A DNA stretch of 64,000 bases from Mimachlamys varia (lineage: Eukaryota > Mollusca > Bivalvia > Pectinida > Pectinidae): contig OX392542.1 in NCBI GenBank assembly GCA_947623455.1, positions 6,951,625-7,015,624 of the forward strand, in the 5' to 3' direction. The first letter of the stretch is position 1, and the number at the start of each line of letters is the position of its first letter. The translations under genes and the position numbers were made by a program. The notes below the pieces were generated by a model. It was not told where the DNA came from. It worked only from the letters and a program-made list of their open reading frames with translations, and searched no databases. Shown here piece by piece: positions 1 to 64,000 of the stretch.

Positions 1-1047
1 ATAAATATCCGGCTTCCAAAGATAACTGTGTCTATTTTTTACAGTGTTGTTTGGCCCAAAACAACTGATTTTATTGTCGACAGGATGTAAATGTAAACAA
101 TACAAAAAAGAAACGAACAGGACGTTGTTCATTCACGTTTAGTTTTCGTCGAGCTGTTCGTAATTGTGATCTGTCCGACATTGTACAAGTAAAGTTTGTA
201 TATATATGTATCGATATATCCGTTCAAGTTTTTAATTCGAATAATTGAGGGGGAAAACGCATTATTGTGCTCCATTATTAAAGCTGCCATTTTCAATTTA
301 TTCATATTTTTCAATTTGAAAATTTATTTAAATCCATGCTATTGTAAAGTGGAAGCTTCAGTGTTTTGACATAAATTGGAGCATTATTACACAGGCCCTT
401 TTTACAACTGACAGTGATTAATTGAGAGCAAGTAAAATACCATATAAAAGCAAAAGAATTACATATCATATCAAAGGGATGTATATGCGAGATATATACG
501 TCCCTGCATATCAGAGAGAACGGTTAAATTAAGCATTAAAGAGGATTAATGTCAATTGCTTTCATTTTATTTACACGTAGAACTTGATTAAAGAAACTTT
601 GTCCTTTTCTGAAAATCGCACTTTTTGTTTTAAAAGGATTTTTACTTCTATTGAGAAGTATTTGTGTCATTTACATATTTCATTCAGTGTAAAATATTAG
701 CAATAACTGAAAAACGTTACAAAGATATGTCAGACTTGTACCCCAAGATTTCTGTAATTGCCTTTTTTTGAATTTCAAAATGCAAAGGATTTCATTCATA
801 CTTTTTAAAATGATCTTCTTTTTAGCTTTCGCCTTTTTTTGTGATCAAAAATGATATCAACTGTGTTCAAATACATGTGCGATGATACTTGATAACGTTT
901 GTTGATGTTAAAAATGGATAACAATCTTAAACCCTTTCGAATTATATTGTTACACATAGAACCTCATTGTTTATGATATAACTAATTATGTAAATGAATA
1001 TATAGTTCCTTTCTACGCCTACTTTCCGTCTAGATGTGATATCGTGG
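1..1047. other. AT-rich stretch with no visible gene
   Basis: No open frame with coding character, splice-flanked exon or recognisable repeat was found here. The short frame near the start has no domain and looks like chance. Around 480-520 is the phrase tatacgtccctgc, which recurs near 4895-4915, so a small dispersed repeat may be present. Confidence 0.5.
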
Positions 1048-1604
1048 ATTTCCTAAAACACGAAGGGTATAAACGCTGCCAGATCAAAGTTTCCTAAAAC
1101 ACGAAGGGAAAACGGTGCCAGATCAAAGTTTCCCAAAACACGAAGGGAAAACGGTGCCAGATCAAAGTTTCCTAAAACACGAAGGGAAAATGATGCCAGA
1201 TCAAAGTTTCCTAAAACACGAAGGGTAAACGGTGCCAGATCAAAGTTTCCTAAAACACGAAGGGTAAACGCTGCCAGATCAAAGTTTCCTAAAACACGAA
1301 GGGAAAACGGTGCCAGATCAAAGTTTCCTAAAACACGAAGGGAAAACGGTGCCAGATCAAAGTTTCCTAAAACACGAAGGGAAAACGGTGCCAGATCAAA
1401 GTTTCCTAAAACACGAAGGGAAAATGGTGCCAGATCAAAGTTTCCTAAAACACGAAGGGTAAACGGTGCCAGATCAAAGTTTCCTAAAACACGAAGGGTA
1501 AACGCTGCCAGATCAAAGTTTCCTAAAACACGAAGGGAAAACGGTGCCAGATCAAAGTTTCCTAAAACACGAAGGGAAAACGGTGCCAGATCAAAGTTTC
1601 CTTA
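1048..1604. repeat. 39-bp minisatellite, 14 copies
   Basis: Fourteen head-to-tail units of 39 bp, each containing cctaaaacacgaaggg and gccagatcaaagttt. Units differ mainly at a few positions (aaaacgg, taaacgg, taaacgct). The variants occur in the same order twice (about 1200-1290 and 1430-1520), so a block of several units was itself duplicated. No coding frame runs through it. Confidence 0.95.
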
Positions 1605-1870
1605 ACGTTCCATTACCTCTGGAAAGTTCCTTAACTGAAAAGAATGTTCCTTAATTTCAAGAATGTTCCTTAATTTCAAGAAAGTTCCTTAATTTCAAGA
1701 AATTTCCTGAACTTTAAGAAAGTTACTGCACTTCAAGAATATTCCTAAGCTTCACGAGTTCCATAACTTCAAGAAAGTGTGTATTCTTCAAGAAAGTCCC
1801 TTTACTTCAAGAAAGTTTTTTATTTTCAAGAAAGTTCTTTAATTTTAAGAAAGATTCTTAATTGAAGGTT
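1605..1870. repeat. Degenerate 18-19 bp tandem repeat
   Basis: Diverged units built on gttccttaatttcaagaa follow the 39-bp array directly. They decay to the right (gttctttaattttaagaa). The boundary with the preceding array falls at gtttcctta, a phrase common to both, so the two may be related by slippage or recombination there. Confidence 0.8.
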
Positions 1871-3420
1871 TCTCCCTTCACGGTTGTAAACAAGTTAGGG
1901 ACGTTGATACAACACGGGCCTGGTAAAGATTTATACATGTATTTGAAATTTGTTTTATGTATCAAATTCACGGGCTTTATCAATATAATACCAGGAAATA
2001 TATTACAGACAATCATTGGTACATGCTTATAGGCAGATATAAACTTTTCATTGCATACAAACGGTATGCTTGGGTATATGAACTGATTTCTTCAAACAAG
2101 CTTTCTATGTAATTGTACATGCATTACCGCCGGAATGGATGATCTGGCACCAGCAAAGCATCTTTTAGCTTCGATTTTAGCGGCGGTGTGACGCTTACGT
2201 TATTCATTTTATTGCAAACACACGTTTAGATATACTTTGTTTCCATAACAAACGTATTGCTCTACACCAAGTACTGAAATAAAGAAAAAAAAACCAAGAA
2301 ATAAAGTTTAACATTTACTCTGATCTAGTGGTTGAGGTTGAGTTAATAATACGACTAGGACGTTTGATAAAAAATGGCATCCACGTTGGACAATAAAAGA
2401 AGTGACGATGGTGTAGTTTTTTGTATGTGTGGCACTGCTTGGTATATCTTCTTTTAATTTATTTCCCTCGTTTCTTAGATTTCTTTTTTTAGTTACATTG
2501 TATAGAAAAGGCATGCACATGTCATATCCAATCGTTATCAAATACACACATTCTTGAAAGTCAAGGTACAACGCTTATCATCGAAGTGGGAGGTAGTTAA
2601 TTTATCTACTGTAAAACGGGAGATTTTCGCCCGTCTTTATTTCGCCTTCCCATGAAAAGATTCGAATTCGCCCTGATTTGGATTCCGCCTCTCAATATTG
2701 GCACTGGAGGGCGCATTTCAGCTTGCACGTAGAGGAATGGACTACGTCACAAAGCAGTATGACTTCAGCTGCTGTGCACGGCTTATTAAATGAACAAGTG
2801 TGTTACAAACGTTGTTTTGAGACAAGCATCAGCCTACAAATATTAAGTACAGAGTATATTCTTCCCAACTAAAGGGAGACAACTAAAACATGCTCAAGCG
2901 ATACTGCGATGCTACTATAAAATCGGCGCGCTGTGTATGTTTCAATGTATATACACGATCAATGTATAATTGTAAATAAGTGTAAATGAAAGTAACAGGT
3001 GACTTCATATTTTCTGTGTGTATGTAATAAGCCCGTTTATAGAATTAGTATTGGTTTTGATGTGCGGAAATTAAATAATATTGATTTTACTTTCACCAAC
3101 ATCGAAATAAGCGGGTAGTACTAATCAAGTGGATCATTAAATCAGATATTTTTTATAAAATAGCCATGCTAGCTCAAGGTTCTTATATATACATTTAAGA
3201 CAACCTAGTTCGTAGGTCGTCTCACATTGATGTCTCAAATTATTATCCGTGGTTGATAGGACCCATGACTCTTACCTATATCTCTCTCAGCTGTACAGGG
3301 AGCATACAACTGGTTCTGCCATTTTGGCACTCACAGCTTGCATTCTACAATTTCTAGAAATACCCAATCACGTGCTCATTTACAACTACTAGACCGCCGT
3401 TCTCCTATAAAGCAAGAGAA
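1871..3420. other. No supported gene
   Basis: Only short frames occur and none has a domain, a signal sequence or good splice borders. The section around 2610-2720 has a higher GC content and the phrases attttcgcccg and atttcgccttcc, reminiscent of dispersed molluscan repeats, but I cannot define its ends. Confidence 0.4.
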
Positions 3421-3654
3421 ACTAAAAGCGACATGAAGTAGGGTGGATCGACGACATTGTCTGGCCTGACCCGCGGTATGGGTGTGGTAGTGTAATGAGG
3501 AACCAAAGGCACCAGTTACTTCTATAGTCCCCCTATACGAGGAGTAAGAGGAGATGGATACTTTTCGAATTCTTTCAATTTGTTTGAATAAGTATATGTT
3601 CTAGGGTTTTAGTGTTAGGAATGGCTTGTTCCCTAGGGGCTTAACTTTAATGCG

Positions 3655-3790
3655 GAATACGTCGTCCTGTACTGGCTGCAGGTCGTCGGTTTTTCTCCTG
3701 GTACTCCGGCTTTCCTCCTCCTCCTCCACCAAAACGTTGTCGATGTCCTTACATAACCATAGTTGTTAAGAGAACGTAAAACAAATATTG
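3655..3790 (+). mobile_element. SINE 3' tail fragment
   Basis: The phrases ggtactccggctttcctcc, gatgtccttacataacc and gttaagagaacgtaaaac match, with divergence, the conserved 3' tail of the tRNA-derived SINE whose better copy lies at 49655-49875 on the minus strand. The tRNA-like head is not clear upstream, so this copy is 5'-truncated or strongly mutated. A poly-CTC slippage tract (cctcctcctcctcc) interrupts it. Confidence 0.65.
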
Positions 3791-5865
3791 ATGCTGTGTC
3801 TCACTATAATGATATTTGGCGGGAGTAATCGGTTCGGGACCACCGTTTATGTAGTGCATCAAAGAATATACTGTTCAAGTCTGACTCCACATCATCATTT
3901 TTTATACCAAAATATTCTGCTTAAATTCCAACGTAGTTGATGAGAAAATCGCACACACATCAAATTTGTTTTCGTGGTCCAGAAACTAGAAATGATACTG
4001 ATTCTATATCGGCTCAGTAAGGTAATCTACATCTATACTCGCAACTTCTACATGACAGCTGTTAGTTATCGGATTGTAAATCAGTGTTTGGAGACAGATT
4101 GGCAGTTTAACAGAATGGATATTATTTCCTGTTTCTGGACTACGAACAATTTATCCAAAATGTTGAATTTGATATTCAGGTATGCACACATTCAGTTTTC
4201 CTTATAAAATGTTCCCAAAGCGATACAATGATTTGTATGACCATACGTCAAAACCTAAGGGACCTGGGAATTTGTTACAGCTAATTTTGGACCTAAAATA
4301 GGATGTTTAGAGTAATTTTACACATTTGGGGGGTTAAGATCAATTTTCGATAAAAATGCCCCCTCAATGGTCAAAGCTGACCATAATAGTTAAACAGAAG
4401 CATCGCTGTGCACAATCATCGCGTGACGTCACACGTACCTTCTAAGAAATCGGTAAGATAAAGATACTTATATGTAAACATGCTTACCTGTAGTCGACCT
4501 TAGGCGATCTAACACCACTTTGTGTGTTCCTGTAAAATTTACACCGACAAAAGCACACTTCATTTATCCTCTTACCCCTTTTATTGCCCGTGATTATTTA
4601 TAAGATAATGCGTGTTTATTTGTTGTTAGTCTTTCACTGTTGACATAAGGGCGTATATATACGATACATACATTTACAAACGGAAGCCGCACATGTTGTG
4701 CAGTATGTAAAGCGGTATACTAGTCAAACAGACCACGCAATTCCGGAACTAAACATATGTACAGACTGTGTGAGATATGTGAAAGACAAGTTTTACTTGA
4801 ATGCCCTTTTGTCGGCCGATTTATGTGATGAAATGAAAGAGAAATCAGCTGTGAGTGACCATAATGAAATGTGCAATTAGGAGAAACTCTCAGAATCCCT
4901 CACATATACGTCCCTGCCCTTACTAATCATGAAACATGTATTATCACAATTACTGCTATAGTTTGTAAATGTATTCTTATATCGGTAACGGGTTATGATT
5001 AATCGAAACCTGAATGAAAACAAAGCTCTGATAAATAGAATCTACCAGAAGTGAACGGGCTTCTGTGTATATGTACAATTTTGAATGCCTATATTATTCG
5101 GATTTTGAAACCTTTGTTAAACTTATCCATATTGATTTGATATTTCTGTCTGTGCTAAATTGTCTAATTATCAACATTCATACCATGACTTATAGGTTCA
5201 TCACGGGAAATGGTGATATTTCCTGAAACACATAAGCTCTGTTGTCTTATAGACCTACACGTATAACATGTATTACGGTATTTGATGGTATGAGTGATGC
5301 CATTTAATTACAGGTGTGTCTTACCTGTGGTCTATATTAGGTATCTATAGTGATGTTTATGAGGATATCGGTGCAGACATAAACATGTTAAGCTCCTACG
5401 TATATATACATCAAAGCATTACCAATACTACGAGTGTGATTTCTATTGTTACCGTTTATATACATGTACATAATCGCCGTACAATACACCGTAAATTTTA
5501 GTAATTTAGGTCTTTATTGCAAAACAATATAAAAATACATTTTTACAAAAACTATATTCGGTGTGGTTTATAACAGCTGTGGTAAAAGGCAATGTAAATA
5601 TTGTAATTCAAACTGTGTTTAGGGTGCAACTCCTTTTTTATTGGTTGTGATTATAATGAAGCGGAAGCGAATTTCCAAAGTCAACACTGTTAATAGTGGA
5701 GATACTTACGAAAGAAAATACTTTACAGAAAATGTCGATAAAATAATGTATGCTATGAATATAAGAAGGCCAAGTATTTTTCAAACATCCAATGTATAAC
5801 CAGTTTTATCCGATGTAGTCCAATTCAGAAGAAAAAAAAATGATATTGTGAAAAGCAAAATAAAA
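3791..5865. other. No supported gene; one weak Cys-containing frame
   Basis: The frame at 4698-4880 (60 residues, with CTDCVRYVKDK) is open but lacks a signal peptide, known domain or convincing splice sites. It could be an exon or a transposon relic. The rest of the stretch shows nothing codable. A CRE-like gcgtgacgtcac lies near 4421-4432. Confidence 0.35.
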
Positions 5866-5869
5866 ACAT

Positions 5870-5995
5870 TTATCTCGTTAAAACGCAATAGTTCTTCGTT
5901 AAAACGCGATTGCTATCTCGTTAAAACGCGATAATTATTTCATTAAAACGCGATAGCGATCTCGTTAAAACGCGATAACTATCTCGTTAAAACCA
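5870..5995. repeat. Short tandem repeat, ~24 bp, about 5 copies
   Basis: Repeated units of the form tctcgttaaaacgcgata, with variable connectors (gttcttcgtt, tgctatctc, attatttcatt). It is followed at 6060-6150 by a GC-rich patch rich in ttgtcgc and cattgtcgc phrases, which looks like another low-copy repeat. Confidence 0.8.
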
Positions 5996-7470
5996 TAATC
6001 TGTGATCATTTAAGGACTTGACGCCATGCTGTTGACAATGTTACATAGTTTACACTGTACTGAGTCGCGTTGTCGCGCTATTTTTAACACATTGTCGCTC
6101 TTCGCCATTGTCGCGATGTCGCACTGTCATATTGTCGAACGGGCATGCACCCTGCAAACAAAAAAACGCGAGCTGGTAGAAATCAGCCATCGTATTGTGC
6201 TTCCTCGTAGAGTTCTTGACCAGGCACGATGGAAAACTGAAAGTCGGATTACAAAAATTATAGTAAAACTAGTTATAGGCGAAACCCAAAGAGCTAACGC
6301 GAGACGTTTATACGGTGAAGGAAAAGCACAGTTACTGTATCAGATTGCTTTTCACAATCTCCATTTTTATTTTGTTAAGCCCGAATATACCAGAGTTATC
6401 GACTTATTGTAACTTATGATCTAAAGAACAATAACATAACCCAAAAAATCCAGTCATAGTGGTAAAAGATCGTCTATCTCAGCTGTGATATTTAAATGTC
6501 TGTAACAGGCATTACATGTACTTTAAAATAGACAACATTATACAGCATTATATACGCCTGGTAACTAAGTCTGATGATACAGATATAATGACCTATATTT
6601 CTATAAGTATAGCCACAGTTCATCATGTGATGTCATTTAACTTTCGTCACTCGCCACGAGGGGTTACTCATTAACGTTGCGGAACAGTTGAGAACATAAC
6701 AACACTCGAACGAGGAGAAACGGACGCTTTTAAAGCATTGTATTGATAACATTAAATAATCTATAAATGACCAGGTTGACCAGTGTTGACCATTATTGTG
6801 TCTACTTATCAAAATATAATGACCTGTATTTCCTTATATTTATATAGACACTACTCGTCCCTACAATCTCATCAGTCAACTTATACCAGAATGCATAATA
6901 TATGTATGATACGTAAAAAATAACGTTATATAAAGACTATGTGGCAAGGCCAGTTCCTATAAAGATGTGCCCCACCTCTCCTGTTCATTAAGGTGAGCCG
7001 CAATAAACACAATATCTTGTTTGTTTGTATAGCAATTAATGTCTATTCGATCCACGGATTTTTTTACCCTGACCATTGACCTGTTGTCATTACCGCTAAT
7101 GACCGATAAATGACCAGCCCTACCACCTCTGTTACACTAGAAATGTATAACAAACTGAGGCGCTTACGGGGAAATCATAATAACTATATACAGAAATATA
7201 TCAGCATGTTCTCAGTATTTGTCAATTTATGACGTGTTAAAAACAAAACGTAAATTTAATCCTATGTGTTATTTATTTTCCCGTACGTTGATATATCATT
7301 GCTCCTTTTTCAGTAGCAAAATAGACACAGAAACACAATTGGAACACTCTCACGAGATTTCGCACCTCCTTACAGAGGCCTCATTCGTTGACTACATTTT
7401 TGGATATTTTTTTTGAGAAGCCATATTTAACGCGCTGCTATGAGGTTTTGTCGGCATTTGAACAGTAGGA
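5996..7470. other. No supported gene
   Basis: A 128-residue open frame at 6026-6412 begins inside the ttgtcgc-rich repeat and shows no domain or sequence bias. I do not call it a gene. The section 6500-7200 has several diverged phrases around tgaccagg and tgaccattattg. It precedes the small secreted peptide gene and should hold its promoter. Confidence 0.4.
7424..7431 (+). promoter_or_regulatory. Possible TATA-like element for the small peptide gene
   Basis: The sequence atatttaa lies about 50 bases upstream of the ATG at 7476. The distance would suit a TATA box with a short 5' leader, but AT-rich sequence makes chance matches common. Confidence 0.3.
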
Positions 7471-7475
7471 CGACT

Positions 7476-8952
7476 ATGAAGCACTTGTTGGTGTCCAGCT
7501 TGGTGTTAGCTACAGTCTTGTCATCAGTCTCGGCCAGGCTGGTTCACATGAGTGAGGTGTTCGTTCTTATGTCCATAATGGACCCAGACTGGGGTAAGTC
7601 TTTCTAAACTCTCACGATAATGTACCCAGACTGGGGTAAGTCTGTCTAAACTCTCACGATAATGGACCCAGACTGGGGTAAGTCTGTCTAAACTCTCACG
7701 ATAATGGACCCAGACTGGGGTAAGTCTGTCTAAACTCTCACGATAATGGACCCAGACTGGGGTAAGTCTGTCTAAACTCTCACGATAATGGACCCAGACT
7801 GGGGTAAGTCTTTCTAAACTCTCATGATAAAATATTTCATCACTGAGAAAATACATTTTTGTATTACATACTTTCTGGGTTTTTTTTTGTAGACAATCTA
7901 TTATCATGCAACTGAAGCTATTTAAACTAATCCCACAAGAAATAGAAATGTAAATACAAGTGTATATAATTCCGCTTCTTCAAGATCTATTTAAATCATA
8001 AAATGTTTTCATTTTGCAATTGTGCATGTTCTACAAGATGAACGGATGTACCCAGAATACAAAATATGAACTTAATTTGGATATGATTTCAGTTGAAATA
8101 AAGTAATCTGCGTTGCTTATGATCAGATACGAATTTCTCTTTTCCATGTCAAAATCCGAATAACAGCACAGATAATAATTTCAGTATTTTATATAATTCT
8201 AAATGTCCATGACCAGATACATATTTCTCCTGTCCAGATCCAGATACACAGTTCTATTTTCCTGTTCCAAAAAACTAATCTACGTTGCATATGTCCAGAT
8301 ACGAATTTTTCATTTCTGCATCAAGCAGTACATGTCTGTTAGTCGTGAAAAAGAAACGCATTTCTGTTGTTTGATTGGAAATATACATTTCTGTTGTTTG
8401 TTTGGAAATATACATTTCTGTCGCTCGTGTCAAGTAACGTATTGCTGTTGTTTTGGGTCCAGACCCATATTTCTGGTGTGTGGACCTGACAGAGTATCAT
8501 ATACCTGTGTCCAGATCAATATTTGTGGTATGAACCTGATTCGTGTATCATATACCCGTGTCCACATCCATATTTCTGGTGTGTGGACCTGACACGAGTA
8601 TCATATACCTGTGTCCAGATCAATATTTCTGGTGTGTGGACCTTATATGTATCTTGAGAATCATTTTTGTTGTCTCGATCCAGATAAATGTGTCTTTTCC
8701 ATGTCCAGATACATGTACGTACTATTACGTTTGTTCGGTTTAAATGCCAATTTCAATGTTTTTTTCCTGTCCGTATACGCTCATGTTTCTCTTTTTTCTT
8801 TTCTTTCTGCCCTGATAGCATTGTGTCTGATATCTGTACTTTCATTTATTTCAGGCAACCGGACTAATTCTAACGAAGTGGCATGTAAGGTTTGCCTAGA
8901 GGAGGACAATTTCATGTGTTTCAACCAGTACTGTGTTCACAATAATACTTAG
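7476..8952 (+). CDS. Small secreted cysteine-rich peptide (2 exons)
   Basis: Exon 1 is 7476-7593 and exon 2 is 8855-8952, giving 71 residues. Exon 1 starts MKHLLVSSLVLATVLSSVSA, a textbook signal peptide, and ends at a consensus donor (G|GTAAGT) in phase 1. Exon 2 follows a pyrimidine tract with ttcag and also opens in phase 1, so the frame joins cleanly through a Gly codon. The mature part carries four cysteines (CKVC, then MCFNQYC) and two Asn-x-Thr-like sites near the C-terminus and junction. No family is recognised; a secreted signalling, defence or matrix peptide is possible but unproven. The 1.26 kb intron begins inside a 42-bp minisatellite that repeats the exon end and donor six times; every unit has an in-frame TAA, so only the first donor gives this product. 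Further small exons in the intron cannot be excluded. Confidence 0.55.
7581..7832. repeat. 42-bp minisatellite carrying a splice donor, 6 copies
   Basis: Six 42-bp units, each with gacccagactgggg then taagtctgtctaaactctc. The first unit overlaps the 3' end of exon 1 of the small secreted peptide gene, so GG|GTAAGT recurs at 7594, 7636, 7678, 7720, 7762 and 7804. The length is divisible by three, which explains a long antisense open frame made of a 14-residue repeat; that frame is not a gene. Confidence 0.95.
8200..8720. repeat. Diverged tandem repeat built on ccagata...atttctg
   Basis: Degenerate units share gtccagat, atatttctggtgtgtgga and gagtatcatatacc. Spacing runs from about 30 to 60 bp and the later units (8460-8650) are the better preserved. 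It lies inside the intron of the small secreted peptide gene. Overlapping open frames across it are by-products of the repetition. Confidence 0.75.
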
Positions 8953-9960
8953 CGGCGACTGAACGGAACAATGAACCGAAATATAAAAGAATTGATACCA
9001 AACTCTTTGACGAGGAAAGAAATGACTTCAACCTTCGTTGATTTGAGGACGAAAAACTACTCGTTGACTTCTGAGTAATTTTCCCACTGGAACGAGATTT
9101 TTTTTTATTATTTTATTCTACAGAACGGGAGATAACTCGTACATCTGCTCAGACTGCTATAGAATTTGTCGACAGTATTTTAAAATGTGGTGTTTCTATT
9201 GATCAATTAAATGTTATCATTATCTGTTGCCATGTTGTTTGCTTCTGTTTGTTGTACCAAGTGATCATTTTATGTAGCACCTTTTTGTGTTCATGATACG
9301 TTTTTGTGTTATCATGAACATCAATGGTACATACAGTGTAGGTTTAATCTGGTTTATGAACAGGATACAGTTACATTGCATATCGGCAAGCATCCTCGTA
9401 ACGCTTATCGTTGATGAGCTGACGAACACACTTACGGCACAAGGATTCGAGTGACACTTGGTCTTATTCTCTTGTACTTTTTACAAGAGTTTCCATGTAA
9501 ATCTTCCTTTCCGTTGTTCATATTTTCCCCAGATTTTAATCCAGCTTTACTTTTTTTGCTCGCTGCACCATTCGTAAAAACCGAACATAATTGTAAACAG
9601 GATGCAAGTTATTTGATCGGTGTCAAACCGATAATTGTAAATATGATATATTTACAACCAAGCTTTAAAGTCGGTCAACTTTATCGTTACACGCTCAATA
9701 TATTCATTTGATATATATCGATTACACAAGTCATCTGTTCTTATCCATAAGTTGTACCCACTGAACTTTCGATTTTCTCACGTCATAGTCATGGGGACAC
9801 GAAGAGCGAAAGTAATTGCACCCCTGGGGTATAAAGGATGAAAGACAGGAGGGCAGACACGTTTAACAACAATTCATTACCATCTTATCCTAAATCTATG
9901 ATGGCGTGATGGCAGTGAAACTAGCTTATCATCTATACAATTTAAGTCAACGGTCATTGC
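8953..9960. other. 3' flank and spacer; holds a retroelement tail
   Basis: No gene is seen. An AT-rich 3' region follows the stop codon of the small peptide gene. From about 9405 to 9545 it contains a plus-strand fragment of the dispersed reverse-transcriptase element (listed separately). Confidence 0.5.
9405..9545 (+). mobile_element. Retroelement 3'-end fragment
   Basis: Phrases such as cttacggcacaaggattcgag, cttggtcttattctcttgta and gagtttccatgtaaatctt match, in inverse orientation, the copies at 10977-11200 and 27700-28100. It covers the end of the coding part and the beginning of the 3' tail, with an internal deletion of most of the tail. Confidence 0.7.
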
Positions 9961-10232
9961 TTGAGTAGATGCATTTTCTTTATATCAAAAACACTTTGTG
10001 GAAGGCAATTGTAAATTGCGTATTTCAAAACAAAACGAATTCCAAATCTAACATGACAAGAAATGAAAATGCCTTCCATTGTATTGAAACGCAACGGTCA
10101 TTACTTGAGCAAATGCATTTCCTTTATATCAAAAACTCTTTGCGGAAGCAAATTGTAAATTGTGTACTAGTATTTCAAAACAAAACGAATTCCAAATCTA
10201 ACTTGACAAGAACTGAAAATGCCAATCATTTA
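9961..10232. repeat. Direct duplication of ~125 bp
   Basis: Two nearly identical direct copies, each containing caaaacaaaacgaattcc and ctttatatcaaaaac. The spacing is about 130 bp, with small insertions in the second copy (ctagta). The open frame spanning them is a result of the duplication. Confidence 0.85.
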
Positions 10233-10744
10233 TGAAAGAAAATGCTGGGAGAGTTTGAAGAGTGTGGAGACAATTTTAATTAGTTAATTAAGAGGAAGTG
10301 TATGTTTTGTGGCATATTTTCTGAAAATGACGATGGATTTTTGCCATTGTAATCCCTTTAAGGACTGAATCTTGCTATGGTTGATTTCATTGGGTGACGA
10401 GTTAAGGTGGCCTTGGAACATTCAATGAACTTCCTATTTTATTTGTTTCAAGAACAATTAAACCCACCATCGCTTTTCTTGCTCTTGGTATACATATGAA
10501 CTGTTTCTATGTTCATTAGATTTGTATTAAGGCCAAATCAGTTCATTGCTCCATAAAATTGATAGAAGAAAATTCTTTATTTATGTTTCAATCACTGTGT
10601 TTTCCCCGATAATTAAAGCTTATTCAATAATACGTATTGGCATACTGAAAAGAGAATATTCCGTCACTGGAGGTCACTATACATCAAGGTGATGTACGCT
10701 GAATGTTCAATGCTACCAAAATGTGAAGAAATAAAACAAAACAT

Positions 10745-10905
10745 ACATTTGTATTCTGAATTTTATAACTGAAATTTGTATTCTGAATTTTATAACTGAA
10801 ATTTGTATTCTGAATTTTATAACTGAAATTTGTATTTTGAACTTTATAACTGAAATTTGTATTCATAACTAAAATTTCTATTCTGAATATTATAACTGGA
10901 TCTTT
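10745..10905. repeat. 27-bp minisatellite, ~5 copies
   Basis: Units of tgtattctgaattttataac plus tgaaatt are repeated about five times, the last ones with deletions. An antisense frame reading NTNFSYKIQ repeatedly arises from it and is not treated as a gene. Confidence 0.9.
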
Positions 10906-10929
10906 ATGTTGCTTAGTTTCTAAATTCAA

Positions 10930-11205
10930 AAGTATAGAGTAAAAATAAATTAGAGAATACCAAAGCGTTAACAAAATTACAGTGCGAACTCAAAATCGAT
11001 TTGGACAAAGGAAAGATTGACATGGATACCCTTGTTAAAGTACAAGAGTATGAGACCAGGTGTTCCGGAAGAGTAAGCGTCTTCTGCTTCATCGACGATA
11101 CCCGCCATGTAAATCTTAGTCACATCAAAGTAAACATCAAGTCCTCGAAATGAGAACCGAGTCATTGTCAATCACAACAAGTAAGCATACTAATGAACAG
11201 TAATA
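10930..11205 (-). mobile_element. Retroelement 3' tail (reverse-transcriptase family)
   Basis: On the minus strand this matches the non-coding 3' tail seen after the reverse-transcriptase fragment at 27663-28540. Shared phrases on the plus strand are gagaccaggtgttccgg, agcgtcttctgcttcatcga and cgccatgtaaatctt. It is strongly 5'-truncated: no reverse-transcriptase codons remain. Similar tails lie at 14010, 40015, 56600 and 63070. Confidence 0.8.
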
Positions 11206-11214
11206 GCAAATTTA

Positions 11215-11375
11215 TTTCATGAGTATGGCTAATATTTTGACATTTTTCACGAATATGCAGCACGAGTGGAACATATCAATAGATTAGCCACACGAGTTAT
11301 ATCGGTATATTTGGGACAATTGAATATACTGTTAGATATTCTGTTCAATACATGTTTATTACAAAAACCAACCCC
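11215..11375. repeat. Dispersed AT-rich repeat (cagcacgagtg family)
   Basis: The phrases gcagcacgagtg, ccacacgagt and tactgttagatattctgtt recur in the same order at 37918-38010. Part of the same family (gatatttcactggtaaaaatg) is at 21290-21320 and 38163-38190. It is probably a non-autonomous DNA element, but clean ends are not visible. Confidence 0.7.
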
Positions 11376-11535
11376 AGAACACAAAAGTACCCATTAAACT
11401 GACAATACCTGATCTGGACACTTTTACCTATAGCATATTTACAAAAAATAGTTCTCAATGCAAAAATGTTAATGCAACTGAAATAAAAAACCTCCTTAAT
11501 TTCATTCTCCAAACTCACTTAATTTTAAGGTTCAT

Positions 11536-12560
11536 TTAAGGATGTACACCTCTGAGAAGTCAAAATTTTCCTGTATCAAACTTTTTTTCTCATATACATG
11601 TTTGGATAAGAGAGTTCAAGGCATGCCAGAAAATGCAAAGATAAAGATATGTCAGTGTTCTCGTTTTTATGCTATGATCGGTCAAAGATACCAATATGAC
11701 AACATAAGGAGTTTTAAGTCAATTTTGTAGTTTTGACCGATTGTGGGACATCTTCATACAATATCTTCCGAATTTGTGATTCGAAATGTATGAATGTTTG
11801 CAGAAATGACAAAAATATTGTTGTCTTTTAAGTTATGCAAGTAAAATTTCTCTAACCTAATATTTTTACTCAGGAATGAAATTTGAGTTACCACTACCCC
11901 TTATTTTTTAATGAGAAAATCCTCATTTATTCACCGTTTTTTGCAGATTTAACGCTTAATAAAAAACGTTCCGATATCAAACTTTTTTTAAATATTTGGC
12001 GGATGAAAGGAAAAAGGGTTTCTCTTTCTAAAACAATCATAAAAATGAGGGGTTAGTGTGCTTATTTTTTTGTCCCTTTATTATTTGTGTTATTTTTCAC
12101 AGTTTCTGTTTCAAAACTAAAAACTGCTCCAGTTACACTTAATATATGAAAAAAATACAAAAATTGTATAATTATCCACTTTATAGCATAATATATCTAT
12201 AAAATTGAACATTATAAAGTTGTATAGCAAAAATTAACTTGCTATAATTAAAAATGGCTAAACACTGGTGTTTTTAAGAGAACGATCAAGCATCAAAATG
12301 GTGAAATTTCGGCCATTCTTGAAGTGCAGAAAATAGACATAAATACGCATATTCAAAATGGCCGCCAAATTGGTAATTTTTTGAAATTCACGTAAAAAAT
12401 TTCTACAAGCAACAGAGACTTATATTTTTGACACAATTTTCAGATGCATATATGCTATTAAAATTGATCATACTTTCTTCAATATAACATAAAATCTTTA
12501 AATGAGACATAAACGAGACTTGAATTTGACTGAAACCTCACAAGAGTACATCCTTAAGGT
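11536..12560. mobile_element. Putative non-autonomous DNA element (~1 kb)
   Basis: The left end ttaaggatgtacacctctgag and the right end, read on the opposite strand as ttaaggatgtactcttgtgag, form imperfect terminal inverted repeats. These extend to a shared tcaaaatt/tcaaatt about 30 bases in. The interior is AT-rich (poly-A/T tracts, atggccgccaa near 12360) without any transposase frame. A target duplication is not clear. It resembles non-autonomous DNA transposons common in bivalves; the class is unknown. Confidence 0.6.
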
Positions 12561-13749
12561 ACCAAGCTGATAGAATGGGTCTATCGTTTTGCTGCGAAGG
12601 TGACACACAAAAACTAAGCAGTAACTACGGCCTTATGTATTATCATACAGTGTCCAACTGTCCACCGAGTGATCTATCGGACGGATGCCCAAGTAATTGA
12701 CCGATGGTCATCTTGATGTCTATTTGACATTTGTGGGCCGTGACTGACCATGAACCGTGTCATTACCATAACAACAAAAACACTGGTCATCGAAAAGGGC
12801 GGGGCAATAACCCACTGTCTTTAAGTCAATCACAACGGTTATGATGTATGTAGACAGTGGGGGCAGACAGGGTCACCATGTCGATAAACTAGTGTAGGTT
12901 ATGTGTTGGTAATTGGCAAATATATTATAGAGATTATTACTAATTAGAATCATCAGATTATTAGAATCATCAGATTATTAGAATCATCAGAATCAAAACT
13001 TTCTTTTGAAAATGAGGGCAATAGGCTAGAGTTCGAATATACGTGGTTTTAAGTCTCAAACAGTGGTATAGTCCAGTATGGTTCTATTGGATTTTATGTG
13101 ACGCATGTTCATAAACCAATTCTCTTAGGTATAAAGTTTCCTTGAAATCGCTATTAAATAATAATAAAGATATTATTGTGTCAAAATGGACATCCTACGA
13201 AATATACACTTTGTTTAATGGTAAATATCTTATTTGATTAATCGAATTTTCAAATTTCAAATAGCTCGAAGCTTAAAGGCAGTTCAAATACAAAACGTGC
13301 GACTGCTTTTACATTCTCACTTTGTTCCTTTCCGTATTTCGTAGAAACTGTTAATAATCAAATGTAAGAGTTATGTTCAATATGTAATTATAAATCTGCG
13401 GAAAATGTGGGAAATGGTTAAGCAATGGAAATCTATAGAAAAACCATATATAAACCTATAGATCTGTAGATATATCCATTATTTGCATCAATTTCCTTTG
13501 ATTCGTTTAAGCTGTACAATCTTGAAAACATAATGATATATTCACGGCAAATATACATCAAATCAGAATTATTCTAATGGTGAAAGAAACGAGAGCTGAT
13601 GAAAATCAACCAAACGAATAAAATACATATATATTTTTTGAGCAAGTTAAAGGTGAAAAGGTCATATAAAAACTTGTTTTTTTTTAAGAAAAAAACATTA
13701 AATATCACTGATTAAGCAAATACATGCTAAAATACATCTTAACATTGCC
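12561..13749. other. No supported gene; small triplicated 16-mer
   Basis: The only structure seen is a 16-bp unit (attagaatcatcagatt) repeated about three times at 12943-12990. The remaining sequence is the downstream region of the C-type lectin gene, whose stop codon is at 13750-13752; no strong AATAAA is visible on the minus strand close to the stop. Confidence 0.5.
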
Positions 13750-16700
13750 TCACACAAGGTATTTTTCGCAGATAACAGATATGCCTTCAGTGTTAGGGAC
13801 TCCATCCGTGTCTTGCCATTTGAATTCATGAGCTCTTCGAATGAGCAGGAAATTGAAGTGTGTTTTGTTCCTTGGCATACCGTCAAACCAGTTTAAGTAC
13901 GGCATTCGTGACCCATCATCAAATCTCCAAACTCCTTCTTCCAAAGTGTCATTGCCTTGGATGTGTGCCCGATCGTGATCTTCACCTGAAAAAAAATCAG
14001 AGAATACCTATATAAGCGTCAATTAAACCGTAATCCGAACTCTAAATCAATAAAACTAGAGGCAAAATATGAACAAAAGAATGGTTTATAAGGAAACCTT
14101 CGTAAAAGTACAAGAGAATAAGACCAAGTGTTCCGGAAGAGAAAGCGTTTTCTGCTTCATCGACGACGCCCACTATGTAAATCTTGTTCACATCCAAGTA
14201 ATAACCAAGTCCTCAAAATGAGAAACGAGTCGTCATTATCAATCACAATAAGTATACATACTACTGAGCATACACACAAAAACGTCCATCTTCATATCAC
14301 ACAAAGATATAGAATTATTCTCGATGAGAACATGATGACGACTATAAATCTTACACATAGTCTTCATCAACCTACATCTCCCGAATCCCTGTGCCGTAAG
14401 TTTGTTCGTCAGCAGCTGACATCTATCACGAAAATCTCAATATTCAGAGCAAGCACTAGAATAACGAAGCAACTGCGACATGTAAACGGCATACGTTTAT
14501 ATGGAGGCTAATCATATTCAGTAGATGACGTAACACACACATATGCTGCACTTCTTAAATTTAGTTATAATTACAGTATGCCGAAAAAATGAATTAAAAT
14601 GCATCATACAGCTGTTTCGTCCTCCTAGGACTCTTCATTGATGCTAAGGGCCAAAAGGTAGGAATCCAAAATTTCTAAACTAATGTAGAAGCAGAAGGGT
14701 CAGGTGCGTAAAACCCCTTTAATTTATGAATTAAGAAGTAAAATTAGACTGGTTCTGTATAATTTTAAATCTTGTACTACGAAAATGTAAATGTTATGTA
14801 CCGTGTCACTACTCAAATGAGATTAACTGTGGCTATGGCGGCTCCAGGAAACCTCGGGGACTAAAAAATCCACAAGCAGAGTCTGCCACCCCCTATCATA
14901 AATATGACGTAACACACACATATGCTGCACCTCTTAAATTTAGTAATAGATACAGTATGCCGAAACAATGAATTGAACTGCATCATACAGTAGACTATTT
15001 GTAAAGAGCTATTTAAAAGATTGCATTTACTTGTAACTTAGAAGGATATTGACGCGTTAAAAAGAATCATTGAGAATGTCGCCATAATCGAATCGAACAA
15101 TGGCAATGTCTCGAACAAAATTAAACACCTCATAATATCTATCGTTTAACCTTCATGCAACCTTTCTTTACATCAGAAGTTGGGCGTGGCATGGTGCTCA
15201 CCATATGTGTCACGGTTATCACGGTAACCACAGCTGGAGACAATACAGGAACAGAATCACATCGATTGGGCAATACCAATGCACCGAAAGTGTTTAGAAA
15301 TGGTAAATCGATTATTACAAAGCCTCATTTTATCAATATCAACAACCAATTGTTATTAACACAAACAACTAAAAACTTATTTTACATACTATCTGATGAA
15401 TGCAAGGTTAAGCTGTATATTTTGAATCCATAGTTCTTGAGCATCAGTGTTGTTGTATTGCCATAAAACGACAAACGATCAATTTTACATTGAAATACTT
15501 GAAGGAAGAATAGCGGTTTATTATTTGCGATATACTGATCAATATTCGTATGCAAATTACGATTGAGGAAGTAGAATGCACTTGGAGGCATAGTCCGCAA
15601 TCTCATTTAAACAAAGGACCTCTTTCACGAACAATGAAATTTTGCCCACGACCCGATTTAATCTTAACTAGGTGTCATATATAGCACCCTAGCATACTCC
15701 CCTGAAACAGTGTTTAAAAAATTCAAAAGGTCCATGGGGCCTGAATCATTAACTTCTTTGTGACGTTTAGTAGGGGTGTGAGATAAGGTTCAGAAATGGC
15801 TCCATAAAAAGAAAAGGAACTCTCATACAGAACTATATTACTTCTTATTACTTTTGACATTATTTGTCCCAATATGTTTGCTCAAAATAGTAAAAAAATG
15901 AAGAAAATTGGTAACCGGTAAATTTGTCATTCAGAACGATGCGTTCGAGAAGTCGGAATCTCAAAATTGGTGCCATAAAATTGATGTGGTTGTTTAATGA
16001 AAATCTTGCTTTTTTTGGTTTTTCAAATAATGATTTTGAAAGTTTAAATATGATTTTATAAAAAAGATGGCCTGTATCAGTTCCTTTACAGTAAGACCCT
16101 AAGCAAGTATTTAAAACGTGTGTGTATTGATCTTGCATTTTATGGACATCTGCTCAGTAGTTTTACACACTTCCGGTTCATATGCACATACTTCAATTAA
16201 ACATTACTTAAGGACATCACATTTTCTCAAAACAATTAAAGTGTCAAGAAATTGCTTGCCAGGTAAAATTGTCAATGAAAATAAGTCCGAATCTCGAAAT
16301 TGGCATATCAAAATAGATATGACAATTAATATTGAATTACATCAAGTGAGTTGTCATATTTTTGTTATCAATATAACCATGTACAGCCAAATCAGTGAAA
16401 TGACCAATAGATACACTAGTTATAAGTTGTTTTACTCTATATATACCGTAAAATAAATGCAAAAGTGATTTGTATGTTGGGTGTAATTCTAAAAACCTAA
16501 AAATCATCAATGGAGCAGTTGTGAAGATGCAAAGCTCCAAGAAATCAACGCAAAAATGCAGTGACCGTTATTGCATGGTCTTAAAAGACCTCCCTGACGA
16601 AGCACCACTAAAGTTCCCATCCTTAGTTATCGCTATCATTATGTTATTATGTGTTTATGGACGCACATCTTGATATCTTTATTTCGCATTCGGACATTAA

Positions 16701-19700
16701 TTACAATTGGACCATTACATAGTACATTGATTTTGTGTCAAACATGGGTGATGTTTGCATAATTCCAAGTTGTAAGACACGTTTTAAAGACTGTAGTAAG
16801 GATGGAAAATCACTAAGAAACTTAGAATCCCAGCAAAATTGTTGGCTGAAAAATGTTCTCAAGAAAGATGGGCTGTTTGTAGAAGATGGCAGTAAGATTT
16901 GCAAGAAATGTTACTCTCAATATCTGAAGAAAAGACCACATCCTGATGAGGATGTAGAGTTTGCTCAGGAAACCAATTCTTGTGATAGTTTGGTGGATAA
17001 TGCAATTGCTGTGAATTCACAAAACCAAACAAATATTTCCCCAATCCCATCCCTCCTAAATATTACCGATATCAAATATGGTTCATCTTCACATCGCAAA
17101 TGTTCTGTATGCTTACAGTATAATGATTCACGTGTTACTGTTCCGACCCCGTTCGTCATGTTTTACTGATAGAGAAAAAACTGTGGTGCTCTCCTGATGC
17201 ACGTATTTGCCCTGAACACCTGATTGGTAACTACCTGCACCCTGATACCGAGATATCTATGACCAATCGAACACCAATAGAAACTAAACTAGGGGACATA
17301 TCTGTGCAAGTCATCAATGATCTGTTTGAAATTATACATGAAGTTTCCAAAGATGGAATTTCACCAAAGCTACAGTTTGCAAATCTATCTGATACTGATT
17401 GCCATGCATGGACAGGTTGGACTTTAGAACAGTTTGAAGAAATTCATGATCTTTCAACTTTCTCTGCCTGTTCATTAGACATTCTGCTGTACTTCTGGAT
17501 AAAACTAAAAACTAATCTTTCATGGAAGCAGTTGACAATATTAACAAAATTGTCTGAAGCAACGCTTTCCAGATATTTCCACAAAGTTGTTGATGTTTTG
17601 AACACAACAGTTGTGCCAAAATATCTTGGAACAGCACATCGTTCACGTGAAGAAGCTAAATCACACAACACAGTATTTACAAATATATTAATTCTATGGC
17701 GATAATGTAAGTCTTATCCTAGATGGTACATACATTTATCTAAACAAAAGTAGTCATCATGAGTTTCAAAGGGCTTCTTATGGAGGACAGAAAAAATGCA
17801 ACTTTCTGAAATTCATGTCCATTGTGTTACCAGATGGGTATGTATTGGATACAATTGGTCCATATTATGGCAGCGTCAATGATGCTTCTATAAAAAAAAT
17901 GATTATGGAGAAATTCGATCTTCTAAGATGCTGGTTACATGAGAATGACCGTGGTTTCAGGGACGTGCTGAATATCTTTGCCCAGTTGGGATATGATGCT
18001 AAAATGCTATCTTTCCTTCCTCCTGGTAAGTCACAACTGGATCCCCAACAAGCTAATGATGATCGTTGCTGTACAAAGGTACGTTGGGTTGTTGAGTCCT
18101 ACCATGGAAGATTAAAGAATTGGTTACTATTCAAATCATCTTGTGACAATACTTGGGAAACTTGTACATATAGTTACAGCAAGCCTGAATGGTTTCAGAG
18201 GGCCCATATATGTTTCAGACCCCCAGCGTGAGCAGCGAGACATACAAATGGCAACTCGTATGGTGTCACCTTTGCAAAGGGATAATGTTCTTGCGAAACG
18301 GGTTGCAGATGATCCAAACATGACTCGCAGAGCCAAAAGTGAATGGCAAAAACTTGAAACAGCAAATATTACATTTCCTCAATTGAATCTTGAGTACCTT
18401 GAGACACTAGCATGTGGTATTTACCAGATCAAACTGTCCCCTGGTTACATTGTTGAGCACCAATCAAATGATGGTGACTATGAGATCTGGGTGTACCAGC
18501 ATGCTGAGGATCTTATTCGAGGTCAGATTCATTCACGTCACAAGTCGCAGACGAAGTATCATGTTTGGGTCCAGTTTGAAAACAATGAACCAGATGATCC
18601 CATCAAGGCGTATTACTGTCTTTGTCCTGCAGGGAAAAGAACATCTGGTATGTGTGCACATGTTGCATCAATGTTGTACTACCTGGGCTATTATATTCAT
18701 CAGGCAAATCCGAAAACTCTTCAGTCAGCCAGTCGTAAAATCAGAGATTCTGTGTTATGAAAAAGCGTAACTTAGTATCCAGTTATCAACTTCACTTGGG
18801 ATGAGGTAACAACAAAGCATTAATCCCTGTTGAAATCTTGGAAGACGTATATCTATATATGAGCTTAATGCATATAGTCTTGTTTTAAAGAACTGATTCC
18901 TACAGGCCCTCCGGGCCTCTTATTGTTCGTACAAATATGGTTTCATATATCATATTATATGTTTGTTCTGTCACTATCAATCTTTCATAACTTACAAAAC
19001 AAAAAAATGATAAGAAATTCATTAAAACCTCAATCCAATTTGATGACGCCAATTTTGAGATTCCGACTCCTCGAACATATCGTTCTGAATGACAAATTTA
19101 CCGGTTACCAATTTTCTTCATTTTTTTTTAATTTTTTGAGCAAACATATTGGGACAAATAATGTCAAAAGTATTTAGGTGCACCGGAACCGGAAGTGTGT
19201 GAAACTTAGCTCTGAAGACAGTACGTTGTTAAAAAATGAACAAAAAACACATTTTTTTTTGTATTTCATTGAACATAACTTTTTGCATATGTCAAATTTT
19301 TCCAGTTATGTTTGTTTGAAAAATCAAGCAGGTTCTTATGAACATAATAAGAAGTAATATGGTTCTGTATGAGAGTTCCTTTTCTTTTTATGGAGCCATT
19401 TCTGAACCTTATCTCACAACCCTACTAAACGTCACAAAGAAGTTAATAATTCAGGCCCCATGGACCTTTTGAATTTTTTAAACACTGTTTCAGGGGAGTA
19501 TGCTAGGGTGCTATATATGACACCTAGTTAAGATTAAATCGGGTCGTGGGCAAAATTTCATTGTTCGTGAAAGAGGTCCTTTCCCATGAAACATCGCTCA
19601 CAAAAGGAAAAAGAGAAAGCACAATGAAATATCCGATTTGGATCTTATATTTGTTTTTGCAATAATTGAACAAAAACATTTTTGAATGAAAGACCATGGA

Positions 19701-22700
19701 ATGCTTTAATATAGATTTCATGCTTAAGACACGCTTTCATTTATAACACCTACCTATCAGGTCCTCAACAACCATCTGCTTCATTTCGGAGTCGACTTTG
19801 ACAAGGTGCCCATTACTTTTCTCACAAATGTCGATACTGTCGTACACGGAATAAAGCCCCTTGGGATGGACCCAGTAGCACGCGCCAAGCTCTCGTACGT
19901 ACATACGACTGTCAGATGTCGGACAATCATCTACATAACAAACGTAACAAACTGTTAATGTCTTATAGATTCAGGGAAATGATCTTCTCAGATTATGCGA
20001 TGATGTTTGTGCGCTGTTATATCGTTTAAATAGTTGACATCCATATTTAATTTTATTCGTTAAACAAGTTCAAATTCCCTATTTTCAATTTTACGTCTTT
20101 CCTTTTATTGAACGATGCACATGGATACAACACCAAAATAACACAATCCGCGAGCATGAAGTGACAGTGGATGGAGTTTATAATGTTATTGATACCACAC
20201 CTACCATACAAAATGTGTTTTAGAATAAAAAGTTAGCATGGAATACAACAAAGGTGATATAACACACACATATGTCGCACCTCTTAAATTTAGTAATAGA
20301 TACAGTATGCCGAAAAAAGGAATTAAAATGCATCATACAGCTGTTTCGTCCTCCTAGGACTCTTCAGTTTTGCTAGGGGCCAAAAGGTATGAATCCAAAA
20401 TTTCTAAACTAATATAGAAACAGAAGGATCAGGTGCGTAAAACCCCTTTAATTTATAAATTTAGAAGTAAAATTAAACTAGTTCTGTATAATTTCAAATC
20501 TCGTACTACGAAAATGTGTATATTATGTACCGTGCCACTACTCAAATAAGATTAACTGTGGCTATGGAGGCTCCACATTCTATATGTGTAGATTACGTGC
20601 ATAGTTATTGATATATCTCATCAGCTATAGACATACCACATATATCAATACTAAATTATGTTTCTACATTTAAGTTATTTCAAAGATATCTATGCATGAA
20701 TTGATTTTCAACTTCATTACTTTAATACACATCTCTATGACCCTTACATTGTAATGAGGTATCATGGTTTTCTGCTAGGATCACTGTTACATCGTATTAA
20801 AAGATAACATATTTTGAAATTAAGATATCGATGTATACATACATTTTAAATCTGCCATACGAGTGAAATATATTTGATATTTATTGAGACAGCATTGAAT
20901 TTTCTTTTTATTTCATTTTCGAAATTCCGTACAGATTTCATTTTAAAAAATTGCGGTTACAACTGACCGAGACGGAGTGACTATGGCTTATGTAATATTC
21001 ATATACGCCGCAGGGTAAAGTTCTTTTTTAATATTTCAAAATATTATAAAAATTAAAAATACAAAAACATATTAATAAAACCCATTAGATATTTGTTAAT
21101 ATCCAAAATACTATTATAAAAGTTTTTAATTTCCTTACTTTATATGATTTGTTTCTAGAATAACGAAAACATAGTACACAAATAGTGCGCAATGATATCG
21201 GACCCAACCTTATATGATATAGGATCTCTTATATCATCATTAGTGATGATATAAGCAGTGATGATATAATATTTATCAAGTTGATATTTTCTGATATTTC
21301 ACTGGTAAAAATGTTATAAAAAGCTATCTATTTTCGTTGTCTGGGCATTGCTTGTATATGCTTTGCTGGCGTTCCAGAATGGTTCCTGACTTATTGTTAT
21401 GTAACAATATTTCAATATTTTGTAGATCGGGTAATCATTTACGGAATACTACCGTCAACCTAGACCACATTCCCTTCATGTTGCTTTAGAATGATTTTTT
21501 AGTATGATAAATGCTTATAGGAATTGTTTTTTCCGCCTTTTGGAAATTGAAAAATGTCTTTTATATACTCTGTAAGCTAATGAATGTAAAATGTTATAAC
21601 TGTAGTATAACAATAACATACATTTGTTCTGTAATATTCTTTATTTTTGAGCTATCGGCTGTTTATATGAAATTGCTTACTGACATATACAGACAGAATA
21701 TTGACGGATGAGCAAACTAGTAATCGTAATCACATAAACGCTTGATTCTACTAGAATCTAATCTATTCAAGGCGGTATTTGATGCGTTACATTGATAATT
21801 TGAACGGGCACACTGCTTATCTCTTACTGTTATTAGATATTGACTCTTCGAAAGCTCTTATATAACGTATTTCATTGTAATCAATACAAGATTTTAATTG
21901 CTGATTTGCAAGCATGATTGATTGATATTTCGGATGTAATTTCAGACAGGCATAATTGATCGAGGCTTGACTCTAGAGGTGTCAAACAATGATTGAAAAT
22001 GGAAATAGAATTCACATATAATATGTCGAAGGCAACTCATGTCGAAGAAACATACTTAAATAAAATATTATATAACTTAAAAAGATGTGTGTTTTTTTTT
22101 TAAAATAAATTATTGATAAAAAACTGGAACAAAATATTATGTATCACTGTTTTGAGCAAATATGTATAAATTACTCGACCCAAAAATATAGACTGATATC
22201 AATTGAACAATCTTGCTATGGTAGTGTTCACTTTAAAAACAATGGGTTATTATAATTCGTACTTTTCTATTTTCTCCGCGTTTTTATTCATAACAAATCA
22301 CATTGAAAGAGGCGTAGATAGCATGTTTGTGTACAGCGTGTTACTGTTTATCAGAAATCAGCAGATAGTCTACAGCTTAATTAATTGTGATACAATAAAT
22401 AACTCTCCATACATTGAATTAAAATACAAACCACTGAAAATGGAAATTTTAACAATGTGAAAATGTTTTTTTTTTGTGTATTTTATTTTGTAAATTGTGC
22501 TTTTTGCTGTCATTTCCTCCCAACAAACCCTGGCGTAAGAATCTTAACTGACATTTTCCCATTTCGACTAATTATCTTTTTCTCAGTATTAACATTGTCA
22601 TAACCTATGCATATACAGCTTTATGTCAAAGTTTTCAATACTCACATTATCGGTACTCAATGAATTACTCTTACTAACGCTCTTTACACCACATGGAATA

Positions 22701-23312
22701 CGTCAAAGCAAATTAAAGGTTATCGGTTAGTGCTCTGAATGGTCTTATGTGTAAAAACCCGACCAATAGCTACTAGGCTGGTATCTTGGTCTTTGAAGAT
22801 TTTAAAGGAGCGACATTCGAATTAGAAGAATTGCGACTGCGGGGTTCTTTAGTCTATATCAAAGTTTCACAAGACGTGTCCTCTAGTCTCGTCCATGATG
22901 TAGAGCACGTCGCTTTGATTTTACTTTTGGTTTATTTTACACATTCGTCTGTTTGGACTACCTACTAGTTGTATAGTTATACAATGCAATTCTTACCATG
23001 ATCGGTTTCGTAATTAACCCAGTCGGACCCTCCTATATGTGGTAGTCCTGTGGCAATCCGAGACAGCACCACACATACCTGATCACCTGTCCCTACAGCT
23101 ATGGTAGAACATAAGGGATTCCTCCAGCACGACCTGGCGCATTGCAGTTCCATTCCTGCCGGGAAAGTCCCAAGATTGTTCTCAACATGAATTAAAGCAC
23201 GCGTGCTTTTTCTCAAACTAAAGTACAAACTGGTATGTACAGTGTGACTGTAACACAGTGCCACGTAAATCACGGTCAGCAATTTACGTTTTGTATTATC
23301 TTCATAAAACAT
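13750..23312 (-). CDS. Secreted PAN/apple-like + C-type lectin domain protein (3 exons)
   Basis: Exons are 22997-23312, 19754-19930 and 13750-13985, joined in phase 1 at both junctions (donors g|gtaag and g|gtaggt, acceptors atgtag and ttttcag), giving 242 residues. Residues 1-30 hold a hydrophobic leader (KLLTVIYVALCYSH). About 45-105 form a Cys-rich PAN/apple-like segment (CARSCWRNPLCST, then QVCVVLS). Residues about 108-242 form a C-type lectin domain: ACYW, DICEKSNGHLVKVDSE, EEGVWRFDDG, YLNW, FKWQD and the closing ISVICE. The split glycine of IG is encoded across intron 2. The two cysteines of the long-loop disulphide are both absent, and the calcium motif is GMPRN rather than EPN or QPD, so classical calcium-dependent sugar binding is doubtful. 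Role as a secreted recognition protein is inferred from family. Introns of 3.1 and 5.8 kb hold hammerhead-bearing repeats, a retroelement fragment and a whole DNA transposon. Confidence 0.8.
14010..14515 (-). pseudogene. Reverse-transcriptase element fragment (C-terminal part + 3' tail)
   Basis: The minus strand of 14340-14500 encodes a decayed version of the C-terminal segment seen at 27963-28160: VYMSQLLRYSSACSEY, DFRDRCQLLTNKLTAQGF and CRLMKTM, with stops between. Positions 14010-14330 match the family's 3' tail. It is a 5'-truncated dead copy inside intron 2 of the lectin gene, in the same orientation as that gene. The hammerhead repeat starts immediately to its right. Confidence 0.75.
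14522..14994 (-). mobile_element. Hammerhead repeat locus: one full unit plus a truncated second unit
   Basis: A unit of about 378 bp begins at atgacgtaacacacacatatg (14525) and begins again at 14903. The second unit is cut off at catcatacag (14994), which is inside the ribozyme just past the cleavage position. Such partial tandem arrangement is known for Penelope-like pseudo-LTRs and for retrozymes. It lies in intron 2 of the lectin gene, with the ribozyme on the gene's coding strand. Confidence 0.8.
14601..14645 (-). ncRNA. Hammerhead ribozyme copy 1 (core mutated)
   Basis: The minus strand keeps stem II (GTCC/GGAC), the GAA box, the 2-bp stem III and stem I (GCATCA/TGATGC). In place of CTGAAGA it reads ATGAAGA. 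The invariant core C3 is replaced, which is expected to abolish cleavage. Confidence 0.75.
15613..15985 (+). repeat. Left terminal inverted repeat of the DNA transposon
   Basis: It matches the complement of the right end with few mismatches, including ggtgtcatatatagcaccct and ttctttgtgacgtttagtag. Further in, 16155-16330 holds a diverged second copy of part of the arm (cacacttccggttc, then aattgcttgccaggtaaaatt), so the arm contains sub-terminal repeats. Confidence 0.9.
16735..18760 (+). pseudogene. Transposase relic: zinc-binding N-terminus, DDE domain, SWIM finger
   Basis: Read over three frame changes (near 17150, 17690 and 18140) this gives about 670 residues. The N-terminal part has Cys pairs (CIIPSC, CKKC, CSVC, then CSPDARICPEHL), probably zinc-binding. 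A helix-turn-helix-like region includes LSWKQLTILTKLSEATLSRY. The DDE_Tnp_4-like catalytic core shows LILDGTYIY (Asp codon 17722), GSVNDASI (17881), NDRGFRD and RWVVESYHGRL (Glu codon 18094). The C-terminal YYCLCPAGKRTSGMCAHV is a CxC...CxH SWIM finger. The change near 17690 looks like a 4-base ttaa insertion. Frameshifts make it inactive. The exact superfamily is undetermined; the catalytic part looks IS5/Harbinger-like, while a SWIM finger is more usual in Mutator-like elements. Confidence 0.85.
19040..19582 (-). repeat. Right terminal inverted repeat of the DNA transposon
   Basis: It is the complement of the left arm, plus a ~165 bp insert-like segment at about 19173-19340 containing accggaagtgtgtgaaac. 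Because the same phrase occurs in the left sub-terminal region (16163-16180), the left arm probably lost it rather than the right arm gaining it. Confidence 0.9.
20262..20577 (-). mobile_element. Hammerhead repeat unit in lectin intron 1
   Basis: A single unit matching the 31549-31925 consensus from cacacacatatgtcgcacctc to ggctatggaggctcc, lacking the last ~60 bp. It is in the sense orientation relative to the C-type lectin gene. Confidence 0.8.
20330..20373 (-). ncRNA. Hammerhead ribozyme copy 2 (core intact, stem I weakened)
   Basis: Minus strand: CTGAAGA, stem II GTCC/GGAC, GAA, ACAGCTGT and A at the cleavage site are all intact. The 5' strand of stem I is GCAAAA instead of GCATCA, leaving mismatches against TGATGC. 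Activity is likely reduced or lost. Confidence 0.75.
20578..22976. other. Lectin intron 1, nothing else recognised
   Basis: AT-rich sequence with no supported exon. At 21215-21260 gatataa/ttatatc palindromes cluster (atgatataagcagtgatgat), and at 21290-21320 lies a fragment of the gatatttcactggtaaaaatg repeat. The short plus-strand frames have no features. Confidence 0.5.
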
Positions 23313-24619
23313 CTCGGTATTCCAGTGGTTTTTGAAATGAATTGGTACATGGGCACATTAGATATTTGTTCGTATGCTCATTAATCTTTAACCATCGAAT
23401 GCTTGATGAGGCATTACATAAGTGTATTATAGATATTAATATCACACGTGCGTCTCTTTCCCTCTGCCTACCAATGTCATCTGTGTATGCGGAGTTGGAA
23501 CCACAAACTCTGATTGAAATGCATTATATGTTTCGTTCCAAATTGGTCGATAAAGCGGCTCATAAAACATTGTCGTACTTCAAGCACTTAATCCCATGTT
23601 TTAGATATTTTACATGGACGGGTTCCTCTTCGAAGTACTTGGGATGCTGCAGTGTAATTGTATGTGCACATACATATTTGATAGTTACACAGCACAGAGT
23701 AAGTCGTGTGTTTGGATTGGATGTTTGGATAATAATCATTCGCATTTACTTTGTTTTAGGTACAGGATAACAGTGTTAGCTTCCCTAATGGGTCGTTTAT
23801 TAATTCTAGGTATATAGGTACATGTACCAGCGACATGCCTCAATATACGATTTATTAATGAATGCAGGTGCCATATTGTTTTAAACTAAAACTGTCGAGG
23901 TTGTGCAAGAAAAAAAAACGTCTTTGATAGGCCATGACCGAAAATACTTTTGTCATATATTTACATTTTTTGCGGTTTTTTCTTCAAAAAAGTCATTGTT
24001 CTACATTGTGATTCAGATTTCGTACGAAGGCGTTTTTGTATACCGTCGATAATAAAGGGATATTACACCAAATGTAAATACAGGCTGCAGTTGATTTGAC
24101 GTAAGATTTATTTCTTGTCACTACACAGGTAGCCCCGTTGGTGTTGTGAGGTTAAATATCGTTAGTTATTGAGATGTCGTTGTTTTATTATTGCACAGAA
24201 ACTTGATATCAGTTGTAAGCTGTATGGTGCAGATTATTTCATTATTTGACACGTCTGTATCTCATTCTAAATTATAAAGGCTGTGTGTGTACAATCCCTG
24301 TAAGATGTAATGTTACAAGGAAATGAATTGGTATTCCATACACTCCATTTTATTGACCGATTGTATTCTATGGTAATGACGAGGCCCCGGAGGCACTGAA
24401 ATGTCCTATCATCGACCACCAACACTTCGCTCTTATTTGTTGCAAAAAAAATATTGAAACAGATGAATGATAAAAATAAATCTTGAACAACTTTGTTAAA
24501 CTGTTTAACACAACCAGTGTATTGTATACTACAAATTTGAAGACAATCGCCACATATCAGAATTAAATTCTTTTTTACTATTGTATTGTGTCTTGTTTTT
24601 AGAGGTGAAGATTGGAACT
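23313..24619. other. Upstream region of the lectin gene; no TATA box seen
   Basis: The minus-strand sequence just above the lectin ATG has no TATA-like element. The plus-strand frame at 23342-23770 shows no domain or export signal and is not called. The rest is AT-rich spacer. Confidence 0.4.
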
Positions 24620-24624
24620 GTTTG

Positions 24625-25725
24625 AACGGTTTGAGGGCTTGTTGTGTCGATGGTGGTTAGTGCTGATATTGGAGTTTGAGGGCTTGTTGTGTCGATGGGG
24701 GTTAGTGCTGATATTGGAGTTTGAGGGCTTGTTGTGTCGATGGGGGTTAGTGCTGATGTTGGAGTTTAAGGGCTTGTTGTGTCGATGGGGGTTAGTGCTG
24801 ATATTGGAGTTTGAGGGCTTGTTGTGTCGATGGGGGTTAGTGCTGATGTTGGAGTTTAAGGGCTTGTTATGTCGATGGGGGTTAGTGCTGATATTGGAGT
24901 TTGAGGGCTTGTTGTGTCGATGGGAGTTAGTGCTGATATTGGAGTTTGAGGGCTTGTTGTGTCGATGGGGGTTGGTGCTGATATTAGAGTTTGAGGGCTT
25001 GTTGTGTCGATGGGGGTTAGTGCTGATATTGGAGTTTGAGGGCTTGTTGTGTCGATGGGGGTTAGTGCTGATGTTGGAGTTTAAGGGCTTGTTGTGTCGA
25101 TGGGGGTTAGTGCTGATATTGGAGTTTGAGGGCTTGTTGTGTCGATGGGGGTTAGTGCTGATGTTGGAGTTTAAGGGCTTGTTATGTCGATGGGGGTTAG
25201 TGCTGATATTGGAGTTTGAGGGCTTGTTGTGTCGATGGGAGTTAGTGCTGATATTGGAGTTTGAGGGCTTGTTGTGTCGATGGGGGTTGGTGCTGATATT
25301 AGAGTTTGAGGGCTTGTTGTGTCGATGGGGGTTAGTGCTGATATTGGAGTTTGAGGGCTTGTCGTGTCGATGGGGGTTAGTGCTGATATTGGAGTTTGAA
25401 GGCTTGTTGTGTCGATAAGTATTAGTCCTGATATTAGAGCAAGAGGGCTTGTTGTGTCGATGGGGGTTAGTGCAGATATTGGAGTTTGAGGGCTTGTTGT
25501 GTCGATTGGGGTTAGTGCTAATATTAGAGCAAGAGGGCTTGTTGTGTCGATGGGGGTTAGTCCTGATATTGGAGTTTCAGGTCTTATTGTGTCGATGGGG
25601 GTTAGTGCTGATACTCGAGTTTAAGGGCTTGTTGTGTCGATGGGGGGTAGTGCTGATATTGGAGTTTGGGGGCTTGTTGTGTCGATAAGGGTTAGTGCTG
25701 ATATTGGAGTTTGAGGGCTTGTTAA
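24625..25725. repeat. 45-bp minisatellite, ~24 copies, with higher-order pattern
   Basis: Units of 45 bp contain gggcttgttgtgtcgatggg and ggttagtgctgatattggag. Variants (gatgttggagtttaag, gttatgtcg, gggagttag) recur in the same order, for example about 24780-25020 and 25095-25310, showing duplication of blocks of several units. Because 45 is a multiple of three, it yields a 268-residue open frame of 15-residue repeats (EFEGLLCRWGLVLIL), which I regard as non-coding. Confidence 0.95.
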
Positions 25726-26030
25726 CTTTGTGTTCGGTGTTTATATGGAGTTACTGCATTGTTTGAGCGGGGTTGAGTGACTTGGTGTTTGGGTGTGGGG
25801 GAGAGGGTTTGGGGGATTGGTTTTTTTGGCGAGGGTTTGCACTGGTGTTTGGGTGGAGGTTAGTGTGTTGATGAGCTCGGAGTTTAATGACTTGGTGTTT
25901 GGGTGTTGTGGAGGGGTTTTAGGGGAGAGGTTTTTGGGCGAGGGTTAGCACTGGCGTTTGGGATGGGGTTAGCGGGTTGTTGAGCTGGGGGTTTAACGAC
26001 TTGGTGTTTAGGTGTTGGGTTTTTAGATCG
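25726..26030. repeat. G-rich degenerate ~110-bp tandem repeat
   Basis: The phrase gacttggtgtttgggtgt (last copy ggtgtttaggtgt) starts at about 25779, 25889 and 25998. Each copy has runs of G. At 25791-25815 there are four G-runs of 3, 5, 3 and 5 separated by 3-base loops, a standard G-quadruplex pattern. Confidence 0.8.
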
Positions 26031-27149
26031 TGCTGCGGATAGGAGAGAGGATCGAGAGTTTGATGATAGAGTTGGATAACAGCGGATAGAACTCTTTACA
26101 CAAGTGAACAACCTTTAGAACGATAATATTCTTTTGAGTTTGGTAGATAAATTGAAAAAAATAGCATACATGTTATAGGGAGTGGACATGTAACATAATT
26201 ATGACAGTGTTGATATTCATTGATAAAACATATTTTAGAATAGTAATTTTTTTATATGAAATTTATGCATTTGAGGTATTGGGCATGTAACATAGGATAT
26301 CCATTGGCAGAACCGACTTGTTTTTCTTGATCCACAACTACCTATGTAACTCATTCCTTCGTTATACCGTTCACCGCGAGTGTTTCCTCGAGTGACGGAA
26401 AATAAGCGACGGCCATCATCCTAGTTGATATATGAAACTCATACCTTGATAATCGTAGATTAATGATCTATAAAGAATTACAATATGCTATTAATTGATG
26501 TTAAAACATGTTGAAAAGAGCTAGTATTATTTGATCGGGAATAACAAGCATTCAACTACATGCATTAGGCCTTATAGAACAATTTCAACGGAGACAAGTG
26601 ACGTCGGTAACCGGAAATGTTTAACAAGGCATAAGCGACCTTAATCATAGAAAAATTACGACTTTTCAATGCTAATACCCGAGTCGATGAAGGCTGTTCA
26701 ATGACTTTTGGGCTTGGATTTCCCTAAGGTTAAATGCTTCACGTCATTATGTAATAAAACCAGACTTCCGGTTTTTCGGAAACGGCCTATCTGTAAACGA
26801 ACATTGCTGGAGACAATTCTAACGTTACACGTTGAGGTCAAACAACTAAGGACAGCGAACCATAGTACACATATTTTTGTATGAAAACGCCAGTCAGTTT
26901 GTGGCAGCCGGAATGTAAAATAGAACCATTTAAAGTACTCTCTGCAGGTTCGGGATGTTAGCATAAATCCAGACTCATGTGAGTCCTCCGATAGAATCGG
27001 AACTGCCCTCCGTTGTTTTTATGTCTGACCCCTCTGCCCTTATAGCTTGATTTGGGGCCTCATCCTTATCTGCCTTACTCTACTTTCATTTCGACAGTAT
27101 CTATCTTGGCAAACGCCTTCATAATTATAACCAAAGAGAGAGAGTCTCC
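26031..27149. other. No supported gene
   Basis: No exon or element could be defined. The minus-strand open frame at 26698-26964 has no signal, domain or neighbouring splice sites. Confidence 0.4.
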
Positions 27150-27260
27150 GTATAAATATTTCCTTTGTTCCTATTTTGCCTCTAGTTTAATTGAATTTGA
27201 GTTCGGATTATGGTTATGCTGACGCTTTGGTATGCTTTGATTGTTTTTACTGTTCAAGCT
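27150..27260 (+). mobile_element. Retroelement extreme 3' end fragment
   Basis: gcctctagtttaattgaatt, gagttcggattatgg and gacgctttggtatgctttga match the end of the retroelement tail at 63290-63360 and, inverted, 10920-10990. Only the last ~100 bp is present. Confidence 0.7.
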
Positions 27261-27459
27261 GCTCCCTTGAATGATAAGTAAGAGGCGACTAAGCTTGGGA
27301 TCTTATCTTTTGTTTTCTTTCTGAACAATTGCCTCCTTCCTAATGACACTGCTTCATCGCCTTTGGCCTATAAATGAGCGTCCACCCCCGTGCGGAAGTC
27401 TTAAGGTTCTGCCCCCTGGCCGAGATATACCAGAATCTCAATAAAGGTAATTACTACTC

Positions 27460-27655
27460 CTTAATTGACGCTCAGCATTACCGGAGTTGAACGACGGGTT
27501 GACTTGATGTCAGTGCAATGTAACCTGGTATGATGTACTGCCGGGGCCCCATGTGGGGTGTCCTGTTTTTGGCAGTATGCTTCAGTGAAACTTTTAATCG
27601 GCAAACTTTCCGGATTATTGCAAAAAAAAAAAAAATCCAAAAAAAAAATCAGACA
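27460..27655 (-). repeat. Possible dispersed repeat with A-rich end
   Basis: The segment containing gtgcaatgtaacctgg and cagtatgcttcagtg resembles repeats I recall from bivalve genomes. It ends in long A runs (27619-27650). No second copy is present in this window, so identification is tentative. Confidence 0.35.
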
Positions 27656-27662
27656 ATAGCGA

Positions 27663-28540
27663 AGCGACAACACACCCATAATTAATAATCCGAATTAAAA
27701 CCTATTAAACTAGAGGCAAAATAGGAATAAAGGAAAGATTTACATAAAGACTCTCGTAAAAGCACAAGAGAATAAGACAAGGTGTTCTGGAAGAGTAAGC
27801 GTCTTCTGCTTCATCGACGACACACGCCATGTAAATCTTGGTTACATTTAAGTAAGCATCAATCCTCAAAATGAGAACCGAGTCATCAGCCATTACATCA
27901 AGTAAGCACATTAATAAGCAAACTCAAAAACGTCCATCTTCACACAAAGATACAGAATATTTCTAGATGAGATCAAGATGGCGACCATCAAATTTGCCAA
28001 TAGTCTTCATCAACCTGCATCTCTCGAATCCCTGTGCCATAAGTTTGTTCGACAGCAGTTGACATCTATCACGAAAATCTCGATATTCAGAGCAAGCCAT
28101 AGAATAACGAATCAACTGCGACATGTAAACACCACAGGTTGGTGAAGCAGGGATGTTCAAGAAAGGAAAAGTTCACGATTGGAAAATCGAAATCCCCACT
28201 ATATCATACCGTGTTAGTCATAGTTAAAGAAAATATTTTTTATCTTTGTTATCAAGTTCAGTAGGGTTTATACGATCGACTAGGTCAGCAAACGTCTTGT
28301 TGCTTATAGACAACACATCGTCGATATACCTGAAAGTGAAATTGAAAGATTTAGCAAGGTTTTTGTTACCCGTATAAGCCCTTCTACAAATTCAGCCTCG
28401 TATGAAAACAAAAACAAGTCAGCCAAAAGTAGGCCACAGTCAGTGCCCATTGGAATGCCAACAGTCTGTTGGAAAATATTTTCTTCGAACTCAACAAAGA
28501 TATGTATTTGTATCGTCGTTCACCTTTCTTAGAAATGAAA
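27663..28540 (-). pseudogene. Reverse-transcriptase element, best-preserved copy (broken)
   Basis: On the minus strand, 28540 to about 28240 encodes FQQTVGIPMGTDCG, LADLFLFSYEAEFVE and, after a frame change, NKNLAKSFNFTFRYIDDV followed by LSISNKTFADLVDRI. YIDD is the reverse-transcriptase catalytic box. After a short deletion, 28160 to 27963 encodes GVYMSQLIRYSMACSEYRDF and NKLMAQGFERCRLMKTI. Then comes a non-coding tail to 27663. The order G-x-P-M-G, YIDD, then a VYxSQLIRY block is typical of a retroelement family widespread in marine invertebrates. A Penelope-like affiliation is plausible, but a non-LTR assignment cannot be excluded. Confidence 0.75.
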
Positions 28541-28674
28541 GCTCTCATAATGAGATACCGAAGACGCAAGGAGGTTTACAAGAATATATCTTAGCCTCCT
28601 AACTACACACACATGCGACACAGGCATTCACACCGCATACAGCACACGAGAGTCTTTAATAACCCTAAAATTAA

Positions 28675-28740
28675 GTTTTTTTTATTACACTAAGAGTTGT
28701 ACCAGACCCTAGCTGTTAATAGGACGTAAAACAATCAACC
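28675..28740 (+). mobile_element. SINE tail remnant
   Basis: accagaccctagctgttaat followed by aggacgtaaaac is the terminal part of the same SINE tail as at 3655-3790 and 49655-49875. Confidence 0.6.
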
Positions 28741-30000
28741 AAACCATAATTCCTCATCCGTCGGATACATATATGTATAAGAATATGTAGACCATCGATA
28801 AATGTTTTTTGTATTTTTTGTTTTGTCCGATAATATGGACACTATATGGTGAATAGTCCAGTTTTCCTGGTCCTATCAAGTTGTTAGCATGATAAACCTA
28901 CTAGCATTGGTTCTCCCATTATAGACATCAAGGTTGATGAAATATAGACGCTAATGGGTTTATTAGCAGGCTTAATTCGGGTGTCTTATTGATAAAAAAA
29001 GTTAATGGAACAATAAGCAATGTCTATCATTAATGGCCAACATTAAGACCGTTATTGAAGGTCAAATCTTGGTCATGGTGAAAGAAATATATTTGTTAAG
29101 AAAACTAATGCTGCGGGATATTGATATACCTCAAGGTCTGATAAACGAGAGAATTCATTATTTCATTATTGATGTTTTCAGGTACTCTCGAGCCATACAG
29201 CAATCACTGTAGCACGTAAATATTATTTATCTGTCATCCAATATTTATCTGTTTTCGTCTGCAGTACAGAATGATTACAAAATCAATAACCTACTAATCT
29301 ATTCTCTTGAACAGAATAAACACAATCCATTGTATGCCTGGGCCTTTTCTACCCGATAGAAGCGCATTTTATAATAATATAATGATTGGTATATCTACCA
29401 TCACCGTCTCATTATAATGGATATGATGTCAACACAAAGGCTACTGTGCGATGCTAGAAGGTTAGACCTATATATCATAATCAAGTACACCTCGGGGACA
29501 TAGGTACATTACACTATCAGTATAACCATTTAGATTGTTTTACGTTTCATACCACGATATACATATCGTGTGCAATCCCCATACCGTGACAATTACTTTC
29601 TCGTATTTGATGAATGATTTTAACGTGATATAATACGCATATACCCTTTCCAACCGTTGAAAAAATATGTTGTTAAAATGACAATAGACTAAATAGAACA
29701 AACAAATCAACATTCTACTACGAAAATTGTATGTTCAGTCTTGGTCGTACTGTCGTCGTACTTGGTTGTATTTATACAAAATACTGTCAGGCGAAGGGCT
29801 GGGTGATGCATGCCATAACACTCATTCCTTTCAATGGTTACGTAATGTTTGGCTGGAAAACATAGCACACACTGGCATACAAATGTACAAAGACTAACTA
29901 CAAGTACATATCTACTCGCAAATCTTAAGATGGAGAAGGGTTGTTATGGTCTAGTTTATCACTGTTGAATTCAAGTCCCAAAATCTGTAAATCTGGTATA
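28741..30000. other. Spacer downstream of oxidoreductase A
   Basis: AT-rich sequence without a supported gene. No tandem repeat or known element is recognised. Confidence 0.5.
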
Positions 30001-30002
30001 TT

Positions 30003-30012
30003 TTTATTTATT
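30003..30012 (-). terminator. Poly(A) signal of oxidoreductase A
   Basis: The minus strand has two overlapping AATAAA hexamers about 120 bases downstream of the stop codon at 30128-30130. Confidence 0.6.
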
Positions 30013-30127
30013 CATATCTGTAAAAACGTCAGTAAAAATAATAAAAAAGAAATATTTCGATATAGCTTCACGTATTTGAAAAAGATGTGCAAGACACGTC
30101 ATTTGATATGAAGCACAATAATACGGT

Positions 30128-33100
30128 TTACATTTTTGGAAGATCCAAACGTTTCAAAAGCAGATTATTGTATCCAATAACTGCAGTAAGAGATTCAAAA
30201 GATACAGAGGAGCCGATGTACCATATCCCATACCTTCCCTGTATGTCTAATATATCCCATAATATTCCATCAGCCATATCAGGAACCGAGTACCTTGAGA
30301 AATAATCCCAAACTACTTTCTTCTGTACTCCCACCAACTGAGCTTGCTCCACGCTGCTCACGTGATCCCGAAGCATTTGCTCAGCAGTTGCCTCATTAGG
30401 CCTTGCCTGCATCATCTGGTAATAGATGGACGATTGTAACTTCTTCCCATCAGTTCCACCTGGATAAATTCCACTCGAATAATTAGCACCAACGATATTA
30501 TTCAACGATGCATATGAATCTCGGAAACCCCAAACAAGATTGTCAATTTTGCTTTTAATGTTGTCGGCAAAGTAACCTGTGGGCGCCTCGCTGCGTCTGC
30601 CATAAGTCGTGTCAGCCAAAGTGGACAGGAAATAGTAGTGGAAGGACTTTTGAAACAAAGAATTTTCCTTTCGGTTAAATTTGATGATATTTGATAATGA
30701 TTTCATAAAAGGAGTCAAAATAAGAAAATCAAACCTTTCAAAGCGCCAGAAATTGCATTCTCTATAGATAACAATGAAGCCTCGTTTTGAACGTATAACC
30801 CCAAACACTGGGCTATTGAGTCTGATATCGAGGTTATTTTGTCTTTTCATCTCCTGCCACAGAAACTGAAATCCTTTGCTGAGAATTTTGATATTACTTT
30901 CCCCATTTTCATCCCTTTGTAGCAAGTTTGTAAGGAAGTTTGGTGTCAACCACATCATTGCGTACAAGGCCGATACTTCGTCCACGTGACCATATCCTTG
31001 CATAGTAGCAACAGGTAAAAAAATGGCTTTCAAGACTTCGATGTCATATTTACGTAAAAACTCCAAAAATGTCATGTTTGTAGCAGCGAGTTTCGCCCGA
31101 TTTGGACGAGGCATTAATAGTCCCTCGTATTGTCCAAATAAGGATCTATGTAGTTTAATGTATTTTTGAACTGCTGCCAGGAAATATGACCCCTCGGTAC
31201 CATTGGTCAGGTCAGGTTTGATCTTACGGGCTTCTATTGCGTAGTATTGGGGTAACGTTAGAGGCACTGGAAAAACAAGCAGATGATAGATAGTTATAGT
31301 AGCAATAGTTAATACAAAATAAAAATAATGCCGCATTTTAAGATTCCTACACAGCTTCGACTGATCAGATTTGCTTTAATCACACGAGACATCAAAGTAA
31401 GACTTTAACACTCAAGAGTACCTAAGCTATAACGTTTTCATCTTGCCTAACACTGTGAAGGGTATGTTAAAATGCATATTGCGTTTTCAATATATCTGCA
31501 ACATTGCAGACTCAATCTAAAACCACCCGTTACGTCTTCTTCAAAGATCACGTAGCACACACATATGCTACACCTCTTAAATTTAGTAACAGATACAGTA
31601 TGCCGAAAAAATGAATGAAACTGCATCATACAGCTTTTTCGTCCTCCTAGGACTCTTCAGTGATGCTAGGGGCCAAAAGGTAGGAATCAAAAAAGTCTAA
31701 ACTAATGTAGAAGCAGAAGGGTCAAGTGCGTAAAACCCCTTTAATTTATGAATTTAGAAGTAAAATTTAACTAGTTTTGTGTAATTTCAAATCGTGTACT
31801 ACGAAAATGTGTATATTATGTACCGTGCCACTATTCAAATGAGATTAACTGTGGCTATGGAGGCTCCAGCAAACCTCGGGGACTAAAAAATCCACCAGCA
31901 GAGTCTGCCACTCCCTATCATAAAGATCACGTAGCACACACATATGCTGCACTTTTTAAATTTAGAAATAGATACAGTATACCGAAAAAAAGAATTAAAC
32001 TGCATCATACAGCTGTTTCGTCCTCCTAGGACTCTTCAGTAATGCTAGGGGCCCTAATTCACTAAAAGTATATAAGACGTCGTCATCATTCCTTGAACAT
32101 AAAAGAGTATTTTTAACCATACTGGAGTACAGAGGAAACACTCTTGGTTTCGATTTTATACCCCACTTGCAACAGACCCTACAATGAACCGCTACAATTT
32201 ATGCCCCCCCCCCCACCCCGGGGTATCCACCCACGCACCCTACAATGAACAGCTACAATTTAGGTTCCTACTCACCTTTACCCCTTAGAGTATCCACCCA
32301 AGGAACCAATAATATACTGCTAAGATTTATGCTCCAACTTACCTTTACCCCCCCCTCCCTCCCTCCCCCCGATAATCCACCCATGCATCCTACAATATAC
32401 CGCTATGATTTATGTTCCTACTCACCTTTACCCCGGGGTATCCACCCATGCACCCTACAAAGAACCGCTACGATTTATGTTCCTACTCACCCCTCCGGGG
32501 TATCCACCCATGCACCTTATAAAGAACCGCTACAATTCATGTTCCCTACCCCCCCCCCCCCCCCCCCCCGGGGTATCCACCCATGCACCCTACAATAAAC
32601 CGCTATGATTTATGTTTCTACATTGTACTCATCTTTACCCTCCGAGTATCCACTTACATCCTTCTCATCTTTAACACCCTTCCACCAATATCCTACTCAC
32701 CTTTACCCCCCCCCATCCTGAGTACCCACCCACGCACCCTACAATATATCACTATGATTTATGTTCCTACTTACCTTTACCCCCCCCCCCCCCCATCCTG
32801 AGTACCCACCCACGCACCCTACAATATATCACTATGATTTATGTTCCTACTCACCTTTGCCCCTCGGAGTATCCACCCACATACTCGGGCCGGGCATAGG
32901 AAGAATATCCCCCGCGTCATGTTCACGAATCAGATCGTATATTTCCTCGTAGTCTGGGTGTGTGTAGCACGTGCCCATCTCGTGCGGAACGCCGCGGTGG
33001 TAGATTGTTCGCGATTTACCACCTACATCTCCTGATTTTTCAAGCACTACAACATTTTTAAATCCGGCTTTCTGTAAAAAAAAAAAATATAATCGTTCGT

Positions 33101-35585
33101 ATAATAAAAAAAAAATGGTGTTATGTGACGTTCTGAAGACTAGTACGCTATGTACCTGTCGAGGAGCCGTCAAACACAAACAAACAAACACATCATCAGA
33201 CAAATGACCAGCAAAGAGTATGCACCCCAAAGGTGTACATTGTGTACGAGTTGGTAACGACAAATCGGTCATTTCGTCTACGCTGTTACGGGTATAATAT
33301 AACTTGATTCAGGAAATCGGAGACCATGCCACACAGAAAAACATGTAATTGACTGCATAACCCACAAGTGTTGGATAGAAGCGGCATATAAAAGAAGCAA
33401 TCTGGATACGCCGCAGTGGGTTGGTTCTAAATCGGTACGAAGGGGCATTCAGTTGACTAAGTCTTAAACAAGGCGTAGATGAATCGAGTCATTTCGGTAT
33501 AATAAATATATACTATTGAAGTAAAAAAAACAGTCATAAAAACAAACATACCTTAAGTTTATAAGCCATATGAACACCTGATGGTCCTGCGCCAACAATG
33601 GCTATCTTGTCTTCCAAAGACTTTGGACCTTGGATTTGTGAAGACTGCTTCGCTACTTTCAGGACATGGACTGAAAGAAACGTAGATGTTGATTAATACA
33701 TGTATTGTGCATTAAAGTCAGTGAATATTAATGAAACGTTGATAGTTTCTTTCTGAAAAATATCATCCCTTAGTGTAAATGGTTAAAATAAATCAGTTTA
33801 TCAAGATCGTTCCTATTGCTGTACTGTTCAGACAAAAAGAGCAAGATGTTTTTCCATGAATGAATATATAACATTACAAACTTAATAATGAGAATTATCT
33901 CCCCTTTAGGAATGTCATCTGAATACCACTGTACTTTTCGAAAAATGTTCATAAGCATAACATACACTAACAGTAAGATAAACGCCTGTTGTTTTTTATA
34001 TAGTTTATCGTCTTTATAACAAGACCCCATAATGAATCGGGAATACGTCATAGGTAATTGTTGAATATATTTTCCCAATAAGAAATAAATAAAGTAAATA
34101 AATAATTAGTATTAACGTTCAGGATGATGCATTACTTGGCAGGCTTGGTCGATGAAGTAGAAAACACCTATCAACATCTGGTCGTATTTTTTTCTGGTTA
34201 TTTATGTGAAGTGTGACATATGCTTACCTAGTAAGGGATCGTTACCTTGCGGCTTCGCCTGTCCTCTGCAATCCTTTAAAAGTCAATGTGACACAGTCTA
34301 TGAACATATATTAGCTGATGCCAGGGGTAATTTAAATAAAAATGAACCACATGTTTTGGTTGGAAATGAAGGTAAATAGGTTTTGATCACCTTTAAAATT
34401 TAGTAATAGATAAGTATGAATTAAACTGCATCATACAACTGTTTCTTCCTTTTTTGACTCGTCAGTGATGCTAGGGCCCAAACTAATGTACTGTAGAAAC
34501 AGAAGGGTCAGGTGCGTAACACCCCTTAAATTTCTGAGTTTAGAAAATGGATACAATTAGTACTGTATAATTTCAAATCCTTTACTTCGAAAATGTGTGT
34601 AATATGTACCGTGCAACTACTCAAATGAGATAAATGTGGCTAAAGAGGCTTCAGCAAACCTCAGGTATTAGACCCCACAAGCAGAGTCTGCCACCCCATC
34701 GTCTTACCCAAGTGAATCACAATCAATATAAATCCATTACTTCCGGTGGTTATGATAGGTCATATGTATTGAATTATACATTCTGTGCGAGGACACTGTA
34801 TTGTACGAAGGCTGAGCCCAAGGTCAAATGTTGGAAAGTAACTTGTAATAAAAAAAAGGAAAAAAAAGAGAAAAAAAAAATAACATTAAAAAGCAAACAC
34901 TTTCATTTATTTTCTTCTCGCTAGAGGTCCTACAAGGGATCTTTCTATCAAAAACTATAAACAGAACTAGCAAGACAAATCTTCATTATCATTTATCAAC
35001 TCAATATCTTTACATTGTTGATGTGTAAGGACGAAACAGCTGCATGGTGCAGTTCGTTTTAAGGCATAATTTATCAATAACAAAATCTAAAACTTGCAAC
35101 ATGTGTGTTAAATCATCTGTCTACCATTTACTGTCAGTTTTAATGCAATATCTTTAATAATTTTCTACTGCTGTTGGACAAACGACATCATAATTAATCA
35201 TCCTCAGTTGGCATATATATATATAAATATCAACAACAGCTGTTTCTCATTTTGATATCAACTTGTAAGACTTGACTACGCCATTATTTACTCAGTGTAT
35301 TATACAATATATTTTGTGCAGTTTCCATGTTTCAAATAATTATAATATGTGAATATAAAGGGTAGAACATTAATATGATACTTTGATATTTTCACATATT
35401 TTGCTGTCAAGAAATTATTCTTACTTGTAGTGTTTCAACATGACTCGAAAATTGTTTAACATTAATGATAAAAACAATTACTATAATTATTATTACACCA
35501 GTGAAATTAAATGTTACACAAAAGGTTTCTTATTTACCTGTAAGACAGTAAGTAACAGCAGTGCTACTTTCCATATCCCCATCAT
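30128..35585 (-). CDS. Secreted FAD-dependent oxidoreductase A (5 exons)
   Basis: Exons: 35538-35585, 34228-34273, 33552-33670, 32855-33071, 30128-31266; intron phases 0,1,0,1; 522 residues. Exon 1 encodes a signal peptide (MMGIWKVALLLLTVLQ). Residues ~52-63 form the Rossmann dinucleotide-binding motif (DKIAIVGAGPSG), followed by VVVLEKSGDVGGKSRT and the RGVPHEMGTCY loop. The C-terminus has the flavin-contacting motif IWYIGSSVSFES. This is the flavin amine oxidase/phytoene desaturase fold; substrate is unknown, though the VPHEMGT-type sequence is reminiscent of polyenoic fatty acid isomerase-like proteins. No C-terminal membrane anchor is present. Sequons NMT and NYS are shared in position with paralogue B, supporting secretion. 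The donor of exon 4 abuts a minisatellite derived from that exon end, and introns 1 and 4 contain hammerhead repeats in sense orientation. Confidence 0.85.
31623..31666 (-). ncRNA. Hammerhead ribozyme copy 3 (stem III weakened)
   Basis: The minus strand has GCATCA, CTGAAGA, GTCC/GGAC, GAA and TGATGC, all intact. The stem III strand is AAAGCTGT rather than ACAGCTGT, so the second of its two base pairs is lost. Activity is uncertain. Confidence 0.8.
32002..32045 (-). ncRNA. Hammerhead ribozyme copy 4 (all core residues intact)
   Basis: Minus strand, 5' to 3': stem I GCATTA, box 1 CTGAAGA, stem II GTCC with loop TAGGA and GGAC, box 2 GAA, minimal stem III AC-AGCT-GT, cleavage nucleotide A, then stem I TGATGC (one U-G wobble). 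This is a type I hammerhead with 2-bp stem III and a GUA cleavage triplet, expected cut between 32008 and 32007. It is transcribed as part of intron 4 of oxidoreductase A. Confidence 0.85.
32170..32872. repeat. C-rich ~65-bp minisatellite including copies of the exon 4 splice donor
   Basis: About ten irregular units contain caccctacaat, gctacgatttatgttcctac, tcacctttacccc and ggtatccaccca. The rightmost unit is the real end of exon 4 of oxidoreductase A with its donor. On the minus strand units read GGGTGGATAC, then GGGTAAAG|GTGAGTAGG. Poly-C runs up to about 20 have expanded inside several units (32203-32220, 32549-32570, 32780-32793). Overlapping Pro-rich frames are artefacts. Confidence 0.9.
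34385..34700 (-). mobile_element. Hammerhead repeat unit in oxidoreductase A intron 1 (diverged)
   Basis: The phrases atttagtaatagata, gtgatgctaggg and gaagggtcaggtgcgtaa match the family. The unit is more diverged than the others and carries small deletions. It is in sense orientation relative to the host gene. Confidence 0.75.
34428..34471 (-). ncRNA. Hammerhead ribozyme copy 5 (stem II degraded)
   Basis: Box 1 reads CTGACGA, which is still allowed because position 7 is free. GAA, stem III ACAGTTGT and stem I GCATCA/TGATGC are present, with stem III closing AC/GT intact. Stem II has decayed to GTC...GGA with an A-rich loop, so folding is doubtful. Confidence 0.65.
35022..35080 (+). repeat. 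Small hammerhead repeat remnant
   Basis: aaggacgaaacagctgcatg, followed by gtgcagttcg, matches the 3' half of the ribozyme and adjoining unit sequence. Box 1 and half of stem II are missing. Confidence 0.5.
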
Positions 35586-35613
35586 AGTGGCTGATGTCAG
35601 GGCAGACGATTGG

Positions 35614-35621
35614 GATTAAAT
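35614..35621 (-). promoter_or_regulatory. Possible TATA-like element of oxidoreductase A
   Basis: The minus strand reads TATTTAAT about 30 bases upstream of the ATG at 35585. It is weaker than the TATA box of paralogue B but at a comparable place. Confidence 0.35.
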
Positions 35622-35744
35622 AGGATCTATTGTTTAGCCGGATGTGTTTGTATGGAAGCACATATCGGGACATTCTAAATAATATAATCCATCAGACCTA
35701 CGTTGTTGTTTCATGAATGAATGCCTATCGTTAAATGCTCACCT

Positions 35745-35872
35745 TTTGGCCTCTAGCATCATTGAAGAGTCCTAGGAGGACGAAACAACTGTATGGTGCT
35801 GTTTAATTCATGTTTCGGCATACTGTATCTATTACTAGATTTAAAATGTGCAGCATATATGTGTGTAAATAA
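35745..35872 (+). mobile_element. Partial hammerhead repeat upstream of oxidoreductase A
   Basis: The plus strand carries cctctagcatcattgaagag and continues to gtgcagcatatatgtgtg. Only about 130 bp of the unit remain. It lies about 160 bp above the start codon of oxidoreductase A and in the opposite direction. Confidence 0.75.
35756..35799 (+). ncRNA. Hammerhead ribozyme copy 6 (core mutated)
   Basis: GCATCA, stem II GTCC/GGAC, GAA and ACAACTGT are present, but box 1 reads TTGAAGA, replacing the invariant C3. Stem I pairs with TGGTGC through a wobble. Expected inactive. Confidence 0.7.
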
Positions 35873-36239
35873 AATAATATCGTTAGTATTGCCCTTAAAA
35901 TCATATTAAGAAAATTAGCGAGACGATACATGTAACTAAAACAATCTAAAAGGAAGTAAACTGAGGACGCTGATATAAGTTGAATGTACTAAATGGTGGC
36001 AAATGCGAAGAGGGAGAATTTTATTGTAACTCAGGATTTCCTACATAATTTGTAACATCGAGGAATTTCAAACTTCATTAAGTACGTCTTCCAATCGCGC
36101 CATTCTTCATTTTTCGATTTCAACACAATTTGTGGATTTAAAAAGTAATGCTTTGGCTTTTTATGTTTAGATGTAACTATTTATTTGATTGTGGTCCGTG
36201 GTAGAGACACTTTGTTTTATCATAGTTATAGCACCGCCT

Positions 36240-36600
36240 TCATTCAAAGAATCTGTGGTTAATAAACAAACATATTTTGGATTCGTCCCACTTCTGGCTA
36301 GCGTGGTTTTGGTTTTCATGCGAGGCTGCATTTGTCAAGGAGCTTATCAGGACGAGTAACACACACATTTCCATATCGTTCAAGTTCACTGTCAGGTTTA
36401 TGTGATGTCTATAAACAACAAGTTTGCTGACCACGTAGATCGTATACTGTCTGCATTTCGGAGTTTGAAACCAAGGACGCATGCTTTCATTTGCTTACCT
36501 CGATCTTTACTTAAACTATGAACAACATGGGCGGCTATATGATAAAGGTGACGATTTCGATTTTTCGTGAACGTTCCTTTTATTGATACTGAGAAAGGTG
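36240..36600 (+). pseudogene. Reverse-transcriptase element fragment
   Basis: Plus-strand translation recovers, with interruptions, CEAAFVKELIR, ISFKFTV-RFM, FADHVDRI and later RLYDKGDDFDF followed by NVPFIDT. These align with the YIDD-region copy at 28240-28540 (YEAEFVEGLIR, SFNFTFRYIDD, FADLVDRI). The YIDD box itself is destroyed here. Confidence 0.7.
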
Positions 36601-36740
36601 TAGGCTTGCAATATGCTTACGTTTGTTCATTACTATACATGTTTTATATCTTATTGGTTATATTATTTGCAGATCGAGTCATAATGTTGTTTTGATGTAA
36701 AATGCAATAACATTGGACCTAATTGAATGGATTATTAACG
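36600..36740. repeat. Dispersed repeat shared with 50705-50850
   Basis: Both places contain taggcttgcaatatgct, ttatttgcag and tgtaaaatgcaataa in the same order and orientation. The class is unknown. Confidence 0.75.
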
Positions 36741-37850
36741 GCCTACTCCTCCCATCTATGATGTTTACACGTCGCAGTTGATATTGACTGGTGTTGCTAA
36801 AGGATAAAAAAAACAAGACATTTAAATTTGATTGTGGTGTAAACGCCGTTCGAAGGTATTTAGGGAGTATGAATTGCCGTTTAATTTGTCACCTTTTTTA
36901 AAAATGTAAATAAAAAATCAAATATTTGTTTTTCCAACCCTTGTAACAAAATGAGACACTGAGTCTGCGTACCTCAATCTACAGTAATACACATTGTACT
37001 TTTACGTTGACTCTCACGCGTTACCATAGATGTCTTAAATAATAAACAATTAATTGCAAGACTAGATGTGATCCAACAATTGTATGACTGGTCAACTAGA
37101 CCAAGAAATGTACCGTCATCTATCACTCTTCACAGTGGGAGGACAAGCATGCGTGACATCAACATTTGTTAAAGGGATAAAGCTAATTATCCGTGACGTC
37201 ACAGTAGTAGGTAAACATGTTTATACTCTACAACTGTCGTGAAGAAATAACTTGTACTGCAGTAGGAAACGATTGGTATTTAGTCAATCCTTTTCAAAAT
37301 ATGTTTTTATGACATCACAGAAGCAGGGCGTGCGTGTTTTCAAATACACAATGTTAGCCTTGTATGCCTAGCAGAAAGGTTTATGAACATTTGAACGAAT
37401 GAGGTGGGTAAAATGTTTTGTTAGTTTATGTCAAATTTGCTTCATATCAATAAGACATTGAAGTAATTATTTGTCTCTTCGCTCCTGATGTAGTTTAAAC
37501 GTTTGTGTTCCGCTTATGTGTAAACAGTACCACAATATTGCTGTGCAACTGTTGCAGATGCACTTGCAATACTTCAGGTTAAAAACGGTACCAGGGAAAT
37601 ATCATATTATGCATGTTTCAGCTATTTTCTGAATTATTTATGTCATGCCTGTGATGTCACAGTAATTGGACAACTACGTTTTTGATATGGTAATGCATAT
37701 CATATATACATGTAGTTATACATTATGTCGTAAATAACACATACGCGACGTCACAATGGCGGTACAAAATGTATCTAGTATCAGAGAAACAAAATGTCCG
37801 TGTATATAATATATATGGTATACATTATGAATTACTTATATAGAGGATAT
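36741..37850. repeat. Degenerate repeat with palindromic TGACGTCAC-like cores
   Basis: Cores at about 37191 (gtgacgtcacagtagtagg), 37310 (atgacatcacagaagcagg), 37654 (gtgatgtcacagtaattgg) and 37746 (gcgacgtcacaatggcgg) share the flanking pattern acagtaGtagg-aaaca. The units are unevenly spaced and strongly diverged. The cores resemble CREB/ATF sites. Confidence 0.5.
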
Positions 37851-37859
37851 CTAACAGTG

Positions 37860-38260
37860 TCTTCAGTAATACCAACTATATTTCAAGAGTGGGGCTAATA
37901 TTGTAATATTTTGTACGAGTGCGCAGCACGAGTGAAAAATATCAAAATATTAACCACACGAGTGAAATATGTTTGGTATTGCTGAAGATACTGTTAGATA
38001 TTCTGTTTATAACATTTTTATATGAAAATCTACAGTGGCAGTTTCTGATTTTCCCAAACGTCATTTGTAAGCACCGTTCTGATCTGATAAGCACCGTCAA
38101 ATCATAAAAAGTGATATTTCTCACTAGTGAAAAATATCACATTTATAGAATGAAAATGTTTCGATATTTCACTGGTAAAAATGTAATAAATACCTTTAAC
38201 AACACTTCTGTGGCGTCAGTGGCTGAACAGCTATGTTTGGTATCAGAAAAGTAATATGTG
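37860..38260. repeat. Dispersed repeat with inverted segments (cagcacgagtg family)
   Basis: gcgcagcacgagtg, ccacacgagtgaaat and tactgttagatattctgttt repeat the 11215-11375 copy. Inside, gtgatatttctcactagtg and gtgaaaaatatcac form a local hairpin at 38110-38142. gatatttcactggtaaaaatg is shared with 21290-21320. Confidence 0.7.
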
Positions 38261-39635
38261 TATATGTATATATTGATGACTCTCATCCTTTTGGTATACA
38301 GGTATGTTTGGTATGAGAGATAGAAACACACACACATATATATATGGAGTTGGCGCAGGAGAAGCAGCCGCGGGTATTTCTAGCCTGATCAGGTAACGAG
38401 ACGGAGTCTAAACTTGGCCATTTGTGCTTGTATTTTATTTGTATATTGTAAATCATAACAATGAGAAAGTGATATGGTCTGTTTAAAACTGCTATCTTGA
38501 TCCTCTGAGGTTGTGTATAGGTTAAGTTGAACTCTTGCAGATTTATCAAAACAAATGTGACACGCGGTTTTTGTGTGCAGTAACGAGTTAATACTAAACT
38601 TATACGAGTTGCCCCCCTTTATTAAAGCATCGTCACAGAATCCGATTCAAGCAGATGACAGGAAATGATGACTCACAAAACTGTCCAATTTAAATCAAAA
38701 TTTCACAAAATACTATCTCGAAATCGCATGAACTTAGGGTTCATTTCCATAGAACGTAAAACAACAATTCAATATATATATGCTTTCGTACTTAAATGTG
38801 GAAATAAATTATTTGTTTTGATTTCCTTCCAGTTAATAGAACTATATTCACACCGCCAGGTTTCCGGGAGCGAAGGAGTTTTCAGGTACAGCACTGTGTG
38901 CCCAATTCTTGATAAACATACACATTAGAATCAAGTACAGCTGGTCCATGTTTTATTTTAATGATATATTCAGTTTAATATAACAAACATATCAATGATA
39001 ATAATAATATAACGTAAACATTATACATTATAAATATAGATAATTATTGGAATTCTTTTTCTTACAGTAATCATAATAAAAGTTATCAATAATTAGCTCA
39101 TCTAAATATCTGTAAAATGGAAACTGGATTTGTTAATAAATAAATTGTTTACATAGATACAACCAATTAGTTATATTATACACAGGTATAATTTAATGAC
39201 GTCAGTGGCTTAGTGAAATATGGTACACGGACACTTATACGGATATATGCGAAAATAATGTCTTTTCTCAGTCTTTGGAGGCGCAATTTGCCTTTGGAAT
39301 CGGTGTTTTCGACTTTATTTTTGGTATGCATTAAAATAAACAACACATACAAGTTATTGATCATGTCTAGCTTTGAAAATGAAAATAAATTCTTCACATA
39401 TTAAGTATAACAAAATACACAACAATACAAATCCATACATTAAGTATAAACAAAATTATTAACATTAACACATGAAGTAAACAGAACGTAAAAAGAATTA
39501 ATATATTGTAAAATCATAATACAAAACAAAGTATGAAATAATATCAAATGTAACAGTATCATACCACTTTAATTATGACTTCGACAACATATGCTAACTC
39601 AAATCCGAACACCACTAGGTGAACCATCTTGCCAT
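38261..39635. other. Intergenic, no supported gene
   Basis: AT-rich sequence between the two oxidoreductases. The short open frames have no domain. No tandem repeat is visible. Confidence 0.45.
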
Positions 39636-39639
39636 TAAT

Positions 39640-39960
39640 GGAGCCTCCATAGCCATAGTTAATCTAATTTGATTTGCGTGGTACATAATATACACATTTT
39701 CGTAGAACACGATTTGAAATTATACAGAACTAGTTTAATTTTACTTCTTAATTCGTAAAGCAAAATGGTTTAATGCACCTGAACCTTCTGCTTCTACATT
39801 AGTTTAGAAATTTTGGATTCCCACCTTTTTGCCCATATCATCACTGAAGAGGACAAAACAGCTGTATGGTGTAGTTTTATTCATTTTTTCGGCATACTGT
39901 ATCTATTACCAAATTAAAAGGTGCAGCATATATGTATGTTACGTCATCCTTACTACATTA
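39640..39960 (+). mobile_element. Hammerhead repeat unit, intergenic
   Basis: The plus strand matches the family from ggagcctccatagcc to gtgcagcatatatgtatg. It is nearly full length but its ribozyme is deleted in the middle. It lies between the two oxidoreductase genes, opposite to their direction. Confidence 0.8.
39835..39873 (+). ncRNA. Hammerhead ribozyme copy 7 (stem II deleted)
   Basis: CTGAAGAG is followed directly by GACAAAACAGCTGTA. About ten bases forming one strand and the loop of stem II are missing, and the GAA box reads AAA. Inactive. Confidence 0.65.
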
Positions 39961-40014
39961 CTAAGCACATCGTAATGAATCTTCAGCCATAGAACAGCAA
40001 GTCTACATCAGCAA

Positions 40015-40330
40015 TGCGAGACATAGGAGAGAGTGTAAAAATAAATAAGAGAATACCGAAGCGTTAACATAATCATAATCCAAACTCAAAATCGATTAAA
40101 CCAGGGGCAAAATTTGAACAAAGGAAAGATTCAGATGGAGACCCTTGCAAAAGTACAAGAGAATAAGACCAGGTGTTCCGAAGAGTAAGCGTCTTCTGCT
40201 TCATCGACGACACCCGCCATGTAAATCTTTGTCACATCCAAGTAAACATCAAGTTCTCAAAATGAGAACCGAGTATCATTGTCAATCACAACAAGTAATG
40301 AGCATACTAAAAATCAGTCAGTTTTGCCCA
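40015..40330 (-). mobile_element. Retroelement 3' tail fragment
   Basis: gagaataccgaagcgttaac, agcgtcttctgcttcatcga and cgccatgtaaatcttt are shared with the copies at 10930-11205 and 27700-27900. No coding part is left. The stretch up to the poly(A) signal of oxidoreductase B shows nothing else. Confidence 0.8.
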
Positions 40331-40684
40331 CTTGTATACGCACAACCACATTATAAACAGCAACAACTCGAAAGTGCTGGAAAATCAATGTCTCCACATC
40401 GACAAGGAGATAATGTGATTTGATGGTCAGAGGTGAAGGTGAGTCATGTTTTTGACCCAATTTAAAACATGTGACCTTTCCACCCGACATCCAACAGCAT
40501 TACAGAGCAAAAGGGTAACATTTCGCTATATGAATGTTACCCGATCTGGTCACTGAGACTAAGTGAGTTGTTTTCGTCGGTCTCTACACTATTTGCTTTG
40601 CACAGGAAACAGAAATTCTCGGAATATTGAATAATTATGTTTTCTATTCCTCTGTTTGTGTACTAATCATGCTTACTTTGTATT

Positions 40685-40690
40685 TTTATT
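40685..40690 (-). terminator. Poly(A) signal of oxidoreductase B
   Basis: The minus strand has AATAAA about 100 bases past the stop codon at 40790-40792. Confidence 0.6.
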
Positions 40691-40789
40691 ATTAAATTGA
40701 TGGATAGTATTTCGTTTTCAGTCATATTCCTTCCTTTGGAAAATTGATAGAATTTCAATACAGTACTATAAATGGGAAATCACGAATCT

Positions 40790-43700
40790 TTATATTCCGT
40801 CACCACAAGAAGATTGTCTGAGTAGCAAGTTATTGTACTCGACTACACTCTTAACGGACTCAAAACTCACAGAGGATCCAATATACCATATATCATGTTT
40901 CCCCTGTTTTTCAAATATATCCCATAATATCCCTGATGCCATATCCGAGACAGAATATCTTGGAAAGTAACTCCACTTCATTCTAGACTTTATTTTCAAT
41001 TTGGTTGATTGTTCTACTTTATAGATATGGTCCTTTAATTTTTCTCCGAGCGTTTTCGGAGTCGGTTTTTGTTTTGAAAACTGATAATAGACAGATGACT
41101 GTACGTATTCTCCATCAGGACCATCGGGAAACACCCTGTTAGTATAGTTATCTCCCATTATGTAATTAAGAGAGGAATATGAATCTCTATGTACCCACAC
41201 AGAGTTATCCTCCTTCTTGTTCATGTTAAACGCGTAGTAATCTTGGGGAGACCTACCCCTGTTTACTCCATAGTCAGTATCCGCCAATGTTGTCGTGTAG
41301 TAATATTTGAATGTCCTTTTAAAAAGTTCCCGCACATCAGGATCAAATTTGATAACATTCGACATAAACCTCATCGTCGGACTTGTTATAATGAAATCAA
41401 AAAAATCTGTATGGGGTTTATCGCAATCGTCATAAAATGATACACTAAATCCTTTTTTCAGAGTAACCACCTTCTTCACTCTACTTGATAGTTTGACATT
41501 TATGTTAGTCTGTCTTACTATTTCCTCCCACAAAAACTGAAATCCTTTGCTTAGAATTTTCACTACACTCTTTACTTCCGGTAATGGCGGTGTTACGATT
41601 TCCTCAAGGAAACTTGGTGTCATCCACATCATTCCATAAAGGGTGGATATTTCATCCATGTGACCATATCCTTGTGCGGTCATGGCACTCATAAACATCC
41701 CTTTAAGTGGTTCTATATCATGGACCTTGAGAAAGTCAAGAAAGGTCATGTTGACCCTTGACAGTGTAGCGTCACAGGGACGTGGCATCAGTTCCCCCTG
41801 ATAGACCCCGAACATCTCGTTGTGGAGTGCTACATATTTACGGACTGCTTGCTTTAGAATGCCAGCTGCTACAGTCGTGTTGGTAATATCTGGACGAAGC
41901 CCCATCAGGACACGGATGCTGTTTTCTAAACTCGATATGGGTACTGCAAAACAAAAGTTCATAATATAGCAAATATTATAAGTACTGATAAAATGAATAG
42001 TTCTTGCTGACTTTTAATAATTTCAATTCAACAATAAACAAAACGACTTTAGGTTTGATTATTACGGAAGCCTGTTCCATTGTTGAATATATTTTATCTG
42101 ACGGCCGCCAATTAATTATCTGACGACCGCCAATTAATTATAGCTGACGGCCGCCAATTAATTATCTGACGGCCGCCAATTAATTATAGCTGACGGCCGC
42201 CAATTAATTAAAGCTGACGGCCGCCAATTAATTATCTGACGACCGCCAATTAATTATAGCTGACCTGACAGCCGCCAATTAATTATAGCTGACGGCCGCC
42301 AATTAATTATCTGACGACCGCCAATTAACTATAGCTGACGGCCGCCAATTAATAAAACTGACGGCCGCCAATTAATTATAGCTGACGGCCGCCAATTAAT
42401 TATCTTACGGCAGCTTATTAATTATCTGACGGTCGCCAATTAATTATCTGACGGCCGCCAATTAATTATAGCTGACGGCCGCCAATTAATTATCTGATGG
42501 CCGCCAATTAATTATCTTACGGCCGCCAATTAAATATCTGACTGCGGCCAATTAATTATCTGACGGCCGCCAATTAAAAATCTGACAGCCGCCAATTAAC
42601 TATCTGGCGGCCGCAAATTAACTTTCGTCTGTGTACTATAAACCGAATAGCGTTAATGTCCTGTCAAATGTAACGGTGGTTTCAAAACGACGTGAATGTT
42701 AAGAAAAAACTTTTATCTAACGACTTTGGGATTAATTTGTGACAATATTCATGCTTAAAAGCGTAAACCAAAACTTAAATAACGTTTAGCTTTGATCAAG
42801 CTCCATCATACCTGATCAATTAGTATATATCTTACTATGATAACCTTCAAAATTTAATCTCAGATGTAAAATTTAATGTAGTTATATGTTTCTCCCGCAA
42901 TAAAAAGTACAATATTTAATTGTATAAAACTTCATGTGTATTATGCAGATATGTGTTCGAATAGAAACTGCAATGCCTTGAATTGCCCCTATCACATGTT
43001 TATATAGGTAACCAACATATAAAGTCCAATTTGCATGGTACACCATACATATGCAATGTTTCATTCAAAAGCATCGTTAATGATACGTTGCAAATATATG
43101 TTGTATTCGTCCCGAGACTATTGATACTGGTGTTTACTTAATTTTGCCATGTAAAAGTAAGGGAAGGTGTTGGTAATTTTTTTCGAATTTCCATAGTCCT
43201 GTACCTTGTATCCTTATTATAAAATTACTATGAAAGTTAAGGCAATAAACCTGACACATGAAGCGGAGTCTTAAACCAATTTTGTAGGTGAGTGTTTGGG
43301 TGGGGGTAATCTTGAATGGAAATGTTTCCTGCTGAATATGTTTTGTTACACCGGTCACGTGTCCGTGTCAACGTTCCGGGGGTAATCGCGTCTAAAACGT
43401 GATGTACCTGTCTCTATTGACGCATTAGGCATGTCAACGTGAGAATGTTGTTAGGTTGGTTTTGCACATGATTATGTAATACCATTGCGGAAAAACTGAA
43501 CTCGAATTACGTAACAGTAAGGTATGTACTAGGGCCGTGGTTATCACGTTTATATTTCATTGTCAAATGTATGTACTAGAATAACCTCGTGTTTCCCCTG
43601 AAGTAGGAGAGAGATATATAATATACATTTCCTTTCTGAGATTCTGAACGAAATAAATTATATTTGGAAATACTTCCATATTTTGCCACTCATATAATAT

Positions 43701-46700
43701 TATCTGGACACAATACCCCACTAACTTACAGGAGTTGTATGGTTGTATATCCTGCCTACAATGGTATATACATATGTAAACAGAAACTTATGTACATTAC
43801 AACGCGGACTCCATGCCAATCATATCATTTGCCAAAAACACAATGAGAAATAGTCAACGTCTTTCTGATTGTAGCAACCGAACAAACTCTGCAGATGCAA
43901 ACTTCGTCTTTCGTTATTGGTACTTAATTGATGTATCTTGATATATCTATTGATTTATTTCTCAAGCGAGTTATTTCCCTTGAGCTTTTTCCGGAATATT
44001 TTAAATTTTCGCTTAATTATATTTGCTCAAAACCCTAGACCAAGTCCAATTAGTATGATTTAGTCCCTAGAATAATACAATACTGTTCAAAACATTGTAG
44101 AATAATACAATACTGTTCAAAACATTGTAGAATAATACAATACTGTTCAAAACATTGTAGAATAATACAATACTGTTCAAAACATTGTAGAATAATACAA
44201 TACTGTTCAAAACATTGTAGAATAATACAATACTGTACAAAACATTGCTTACACTTCACAACAGCCCATTCATAAAACAAAACTGTCCATGATAACTCCA
44301 GTTCCCCAGAGAGTCCAATTGACCAGTTTTTGTCACTAAAATATGTAAATAACGTATAACATACTGCCTACTCTTCATATTCCGCAACCTTACAACAGAC
44401 AAAAGCCTGCTGATAGGGATAATCGAACACATTTAACAAAATAACTTTAACCGCAGGCCACCAACAATCAGAACACATTACACTTTATATAAACGGCGAA
44501 ATCTCATACAAGACAATATTGTATGATCCAACGTTTTTAACACTGTCAGGAAAAAAACAGGCCAAACAACTTTACCCCAGTGAAGTGAGATACCGACACC
44601 TTGGCGACTACATTAGATCCCTTTTCTCCGAATAGACAAGATCATGCAAATATTTAAAAGTTAAACTATGTAGAAATGTTAAAATCGCTAAAAATCTAAA
44701 AGAAATAAAGTGAGTGTACAACATACATCTTTAGTTGTTTACCTATAATTGTATGATGTTTAAATACCCATTGACATTATGTTCATATTGTATAACCTAC
44801 TTGGATTATTCTCGTTAACCCAGACTGTTGGACTGGGCATGGGAAGGATTTGTCCAGCGTTGAACTCGTTGACCAGTCTGTAGATCTCGGTATAGTCCGG
44901 TTGTGTATACACGGTACCCATCTCGTGCGGAACACCCCTGTGGTACACAGTCCTCGACTTTCCACCAATGTAACGGTTCTTTTCAAATACAGTCACGTTC
45001 GTGTAACCATCTTTCTGGAAAGATCACATCACAGTTTCGTTAATGATAACGTTTATTTGAAATGCATTTATTTACTATACTGCAGAGGTGGATGGGTGTT
45101 GTTGTTCAGGAATTACATATTTATTCAGATTTGTAATATATTTTCATTATTTTGTTTTTGTTAATGGTAATTAATACAATACAACTCCACTTGTGTCGAA
45201 ATGACTTAACACACAGATATAATTATCCAAGATTTTTCGCCCTCAAACATTCTCAATCAGGATTTTGACAGTGATAATCTGATTGCCAGTTGCAAAAGAT
45301 CACCAGGACCCGATTGCAGATCATATGCATGCGGACAGAAACGAAACGACAATGGATCTGTATTTCAGTCGGATTAAAGAGTATCAATAGTCCTACACAC
45401 AATGAATGTTACAATTAACATAACCAGCGTTATGACACGTAACGACAAATGCTGTTACTGTTTATTATATTAAACAAAACAGAGCGTCTAGTTCAGCAAG
45501 TGAAGATACTGGTAAGCCTATAACAGGCACAACTAATCCAATTACGTGGCTTCTTATGTCAAATAAAAATGACTAAGCAGCATACATGTATTCAAGCAGC
45601 TAAGTGATAAGTCTCACTGGCTGAGAAACACAAAATGTTCTCAGAGTTACTCATGATGAATACGCACGAAAGTCACATCGCGTCTGTTTATATAACTATA
45701 ATTCTTTGTTACATCAATGGCAATTTGGCTGTTTTGATTCAAAGACATGCATTGTGTAGACTGTAAGCCTCTTAAGGGTATTAAACCGACATAAAAACCT
45801 TGCAACATTGTTACAGAAAAGTACTTGTTACACTTATGTCAGTCGGTATAGAATGTAGTAATCTAGCTTCTGCTTATCATCAAAAGATTAAACCCTCATA
45901 GTCTAGAGTTAATGAAAATAGTAAGAGTGTTCCAACTATATCCTGGATATCACATACTGTTAACATTTTCATTTCAGAACAAGTACATTTTATATGACAT
46001 CAGTTTCAAACGTTATCGTTTTTATAATTGAATGCGTCAAGAAAACATGAAATTGGAAACAATATGCAATGACTGTACTTAGTGATGATTGAACAATGTG
46101 TTTCAAGGGACAATTTATAGAAGTTCCTTATGTTTCACAATATTGCCAAATATTGCATTAAAATGTAGTTATGTACTCATTTGACCTCAAGAGCATGCGC
46201 AAACCTGTCTCTTGGATGCAAATGAAAATGACTTCCAAACCCAAGTGTAGAGCTATCAAGACGGCTACACTGATCTCTGAACGTTTCAAACGTACAATCT
46301 GTTTATGGTTGTTTACAGGACACGCATTTGCACTGTTCATTTGTTCGCGCCTGGGTGCGCGGTTATTTCGCGCTACATTTTATGTCGCCATTTTTGGTGC
46401 GGGTTTTTCCAATAATTGTTATAGATTTTACCTACATGGTTTATAATTATCAAGTACTCACACATGCATATTCCATTCTAGTTAATTTTAATAAAAACTT
46501 GTGTCGACTAAATTGTCCCTTTAATACGTGAAAAAAAATGTTTAAGATATATACGCCTACATTATTAAAGTTCTTTGTTATTGCAATAATGCGGAATTAA
46601 TCATTTTTACTACATAATGCATTTGATTTTCCTTAACTATACACATCAGCTATATTTTGCACCATTTACTAGTGAAATGGACTATTGCACGGCTAAAATG

Positions 46701-49700
46701 ACGATTGCATGGTCACGTGCGAACTATTGAACACCGCGTGATGTTTCCTTCCCTTTTAAGCGTCAAAGTCAGTCAGATGTCAATGCTGCCTCAGATGTCA
46801 ATGCTGCGAGACAACAGGATTTCTACAGGAAAGTTGAGAGTTGGAGTCGCCAATGAATACGGATGGATATTTTTTGTTATTACTCTGATAATCGAATATT
46901 GACCTTTTTATATTTTTACAAGCCAGAGTTCCCGCGATACATTATAAAATTGATCTATTATCATGTAAAAACGTTTTAATAAAATAAACAATTTCACTTA
47001 TTCAAAGTGTGTTTTAGTGATTATGTAATAAAACAAGTCTATCGTGGATGTCAGTGCAATAGTCCAGAATATTTGACCTACGGTACTGGTAATCGACATA
47101 TGCTCTATTGCACTCGGCCTTCGGCCTCGTGGAATAGAACATCGGTCACTTACCAGTCAAATATTCTGGACTATTGCACTCATACCCATGATATATTTGT
47201 ATAATATTCCATTGAAGAAGCTACAAAGCAGAACCTATATTACTCTCTATATATATATCAACTTGCAGTGGTCTAAAACTATCTACTTTAACACAAGTAC
47301 ATGTAAGATCTTTATTAAAGTACATGCTAACCAACCTTAAGTTTATAAGCCATGTGGATTCCTGAGGGTCCTGCACCAATGATGGCTATTCTGTCCTGCT
47401 TTGATTTAGGTCCTTTGATCTTTGGGAATGGTGTTGGGGTACACTTTATACTGGAGATCTGGACCTGTTCTGTATAAAATCACAAGAGAAGATATAGAGT
47501 TCAGAATCTATAATATATAGAGCGTTTTGGCTCGGAATAAACTATGTTAAATAAACTGATAATGCCATTGTTACTGGATAATTACTTTCAAATACCATTA
47601 ATACGAATGTATTAGAATAAAATAGTTTAATACTTAGTGAAAATACAGAAAGATAGAAAGAAAGAGATCCTGAGACACAGATATAGGTTAGAAACTTTGT
47701 TTTAATAATCAAAGGATGCAAGCAACAGTTTTATTTTGTAGTTCAAGACAACCCACAAACGATAACCGATACGTAAATAACAGTGCGGTAATTGATTGAA
47801 GGTGTGTGTCGTGAAAACAAAACGTCATGAGTCAATGAACATGTCCAGTAAAGATGAACCTAACACAAGCACATTTGCTCCACCTAAATTTTCTTAAATT
47901 TTGCGGACAAATAATTCCTCTAGCTAGATCTTTCATCAGAAATATATAGCAAATAATATTTTTTGAAAGGAAAACAATTGGGATTAATTGGCAAAAAAAA
48001 ATATTCTGTTTTTAACAGTTCTTTTAGATCTATGTTTTAACAGTTCTTTTAGATCTCTGATTTAAACAGTTCTTTTAGATCTCTGTTTTTAACAGTTCTT
48101 TTAGATCTCTGTTGTGGTATTGTCAAATGAAAAATTGGGGTTACTGAGCATTTTCCTACATGGGTTTTTAAGGGAAAATACAGAAGACTTCGGAAACAGG
48201 CAGAACCTATTCCCTTAACTCATTCACCCCGGAATCGTCATAGTGAACTATCCCAAGCTTTAAATTTGAAGGTTCAAATGTGTCCGTAGAGTAAATGAAG
48301 TCAAAGCAGGATCGAGGACGTAACGCAAAAACATAGGAAAACATATAATAGATTCACATATATAAACATATGACAGATTCACATATATATTCAAAAAACT
48401 TGAAACCGGATTTCAACTTTTTAAATATCATATAAATTGAAATGTCAAATAGCAGGAATGCGTGGTAAAATGTGTGAGTCATACGGGAAATTCTGACATT
48501 TTCCCCTTTCATCTTAATTCGTGTAAATGAGCACGTACAAATCAGATATGACCATTAACTAAGTGTGAGATGTCAAAGAATTGTAAAGGTATTCAGCCCT
48601 ACATGTAAGGCGTAAGAATTCTACCTGCTGCCCCCATTGCATGGTTTGTAAAATGCGATTAAATTTGGGACCATATTTGCTCACCTCTTTTTACAACAGT
48701 ATTGATATGTGATGAAGGTTATGGGTTTATTTCCCTTGGTCAAGACAAAATGGGAGTCTATAACATAATTGTATTTCCGAACTGAACATAAAGCAGTTCA
48801 GGGTTACGTTGAGCAGTACAGGGTTACGTTGAGCAGTACAGGGTTACGTTTAGCAGTGCAGGGTTACGTTTAGTAGTACAGAGTTACGTTGAGCAGTACA
48901 GGGTTACGTTGAGCAGTACAGTGTTACGTTGAGCAGTACAGGGTTACGTTGAGCAATACAGGGTTACGTTGAGCAGTACAGGGGTACGTTGAGCAGTACA
49001 GGGGTACGTTTAGCAGTACAGGGTTACGTTTAGCAGTGTAGGGTTACGTTTAGTAGTACAGAGTTACGTTGAGCAATACAGGGTTACGTTGAGCAGTACA
49101 GGGGTACGTTTAGTAGTACAGGGTTACGTTGAGCAATACAGGGTTACGTTGAGCAGTACAGGGGTACGTTTAGTAGTACAGGGTTACGTTGAGCAATACA
49201 GGGTTACGTTGAGCAGTACAGGGGTACGTTTAGTAGTACAGGGTTACGTTGAGCAGTACAGGGTTACGTTTAGTAGTACAGGGTTACGTTGAGCAGTACA
49301 GGGTTACGTTTAGTAGTACAGGGTTACGTTGAGCAATACAGGGTTACGTTGAGCAGTACAGGGGTACGTTTAGCAGTACAGGGTTACGTTTAGCAGTGTA
49401 GGGTTACGTTTAGTAGTACAGAGTTACGTTGAGCAATACAGGGTTACGTTGAGCAGTACAGGGGTACGTTTAGTAGTACAGGGTTACGTTGAGCAATACA
49501 GGGTTACGTTGAGCAGTACAGGGGTACGTTTAGTAGTACAGGGTTACGTTGAGCAATACAGGGTTACGTTGAGCAGTACAGGGGTACGTTTAGTAGTACA
49601 GGGTTACGTTGAGCAGTACAGGGTTCCGTCACGTCCTTAAATGATCTGAATAGTAAGGTTTGGTTTGATTTTGTTAATATTAACATAGCCACTATCATTA

Positions 49701-52700
49701 AGGACTTGCCAGGTTTTTGAGGCGGAGGGAGCCCAGGCGTATCCAAAGAAACACCACCGATCTACGGTCATTCTATAGCAACTGTACCGCGTGGGATTCG
49801 AACTCGCAACCCAGAGGTGGAGGGCTAGCGGCAGAATATCGGGACACCTTAACCACGGCTACCGCGGCCTCTCTGTATGTATAGTAAATGCGGTATAATT
49901 GTTACTGGGTTTGTAACCGCTTTGATAACTAAGTATTTACTGTGATTACCATGTTATGGACTCGTAAACATGATAATATTGTACAAATCAGTTCACATTA
50001 TCTCCTCATCTAAGGGCAAACTACCATGTATAGGAAATTAAATGCACTAGCCCTGCCATGTTACTGTTTCCGCTAATGAGTACATTTGTATTATGCGTAA
50101 AATATATTTTTCTGACCTTTTGGGGAAGCAACGTTGGCAACTGTCCATATAAATATACGATCCTGAATGAATGTTGATGTTACACATATAAGGCTATTTA
50201 AACAACAAGTTGCGTACGTGTCTGTCTGACTGCGGGGCTATTGGTGTTCAAGCATGAATAGCTGCAGATGTTGCAACATACTAGAAGACGTGACTCGTAT
50301 TTATCATTCTTCTCCCAACTCTAATCTACAGATGCTATTATTACATACTAATTTAATCTTGTTTGAAACAGGCATTTTCATTGGCTTAAAAAAACGTTAT
50401 CAACCCATAACGTAAAAAATGACGTCGCCGTTTATAGCGTCGCTTTTGATTGGCTGATGGAGCAGCGTAATGATTTGTAAGAGAAAAGAGTCCACCAATA
50501 AAGTTAATTTTCGCAGGGTATAGATTACATTATAAGTATTAACTTGAATCTAGTTTTGTTGTTATGGGGGTATAACACAAAAAAAACCGGAATATACTTC
50601 GCGGTTTAATTCTTTAGAGTACACTCATGTTTTTTGTGTTAAACCGCAACTTTTGCACGGTATTTGCCTCTTCATTTATTTAAGTATTTTAAACTGAGTT
50701 ACGTAGGCTTGCAATATGCTAAAGTTTTTTCAATACTATATGCATATGTATTTTATATATATATTTAAATGTTTGGTTATGTTATTTGCAGCTCAATTCA
50801 CATAATATTATTGAATGTAAAATGCAATAAAATGAATCGAACTGTAATTATTTAAGTTTAAACATCAGCCTCATTCTTACGAGTAACGAAATCATCGGGA
50901 ATATAAATTTGGCCACAGAATTAAAATGAAATGTTTCACATACAGGTAGAACAGATTGTGAAGGCATGTATACCACATATCATCACGGTACAAAACGCAT
51001 CATACGCGGCAGTTATGATAAAGAATGGAAACAATAACAATTGAAAATGAAAGGAAATTATAAAAGTGATAACAATGAGGAATGGACTGAAACTAAATAG
51101 GTAATAACATGGGAAAATGAAATGGATTTTCATAGCTAATAACAAAGAAAAATGAAAGGAAATCATAAAAGTGATAACAATGAGGAATGGACTAAAACTA
51201 AATAGGTAATAACATGGGAAAATGAAATGGATTTTCATAGCTAATAACAAAGAAAAATGAAAGGAAATTATAAAAGTGATAACAATGAGGAATGGACTAA
51301 AACTAAATAGGTAATAACATGGGAAAATGAAATGGATTTTCATAGCTAATAACAAAGAAAAATGAAAGGAAATCATAAAAGTAATAACAAGGAAGATTGG
51401 AAAGAACTTATATAGGTGATAACAAGGGAAAAACAAATTAATTGTTATAGCTAATAACAATGGAAAAGGAAATAACATAATACAAGTAATAACAAGGAGG
51501 ATTGAAATGAAAGTATACAGCTAATATAAAGAGACAATGTAATAAACTTGTATAGGTGATACCAAGAGAAAATGAGGTGAATTTATATATAATTGAAACC
51601 ATTTGTATAATAAAGGCTGAATACAATTTCGAAATATTTTTTAAAACGCCTACCAAAGATAAAAGTAGGTCAAGTATGTTGAAATAGTGGCCACTTGTCA
51701 AACCGGTGATACATCATTTTATAGATAGGGATGTGTGCCAACTCTCTTCACAAACCCCACGTTTAGCTGTTGTAAATAGGCAGTCATTTGTGACCTCGAA
51801 TAAAAGGGATACATAAACTTGTTTTTCCTTTTTAGGACATGACTAGTATGGTTTTATGCCCCTGTCAGCTACTTTTGTTACAATGTAGTAAAACTTGATG
51901 GAATGTGAAATGGTCTATTATGAACACCAGCTGTGTAGTTTACAACGAATAAATCTTATTTCTGATATATAGTACTTAAGTTTCATTATTCACTAAAGTT
52001 CTTTTACTTAACTTACGTCATTAAAATCTAACATATATATGTATAGTATTTCAGTGTCATTATTAATGCCAGTTCCATTCTTCTAATCAATAACACTGAG
52101 TAACTCGAACTGATCCTACCTCGTTAAAGTCTTAAACTATGAACATTACTATTTGTTATAAACAGTGTTACTATCGATTTACCAATAATGCTACACATTC
52201 ATATACGACATCTGTATGTAATTCAAGTAAAATGTTTGTTGTATTTTTATATTAACTTGCGTTGAAGCACATGTACCAGTCATGTCTGTCAATACCCGCA
52301 TGTGCTTGGCAGACCGAGTATCTGGTTTTGAAAATTACCTTCAACTGTAAACTAAGTAAACCATTAAAAGTCCCAATATTATGAACTATGACGAACAACT
52401 GCCGTGTGTGTACAGATCATTTCTGTGTTCTGTCTTTACAAAACTATATATATTCTGTGTGTGTGAATTAATTATATTACCTGATAATAGTCATGTATAA
52501 ATGTGATTTTGGCATTTTTCTGTGGAAATGTTGGAATGAGTCGTCCTCATTAGTTTCACGATTTATATATGATTATTTTCCATAGGTATAATTAAGTATG
52601 TAAAAGTTGTCATACTTGCGCATATTTATAAATCTGCTATCAAACTTACCTAATACTTGTCTTGTTTCATCAAGGAAGGATAATCCAAAAACATTAAGAC

Positions 52701-52930
52701 TCTGCAAGATATAATCATTTAAGTCATATTATATAGTGTCTAGTAGGTGATATCGACGGTATGTGATCCATATACACATCAACAGAGAAAATACCCTTGA
52801 TCGATAATAACTTTCACAGAATGTCATATTGTGGTTCATACGGAATTCACTTCAGCCATCGTAGTATCATACTTACATGAACACAACACACTGTTAGAAC
52901 ATATGTGGCCGCTGTACGTAGGGTCGCCAT
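40790..52930 (-). CDS. Secreted FAD-dependent oxidoreductase B (5 exons), paralogue of A
   Basis: Exons: 52877-52930, 52650-52701, 47336-47469, 44801-45014, 40790-41943; phases 0,1,0,1 as in paralogue A; 535 residues. Exon 1 is a signal peptide (MATLRTAATYVLTVCCVH). Residues ~62-72 are the FAD-binding motif (RIAIIGAGPSG), followed by VTVFEKNRYIGGKSRT and RGVPHEMGTVY. The C-terminal IWYIGSSVSFES matches A. Conserved blocks common to both include MTAQGYGHMDE/MQGYGHVDE, KILSKGFQFLWEE, RDSYSSLN and DMASGILWDI. The large final exon is one open block. The donor of exon 3 is gttggt, less typical than the others. Introns of 0.18, 5.2, 2.3 and 2.9 kb are filled with minisatellites, a SINE and a hairpin element but no hammerhead unit. 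Function: a secreted flavin oxidoreductase; substrate not inferable. Confidence 0.87.
42085..42620. repeat. GC/AT alternating 21-25 bp minisatellite, ~22 copies
   Basis: Units of ctgacggccgccaattaatt with at or atag connectors alternate between two lengths. Each unit keeps two to three CpG sites while neighbouring sequence is CpG-poor. Located in intron 4 of oxidoreductase B about 150 bp from the exon 5 acceptor. Confidence 0.95.
42621..44069. other. Oxidoreductase B intron 4, nothing recognised
   Basis: No exon-like or repeat structure is visible between the two intronic minisatellites. Confidence 0.5.
44070..44250. repeat. 30-bp minisatellite, 6 copies
   Basis: Units of aataatacaatactgttcaa plus aacattgtag are almost identical, implying recent expansion. 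Located in intron 4 of oxidoreductase B. The antisense open frame of ten-residue repeats (CIILQCFEQY) is a by-product. Confidence 0.95.
45015..47335. other. Oxidoreductase B intron 3
   Basis: No further exon is found. The segment 46290-46400 is relatively GC-rich (ttcgcgcctgggtgcgcgg) and resembles dispersed repeats; a second copy is not in the window. A hairpin element at 47045-47180 is listed separately. Confidence 0.45.
47045..47182. repeat. Hairpin (foldback) element
   Basis: gtgcaatagtccagaatatt at the left pairs with its exact complement at the right. Inner arms cggtactggtaatcg and cggtcacttaccag pair with mismatches. The centre tcggccttcggcctcg is itself a palindrome. The whole stretch can fold into one long imperfect hairpin close to the exon 3 donor of oxidoreductase B. 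Confidence 0.85.
47995..48115. repeat. ~25-bp tandem repeat, 4 copies
   Basis: Units of tttaacagttcttttagatc and tctgt are repeated four times in intron 2 of oxidoreductase B. Confidence 0.9.
48790..49630. repeat. 20-bp minisatellite, ~42 copies
   Basis: Units of gagcagtacagggttacgtt with variants (tagtag, caataca, ggggtac). A block of variants recurs (about 48980-49100 and 49320-49460), evidence of segmental duplication. In intron 2 of oxidoreductase B. Open frames across it are repeats only. Confidence 0.95.
49655..49875 (-). mobile_element. tRNA-derived SINE
   Basis: On the minus strand the 5' end has a tRNA-like A box (tagccgtggttaagg) and, 45-50 bases on, a B box (gagttcgaatccc). After a body come the conserved tail phrases cctggcaagtccttaatga and ggctatgttaat. 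The same tail occurs at 3655-3790 and 28675-28740. A separate bit cacgtccttaaatgatc at 49629-49645 on the plus strand may be another tail remnant. It sits in intron 2 of oxidoreductase B, in sense direction. Confidence 0.8.
50380..50860. repeat. Dispersed repeat; right part shared with 36600-36740
   Basis: The right part (50705-50850) matches the 36600-36740 copy. The left part with tgacgtcgccg and gattggctgatgg probably belongs to the same element but is not in the other copy. Confidence 0.6.
51040..51520. repeat. 105-bp tandem repeat made of ~26-bp subunits
   Basis: aatggacta-aaactaaatagg starts at 51081, 51186 and 51291, exactly 105 bp apart. Within each unit the motif taataaca-ggaaaatgaaa recurs about every 26 bp, so it is a hierarchical repeat. 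The antisense 180-residue frame is a by-product. Confidence 0.9.
51521..52649. other. Oxidoreductase B intron 2, left of exon 2
   Basis: AT-rich; no exon, repeat or element recognised apart from decaying subunits of the 105-bp array up to about 51600. Confidence 0.5.
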
Positions 52931-52976
52931 ACCTATGCTATACTCGTCGTGATCCTTACTGACTCGAACGCGCTCT

Positions 52977-52989
52977 ATTTATATTTATA
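52977..52989 (-). promoter_or_regulatory. TATA box of oxidoreductase B
   Basis: The minus strand reads TATAAATATAAAT about 50 bases upstream of the ATG at 52930, leaving room for a short 5' leader. This is the best promoter element in the window. Confidence 0.65.
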
Positions 52990-52999
52990 GACAACCACG

Positions 53000-53752
53000 C
53001 CCACTAGTTACAATGCGCCTACGTAGGTAAACACGCTTTCGGCAGAAATGTAATTTTAGCAGCCCATTAAACAGGGCATGTCATAGGGGGGATCGAAACT
53101 GAAAGATATATTGTGTCACAATCGTTTAAATATTTACATTAAAATATGGTAGCTCAGGTTTAAAATATTTGCTAGTGTCTCACCTGTAACGAGGCTGCAG
53201 TTAACATCCTGACATCATATCTATAAGCTTCAGCAAATAGTGGTCCTACACGGAATTTGTATTAGAGGATTGGATATCATACGATACACGACTTTTCAAA
53301 GAACTTTAACACAATAGTGTTCCCAAAATAACATGACGCGTTTGCTATATCGATTATATTGCACCCATATACGGCCCAACAAATGACCTTACATGCTTTA
53401 AAGTAAACATATGCATGATAGTTATGCAAAATTGTTATCATCTGTCATCTGTCATCGGTGACAGGGGCTCTAAAGTATTTCTTGCCTACTCACCATGATA
53501 CAGAGATAAAATTTCCAAAGTGTGTACAACGTAAAGAGACCCCCGTTTTTATGGTGGTTTGTAATGGTAGCAAATGCGAAATGCAAAAACACGACGACAA
53601 AGGAGGATAACATGAAAATGCAAGGTAGTGAGACTAGTCTCGCCTCTGGACGTCGTGATTTCATTATCATATATTTGCGTTTTCGCTCCCTCGTTGAAGG
53701 TTTACATGTGGTATAATACTAAGAAGCATTATTATGAACAATAAATTACTAA
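53000..53752. other. Upstream flank of oxidoreductase B, nothing else recognised
   Basis: No gene is supported. Overlapping short frames on both strands around 53470-53716 have no recognisable features. A tgtcatctgtcatcgg duplication is near 53443-53458. Confidence 0.4.
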
Positions 53753-53956
53753 ATGGAGCTGAAATCTAGTCTTATCACAGTCCTTACATATACCGCTTTT
53801 GTCTCTGGGACAAATAACTCTACCCAAGGTGCAGTGTGTATTCACTGCATTAATACCAATGTCGAGAATGTGAAACGATTAATTGTTTATGTAATAAAAC
53901 ATACTACCGATCAATTGTGTTGTTGTACAGTAAATAGTACCCAGAGGAAAGCATGA
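53753..53956 (+). CDS. Doubtful small secreted Cys-containing peptide
   Basis: A 67-residue frame begins MELKSSLITVLTYTAFVSG, which could be a weak signal peptide, followed by two N-x-S/T-like sites, CIHC and CCC. There is no recognised domain, no TATA box and no splice partner. It could be an exon of a larger gene or chance. Confidence 0.2.
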   Translation: MELKSSLITVLTYTAFVSGTNNSTQGAVCIHCINTNVENVKRLIVYVIKHTTDQLCCCTVNSTQRKA

Positions 53957-56070
53957 TGTACAACAACCCCTGGTGCACGTCATGCTAATGGTATGTCGTA
54001 ATACACAGTGTATGCCTAGTGCCGAGTCAGGAAGTGAAATACCAATAGTGTTAGCAGACCAGCTGCCAGAGATGTGACACATACCTTTTTATAATGAATC
54101 ACAAATAAAGCTGACTTGAAAAAAAATGTTATAGTTACTATGGCCTGAAAACATTTCAGAGTGTATCATACCATGAGTTTTTAGGGCGAAGCTGTAGTTT
54201 CCGGAAACGAATTATTTTCGAAGGCAGCCGTCAAGTAGCGAAGTGAAAAGATCGGGGGAGGATTTAAGAGCGAGCTTCGAATATCTGATATATATTTGCT
54301 GATATATTTCTCACACATTAAAAAAAATAAAATTCCACGAGGTCATTCAAACTCATTTGCGACAATTCAATCACGATGTCGCGCTGCAAATACCTTAATT
54401 TAGTAGGCTTATCCAGTATTTGCCTAAAAATGGAAATTATTGTGAGGGCGACAGTGTGGAGGCTTATTTAGACATAGACGTTTGAGTTTGGTTTGTGTAT
54501 AGTTTGTTTGAATAGGGTGTACGTTCTAGCTCATTTAATATGATATTTGTTTCAGACTTTTTTCTTAATGACATGGAATACCATTTTTGTTTTTCTTTAA
54601 ATAATTTTTATTTTACCTCGAAAAAAATAGTTTAATATTTTACTGGTACATTGGTGCACGACAATGTGAGAAATTGGTTGTGGAAACGATAAGAGAATAA
54701 GGAAGGGACTTTTTATATTTAGGTCAAAAATGCTACAAGTGTTATTGATTTCGGTTTATGTATGTACATAATCATCCTGGGAGGTTCCTACCTGTTACTG
54801 AGACATTGGACAACAAATGAAATCAAAATTGTATGTATATACAGCAGTGGTAGCTTATCTATGACATCAAAAACATTATCATCCTCTATATCGTTATGTT
54901 CACCTACGTTCGCTACATAGGCGTAGGTGAGCGAAATCCTGCATTTCATGGATGTGGCATTATAATTGCGTAATAAAACTCCATGAAAAGCTGAACTCCA
55001 GTTCTTGTCCTATCTCTAACTTTAAACCTGGTTCCGATGTCGTCATCCTTATTGTTTCACACATTCTACAACCGTGCGTCAGTAACGTAAGAAGTGCGAC
55101 CATATTTTTGTTAGGAGACCCATGTTAACTGTAATCAACGCGTGTCACCTAATAGTGACATTTCACTATATCAATTATGTGTTTGTTTCTGCTTCTTAAT
55201 TTGCGTTGTGTTTTCTTCTTTTGTTTTAGTGAGATTTGAATATATAGTTGGTATTATATTTTAGATATTAATTTTACAAATTATGCTTCATAATTATCAT
55301 TATATGTCACCAAAATGAGGCTAAGATTGAATTAATGCATGCAAATTGTAATGATATCAAAAGTGTACTGATATGAAAATAATTAAAGTTTCAATAACTT
55401 GCAAAGTATGAGAGTACAAGTAATTTTCTCTCCTGTTACTTAAAAACAAATAGCTCAGTGTCGAAGCCACGCTTAAAAATCAATCCGAAGTCATGTTTAC
55501 AGTTAAAAACTAGACCTCTCAGGAGCACTCCTTTATCTCTTTATCTTTGCTGGGTAACGAGGTAGTCTTAAGAGGTCTCGTTTTAATTAGTTTGTTTACA
55601 AGTTGTACATATAAGTTCATTTAGTGACGTCCCCGGTTAAGTTTTAACTTAAAGATCCCTGTCCCACTGCATGTAAAGAACTTAATAGCTAGGACTTCCA
55701 CTATACATATTTCTAACGGTAAACTGATCATGTTTTCGAACTCGCGATCCATTTAGCAAGATTAGGAACCAATATTAGGCCTGTAACGAGGTGGTTTTAA
55801 TTCTATTTTGAGGATAAATGCATCTTAACCAAAGGATATGCTTTCACAAGATCCTCTTGTTAATAAATTGTATGTGTTAATTACAAAATTACATTACAAA
55901 AAAACCGATACAAACAGTCACATAAAATAGTACCACAATTTTTCTTAGACAATAAAACATAAAAATTACCACAGCATTTGTTTCCTTAAGAATATCATAG
56001 AATGTAAAATGATCCTGCAAAGTTGTTTTATCAAAAAAATGGATTTTGTCTAAGACATATGTATACATAA
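53957..56070. other. No supported gene
   Basis: AT-rich intergenic sequence. At 54895-54930 acctacgttcgctacat and gcgtaggtgagcg form a short inverted repeat. No tandem array or element could be defined. Confidence 0.45.
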
Positions 56071-56284
56071 CATGCTAATAATAACAAAACCTAACAATGG
56101 ACCTAGTTATACCCGAATGAAAATATTCGAAATAATTTTTTACTTGATTAGAAGACTATTTGATAAAAGTATGATAGTTTTGACAAACATCAGTTTAAAA
56201 CTTGAAAGTGCATTTATATTGTTCCGTAGACTCTTCTACATTAGCAGCTTACTTGAATCTTCATTGAAACTATTACCAACACGG

Positions 56285-56790
56285 ACAGCTTACTACTTAG
56301 CTTTATGATAAAATATAAAGGTGATATTTTTGATTTTTAGATCGTGAATTTCCTTTTCTTGATATAACCAACCTGCTTCTAAGCATAAGTTGCTTACGCG
56401 TCACAGTTGATTCGTTATTTTAGTTCTTGCTCTAGATACCGAGATTATCGACTGCTGATGAACAAACTTACGGCACAGAGATGCGAGAAATGCAGGCTGA
56501 TGGAGACTATGACAGCCATCATTGAAAGTTACCAGTATCCTTGTATGATATGAAGGTTGACGTTTTTGAATATACTCATTAGTATGGCAACTTGTTGTAA
56601 TTGACAATTATGTTAGAGCTATATCTTTGATGGCGTGACATTTTATTAGATCTGACATGGATTAACATAAATGGTGTCGTCGATGAAGCAGAACGCATAA
56701 CGTGTTCAAGAGTGTCAGTGTTGTCATATTTCGCCCCTAGTTTAATAGATTTTGTTCGGATTATGATTTTGTTGACGTTTCGGTATTCTT
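56285..56790 (+). pseudogene. Reverse-transcriptase element fragment (C-terminal part + 3' tail)
   Basis: The plus strand preserves traces of LYDK, GDIFDF, IVNFPFLDI and SQLIRYFSSCSRYRDYRLLMNKLTAQRC, then CRLMETM, with stops and frame changes. The 3' tail follows (gtcgtcgatgaagcagaa, ttcggattatgattttgttg). Orientation is opposite to the 27663-28540 copy. Confidence 0.7.
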
Positions 56791-56979
56791 TGATTATAAA
56801 TATCTTGTTTGGAAGTTCGTTTTGAAGTTAGATACCGGCAATAAATAACATAGTACTTTAAGAACTGACATTTCGTACTAAACAAACATTTCTGATAAAT
56901 TTTTGTACTGTTTCATGTAAATATTTCAGAAACATATATAATATATCGAATATTAAACACTTTTTAACGTCCATCCACT

Positions 56980-59606
56980 TCAAGGTTAAACACATATCCT
57001 TAGATGTTCAAGGTCAAACACATATCATTAGATGTTCAAGGTTAAACACATATCCTTAGATGTTCAAGGTTAAACCCATATCCTTAGATGTTCAAGGTTA
57101 AACACATATCCTTAGATGTTCAAGGTTAACCACATATCCTTAGATGCTCACGGTTAAACACATATCCTTAGATGTTCAAGGTTAAACACATATCCTTAGA
57201 TGTTCAAGGTTAAACACATATCCTTAGATGTTCAAGATCAAACACTTATCCTTAGATGTTCAAGGTCAAACACATATCCTTAGATGCTCAAGGTTAAACA
57301 CATATCCTTAGATGTTCAAGGTTAAACACATATCCTTAGATGTTCAAGGTTAAACACATATCCTTAGATGTCCAAGGTTAAACACATATCTTTAGATGTT
57401 CAAGGTTAAACACATATCCTTAGATGTTCAAGGTTAAACACATATCTTTAGATGTTCAAGGTCAAACACATATCCTTAGATGTTCAAGGTTAAACACATA
57501 TCCTTAGATGTTCAAGGTAAAACACATATCCTTAGATGCTCAAGGTTAAACACATATCCTTAGATGTTCAAGGTTAAACACATATCCTTAGATGTTCAAG
57601 GTTAAACACATATCCTTAGATGTTCAAGGTTAAACCCATATCCTTAGATGTTCAAGGTTAAACACATATCCTTAGATTCTCAAAGTCAAACACATATCCT
57701 TAGATGTTCAAGGTCAAACACATATCCTTATATGTTCAAGGTTAAACACATATCTTTAGATGTTCAAGGTTAAACCCATATCCTTAGATGTCCAAGGTTA
57801 AACACATATCCTTAGATGCTCAAGGTTAAGCACATATCCTTGGATGTCCAAGGTTAAACACATATCCTTAGATGTTCAAGGTCAAACACATATCCTTAGA
57901 TGTTCAAGGTTAAACACATATCCTTAGATGTTCAAGGTTAAACACATATCCTTAGATGTTCAAGGTTAAACACATATCCTGAGATGTTCAAGGTTAAACA
58001 CATATCCTGAGATGTTCAAGGTTAAACACAAATCCTTAGTTGTTTAAGGTTAAACCCATATCCTTAGATGTTCAAGGTTAAACACATATCCTTAGATGTT
58101 CAAGGTTAGCCACATATCCTTAGATGTTCAAGGTTAACCACATATCCATAGATGCTCAAGGTCAAACACATATCCTTAGATGTTCAAAGTTAAACACATA
58201 TCCTTAGATGCTCAAGGTTAAACTCATATCCTTAGATGTTCAAGGTTAAACACATATCCTTAGATTTCCAAGCTTAAACACATATCCTTAGATGTTCAAG
58301 GTTAAACACATATCTTTAGATGTTCAAGGTAAAACACATATCCTCAGATGTTCAAGGTTAAACACATATCCTTAGATGTTCAAGGTTAAACACATATCCT
58401 TAGATTCTCAAAGTCAAACACATATCCTTAGATGTTCAAGGTCAAACACATATCCTTAGATGTTCAAGGTTAAACACATATCCTTAGATGTTCAAGGTTA
58501 AACACATATCCTTAGATGTTCAAGGTTAAACACATATCCTTAGATGTCCAAGGTTAAACACATATCCTTAGATGCTCAAGGTTAAACACATATCCTTAGA
58601 TGTTCAAGGTTAAACACATATCCTTAGATGTTCAAGGTTAAACACATATCCTTAGATGTTCAAGGTTAAACACATATCCTTAGATGTTCAAGGTTAAACA
58701 CATATCCTTAGATGTTCAAGGTTCAACACATATCCTTAGTTGTTCAAGGTTAAACACATATCCTTAGATGTTCAAGGTTAAACACAAATCCTTAGTTGTT
58801 CAAGGTTAAACCCATATCCTTAGATGTTCAAGGTTAAACACATATCCTTAGATGTTCAAGGTTAGCCACATATCCTTAGATGTTCAAGGTTAAACACATA
58901 TCCATAGATGCTCAAGGTCAAACACATATCCTTAGATGTTCAAGGTTAAACACATATCCTTAGATGCTCAAGGTTAAACCCATATCCTTAGATGCTCAAG
59001 GTTAAACACATATCCTTGGATGCTCAAGGTTAAACACATATCCTTAGATGTTCAAGGTTAACCACATATCCTTAGATGCTCAAGGTTAAACACATATCCT
59101 TAGATGTTCAATGTTAAACACATATCCTCAGATGCTCAAGGTTAAACACATATCCTTAGATGTTCAAGGTCAAACACATATCCTTAGATGTTCAAGGTTA
59201 AACACATATCCTTAGATGTTCAAGGTTACACGAATATACTCAGATGCTCAAGGTTAAACACATATCCTTAGATGTTCAAGGTTAAACAAATATACTCAGA
59301 TACTCAAGGATAAACACATATCCTTAGATGTTCAAGGTTAAACAAATATACTCAGATGTTCAAGGTTAAACACATATCCTTAGATGTTCAAGGTTACACG
59401 AATATACTCAGATGCTCAAGGTTAAACACATATCCTTAGATGTTCAAGGTTACACAAATATACTCAGATGCTCAAGGTTAAACACATATCCTTAGATGTT
59501 CAAGGTTAAACACATATCCTTAGATGCTCAAGGTTAAACACATATCCTTAGATGTTCAAGGTTAAACACATCCTTAGATGCTCAAGGTTAAACACATATC
59601 CTTAGA
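56980..59606. repeat. 28-bp satellite, ~93 copies
   Basis: Units of gttcaaggttaaacacatat plus ccttagat run for 2.6 kb with little length variation. Variants include gctcaagg, aaacccatat, aacaaatatactcaga (clustered at 59230-59480) and ggtcaaac. At least nine units contain the nine-base TCAAGGTCA. Large blocks have been copied within the array (57480-57700 and 58310-58450 share variants). Confidence 0.97.
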
Positions 59607-59805
59607 CGGAGTGGCATATAGAACATCAAAAATAGTTCTGGAAGAATGTTTTAAACCCATGAATATATGATCCATCAATTAAGCCGTACATTCTGATCAA
59701 ACCTCTCTACAATATACAATGTATGAACATCAAGAATTATAACATGAATATATGTATCGCCTCTGTTATTCTTCCTCTTATAGATAATTTCTTTGATCTT
59801 TTTGT

Positions 59806-59993
59806 GAGGTAGGATATTAACCATGTGAGGTAGGATATAAACCATGTGAGGTAGGATATAAACCATGTGAGGTAGGATATAAACCATGTGAGGCAGGATA
59901 TAAACCATGTGAGGTAGGATATAAACCATGTGAGGTAGGATATAAACCATGTGAGGTAGGATATAAACCATGTGAGGTAGGATATAAACCATG
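59806..59993. repeat. 21-bp minisatellite, 9 copies
   Basis: Units of gtgaggtaggatataaacca are 21 bp and nearly identical. Both antisense frames through it are open (HMVYILP and WFISYLT repeats) purely because the unit is a multiple of three. Confidence 0.95.
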
Positions 59994-62770
59994 ACACAGT
60001 ATTTGGACAACATCTAAGCTTTAGGCAGTTTCAAGTTTACATATTTTCGGAACCCATCTAGATTTTCTCACTACTTATGTATACCTACAAATTCCGAACA
60101 GTTACACTGGACAGGTATTTGTCTACCTTCGGATTTTCAACCAAAACCTCTGATTCTAGGGTGCCTAGTAATCGATTACATACGTGTACCGGGATATATT
60201 TGGTATCGGCTGAAAGATTAACGTTTCACCTTTAAAATGAGGCATGCATATAAAAAAATTGATTTCATTCAGTGACGAAAACAAACTTAGAGTGAAAATA
60301 GGTCGATATTCTCGTTCAGGCTAGTTCCTTTCCTTTGTCACAAATATATAGTAGTGGGAGGGGTTATATTCGAGAAAAATATCTGGCAATCATTTAATAG
60401 TGACAAAGGTCCGTACCTAGACCTTGTGAGCTCAACCGGACAAATGATTACACAAATTTTGAATACAGATTGATCCTGTTTAGCTGCTTGTGACGTAAAC
60501 AGGAATTATTATGATGGTTAGAGAAAGATATTGAAGTGTAGATACAATACGACGACAGGATATAAATAAACATATTTTGTACAAGTCGATTAAACGGCGA
60601 GATAATTTTTTTCTTAGGTTTCTGATGTTAATTTATTTTCCTGTCGACTTGTGGCATTAATTCATTATCTGAATAAACGCTGTGTCACACCCGGCACACG
60701 CTCATATTCAAATCAATAAACTCGATCGTTCGTTAATCTTCGGACATCTGTTCCTGTTGATAGGATGCATATTATACGTGTCCATACGTGTGCTTAAGGA
60801 TCCTTGTACTAGTGAACTGTTTTCATATTGATTAATGTATTCTAAAACATTGAATATCGTGCCCTATCTAGCTAACAGGAGCTACTAAATATGTTTTAGA
60901 GTACAACGATATACACATGTAATGAATCAATAAATCAATATTGGCGAGCAAAAATGAAAAATTTCTAAAGGAGGATGAATGACAGATTATTTTTGTCAAA
61001 AGACGTTTACCATAGTTTCCAATCACCGGTTGATTTTCCGTTTACCGTCATTGCCAGCTTATTTCATTGTGATACAACCAAATACCAGCACACTGCAAGT
61101 AGGTCAGATACACTGACGAAAGAAGAAACAGTCCGACACAACTGACCCTTTATTATATATTTTAGACTCTTTAAATTATTTACATCTGCTAAATTGACCC
61201 TAGCGATGCGAAACAACATACACAATCTTTTTATTTGATAGTGCGCGATCGACTGTTCTTAATGTGACGTGTGCGTGACGTCACTTGGCGCGAAGATTGA
61301 AATGTCGTTCTCTACTCACTGTCACCGTCATGAACAACTAAACCTATTGTTCGGCGCTTTTCGACTGCTTGGGATTTATATTTGTCCTCGTCAGGGTTAA
61401 CATTGATGTTTAATGTTCCACGTAAAATGTTTCTATAGGACATTGCTAAAACGTCCGCGAAAGGCGACGTTTGAGACCGATTCTCGCAGTGTTTTGGATA
61501 GTGTTACACGCGATTGTAGATGAAAGTAACTTCAACATCTGCCAAGAAAATAGGTTTATCGGCTCTACTCAGTTCCAGTTGTGAACTACATATTGAAGCC
61601 CTCAATCACAAAAGTATACTTATCATTTCCAAAGTACAACTTTATATATATATTTCCATTACCTATTTAGTCAACCATAACCTCATCACCAACTTTGACG
61701 TCATAATTATGTTTTACGCTTCGTAATAAAAAGAAGTAGGTCGATCCCAGAACGTAGTTCACACGGAATCAGCGTAACGGAAGGTGTTATTACACCTGTG
61801 TAAAAAGAAAATGAGTGTAATCCATGTAATGGCTTTATTACACTGTATAACAGGTAACCATATGAATATCAGGCGCTAGTTACCAGTCTTATGCCATCTG
61901 GCCAATGCCTTTCTGTGTGTGTACATGCGTTTGTGCTGTAGATGTATTGTGTTCTGTTGGTAGTGGGACGTTTCAAAGCACATACATCAGATGGAATATA
62001 ATCTTCCAACCATGTAAGGAACCTTTCGATAGCGAAAAGATAATATTTATTTTATCAATTAAAAAACCATTTTACGTTGTTTTCGAAACAGTGAAACCAT
62101 GACATTTAATCAAAACAGTTATATGCTCCATGTTCAAATGTTGTTCATTCCATCTTAAAGGCCTAATAAACGTAACTTCAAGTAATTGTTCGTGACTCTG
62201 AAAACAAATCCAGTTGATAACTATGCAAAAACAAGCCTAACACGAAGTAAACCTGAGTGGTAACTAACAAGAAACTCTTGACAGAAAAAACCAAAGAATT
62301 GAAAATAATTCAGGTGGGGTCCACTTTAACAACGAGTCGAAGTTAGAAGACAATTCAAAATGGACGCATGTTTACAAATACCGGGTTTCAACTGTTGCTG
62401 TACCGGTAACCGCGTAAGAATTCATCTTGAATATTGCTGATATGAGTTAATCCTAATAAAATCTATAAATATAAAAAAAGTTATTAAGCTTGATTTTCGC
62501 TTCACGTTTTGCCGAAAGTTACGTATATTGGGCCTTTAATGTAAGTTTCTGATACATAAATAAAAACGCAATGCTAAACAGATTACATTAAATGCACAAC
62601 ATTTATGTCAAACCTGTCAGTGATATTTCAACATCATTATTCAAAGCCATGACACGTAACAGCTGCAAGTGCGCTTGGGTTAGTTTTACTGCAGTCCGTT
62701 TGATCTTATTTACATGTAGTCCATAAACATGACAACATGCAGATTAATCTGAATGCGTTTTCTCTCCAAT
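59994..62770. other. Intergenic, no supported gene; one CRE-like site
   Basis: No exon or mobile element could be supported. gcgtgacgtcacttgg at 61271-61287, next to ggcgcgaag, is a perfect CRE-type palindrome in a locally GC-richer patch. It could mark a promoter, but no gene is seen on either side. Confidence 0.4.
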
Positions 62771-62775
62771 ACTCT

Positions 62776-62969
62776 CAGGCCCCGGTGTCATCAACGTTCC
62801 TTAACTTAGGGAAATTCCTTAACTTAACAATCTCCATAGGAAAGCATTACAGAAGTTAAGGAAAGTTCCTTAGCTAAGGATTTTCCCCTTAAATTATGTA
62901 ATGCTTTCCTAAGGAGATTTTTAAGTTAAGGAATTTCCTTAAGTTAGAAACATTGATGAAACCGGGGCC
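62776..62969. mobile_element. Foldback MITE with ~75-bp inverted repeats
   Basis: caggccccggtgtcatcaac on the left is matched by the complement of the right end (ttgatgaaaccggggcctg). The arms continue over ttccttaactta and ctccataggaaagcattac for about 75 bp with few mismatches, leaving a centre of roughly 40 bp that is also self-complementary (ttccttagctaagga). There is no coding capacity. No clear target duplication. Confidence 0.85.
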
Positions 62970-63059
62970 TGGGAAAAAAATGATGTAGCATAAGCATAAG
63001 ACTATGGGCAAGTTTTATGGTCGCCATTTTTGTCACATTGAGAAATATTCTGTATCTTT

Positions 63060-63365
63060 GTGTAATATGAAGTTTGACATTTTTGAGTATGCTCATTAGT
63101 GTGCTCCCTTGTTGTGATTGACAATGATGACTCGGTTTTCATTTTGAGATTTTGATGTTTACTTTGATGTGAAAACAGATTTACATGGCGGGTGTCGTCG
63201 ATTAAGCAGAAGACGCTTAATCTTCCGGAACACCTGGTCTTATTCTACTGTAGTTTTACGAGGGTCTCCACGTTAATTTTTCACTTGTTTTTATTTGCCT
63301 CTAGATAAATCGATTTTGAGTTCGGATTATGGTTCAGTTGACGCTTTGGTAGTCTATGTTTTGTA
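63060..63365 (+). mobile_element. Retroelement 3' tail
   Basis: gagtatgctcattagtgtgc, ttacatggcgggtgtcgtcg and tccggaacacctggtcttat correspond, on the plus strand, to the tails at 10930-11205 and 40015-40330. No coding part. The remainder of the window (63366-64000) shows nothing identifiable. Confidence 0.8.
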
Positions 63366-64000
63366 CACTAGTAGGGTGGATCCCAGGTGTTTATGTTATG
63401 TATGGCGTTATCTAGATCTACATTGTGTGTACATATGAAAAGCTGTTCATATTTGCTCTAGAAATTGACTTACAGTCATGAGCACATTGTGTACAAAACT
63501 CACACATCCTCAATATTTTTGCTAATGGATTTTACATAAAATTCAAATTCATTTTTACATGAAATGTATCATGTTGTTATACAAAGATAACCACAAGCAT
63601 CTTTTCGTTTTATTAGTTAAATCACATATAGAATATTATTTTTAAAGATATCATACATGTATAATTATTATTGTGTTTTTGTCGTTAAATTAACATGTTT
63701 TGCCTCTTTGGCCCTGTATAACATTATTATATGTAAAATACACTGCCCACAATAACAGTCAATATGTCGACTGGTATGGATTTTTTTCGGATGTGGTAAA
63801 CATGTAATTTCATAGGAATTAAAAACTTGCAGCAAAATATCTTTTTATATGAATATGTAATGAATGTTGAATATTTGTCATCGTATACACACAAAATTGC
63901 ATTCATTCTATTCCACATTTTCGTTGTATTACATCAAGAATTTGCGTTGTTCGGAGAATGTGTTATTCGTGTGAAGTGGAATCTTGTTTAAGATGCTGAA

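Follow-up and report, generated by a model that had tools for sequence, protein, structure and literature searches.

An intronic copy of a dispersed hammerhead-bearing family in the scallop Mimachlamys varia, best fitted by the metazoan retrozymes

Two hammerhead ribozymes lie 379 bp apart within an intron of the scallop Mimachlamys varia, and the arrangement raises the question of what kind of element carries them, how it might be moved and whether it serves the gene in which it sits. The window, i.e., the whole stretch of 64,000 nucleotides analyzed here, belongs to contig C16 of the 975 Mb assembly that we searched. The element occupies positions 31543..32053 on the minus strand (5' end at 32053, 3' end at 31543) and is composed of an upstream terminal repeat (repeat A, 31922..32053, minus), an internal part of 247 nt (31675..31921, minus) and a downstream terminal repeat (repeat B, 31543..31674, minus). 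Direct-repeat comparison gave 132 nt for each repeat, 92% identity and a spacing of 379, which bears out the preliminary description of two ribozyme copies 379 bp apart around one unit. The same span was found again by the genome search (locus L001). The GC content is 37%, the list of open reading frames contains none of at least 110 aa overlapping 31543-32053, and a 379-bp unit is far too short to code for a reverse transcriptase (RT). The repeat and the motif had been described correctly, while the minus strand and seven further copies in the window had been missed.

Hammerhead A (32002-32045, minus, cut predicted by script at 32008/32007) and hammerhead B (31623-31666, minus, predicted cut 31629/31628) are both of type I (Hammerhead_1, RF00163), with the core CUGANGA ... 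GAA, A15.1-U16.1, H17 and stems I and II, and each keeps 12 of the 12 scored core positions. Hammerhead A has the stem I and stem II ascribed to it earlier (six pairs including one G-U, and four or five pairs, respectively), and all its core positions match as claimed. In hammerhead B stems I and II are perfect and the sole lesion is a C to A change at 15.2, in stem III. The statement that one ribozyme was intact holds for A, which has intact core and stem III, but B also has a complete core, and the contrast between an intact and a broken copy is overstated. This type of stem III, GAAAAAGCUGUA, was seen in 3 of the 59 ribozymes of our first genome sample, the window's own included, and may be a subfamily variant rather than a private lesion. 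The covariance model scored A at 29.7 bits (E-value 3.7e-5 for the 801 nt searched, 0.0029 for the whole window) and B at 21.9 bits (0.014 and 1.1). The gathering score of 34 bits was reached by no hammerhead of the window (best 29.7), which taken alone would count against the preliminary description by its own wording, the absence of a model hit above threshold having been named there as refuting it. A strict descriptor, requiring the core motif (which we take to be the hammerhead consensus), stem II and at least five of the six stem I pairs, matched only hammerheads A and B in the window, and found nothing in any of 300 dinucleotide-shuffled windows. The hammerhead observation is confirmed as real.

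The host gene spans 30128..33677 (minus), with exons at 33677-33552, 33083-32855 and 31266-30128; the tblastn matches behind them run over 33677-33552, 33083-32856 and 31267-30131. Translation of 30128-31336 (minus) gives a product that shares 86% identity with a polyenoic fatty acid isomerase-like protein of Mizuhopecten yessoensis. The intron that carries the element (31267..32854, minus) is 1,588 bp long, with donor GTGAGT and acceptor TTTTCCAG. From the exon positions and the GT and AG splice sites it follows that the element is intronic, as had been claimed, and in the sense of the gene, both being on the minus strand. A C-rich tandem repeat with a period of ~65-80 bp (32176-32863) fills much of the same intron, directly upstream of the element. 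There is also a paralogous second isomerase-like gene at 40790-47422 (minus), whose exon matches (47422-47336, 45020-44814 and 41944-40814) have 48-83% identity to the same relative.

A combination of blastn and profile searches raised the number of dispersed copies in the window to eight, in both orientations. Copy C (14523..14990, minus) has a ribozyme at 14601-14644 with C3 changed to A (RF00163, 29.1 bits) and copy D (20249..20575, minus) one at 20330-20373 with an intact core and a broken stem I (19.3 bits). Copy E (39639..39953, plus) has lost stem II by deletion, and copy F (34388..34697, minus) keeps the 12 core letters with a damaged stem II (16.9 bits). Copy G (35741..35865, plus), with C3 changed to U in its ribozyme at 35756-35799 (25.4 bits), is alone among the window copies in having an A-rich 3' end. 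Finally, copy H (35028..35108, plus) is truncated within the ribozyme and copy I (24217..24288, plus) is short and diverged. Although most individual copies have lesions, a perfect hammerhead emerges when the majority letter is taken at each position of their alignment. The clustering of the eight 3' ends was reached in none of 200,000 random draws. Copies D (20575) and E (39639) begin at the identical base of the element. Four arbitrary 10-kb stretches of the genome contained no copies, indicating that the window is locally rich.

Beyond the window, members of the family are found on many contigs; their flanks are unrelated, whereas the 3' end is common to them. Searches of the genome gave at least 47 matches to a 504-nt query (best 40 of 7390 first-look candidates scored), at least 40 to a 148-nt query (best 40 of 2116) and at least 41 to an 86-nt query (best 40 of 1537); these counts are lower bounds and the first-look candidates are unconfirmed as copies. 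The window element shares 92-95% identity with the other matches listed for the 504-nt query. These values, together with the 8% difference between repeats A and B, indicate that the intronic insertion is not recent. An exact match to the ribozyme was absent from viral contigs.

Copy ends were read in the window, in the four arbitrary stretches and at 60 genome loci. After exclusion of 12 duplicates of counted copies and three chains that were short or close to a sequence end, 68 distinct copies were left, each 60 bp or longer. The genome loci are the best-scoring places for the 504- and 148-nt queries, and the sample is thus biased to long, well-kept copies. Lengths ranged from 75 to 1055 bp; at least two ribozymes were present in 26 of the 68 copies and three in four of them. 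In 58 of the 68, the 3' end fell 83-93 nt past the last hammerhead cut, with a mode at 86-87 nt (86 nt in the intronic element, 31543..31628, minus); the remaining ten ended 58, 70 (two copies), 72, 73, 76, 99, 202, 299 and 334 nt past it. The 5' ends, on the other hand, were scattered across the unit. Such a pattern, in which the 3' end is constant and the 5' end is not, points to reverse transcription from one start on the RNA with variable stops, and the family is a non-coding, 3'-anchored, 5'-truncated retroelement. Copies longer than one unit would require a multimeric or circular template.

We also considered whether the 5' ends fall at the ribozyme cut. Two of the eight window copies start within 6 nt of it (chance 0.029), among them copy C, at most 5 nt away and with a possible 7-nt duplication, but the 68-copy sample, biased as it is to long matches, gives no support, with one such end against 2.3 expected, and the idea was rejected. 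Four genome copies (L036, L040, L050 and L062) start 134 nt past the upstream cut, three of them independently since L036 and L040 have duplicated flanks; such recurrent starts, like the one shared by copies D and E, are perhaps a preferred stop of the RT or a start of transcription. Target-site duplications barely exceed the control overall. Of 31 copies, three had one of at least 8 nt, where the control averaged 0.2, and two of these three share duplicated flanks; in a second sample there were 2 of 38 (control 0.38), the same two duplicated-flank copies. The 3' ends of the genome copies listed lack a regular tail of poly(A) or short repeats.

In the genome sample we counted 88 ribozymes with up to seven substitutions from the majority. 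The core is intact in 68 of them, accompanied by a six-pair stem I and a stem II of at least four pairs in 56, and by a palindromic stem III as well in 46; 26 of the 88 are identical to the majority 44-mer. The conservation of the ribozyme does not significantly exceed that of the remainder. Changes amounted to 4/132 in the ribozyme vs. 46/795 in the rest (p 0.135), with p values of 0.30 and 0.41 when more copies were used. Selection on the ribozyme was rejected as an explanation, the comparison being favorable with the 3' flank only and non-significant once the internal part was counted. Two-sided covariation in the hammerhead was absent from the ten window rows, and among 40 unique 44-mers the changes were almost all one-sided.

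Folding predictions indicate that a single ribozyme is not the preferred form. The 44-nt ribozyme A alone is predicted to misfold at -11.4 kcal/mol, vs. -5.6 to -7.1 for the hammerhead. With two strands, the best fold is a double hammerhead joined by ACAGCUGU for A with A, C with C and the majority 44-mer with itself, so that the palindromic stem III suggests, as far as these models go, dimer-dependent cutting. Among the six full-length 44-nt copies of the window, only A and C are predicted to pair with themselves preferentially as double hammerheads; with B, F and G another homodimer is favored, and copy D pairs without stem I. The double hammerhead of A and B has one mismatch and is predicted at -24.9, vs. 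-28.9 for the best alternative. As the lesion of B falls in the catalytic strand, A as catalytic strand and B as cut strand could still pair, with the stem I G-U as the only irregularity. In whole transcripts the predicted ensembles contain about 0 hammerhead for the window element and at most 1.4% for a copy with three intact ribozymes (about 0 for the double form), which implies that co-transcriptional folding or a protein would be needed. The unit as a circle is 56% paired (z -1.1), and 24 of 200 shuffles folded equally well. A conserved hairpin between the cut strand and the 3' end, predicted from the alignment with three two-sided changes, was rejected because it fails single-copy folding: five copies folded individually gave z from -1.0 to +1.4, no stabler than shuffles.

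Which known group fits this family best? Cervera and de la Pena (2020; PMC7229834) describe non-LTR retrozymes of metazoans with the same type I ribozyme, low GC, non-coding partial tandem repeats and many dispersed copies, and in mussels a family of ~5000 hammerheads whose repeats measure 350-390 bp, to be compared with 379 here, a likeness of described structure. Metazoan retrozymes have type I hammerheads, units of about 150-450 bp arranged as anything from dimers to multimers, and a GC below 50%, and the scallop family agrees with them in these points. They are further characterized by highly self-paired units and by target-site duplications, when present, longer than 4 bp, and are expressed as linear and circular unit-length RNA. 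The differences are the palindromic stem III and the fixed 3' end 86 nt past the cut found here; moreover, RNA circles and cleavage were shown in that work, whereas both are putative in the scallop. The axolotl retrozymes treated there have, like ours, a short stem III, in repeats of 330-350 nt, and cleave better or only as dimers, a form that is predicted here; the sampled scallop copies, from a mollusc and mostly dispersed and of one to two units, are unlike the repeats of newts and salamanders. Plant LTR retrozymes, as outlined in PMC7761336, are likewise non-coding and have a ribozyme in each terminal repeat, but of type III, in elements of 600-1000 bp with low, variable 4-bp duplications, in contrast to the type I and 379 bp found here. 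Penelope-like elements with pseudo-LTRs (e.g., PAc, PMC11167929) share the weak-stem-III hammerhead and the partial tandem repeats, and the scallop unit departs from an autonomous element of that kind in having neither RT nor GIY-YIG frame. The metazoan retrozyme/Penelope-type hammerhead class is supported as the best fit, in agreement with the retroelement class first proposed, by the type I ribozyme, the 379-bp partial tandem, the 37% GC, the dispersal and the retroelement-like ends. Publications on scallop hammerheads were absent from the matches listed by a search with little coverage of subscription journals, as was the term 'hammerhead ribozyme' from the matches listed for bivalves and oysters. 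The scallop family is new; its class, the metazoan non-LTR retrozymes, is already known.

As to the enzyme that mobilizes metazoan retrozymes, PMC7229834 does not decide; Penelope-like elements are called there 'a strong candidate' and LINEs are kept as possible movers. In the Penelope-like element of the anole (PMC11167929) the most frequent start of reverse transcription is found 111-118 bp into the ORF, and the hammerhead cut at 26 bp. By our own subtraction, for this one element, the start is 85-92 nt past the cut, vs. the 83-93 nt from cut to 3' end found here; a fixed internal start at such a distance is matched in the scallop, judged by genomic 3' ends (58/68). The anole start is an AC-rich stem loop with two start sites, whereas the scallop 3' end is GU-rich and mostly a single position. 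In the same study ribozyme mutants still inserted, reads ending at the cut were absent, and cleavage by the anole hammerhead required protein.

The host genome has at least 56 matches to GIY-YIG (best 150 of 241 candidates scored). An RT and a GIY-YIG domain in one reading frame are the mark of Penelope-like elements, and both (RVT_1 and GIY-YIG, one frame) are found in one 4,972-bp unit (L065, C17:52600-58300) of a tandem array that lies close to the beginning of contig C17. It has no real sequence likeness to the scallop retrozyme. A hammerhead-like stretch lies between its ORFs (L065:1690-1729, plus), with a 5-bp stem I, CUGAUGA with one extra A, a 3-bp stem II, GAA, the palindromic ACUAGU and an A at the cut; Rfam did not report it at E-values up to 1, and its best single-strand fold is not a hammerhead. 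The unit contains an additional upstream ORF of 318 aa. In a second GIY-YIG-bearing frame (L066, 570 aa) we saw no motif resembling a hammerhead and no resemblance to the scallop retrozyme. By hand count over contigs of known length and contig starts, at least 28 of the at least 56 matches are within 100 kb of a contig end, and some form head-to-tail arrays (e.g., G000:C17:23627-68103), one with a 4,972-bp spacing and a 300-nt overlap that is 100% identical. These arrays are probably tandem, end-of-chromosome Penelope-like elements with endonuclease. The link of the retrozyme to Penelope-like elements is thus geometric and circumstantial, drawn from one published element.

We can propose how the family may spread. 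Repeats of the 379-nt unit would be transcribed by read-through as partial multimers, and two hammerheads, of the same RNA or of separate RNAs, would pair through the self-complementary stem III ACAGCUGU. The double hammerhead would cut after CUGUA and release unit-length RNAs; according to PMC7761336, Penelope-like elements have minimal hammerheads for which cutting in dimeric form may apply. An RT acting in trans would start ~86 nt 3' of the cut and copy upstream for a variable distance, a process that would leave the fixed 3' and scattered 5' ends observed. Geometry and co-occurrence make a Penelope-like element the most likely source of the mobilizing enzyme, although taken alone we give this part only an even chance. 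The explanation as a whole, i.e., a scallop family of metazoan non-LTR retrozymes with dimer cutting and RT in trans, of which the intron holds an old copy, seems to us quite likely. The intronic copy itself is one insertion, not recent, with some predicted ribozyme potential left and probably without host function; it bears no mark of domestication.

The main competitor is an ordinary SINE-like element that would depend on a LINE for its movement, its hammerhead being a mere trimmer of transcripts or a passenger. LINE machinery also yields fixed 3' ends and 5' truncation, and PMC7229834 retains LINEs as possible movers; yet the 3' ends listed are free of regular poly(A) or short-repeat tails, A-rich only in window copy G, partial tandem copies with a hammerhead are traits of Penelope and retrozymes, and the 86-nt spacing agrees with the Penelope start. 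We consider this origin unlikely. Far less probable is that the intronic ribozyme has been domesticated to affect the processing of the host gene. The sense orientation and the intact core would suit such a role, and conserved intronic hammerheads are known in amniotes (PMC6155905), but this is one among many dispersed copies, its ribozyme gives no sign of selection, hammerhead B is damaged and hammerhead A has a G-U.

Direct repeats 379 bp apart, and three ribozymes in 4/68 copies, could also come from a tandem satellite or a local duplication, the hammerhead being a relic or due to chance. Since copies are dispersed on many contigs, differ in their flanks, which are unrelated, and agree in the 3' end instead of having a random phase, we judge this more improbable still. 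Lowest of all we place a chance resemblance to the hammerhead, a reading favored by the Rfam scores below gathering and the lack of covariation; it is contradicted by the shuffled windows, 0/300 of which matched the descriptor, and by a family majority that pairs better than the copy first reported and is reproduced exactly by 26/88 ribozymes of the genome sample.

Within the retrozyme explanation that we prefer, a more tentative idea, to which we give somewhat less than an even chance, is that retrozymes and Penelope-like elements share an RNA module, consisting of the hammerhead and, ~86 nt past its cut, an internal RT start. The palindromic stem III would delay cutting until a multimeric transcript or a second RNA is present, and cutting would then leave the start module with a clean 5' end a short distance upstream. 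If true, Penelope-type enzymes would be the movers of metazoan retrozymes, so far only proposed in the papers cited. What goes beyond the routine here is the fixed 3' end and its agreement with the published Penelope start site; the locus itself is an ordinary old intronic copy. With a multi-copy family in a mollusc, a measurable distance from cut to 3' end and a genome that contains RT with GIY-YIG, the question of the enzyme becomes directly testable.

The window has other repetitive features as well. A DDE transposase-like gene in pieces lies at 16735-18770 (plus), in neighboring ORFs with HTH_Tnp_4 (below the cut-off) and DDE_Tnp_4 (above it). Large tandem arrays are found at 1049-1602 (period 39 bp), 24629-25723 (45 bp), 42091-42621 (22 bp), 48792-49629 (20 bp) and 56979-59606, the last with a period of 28 bp and ~94 copies.
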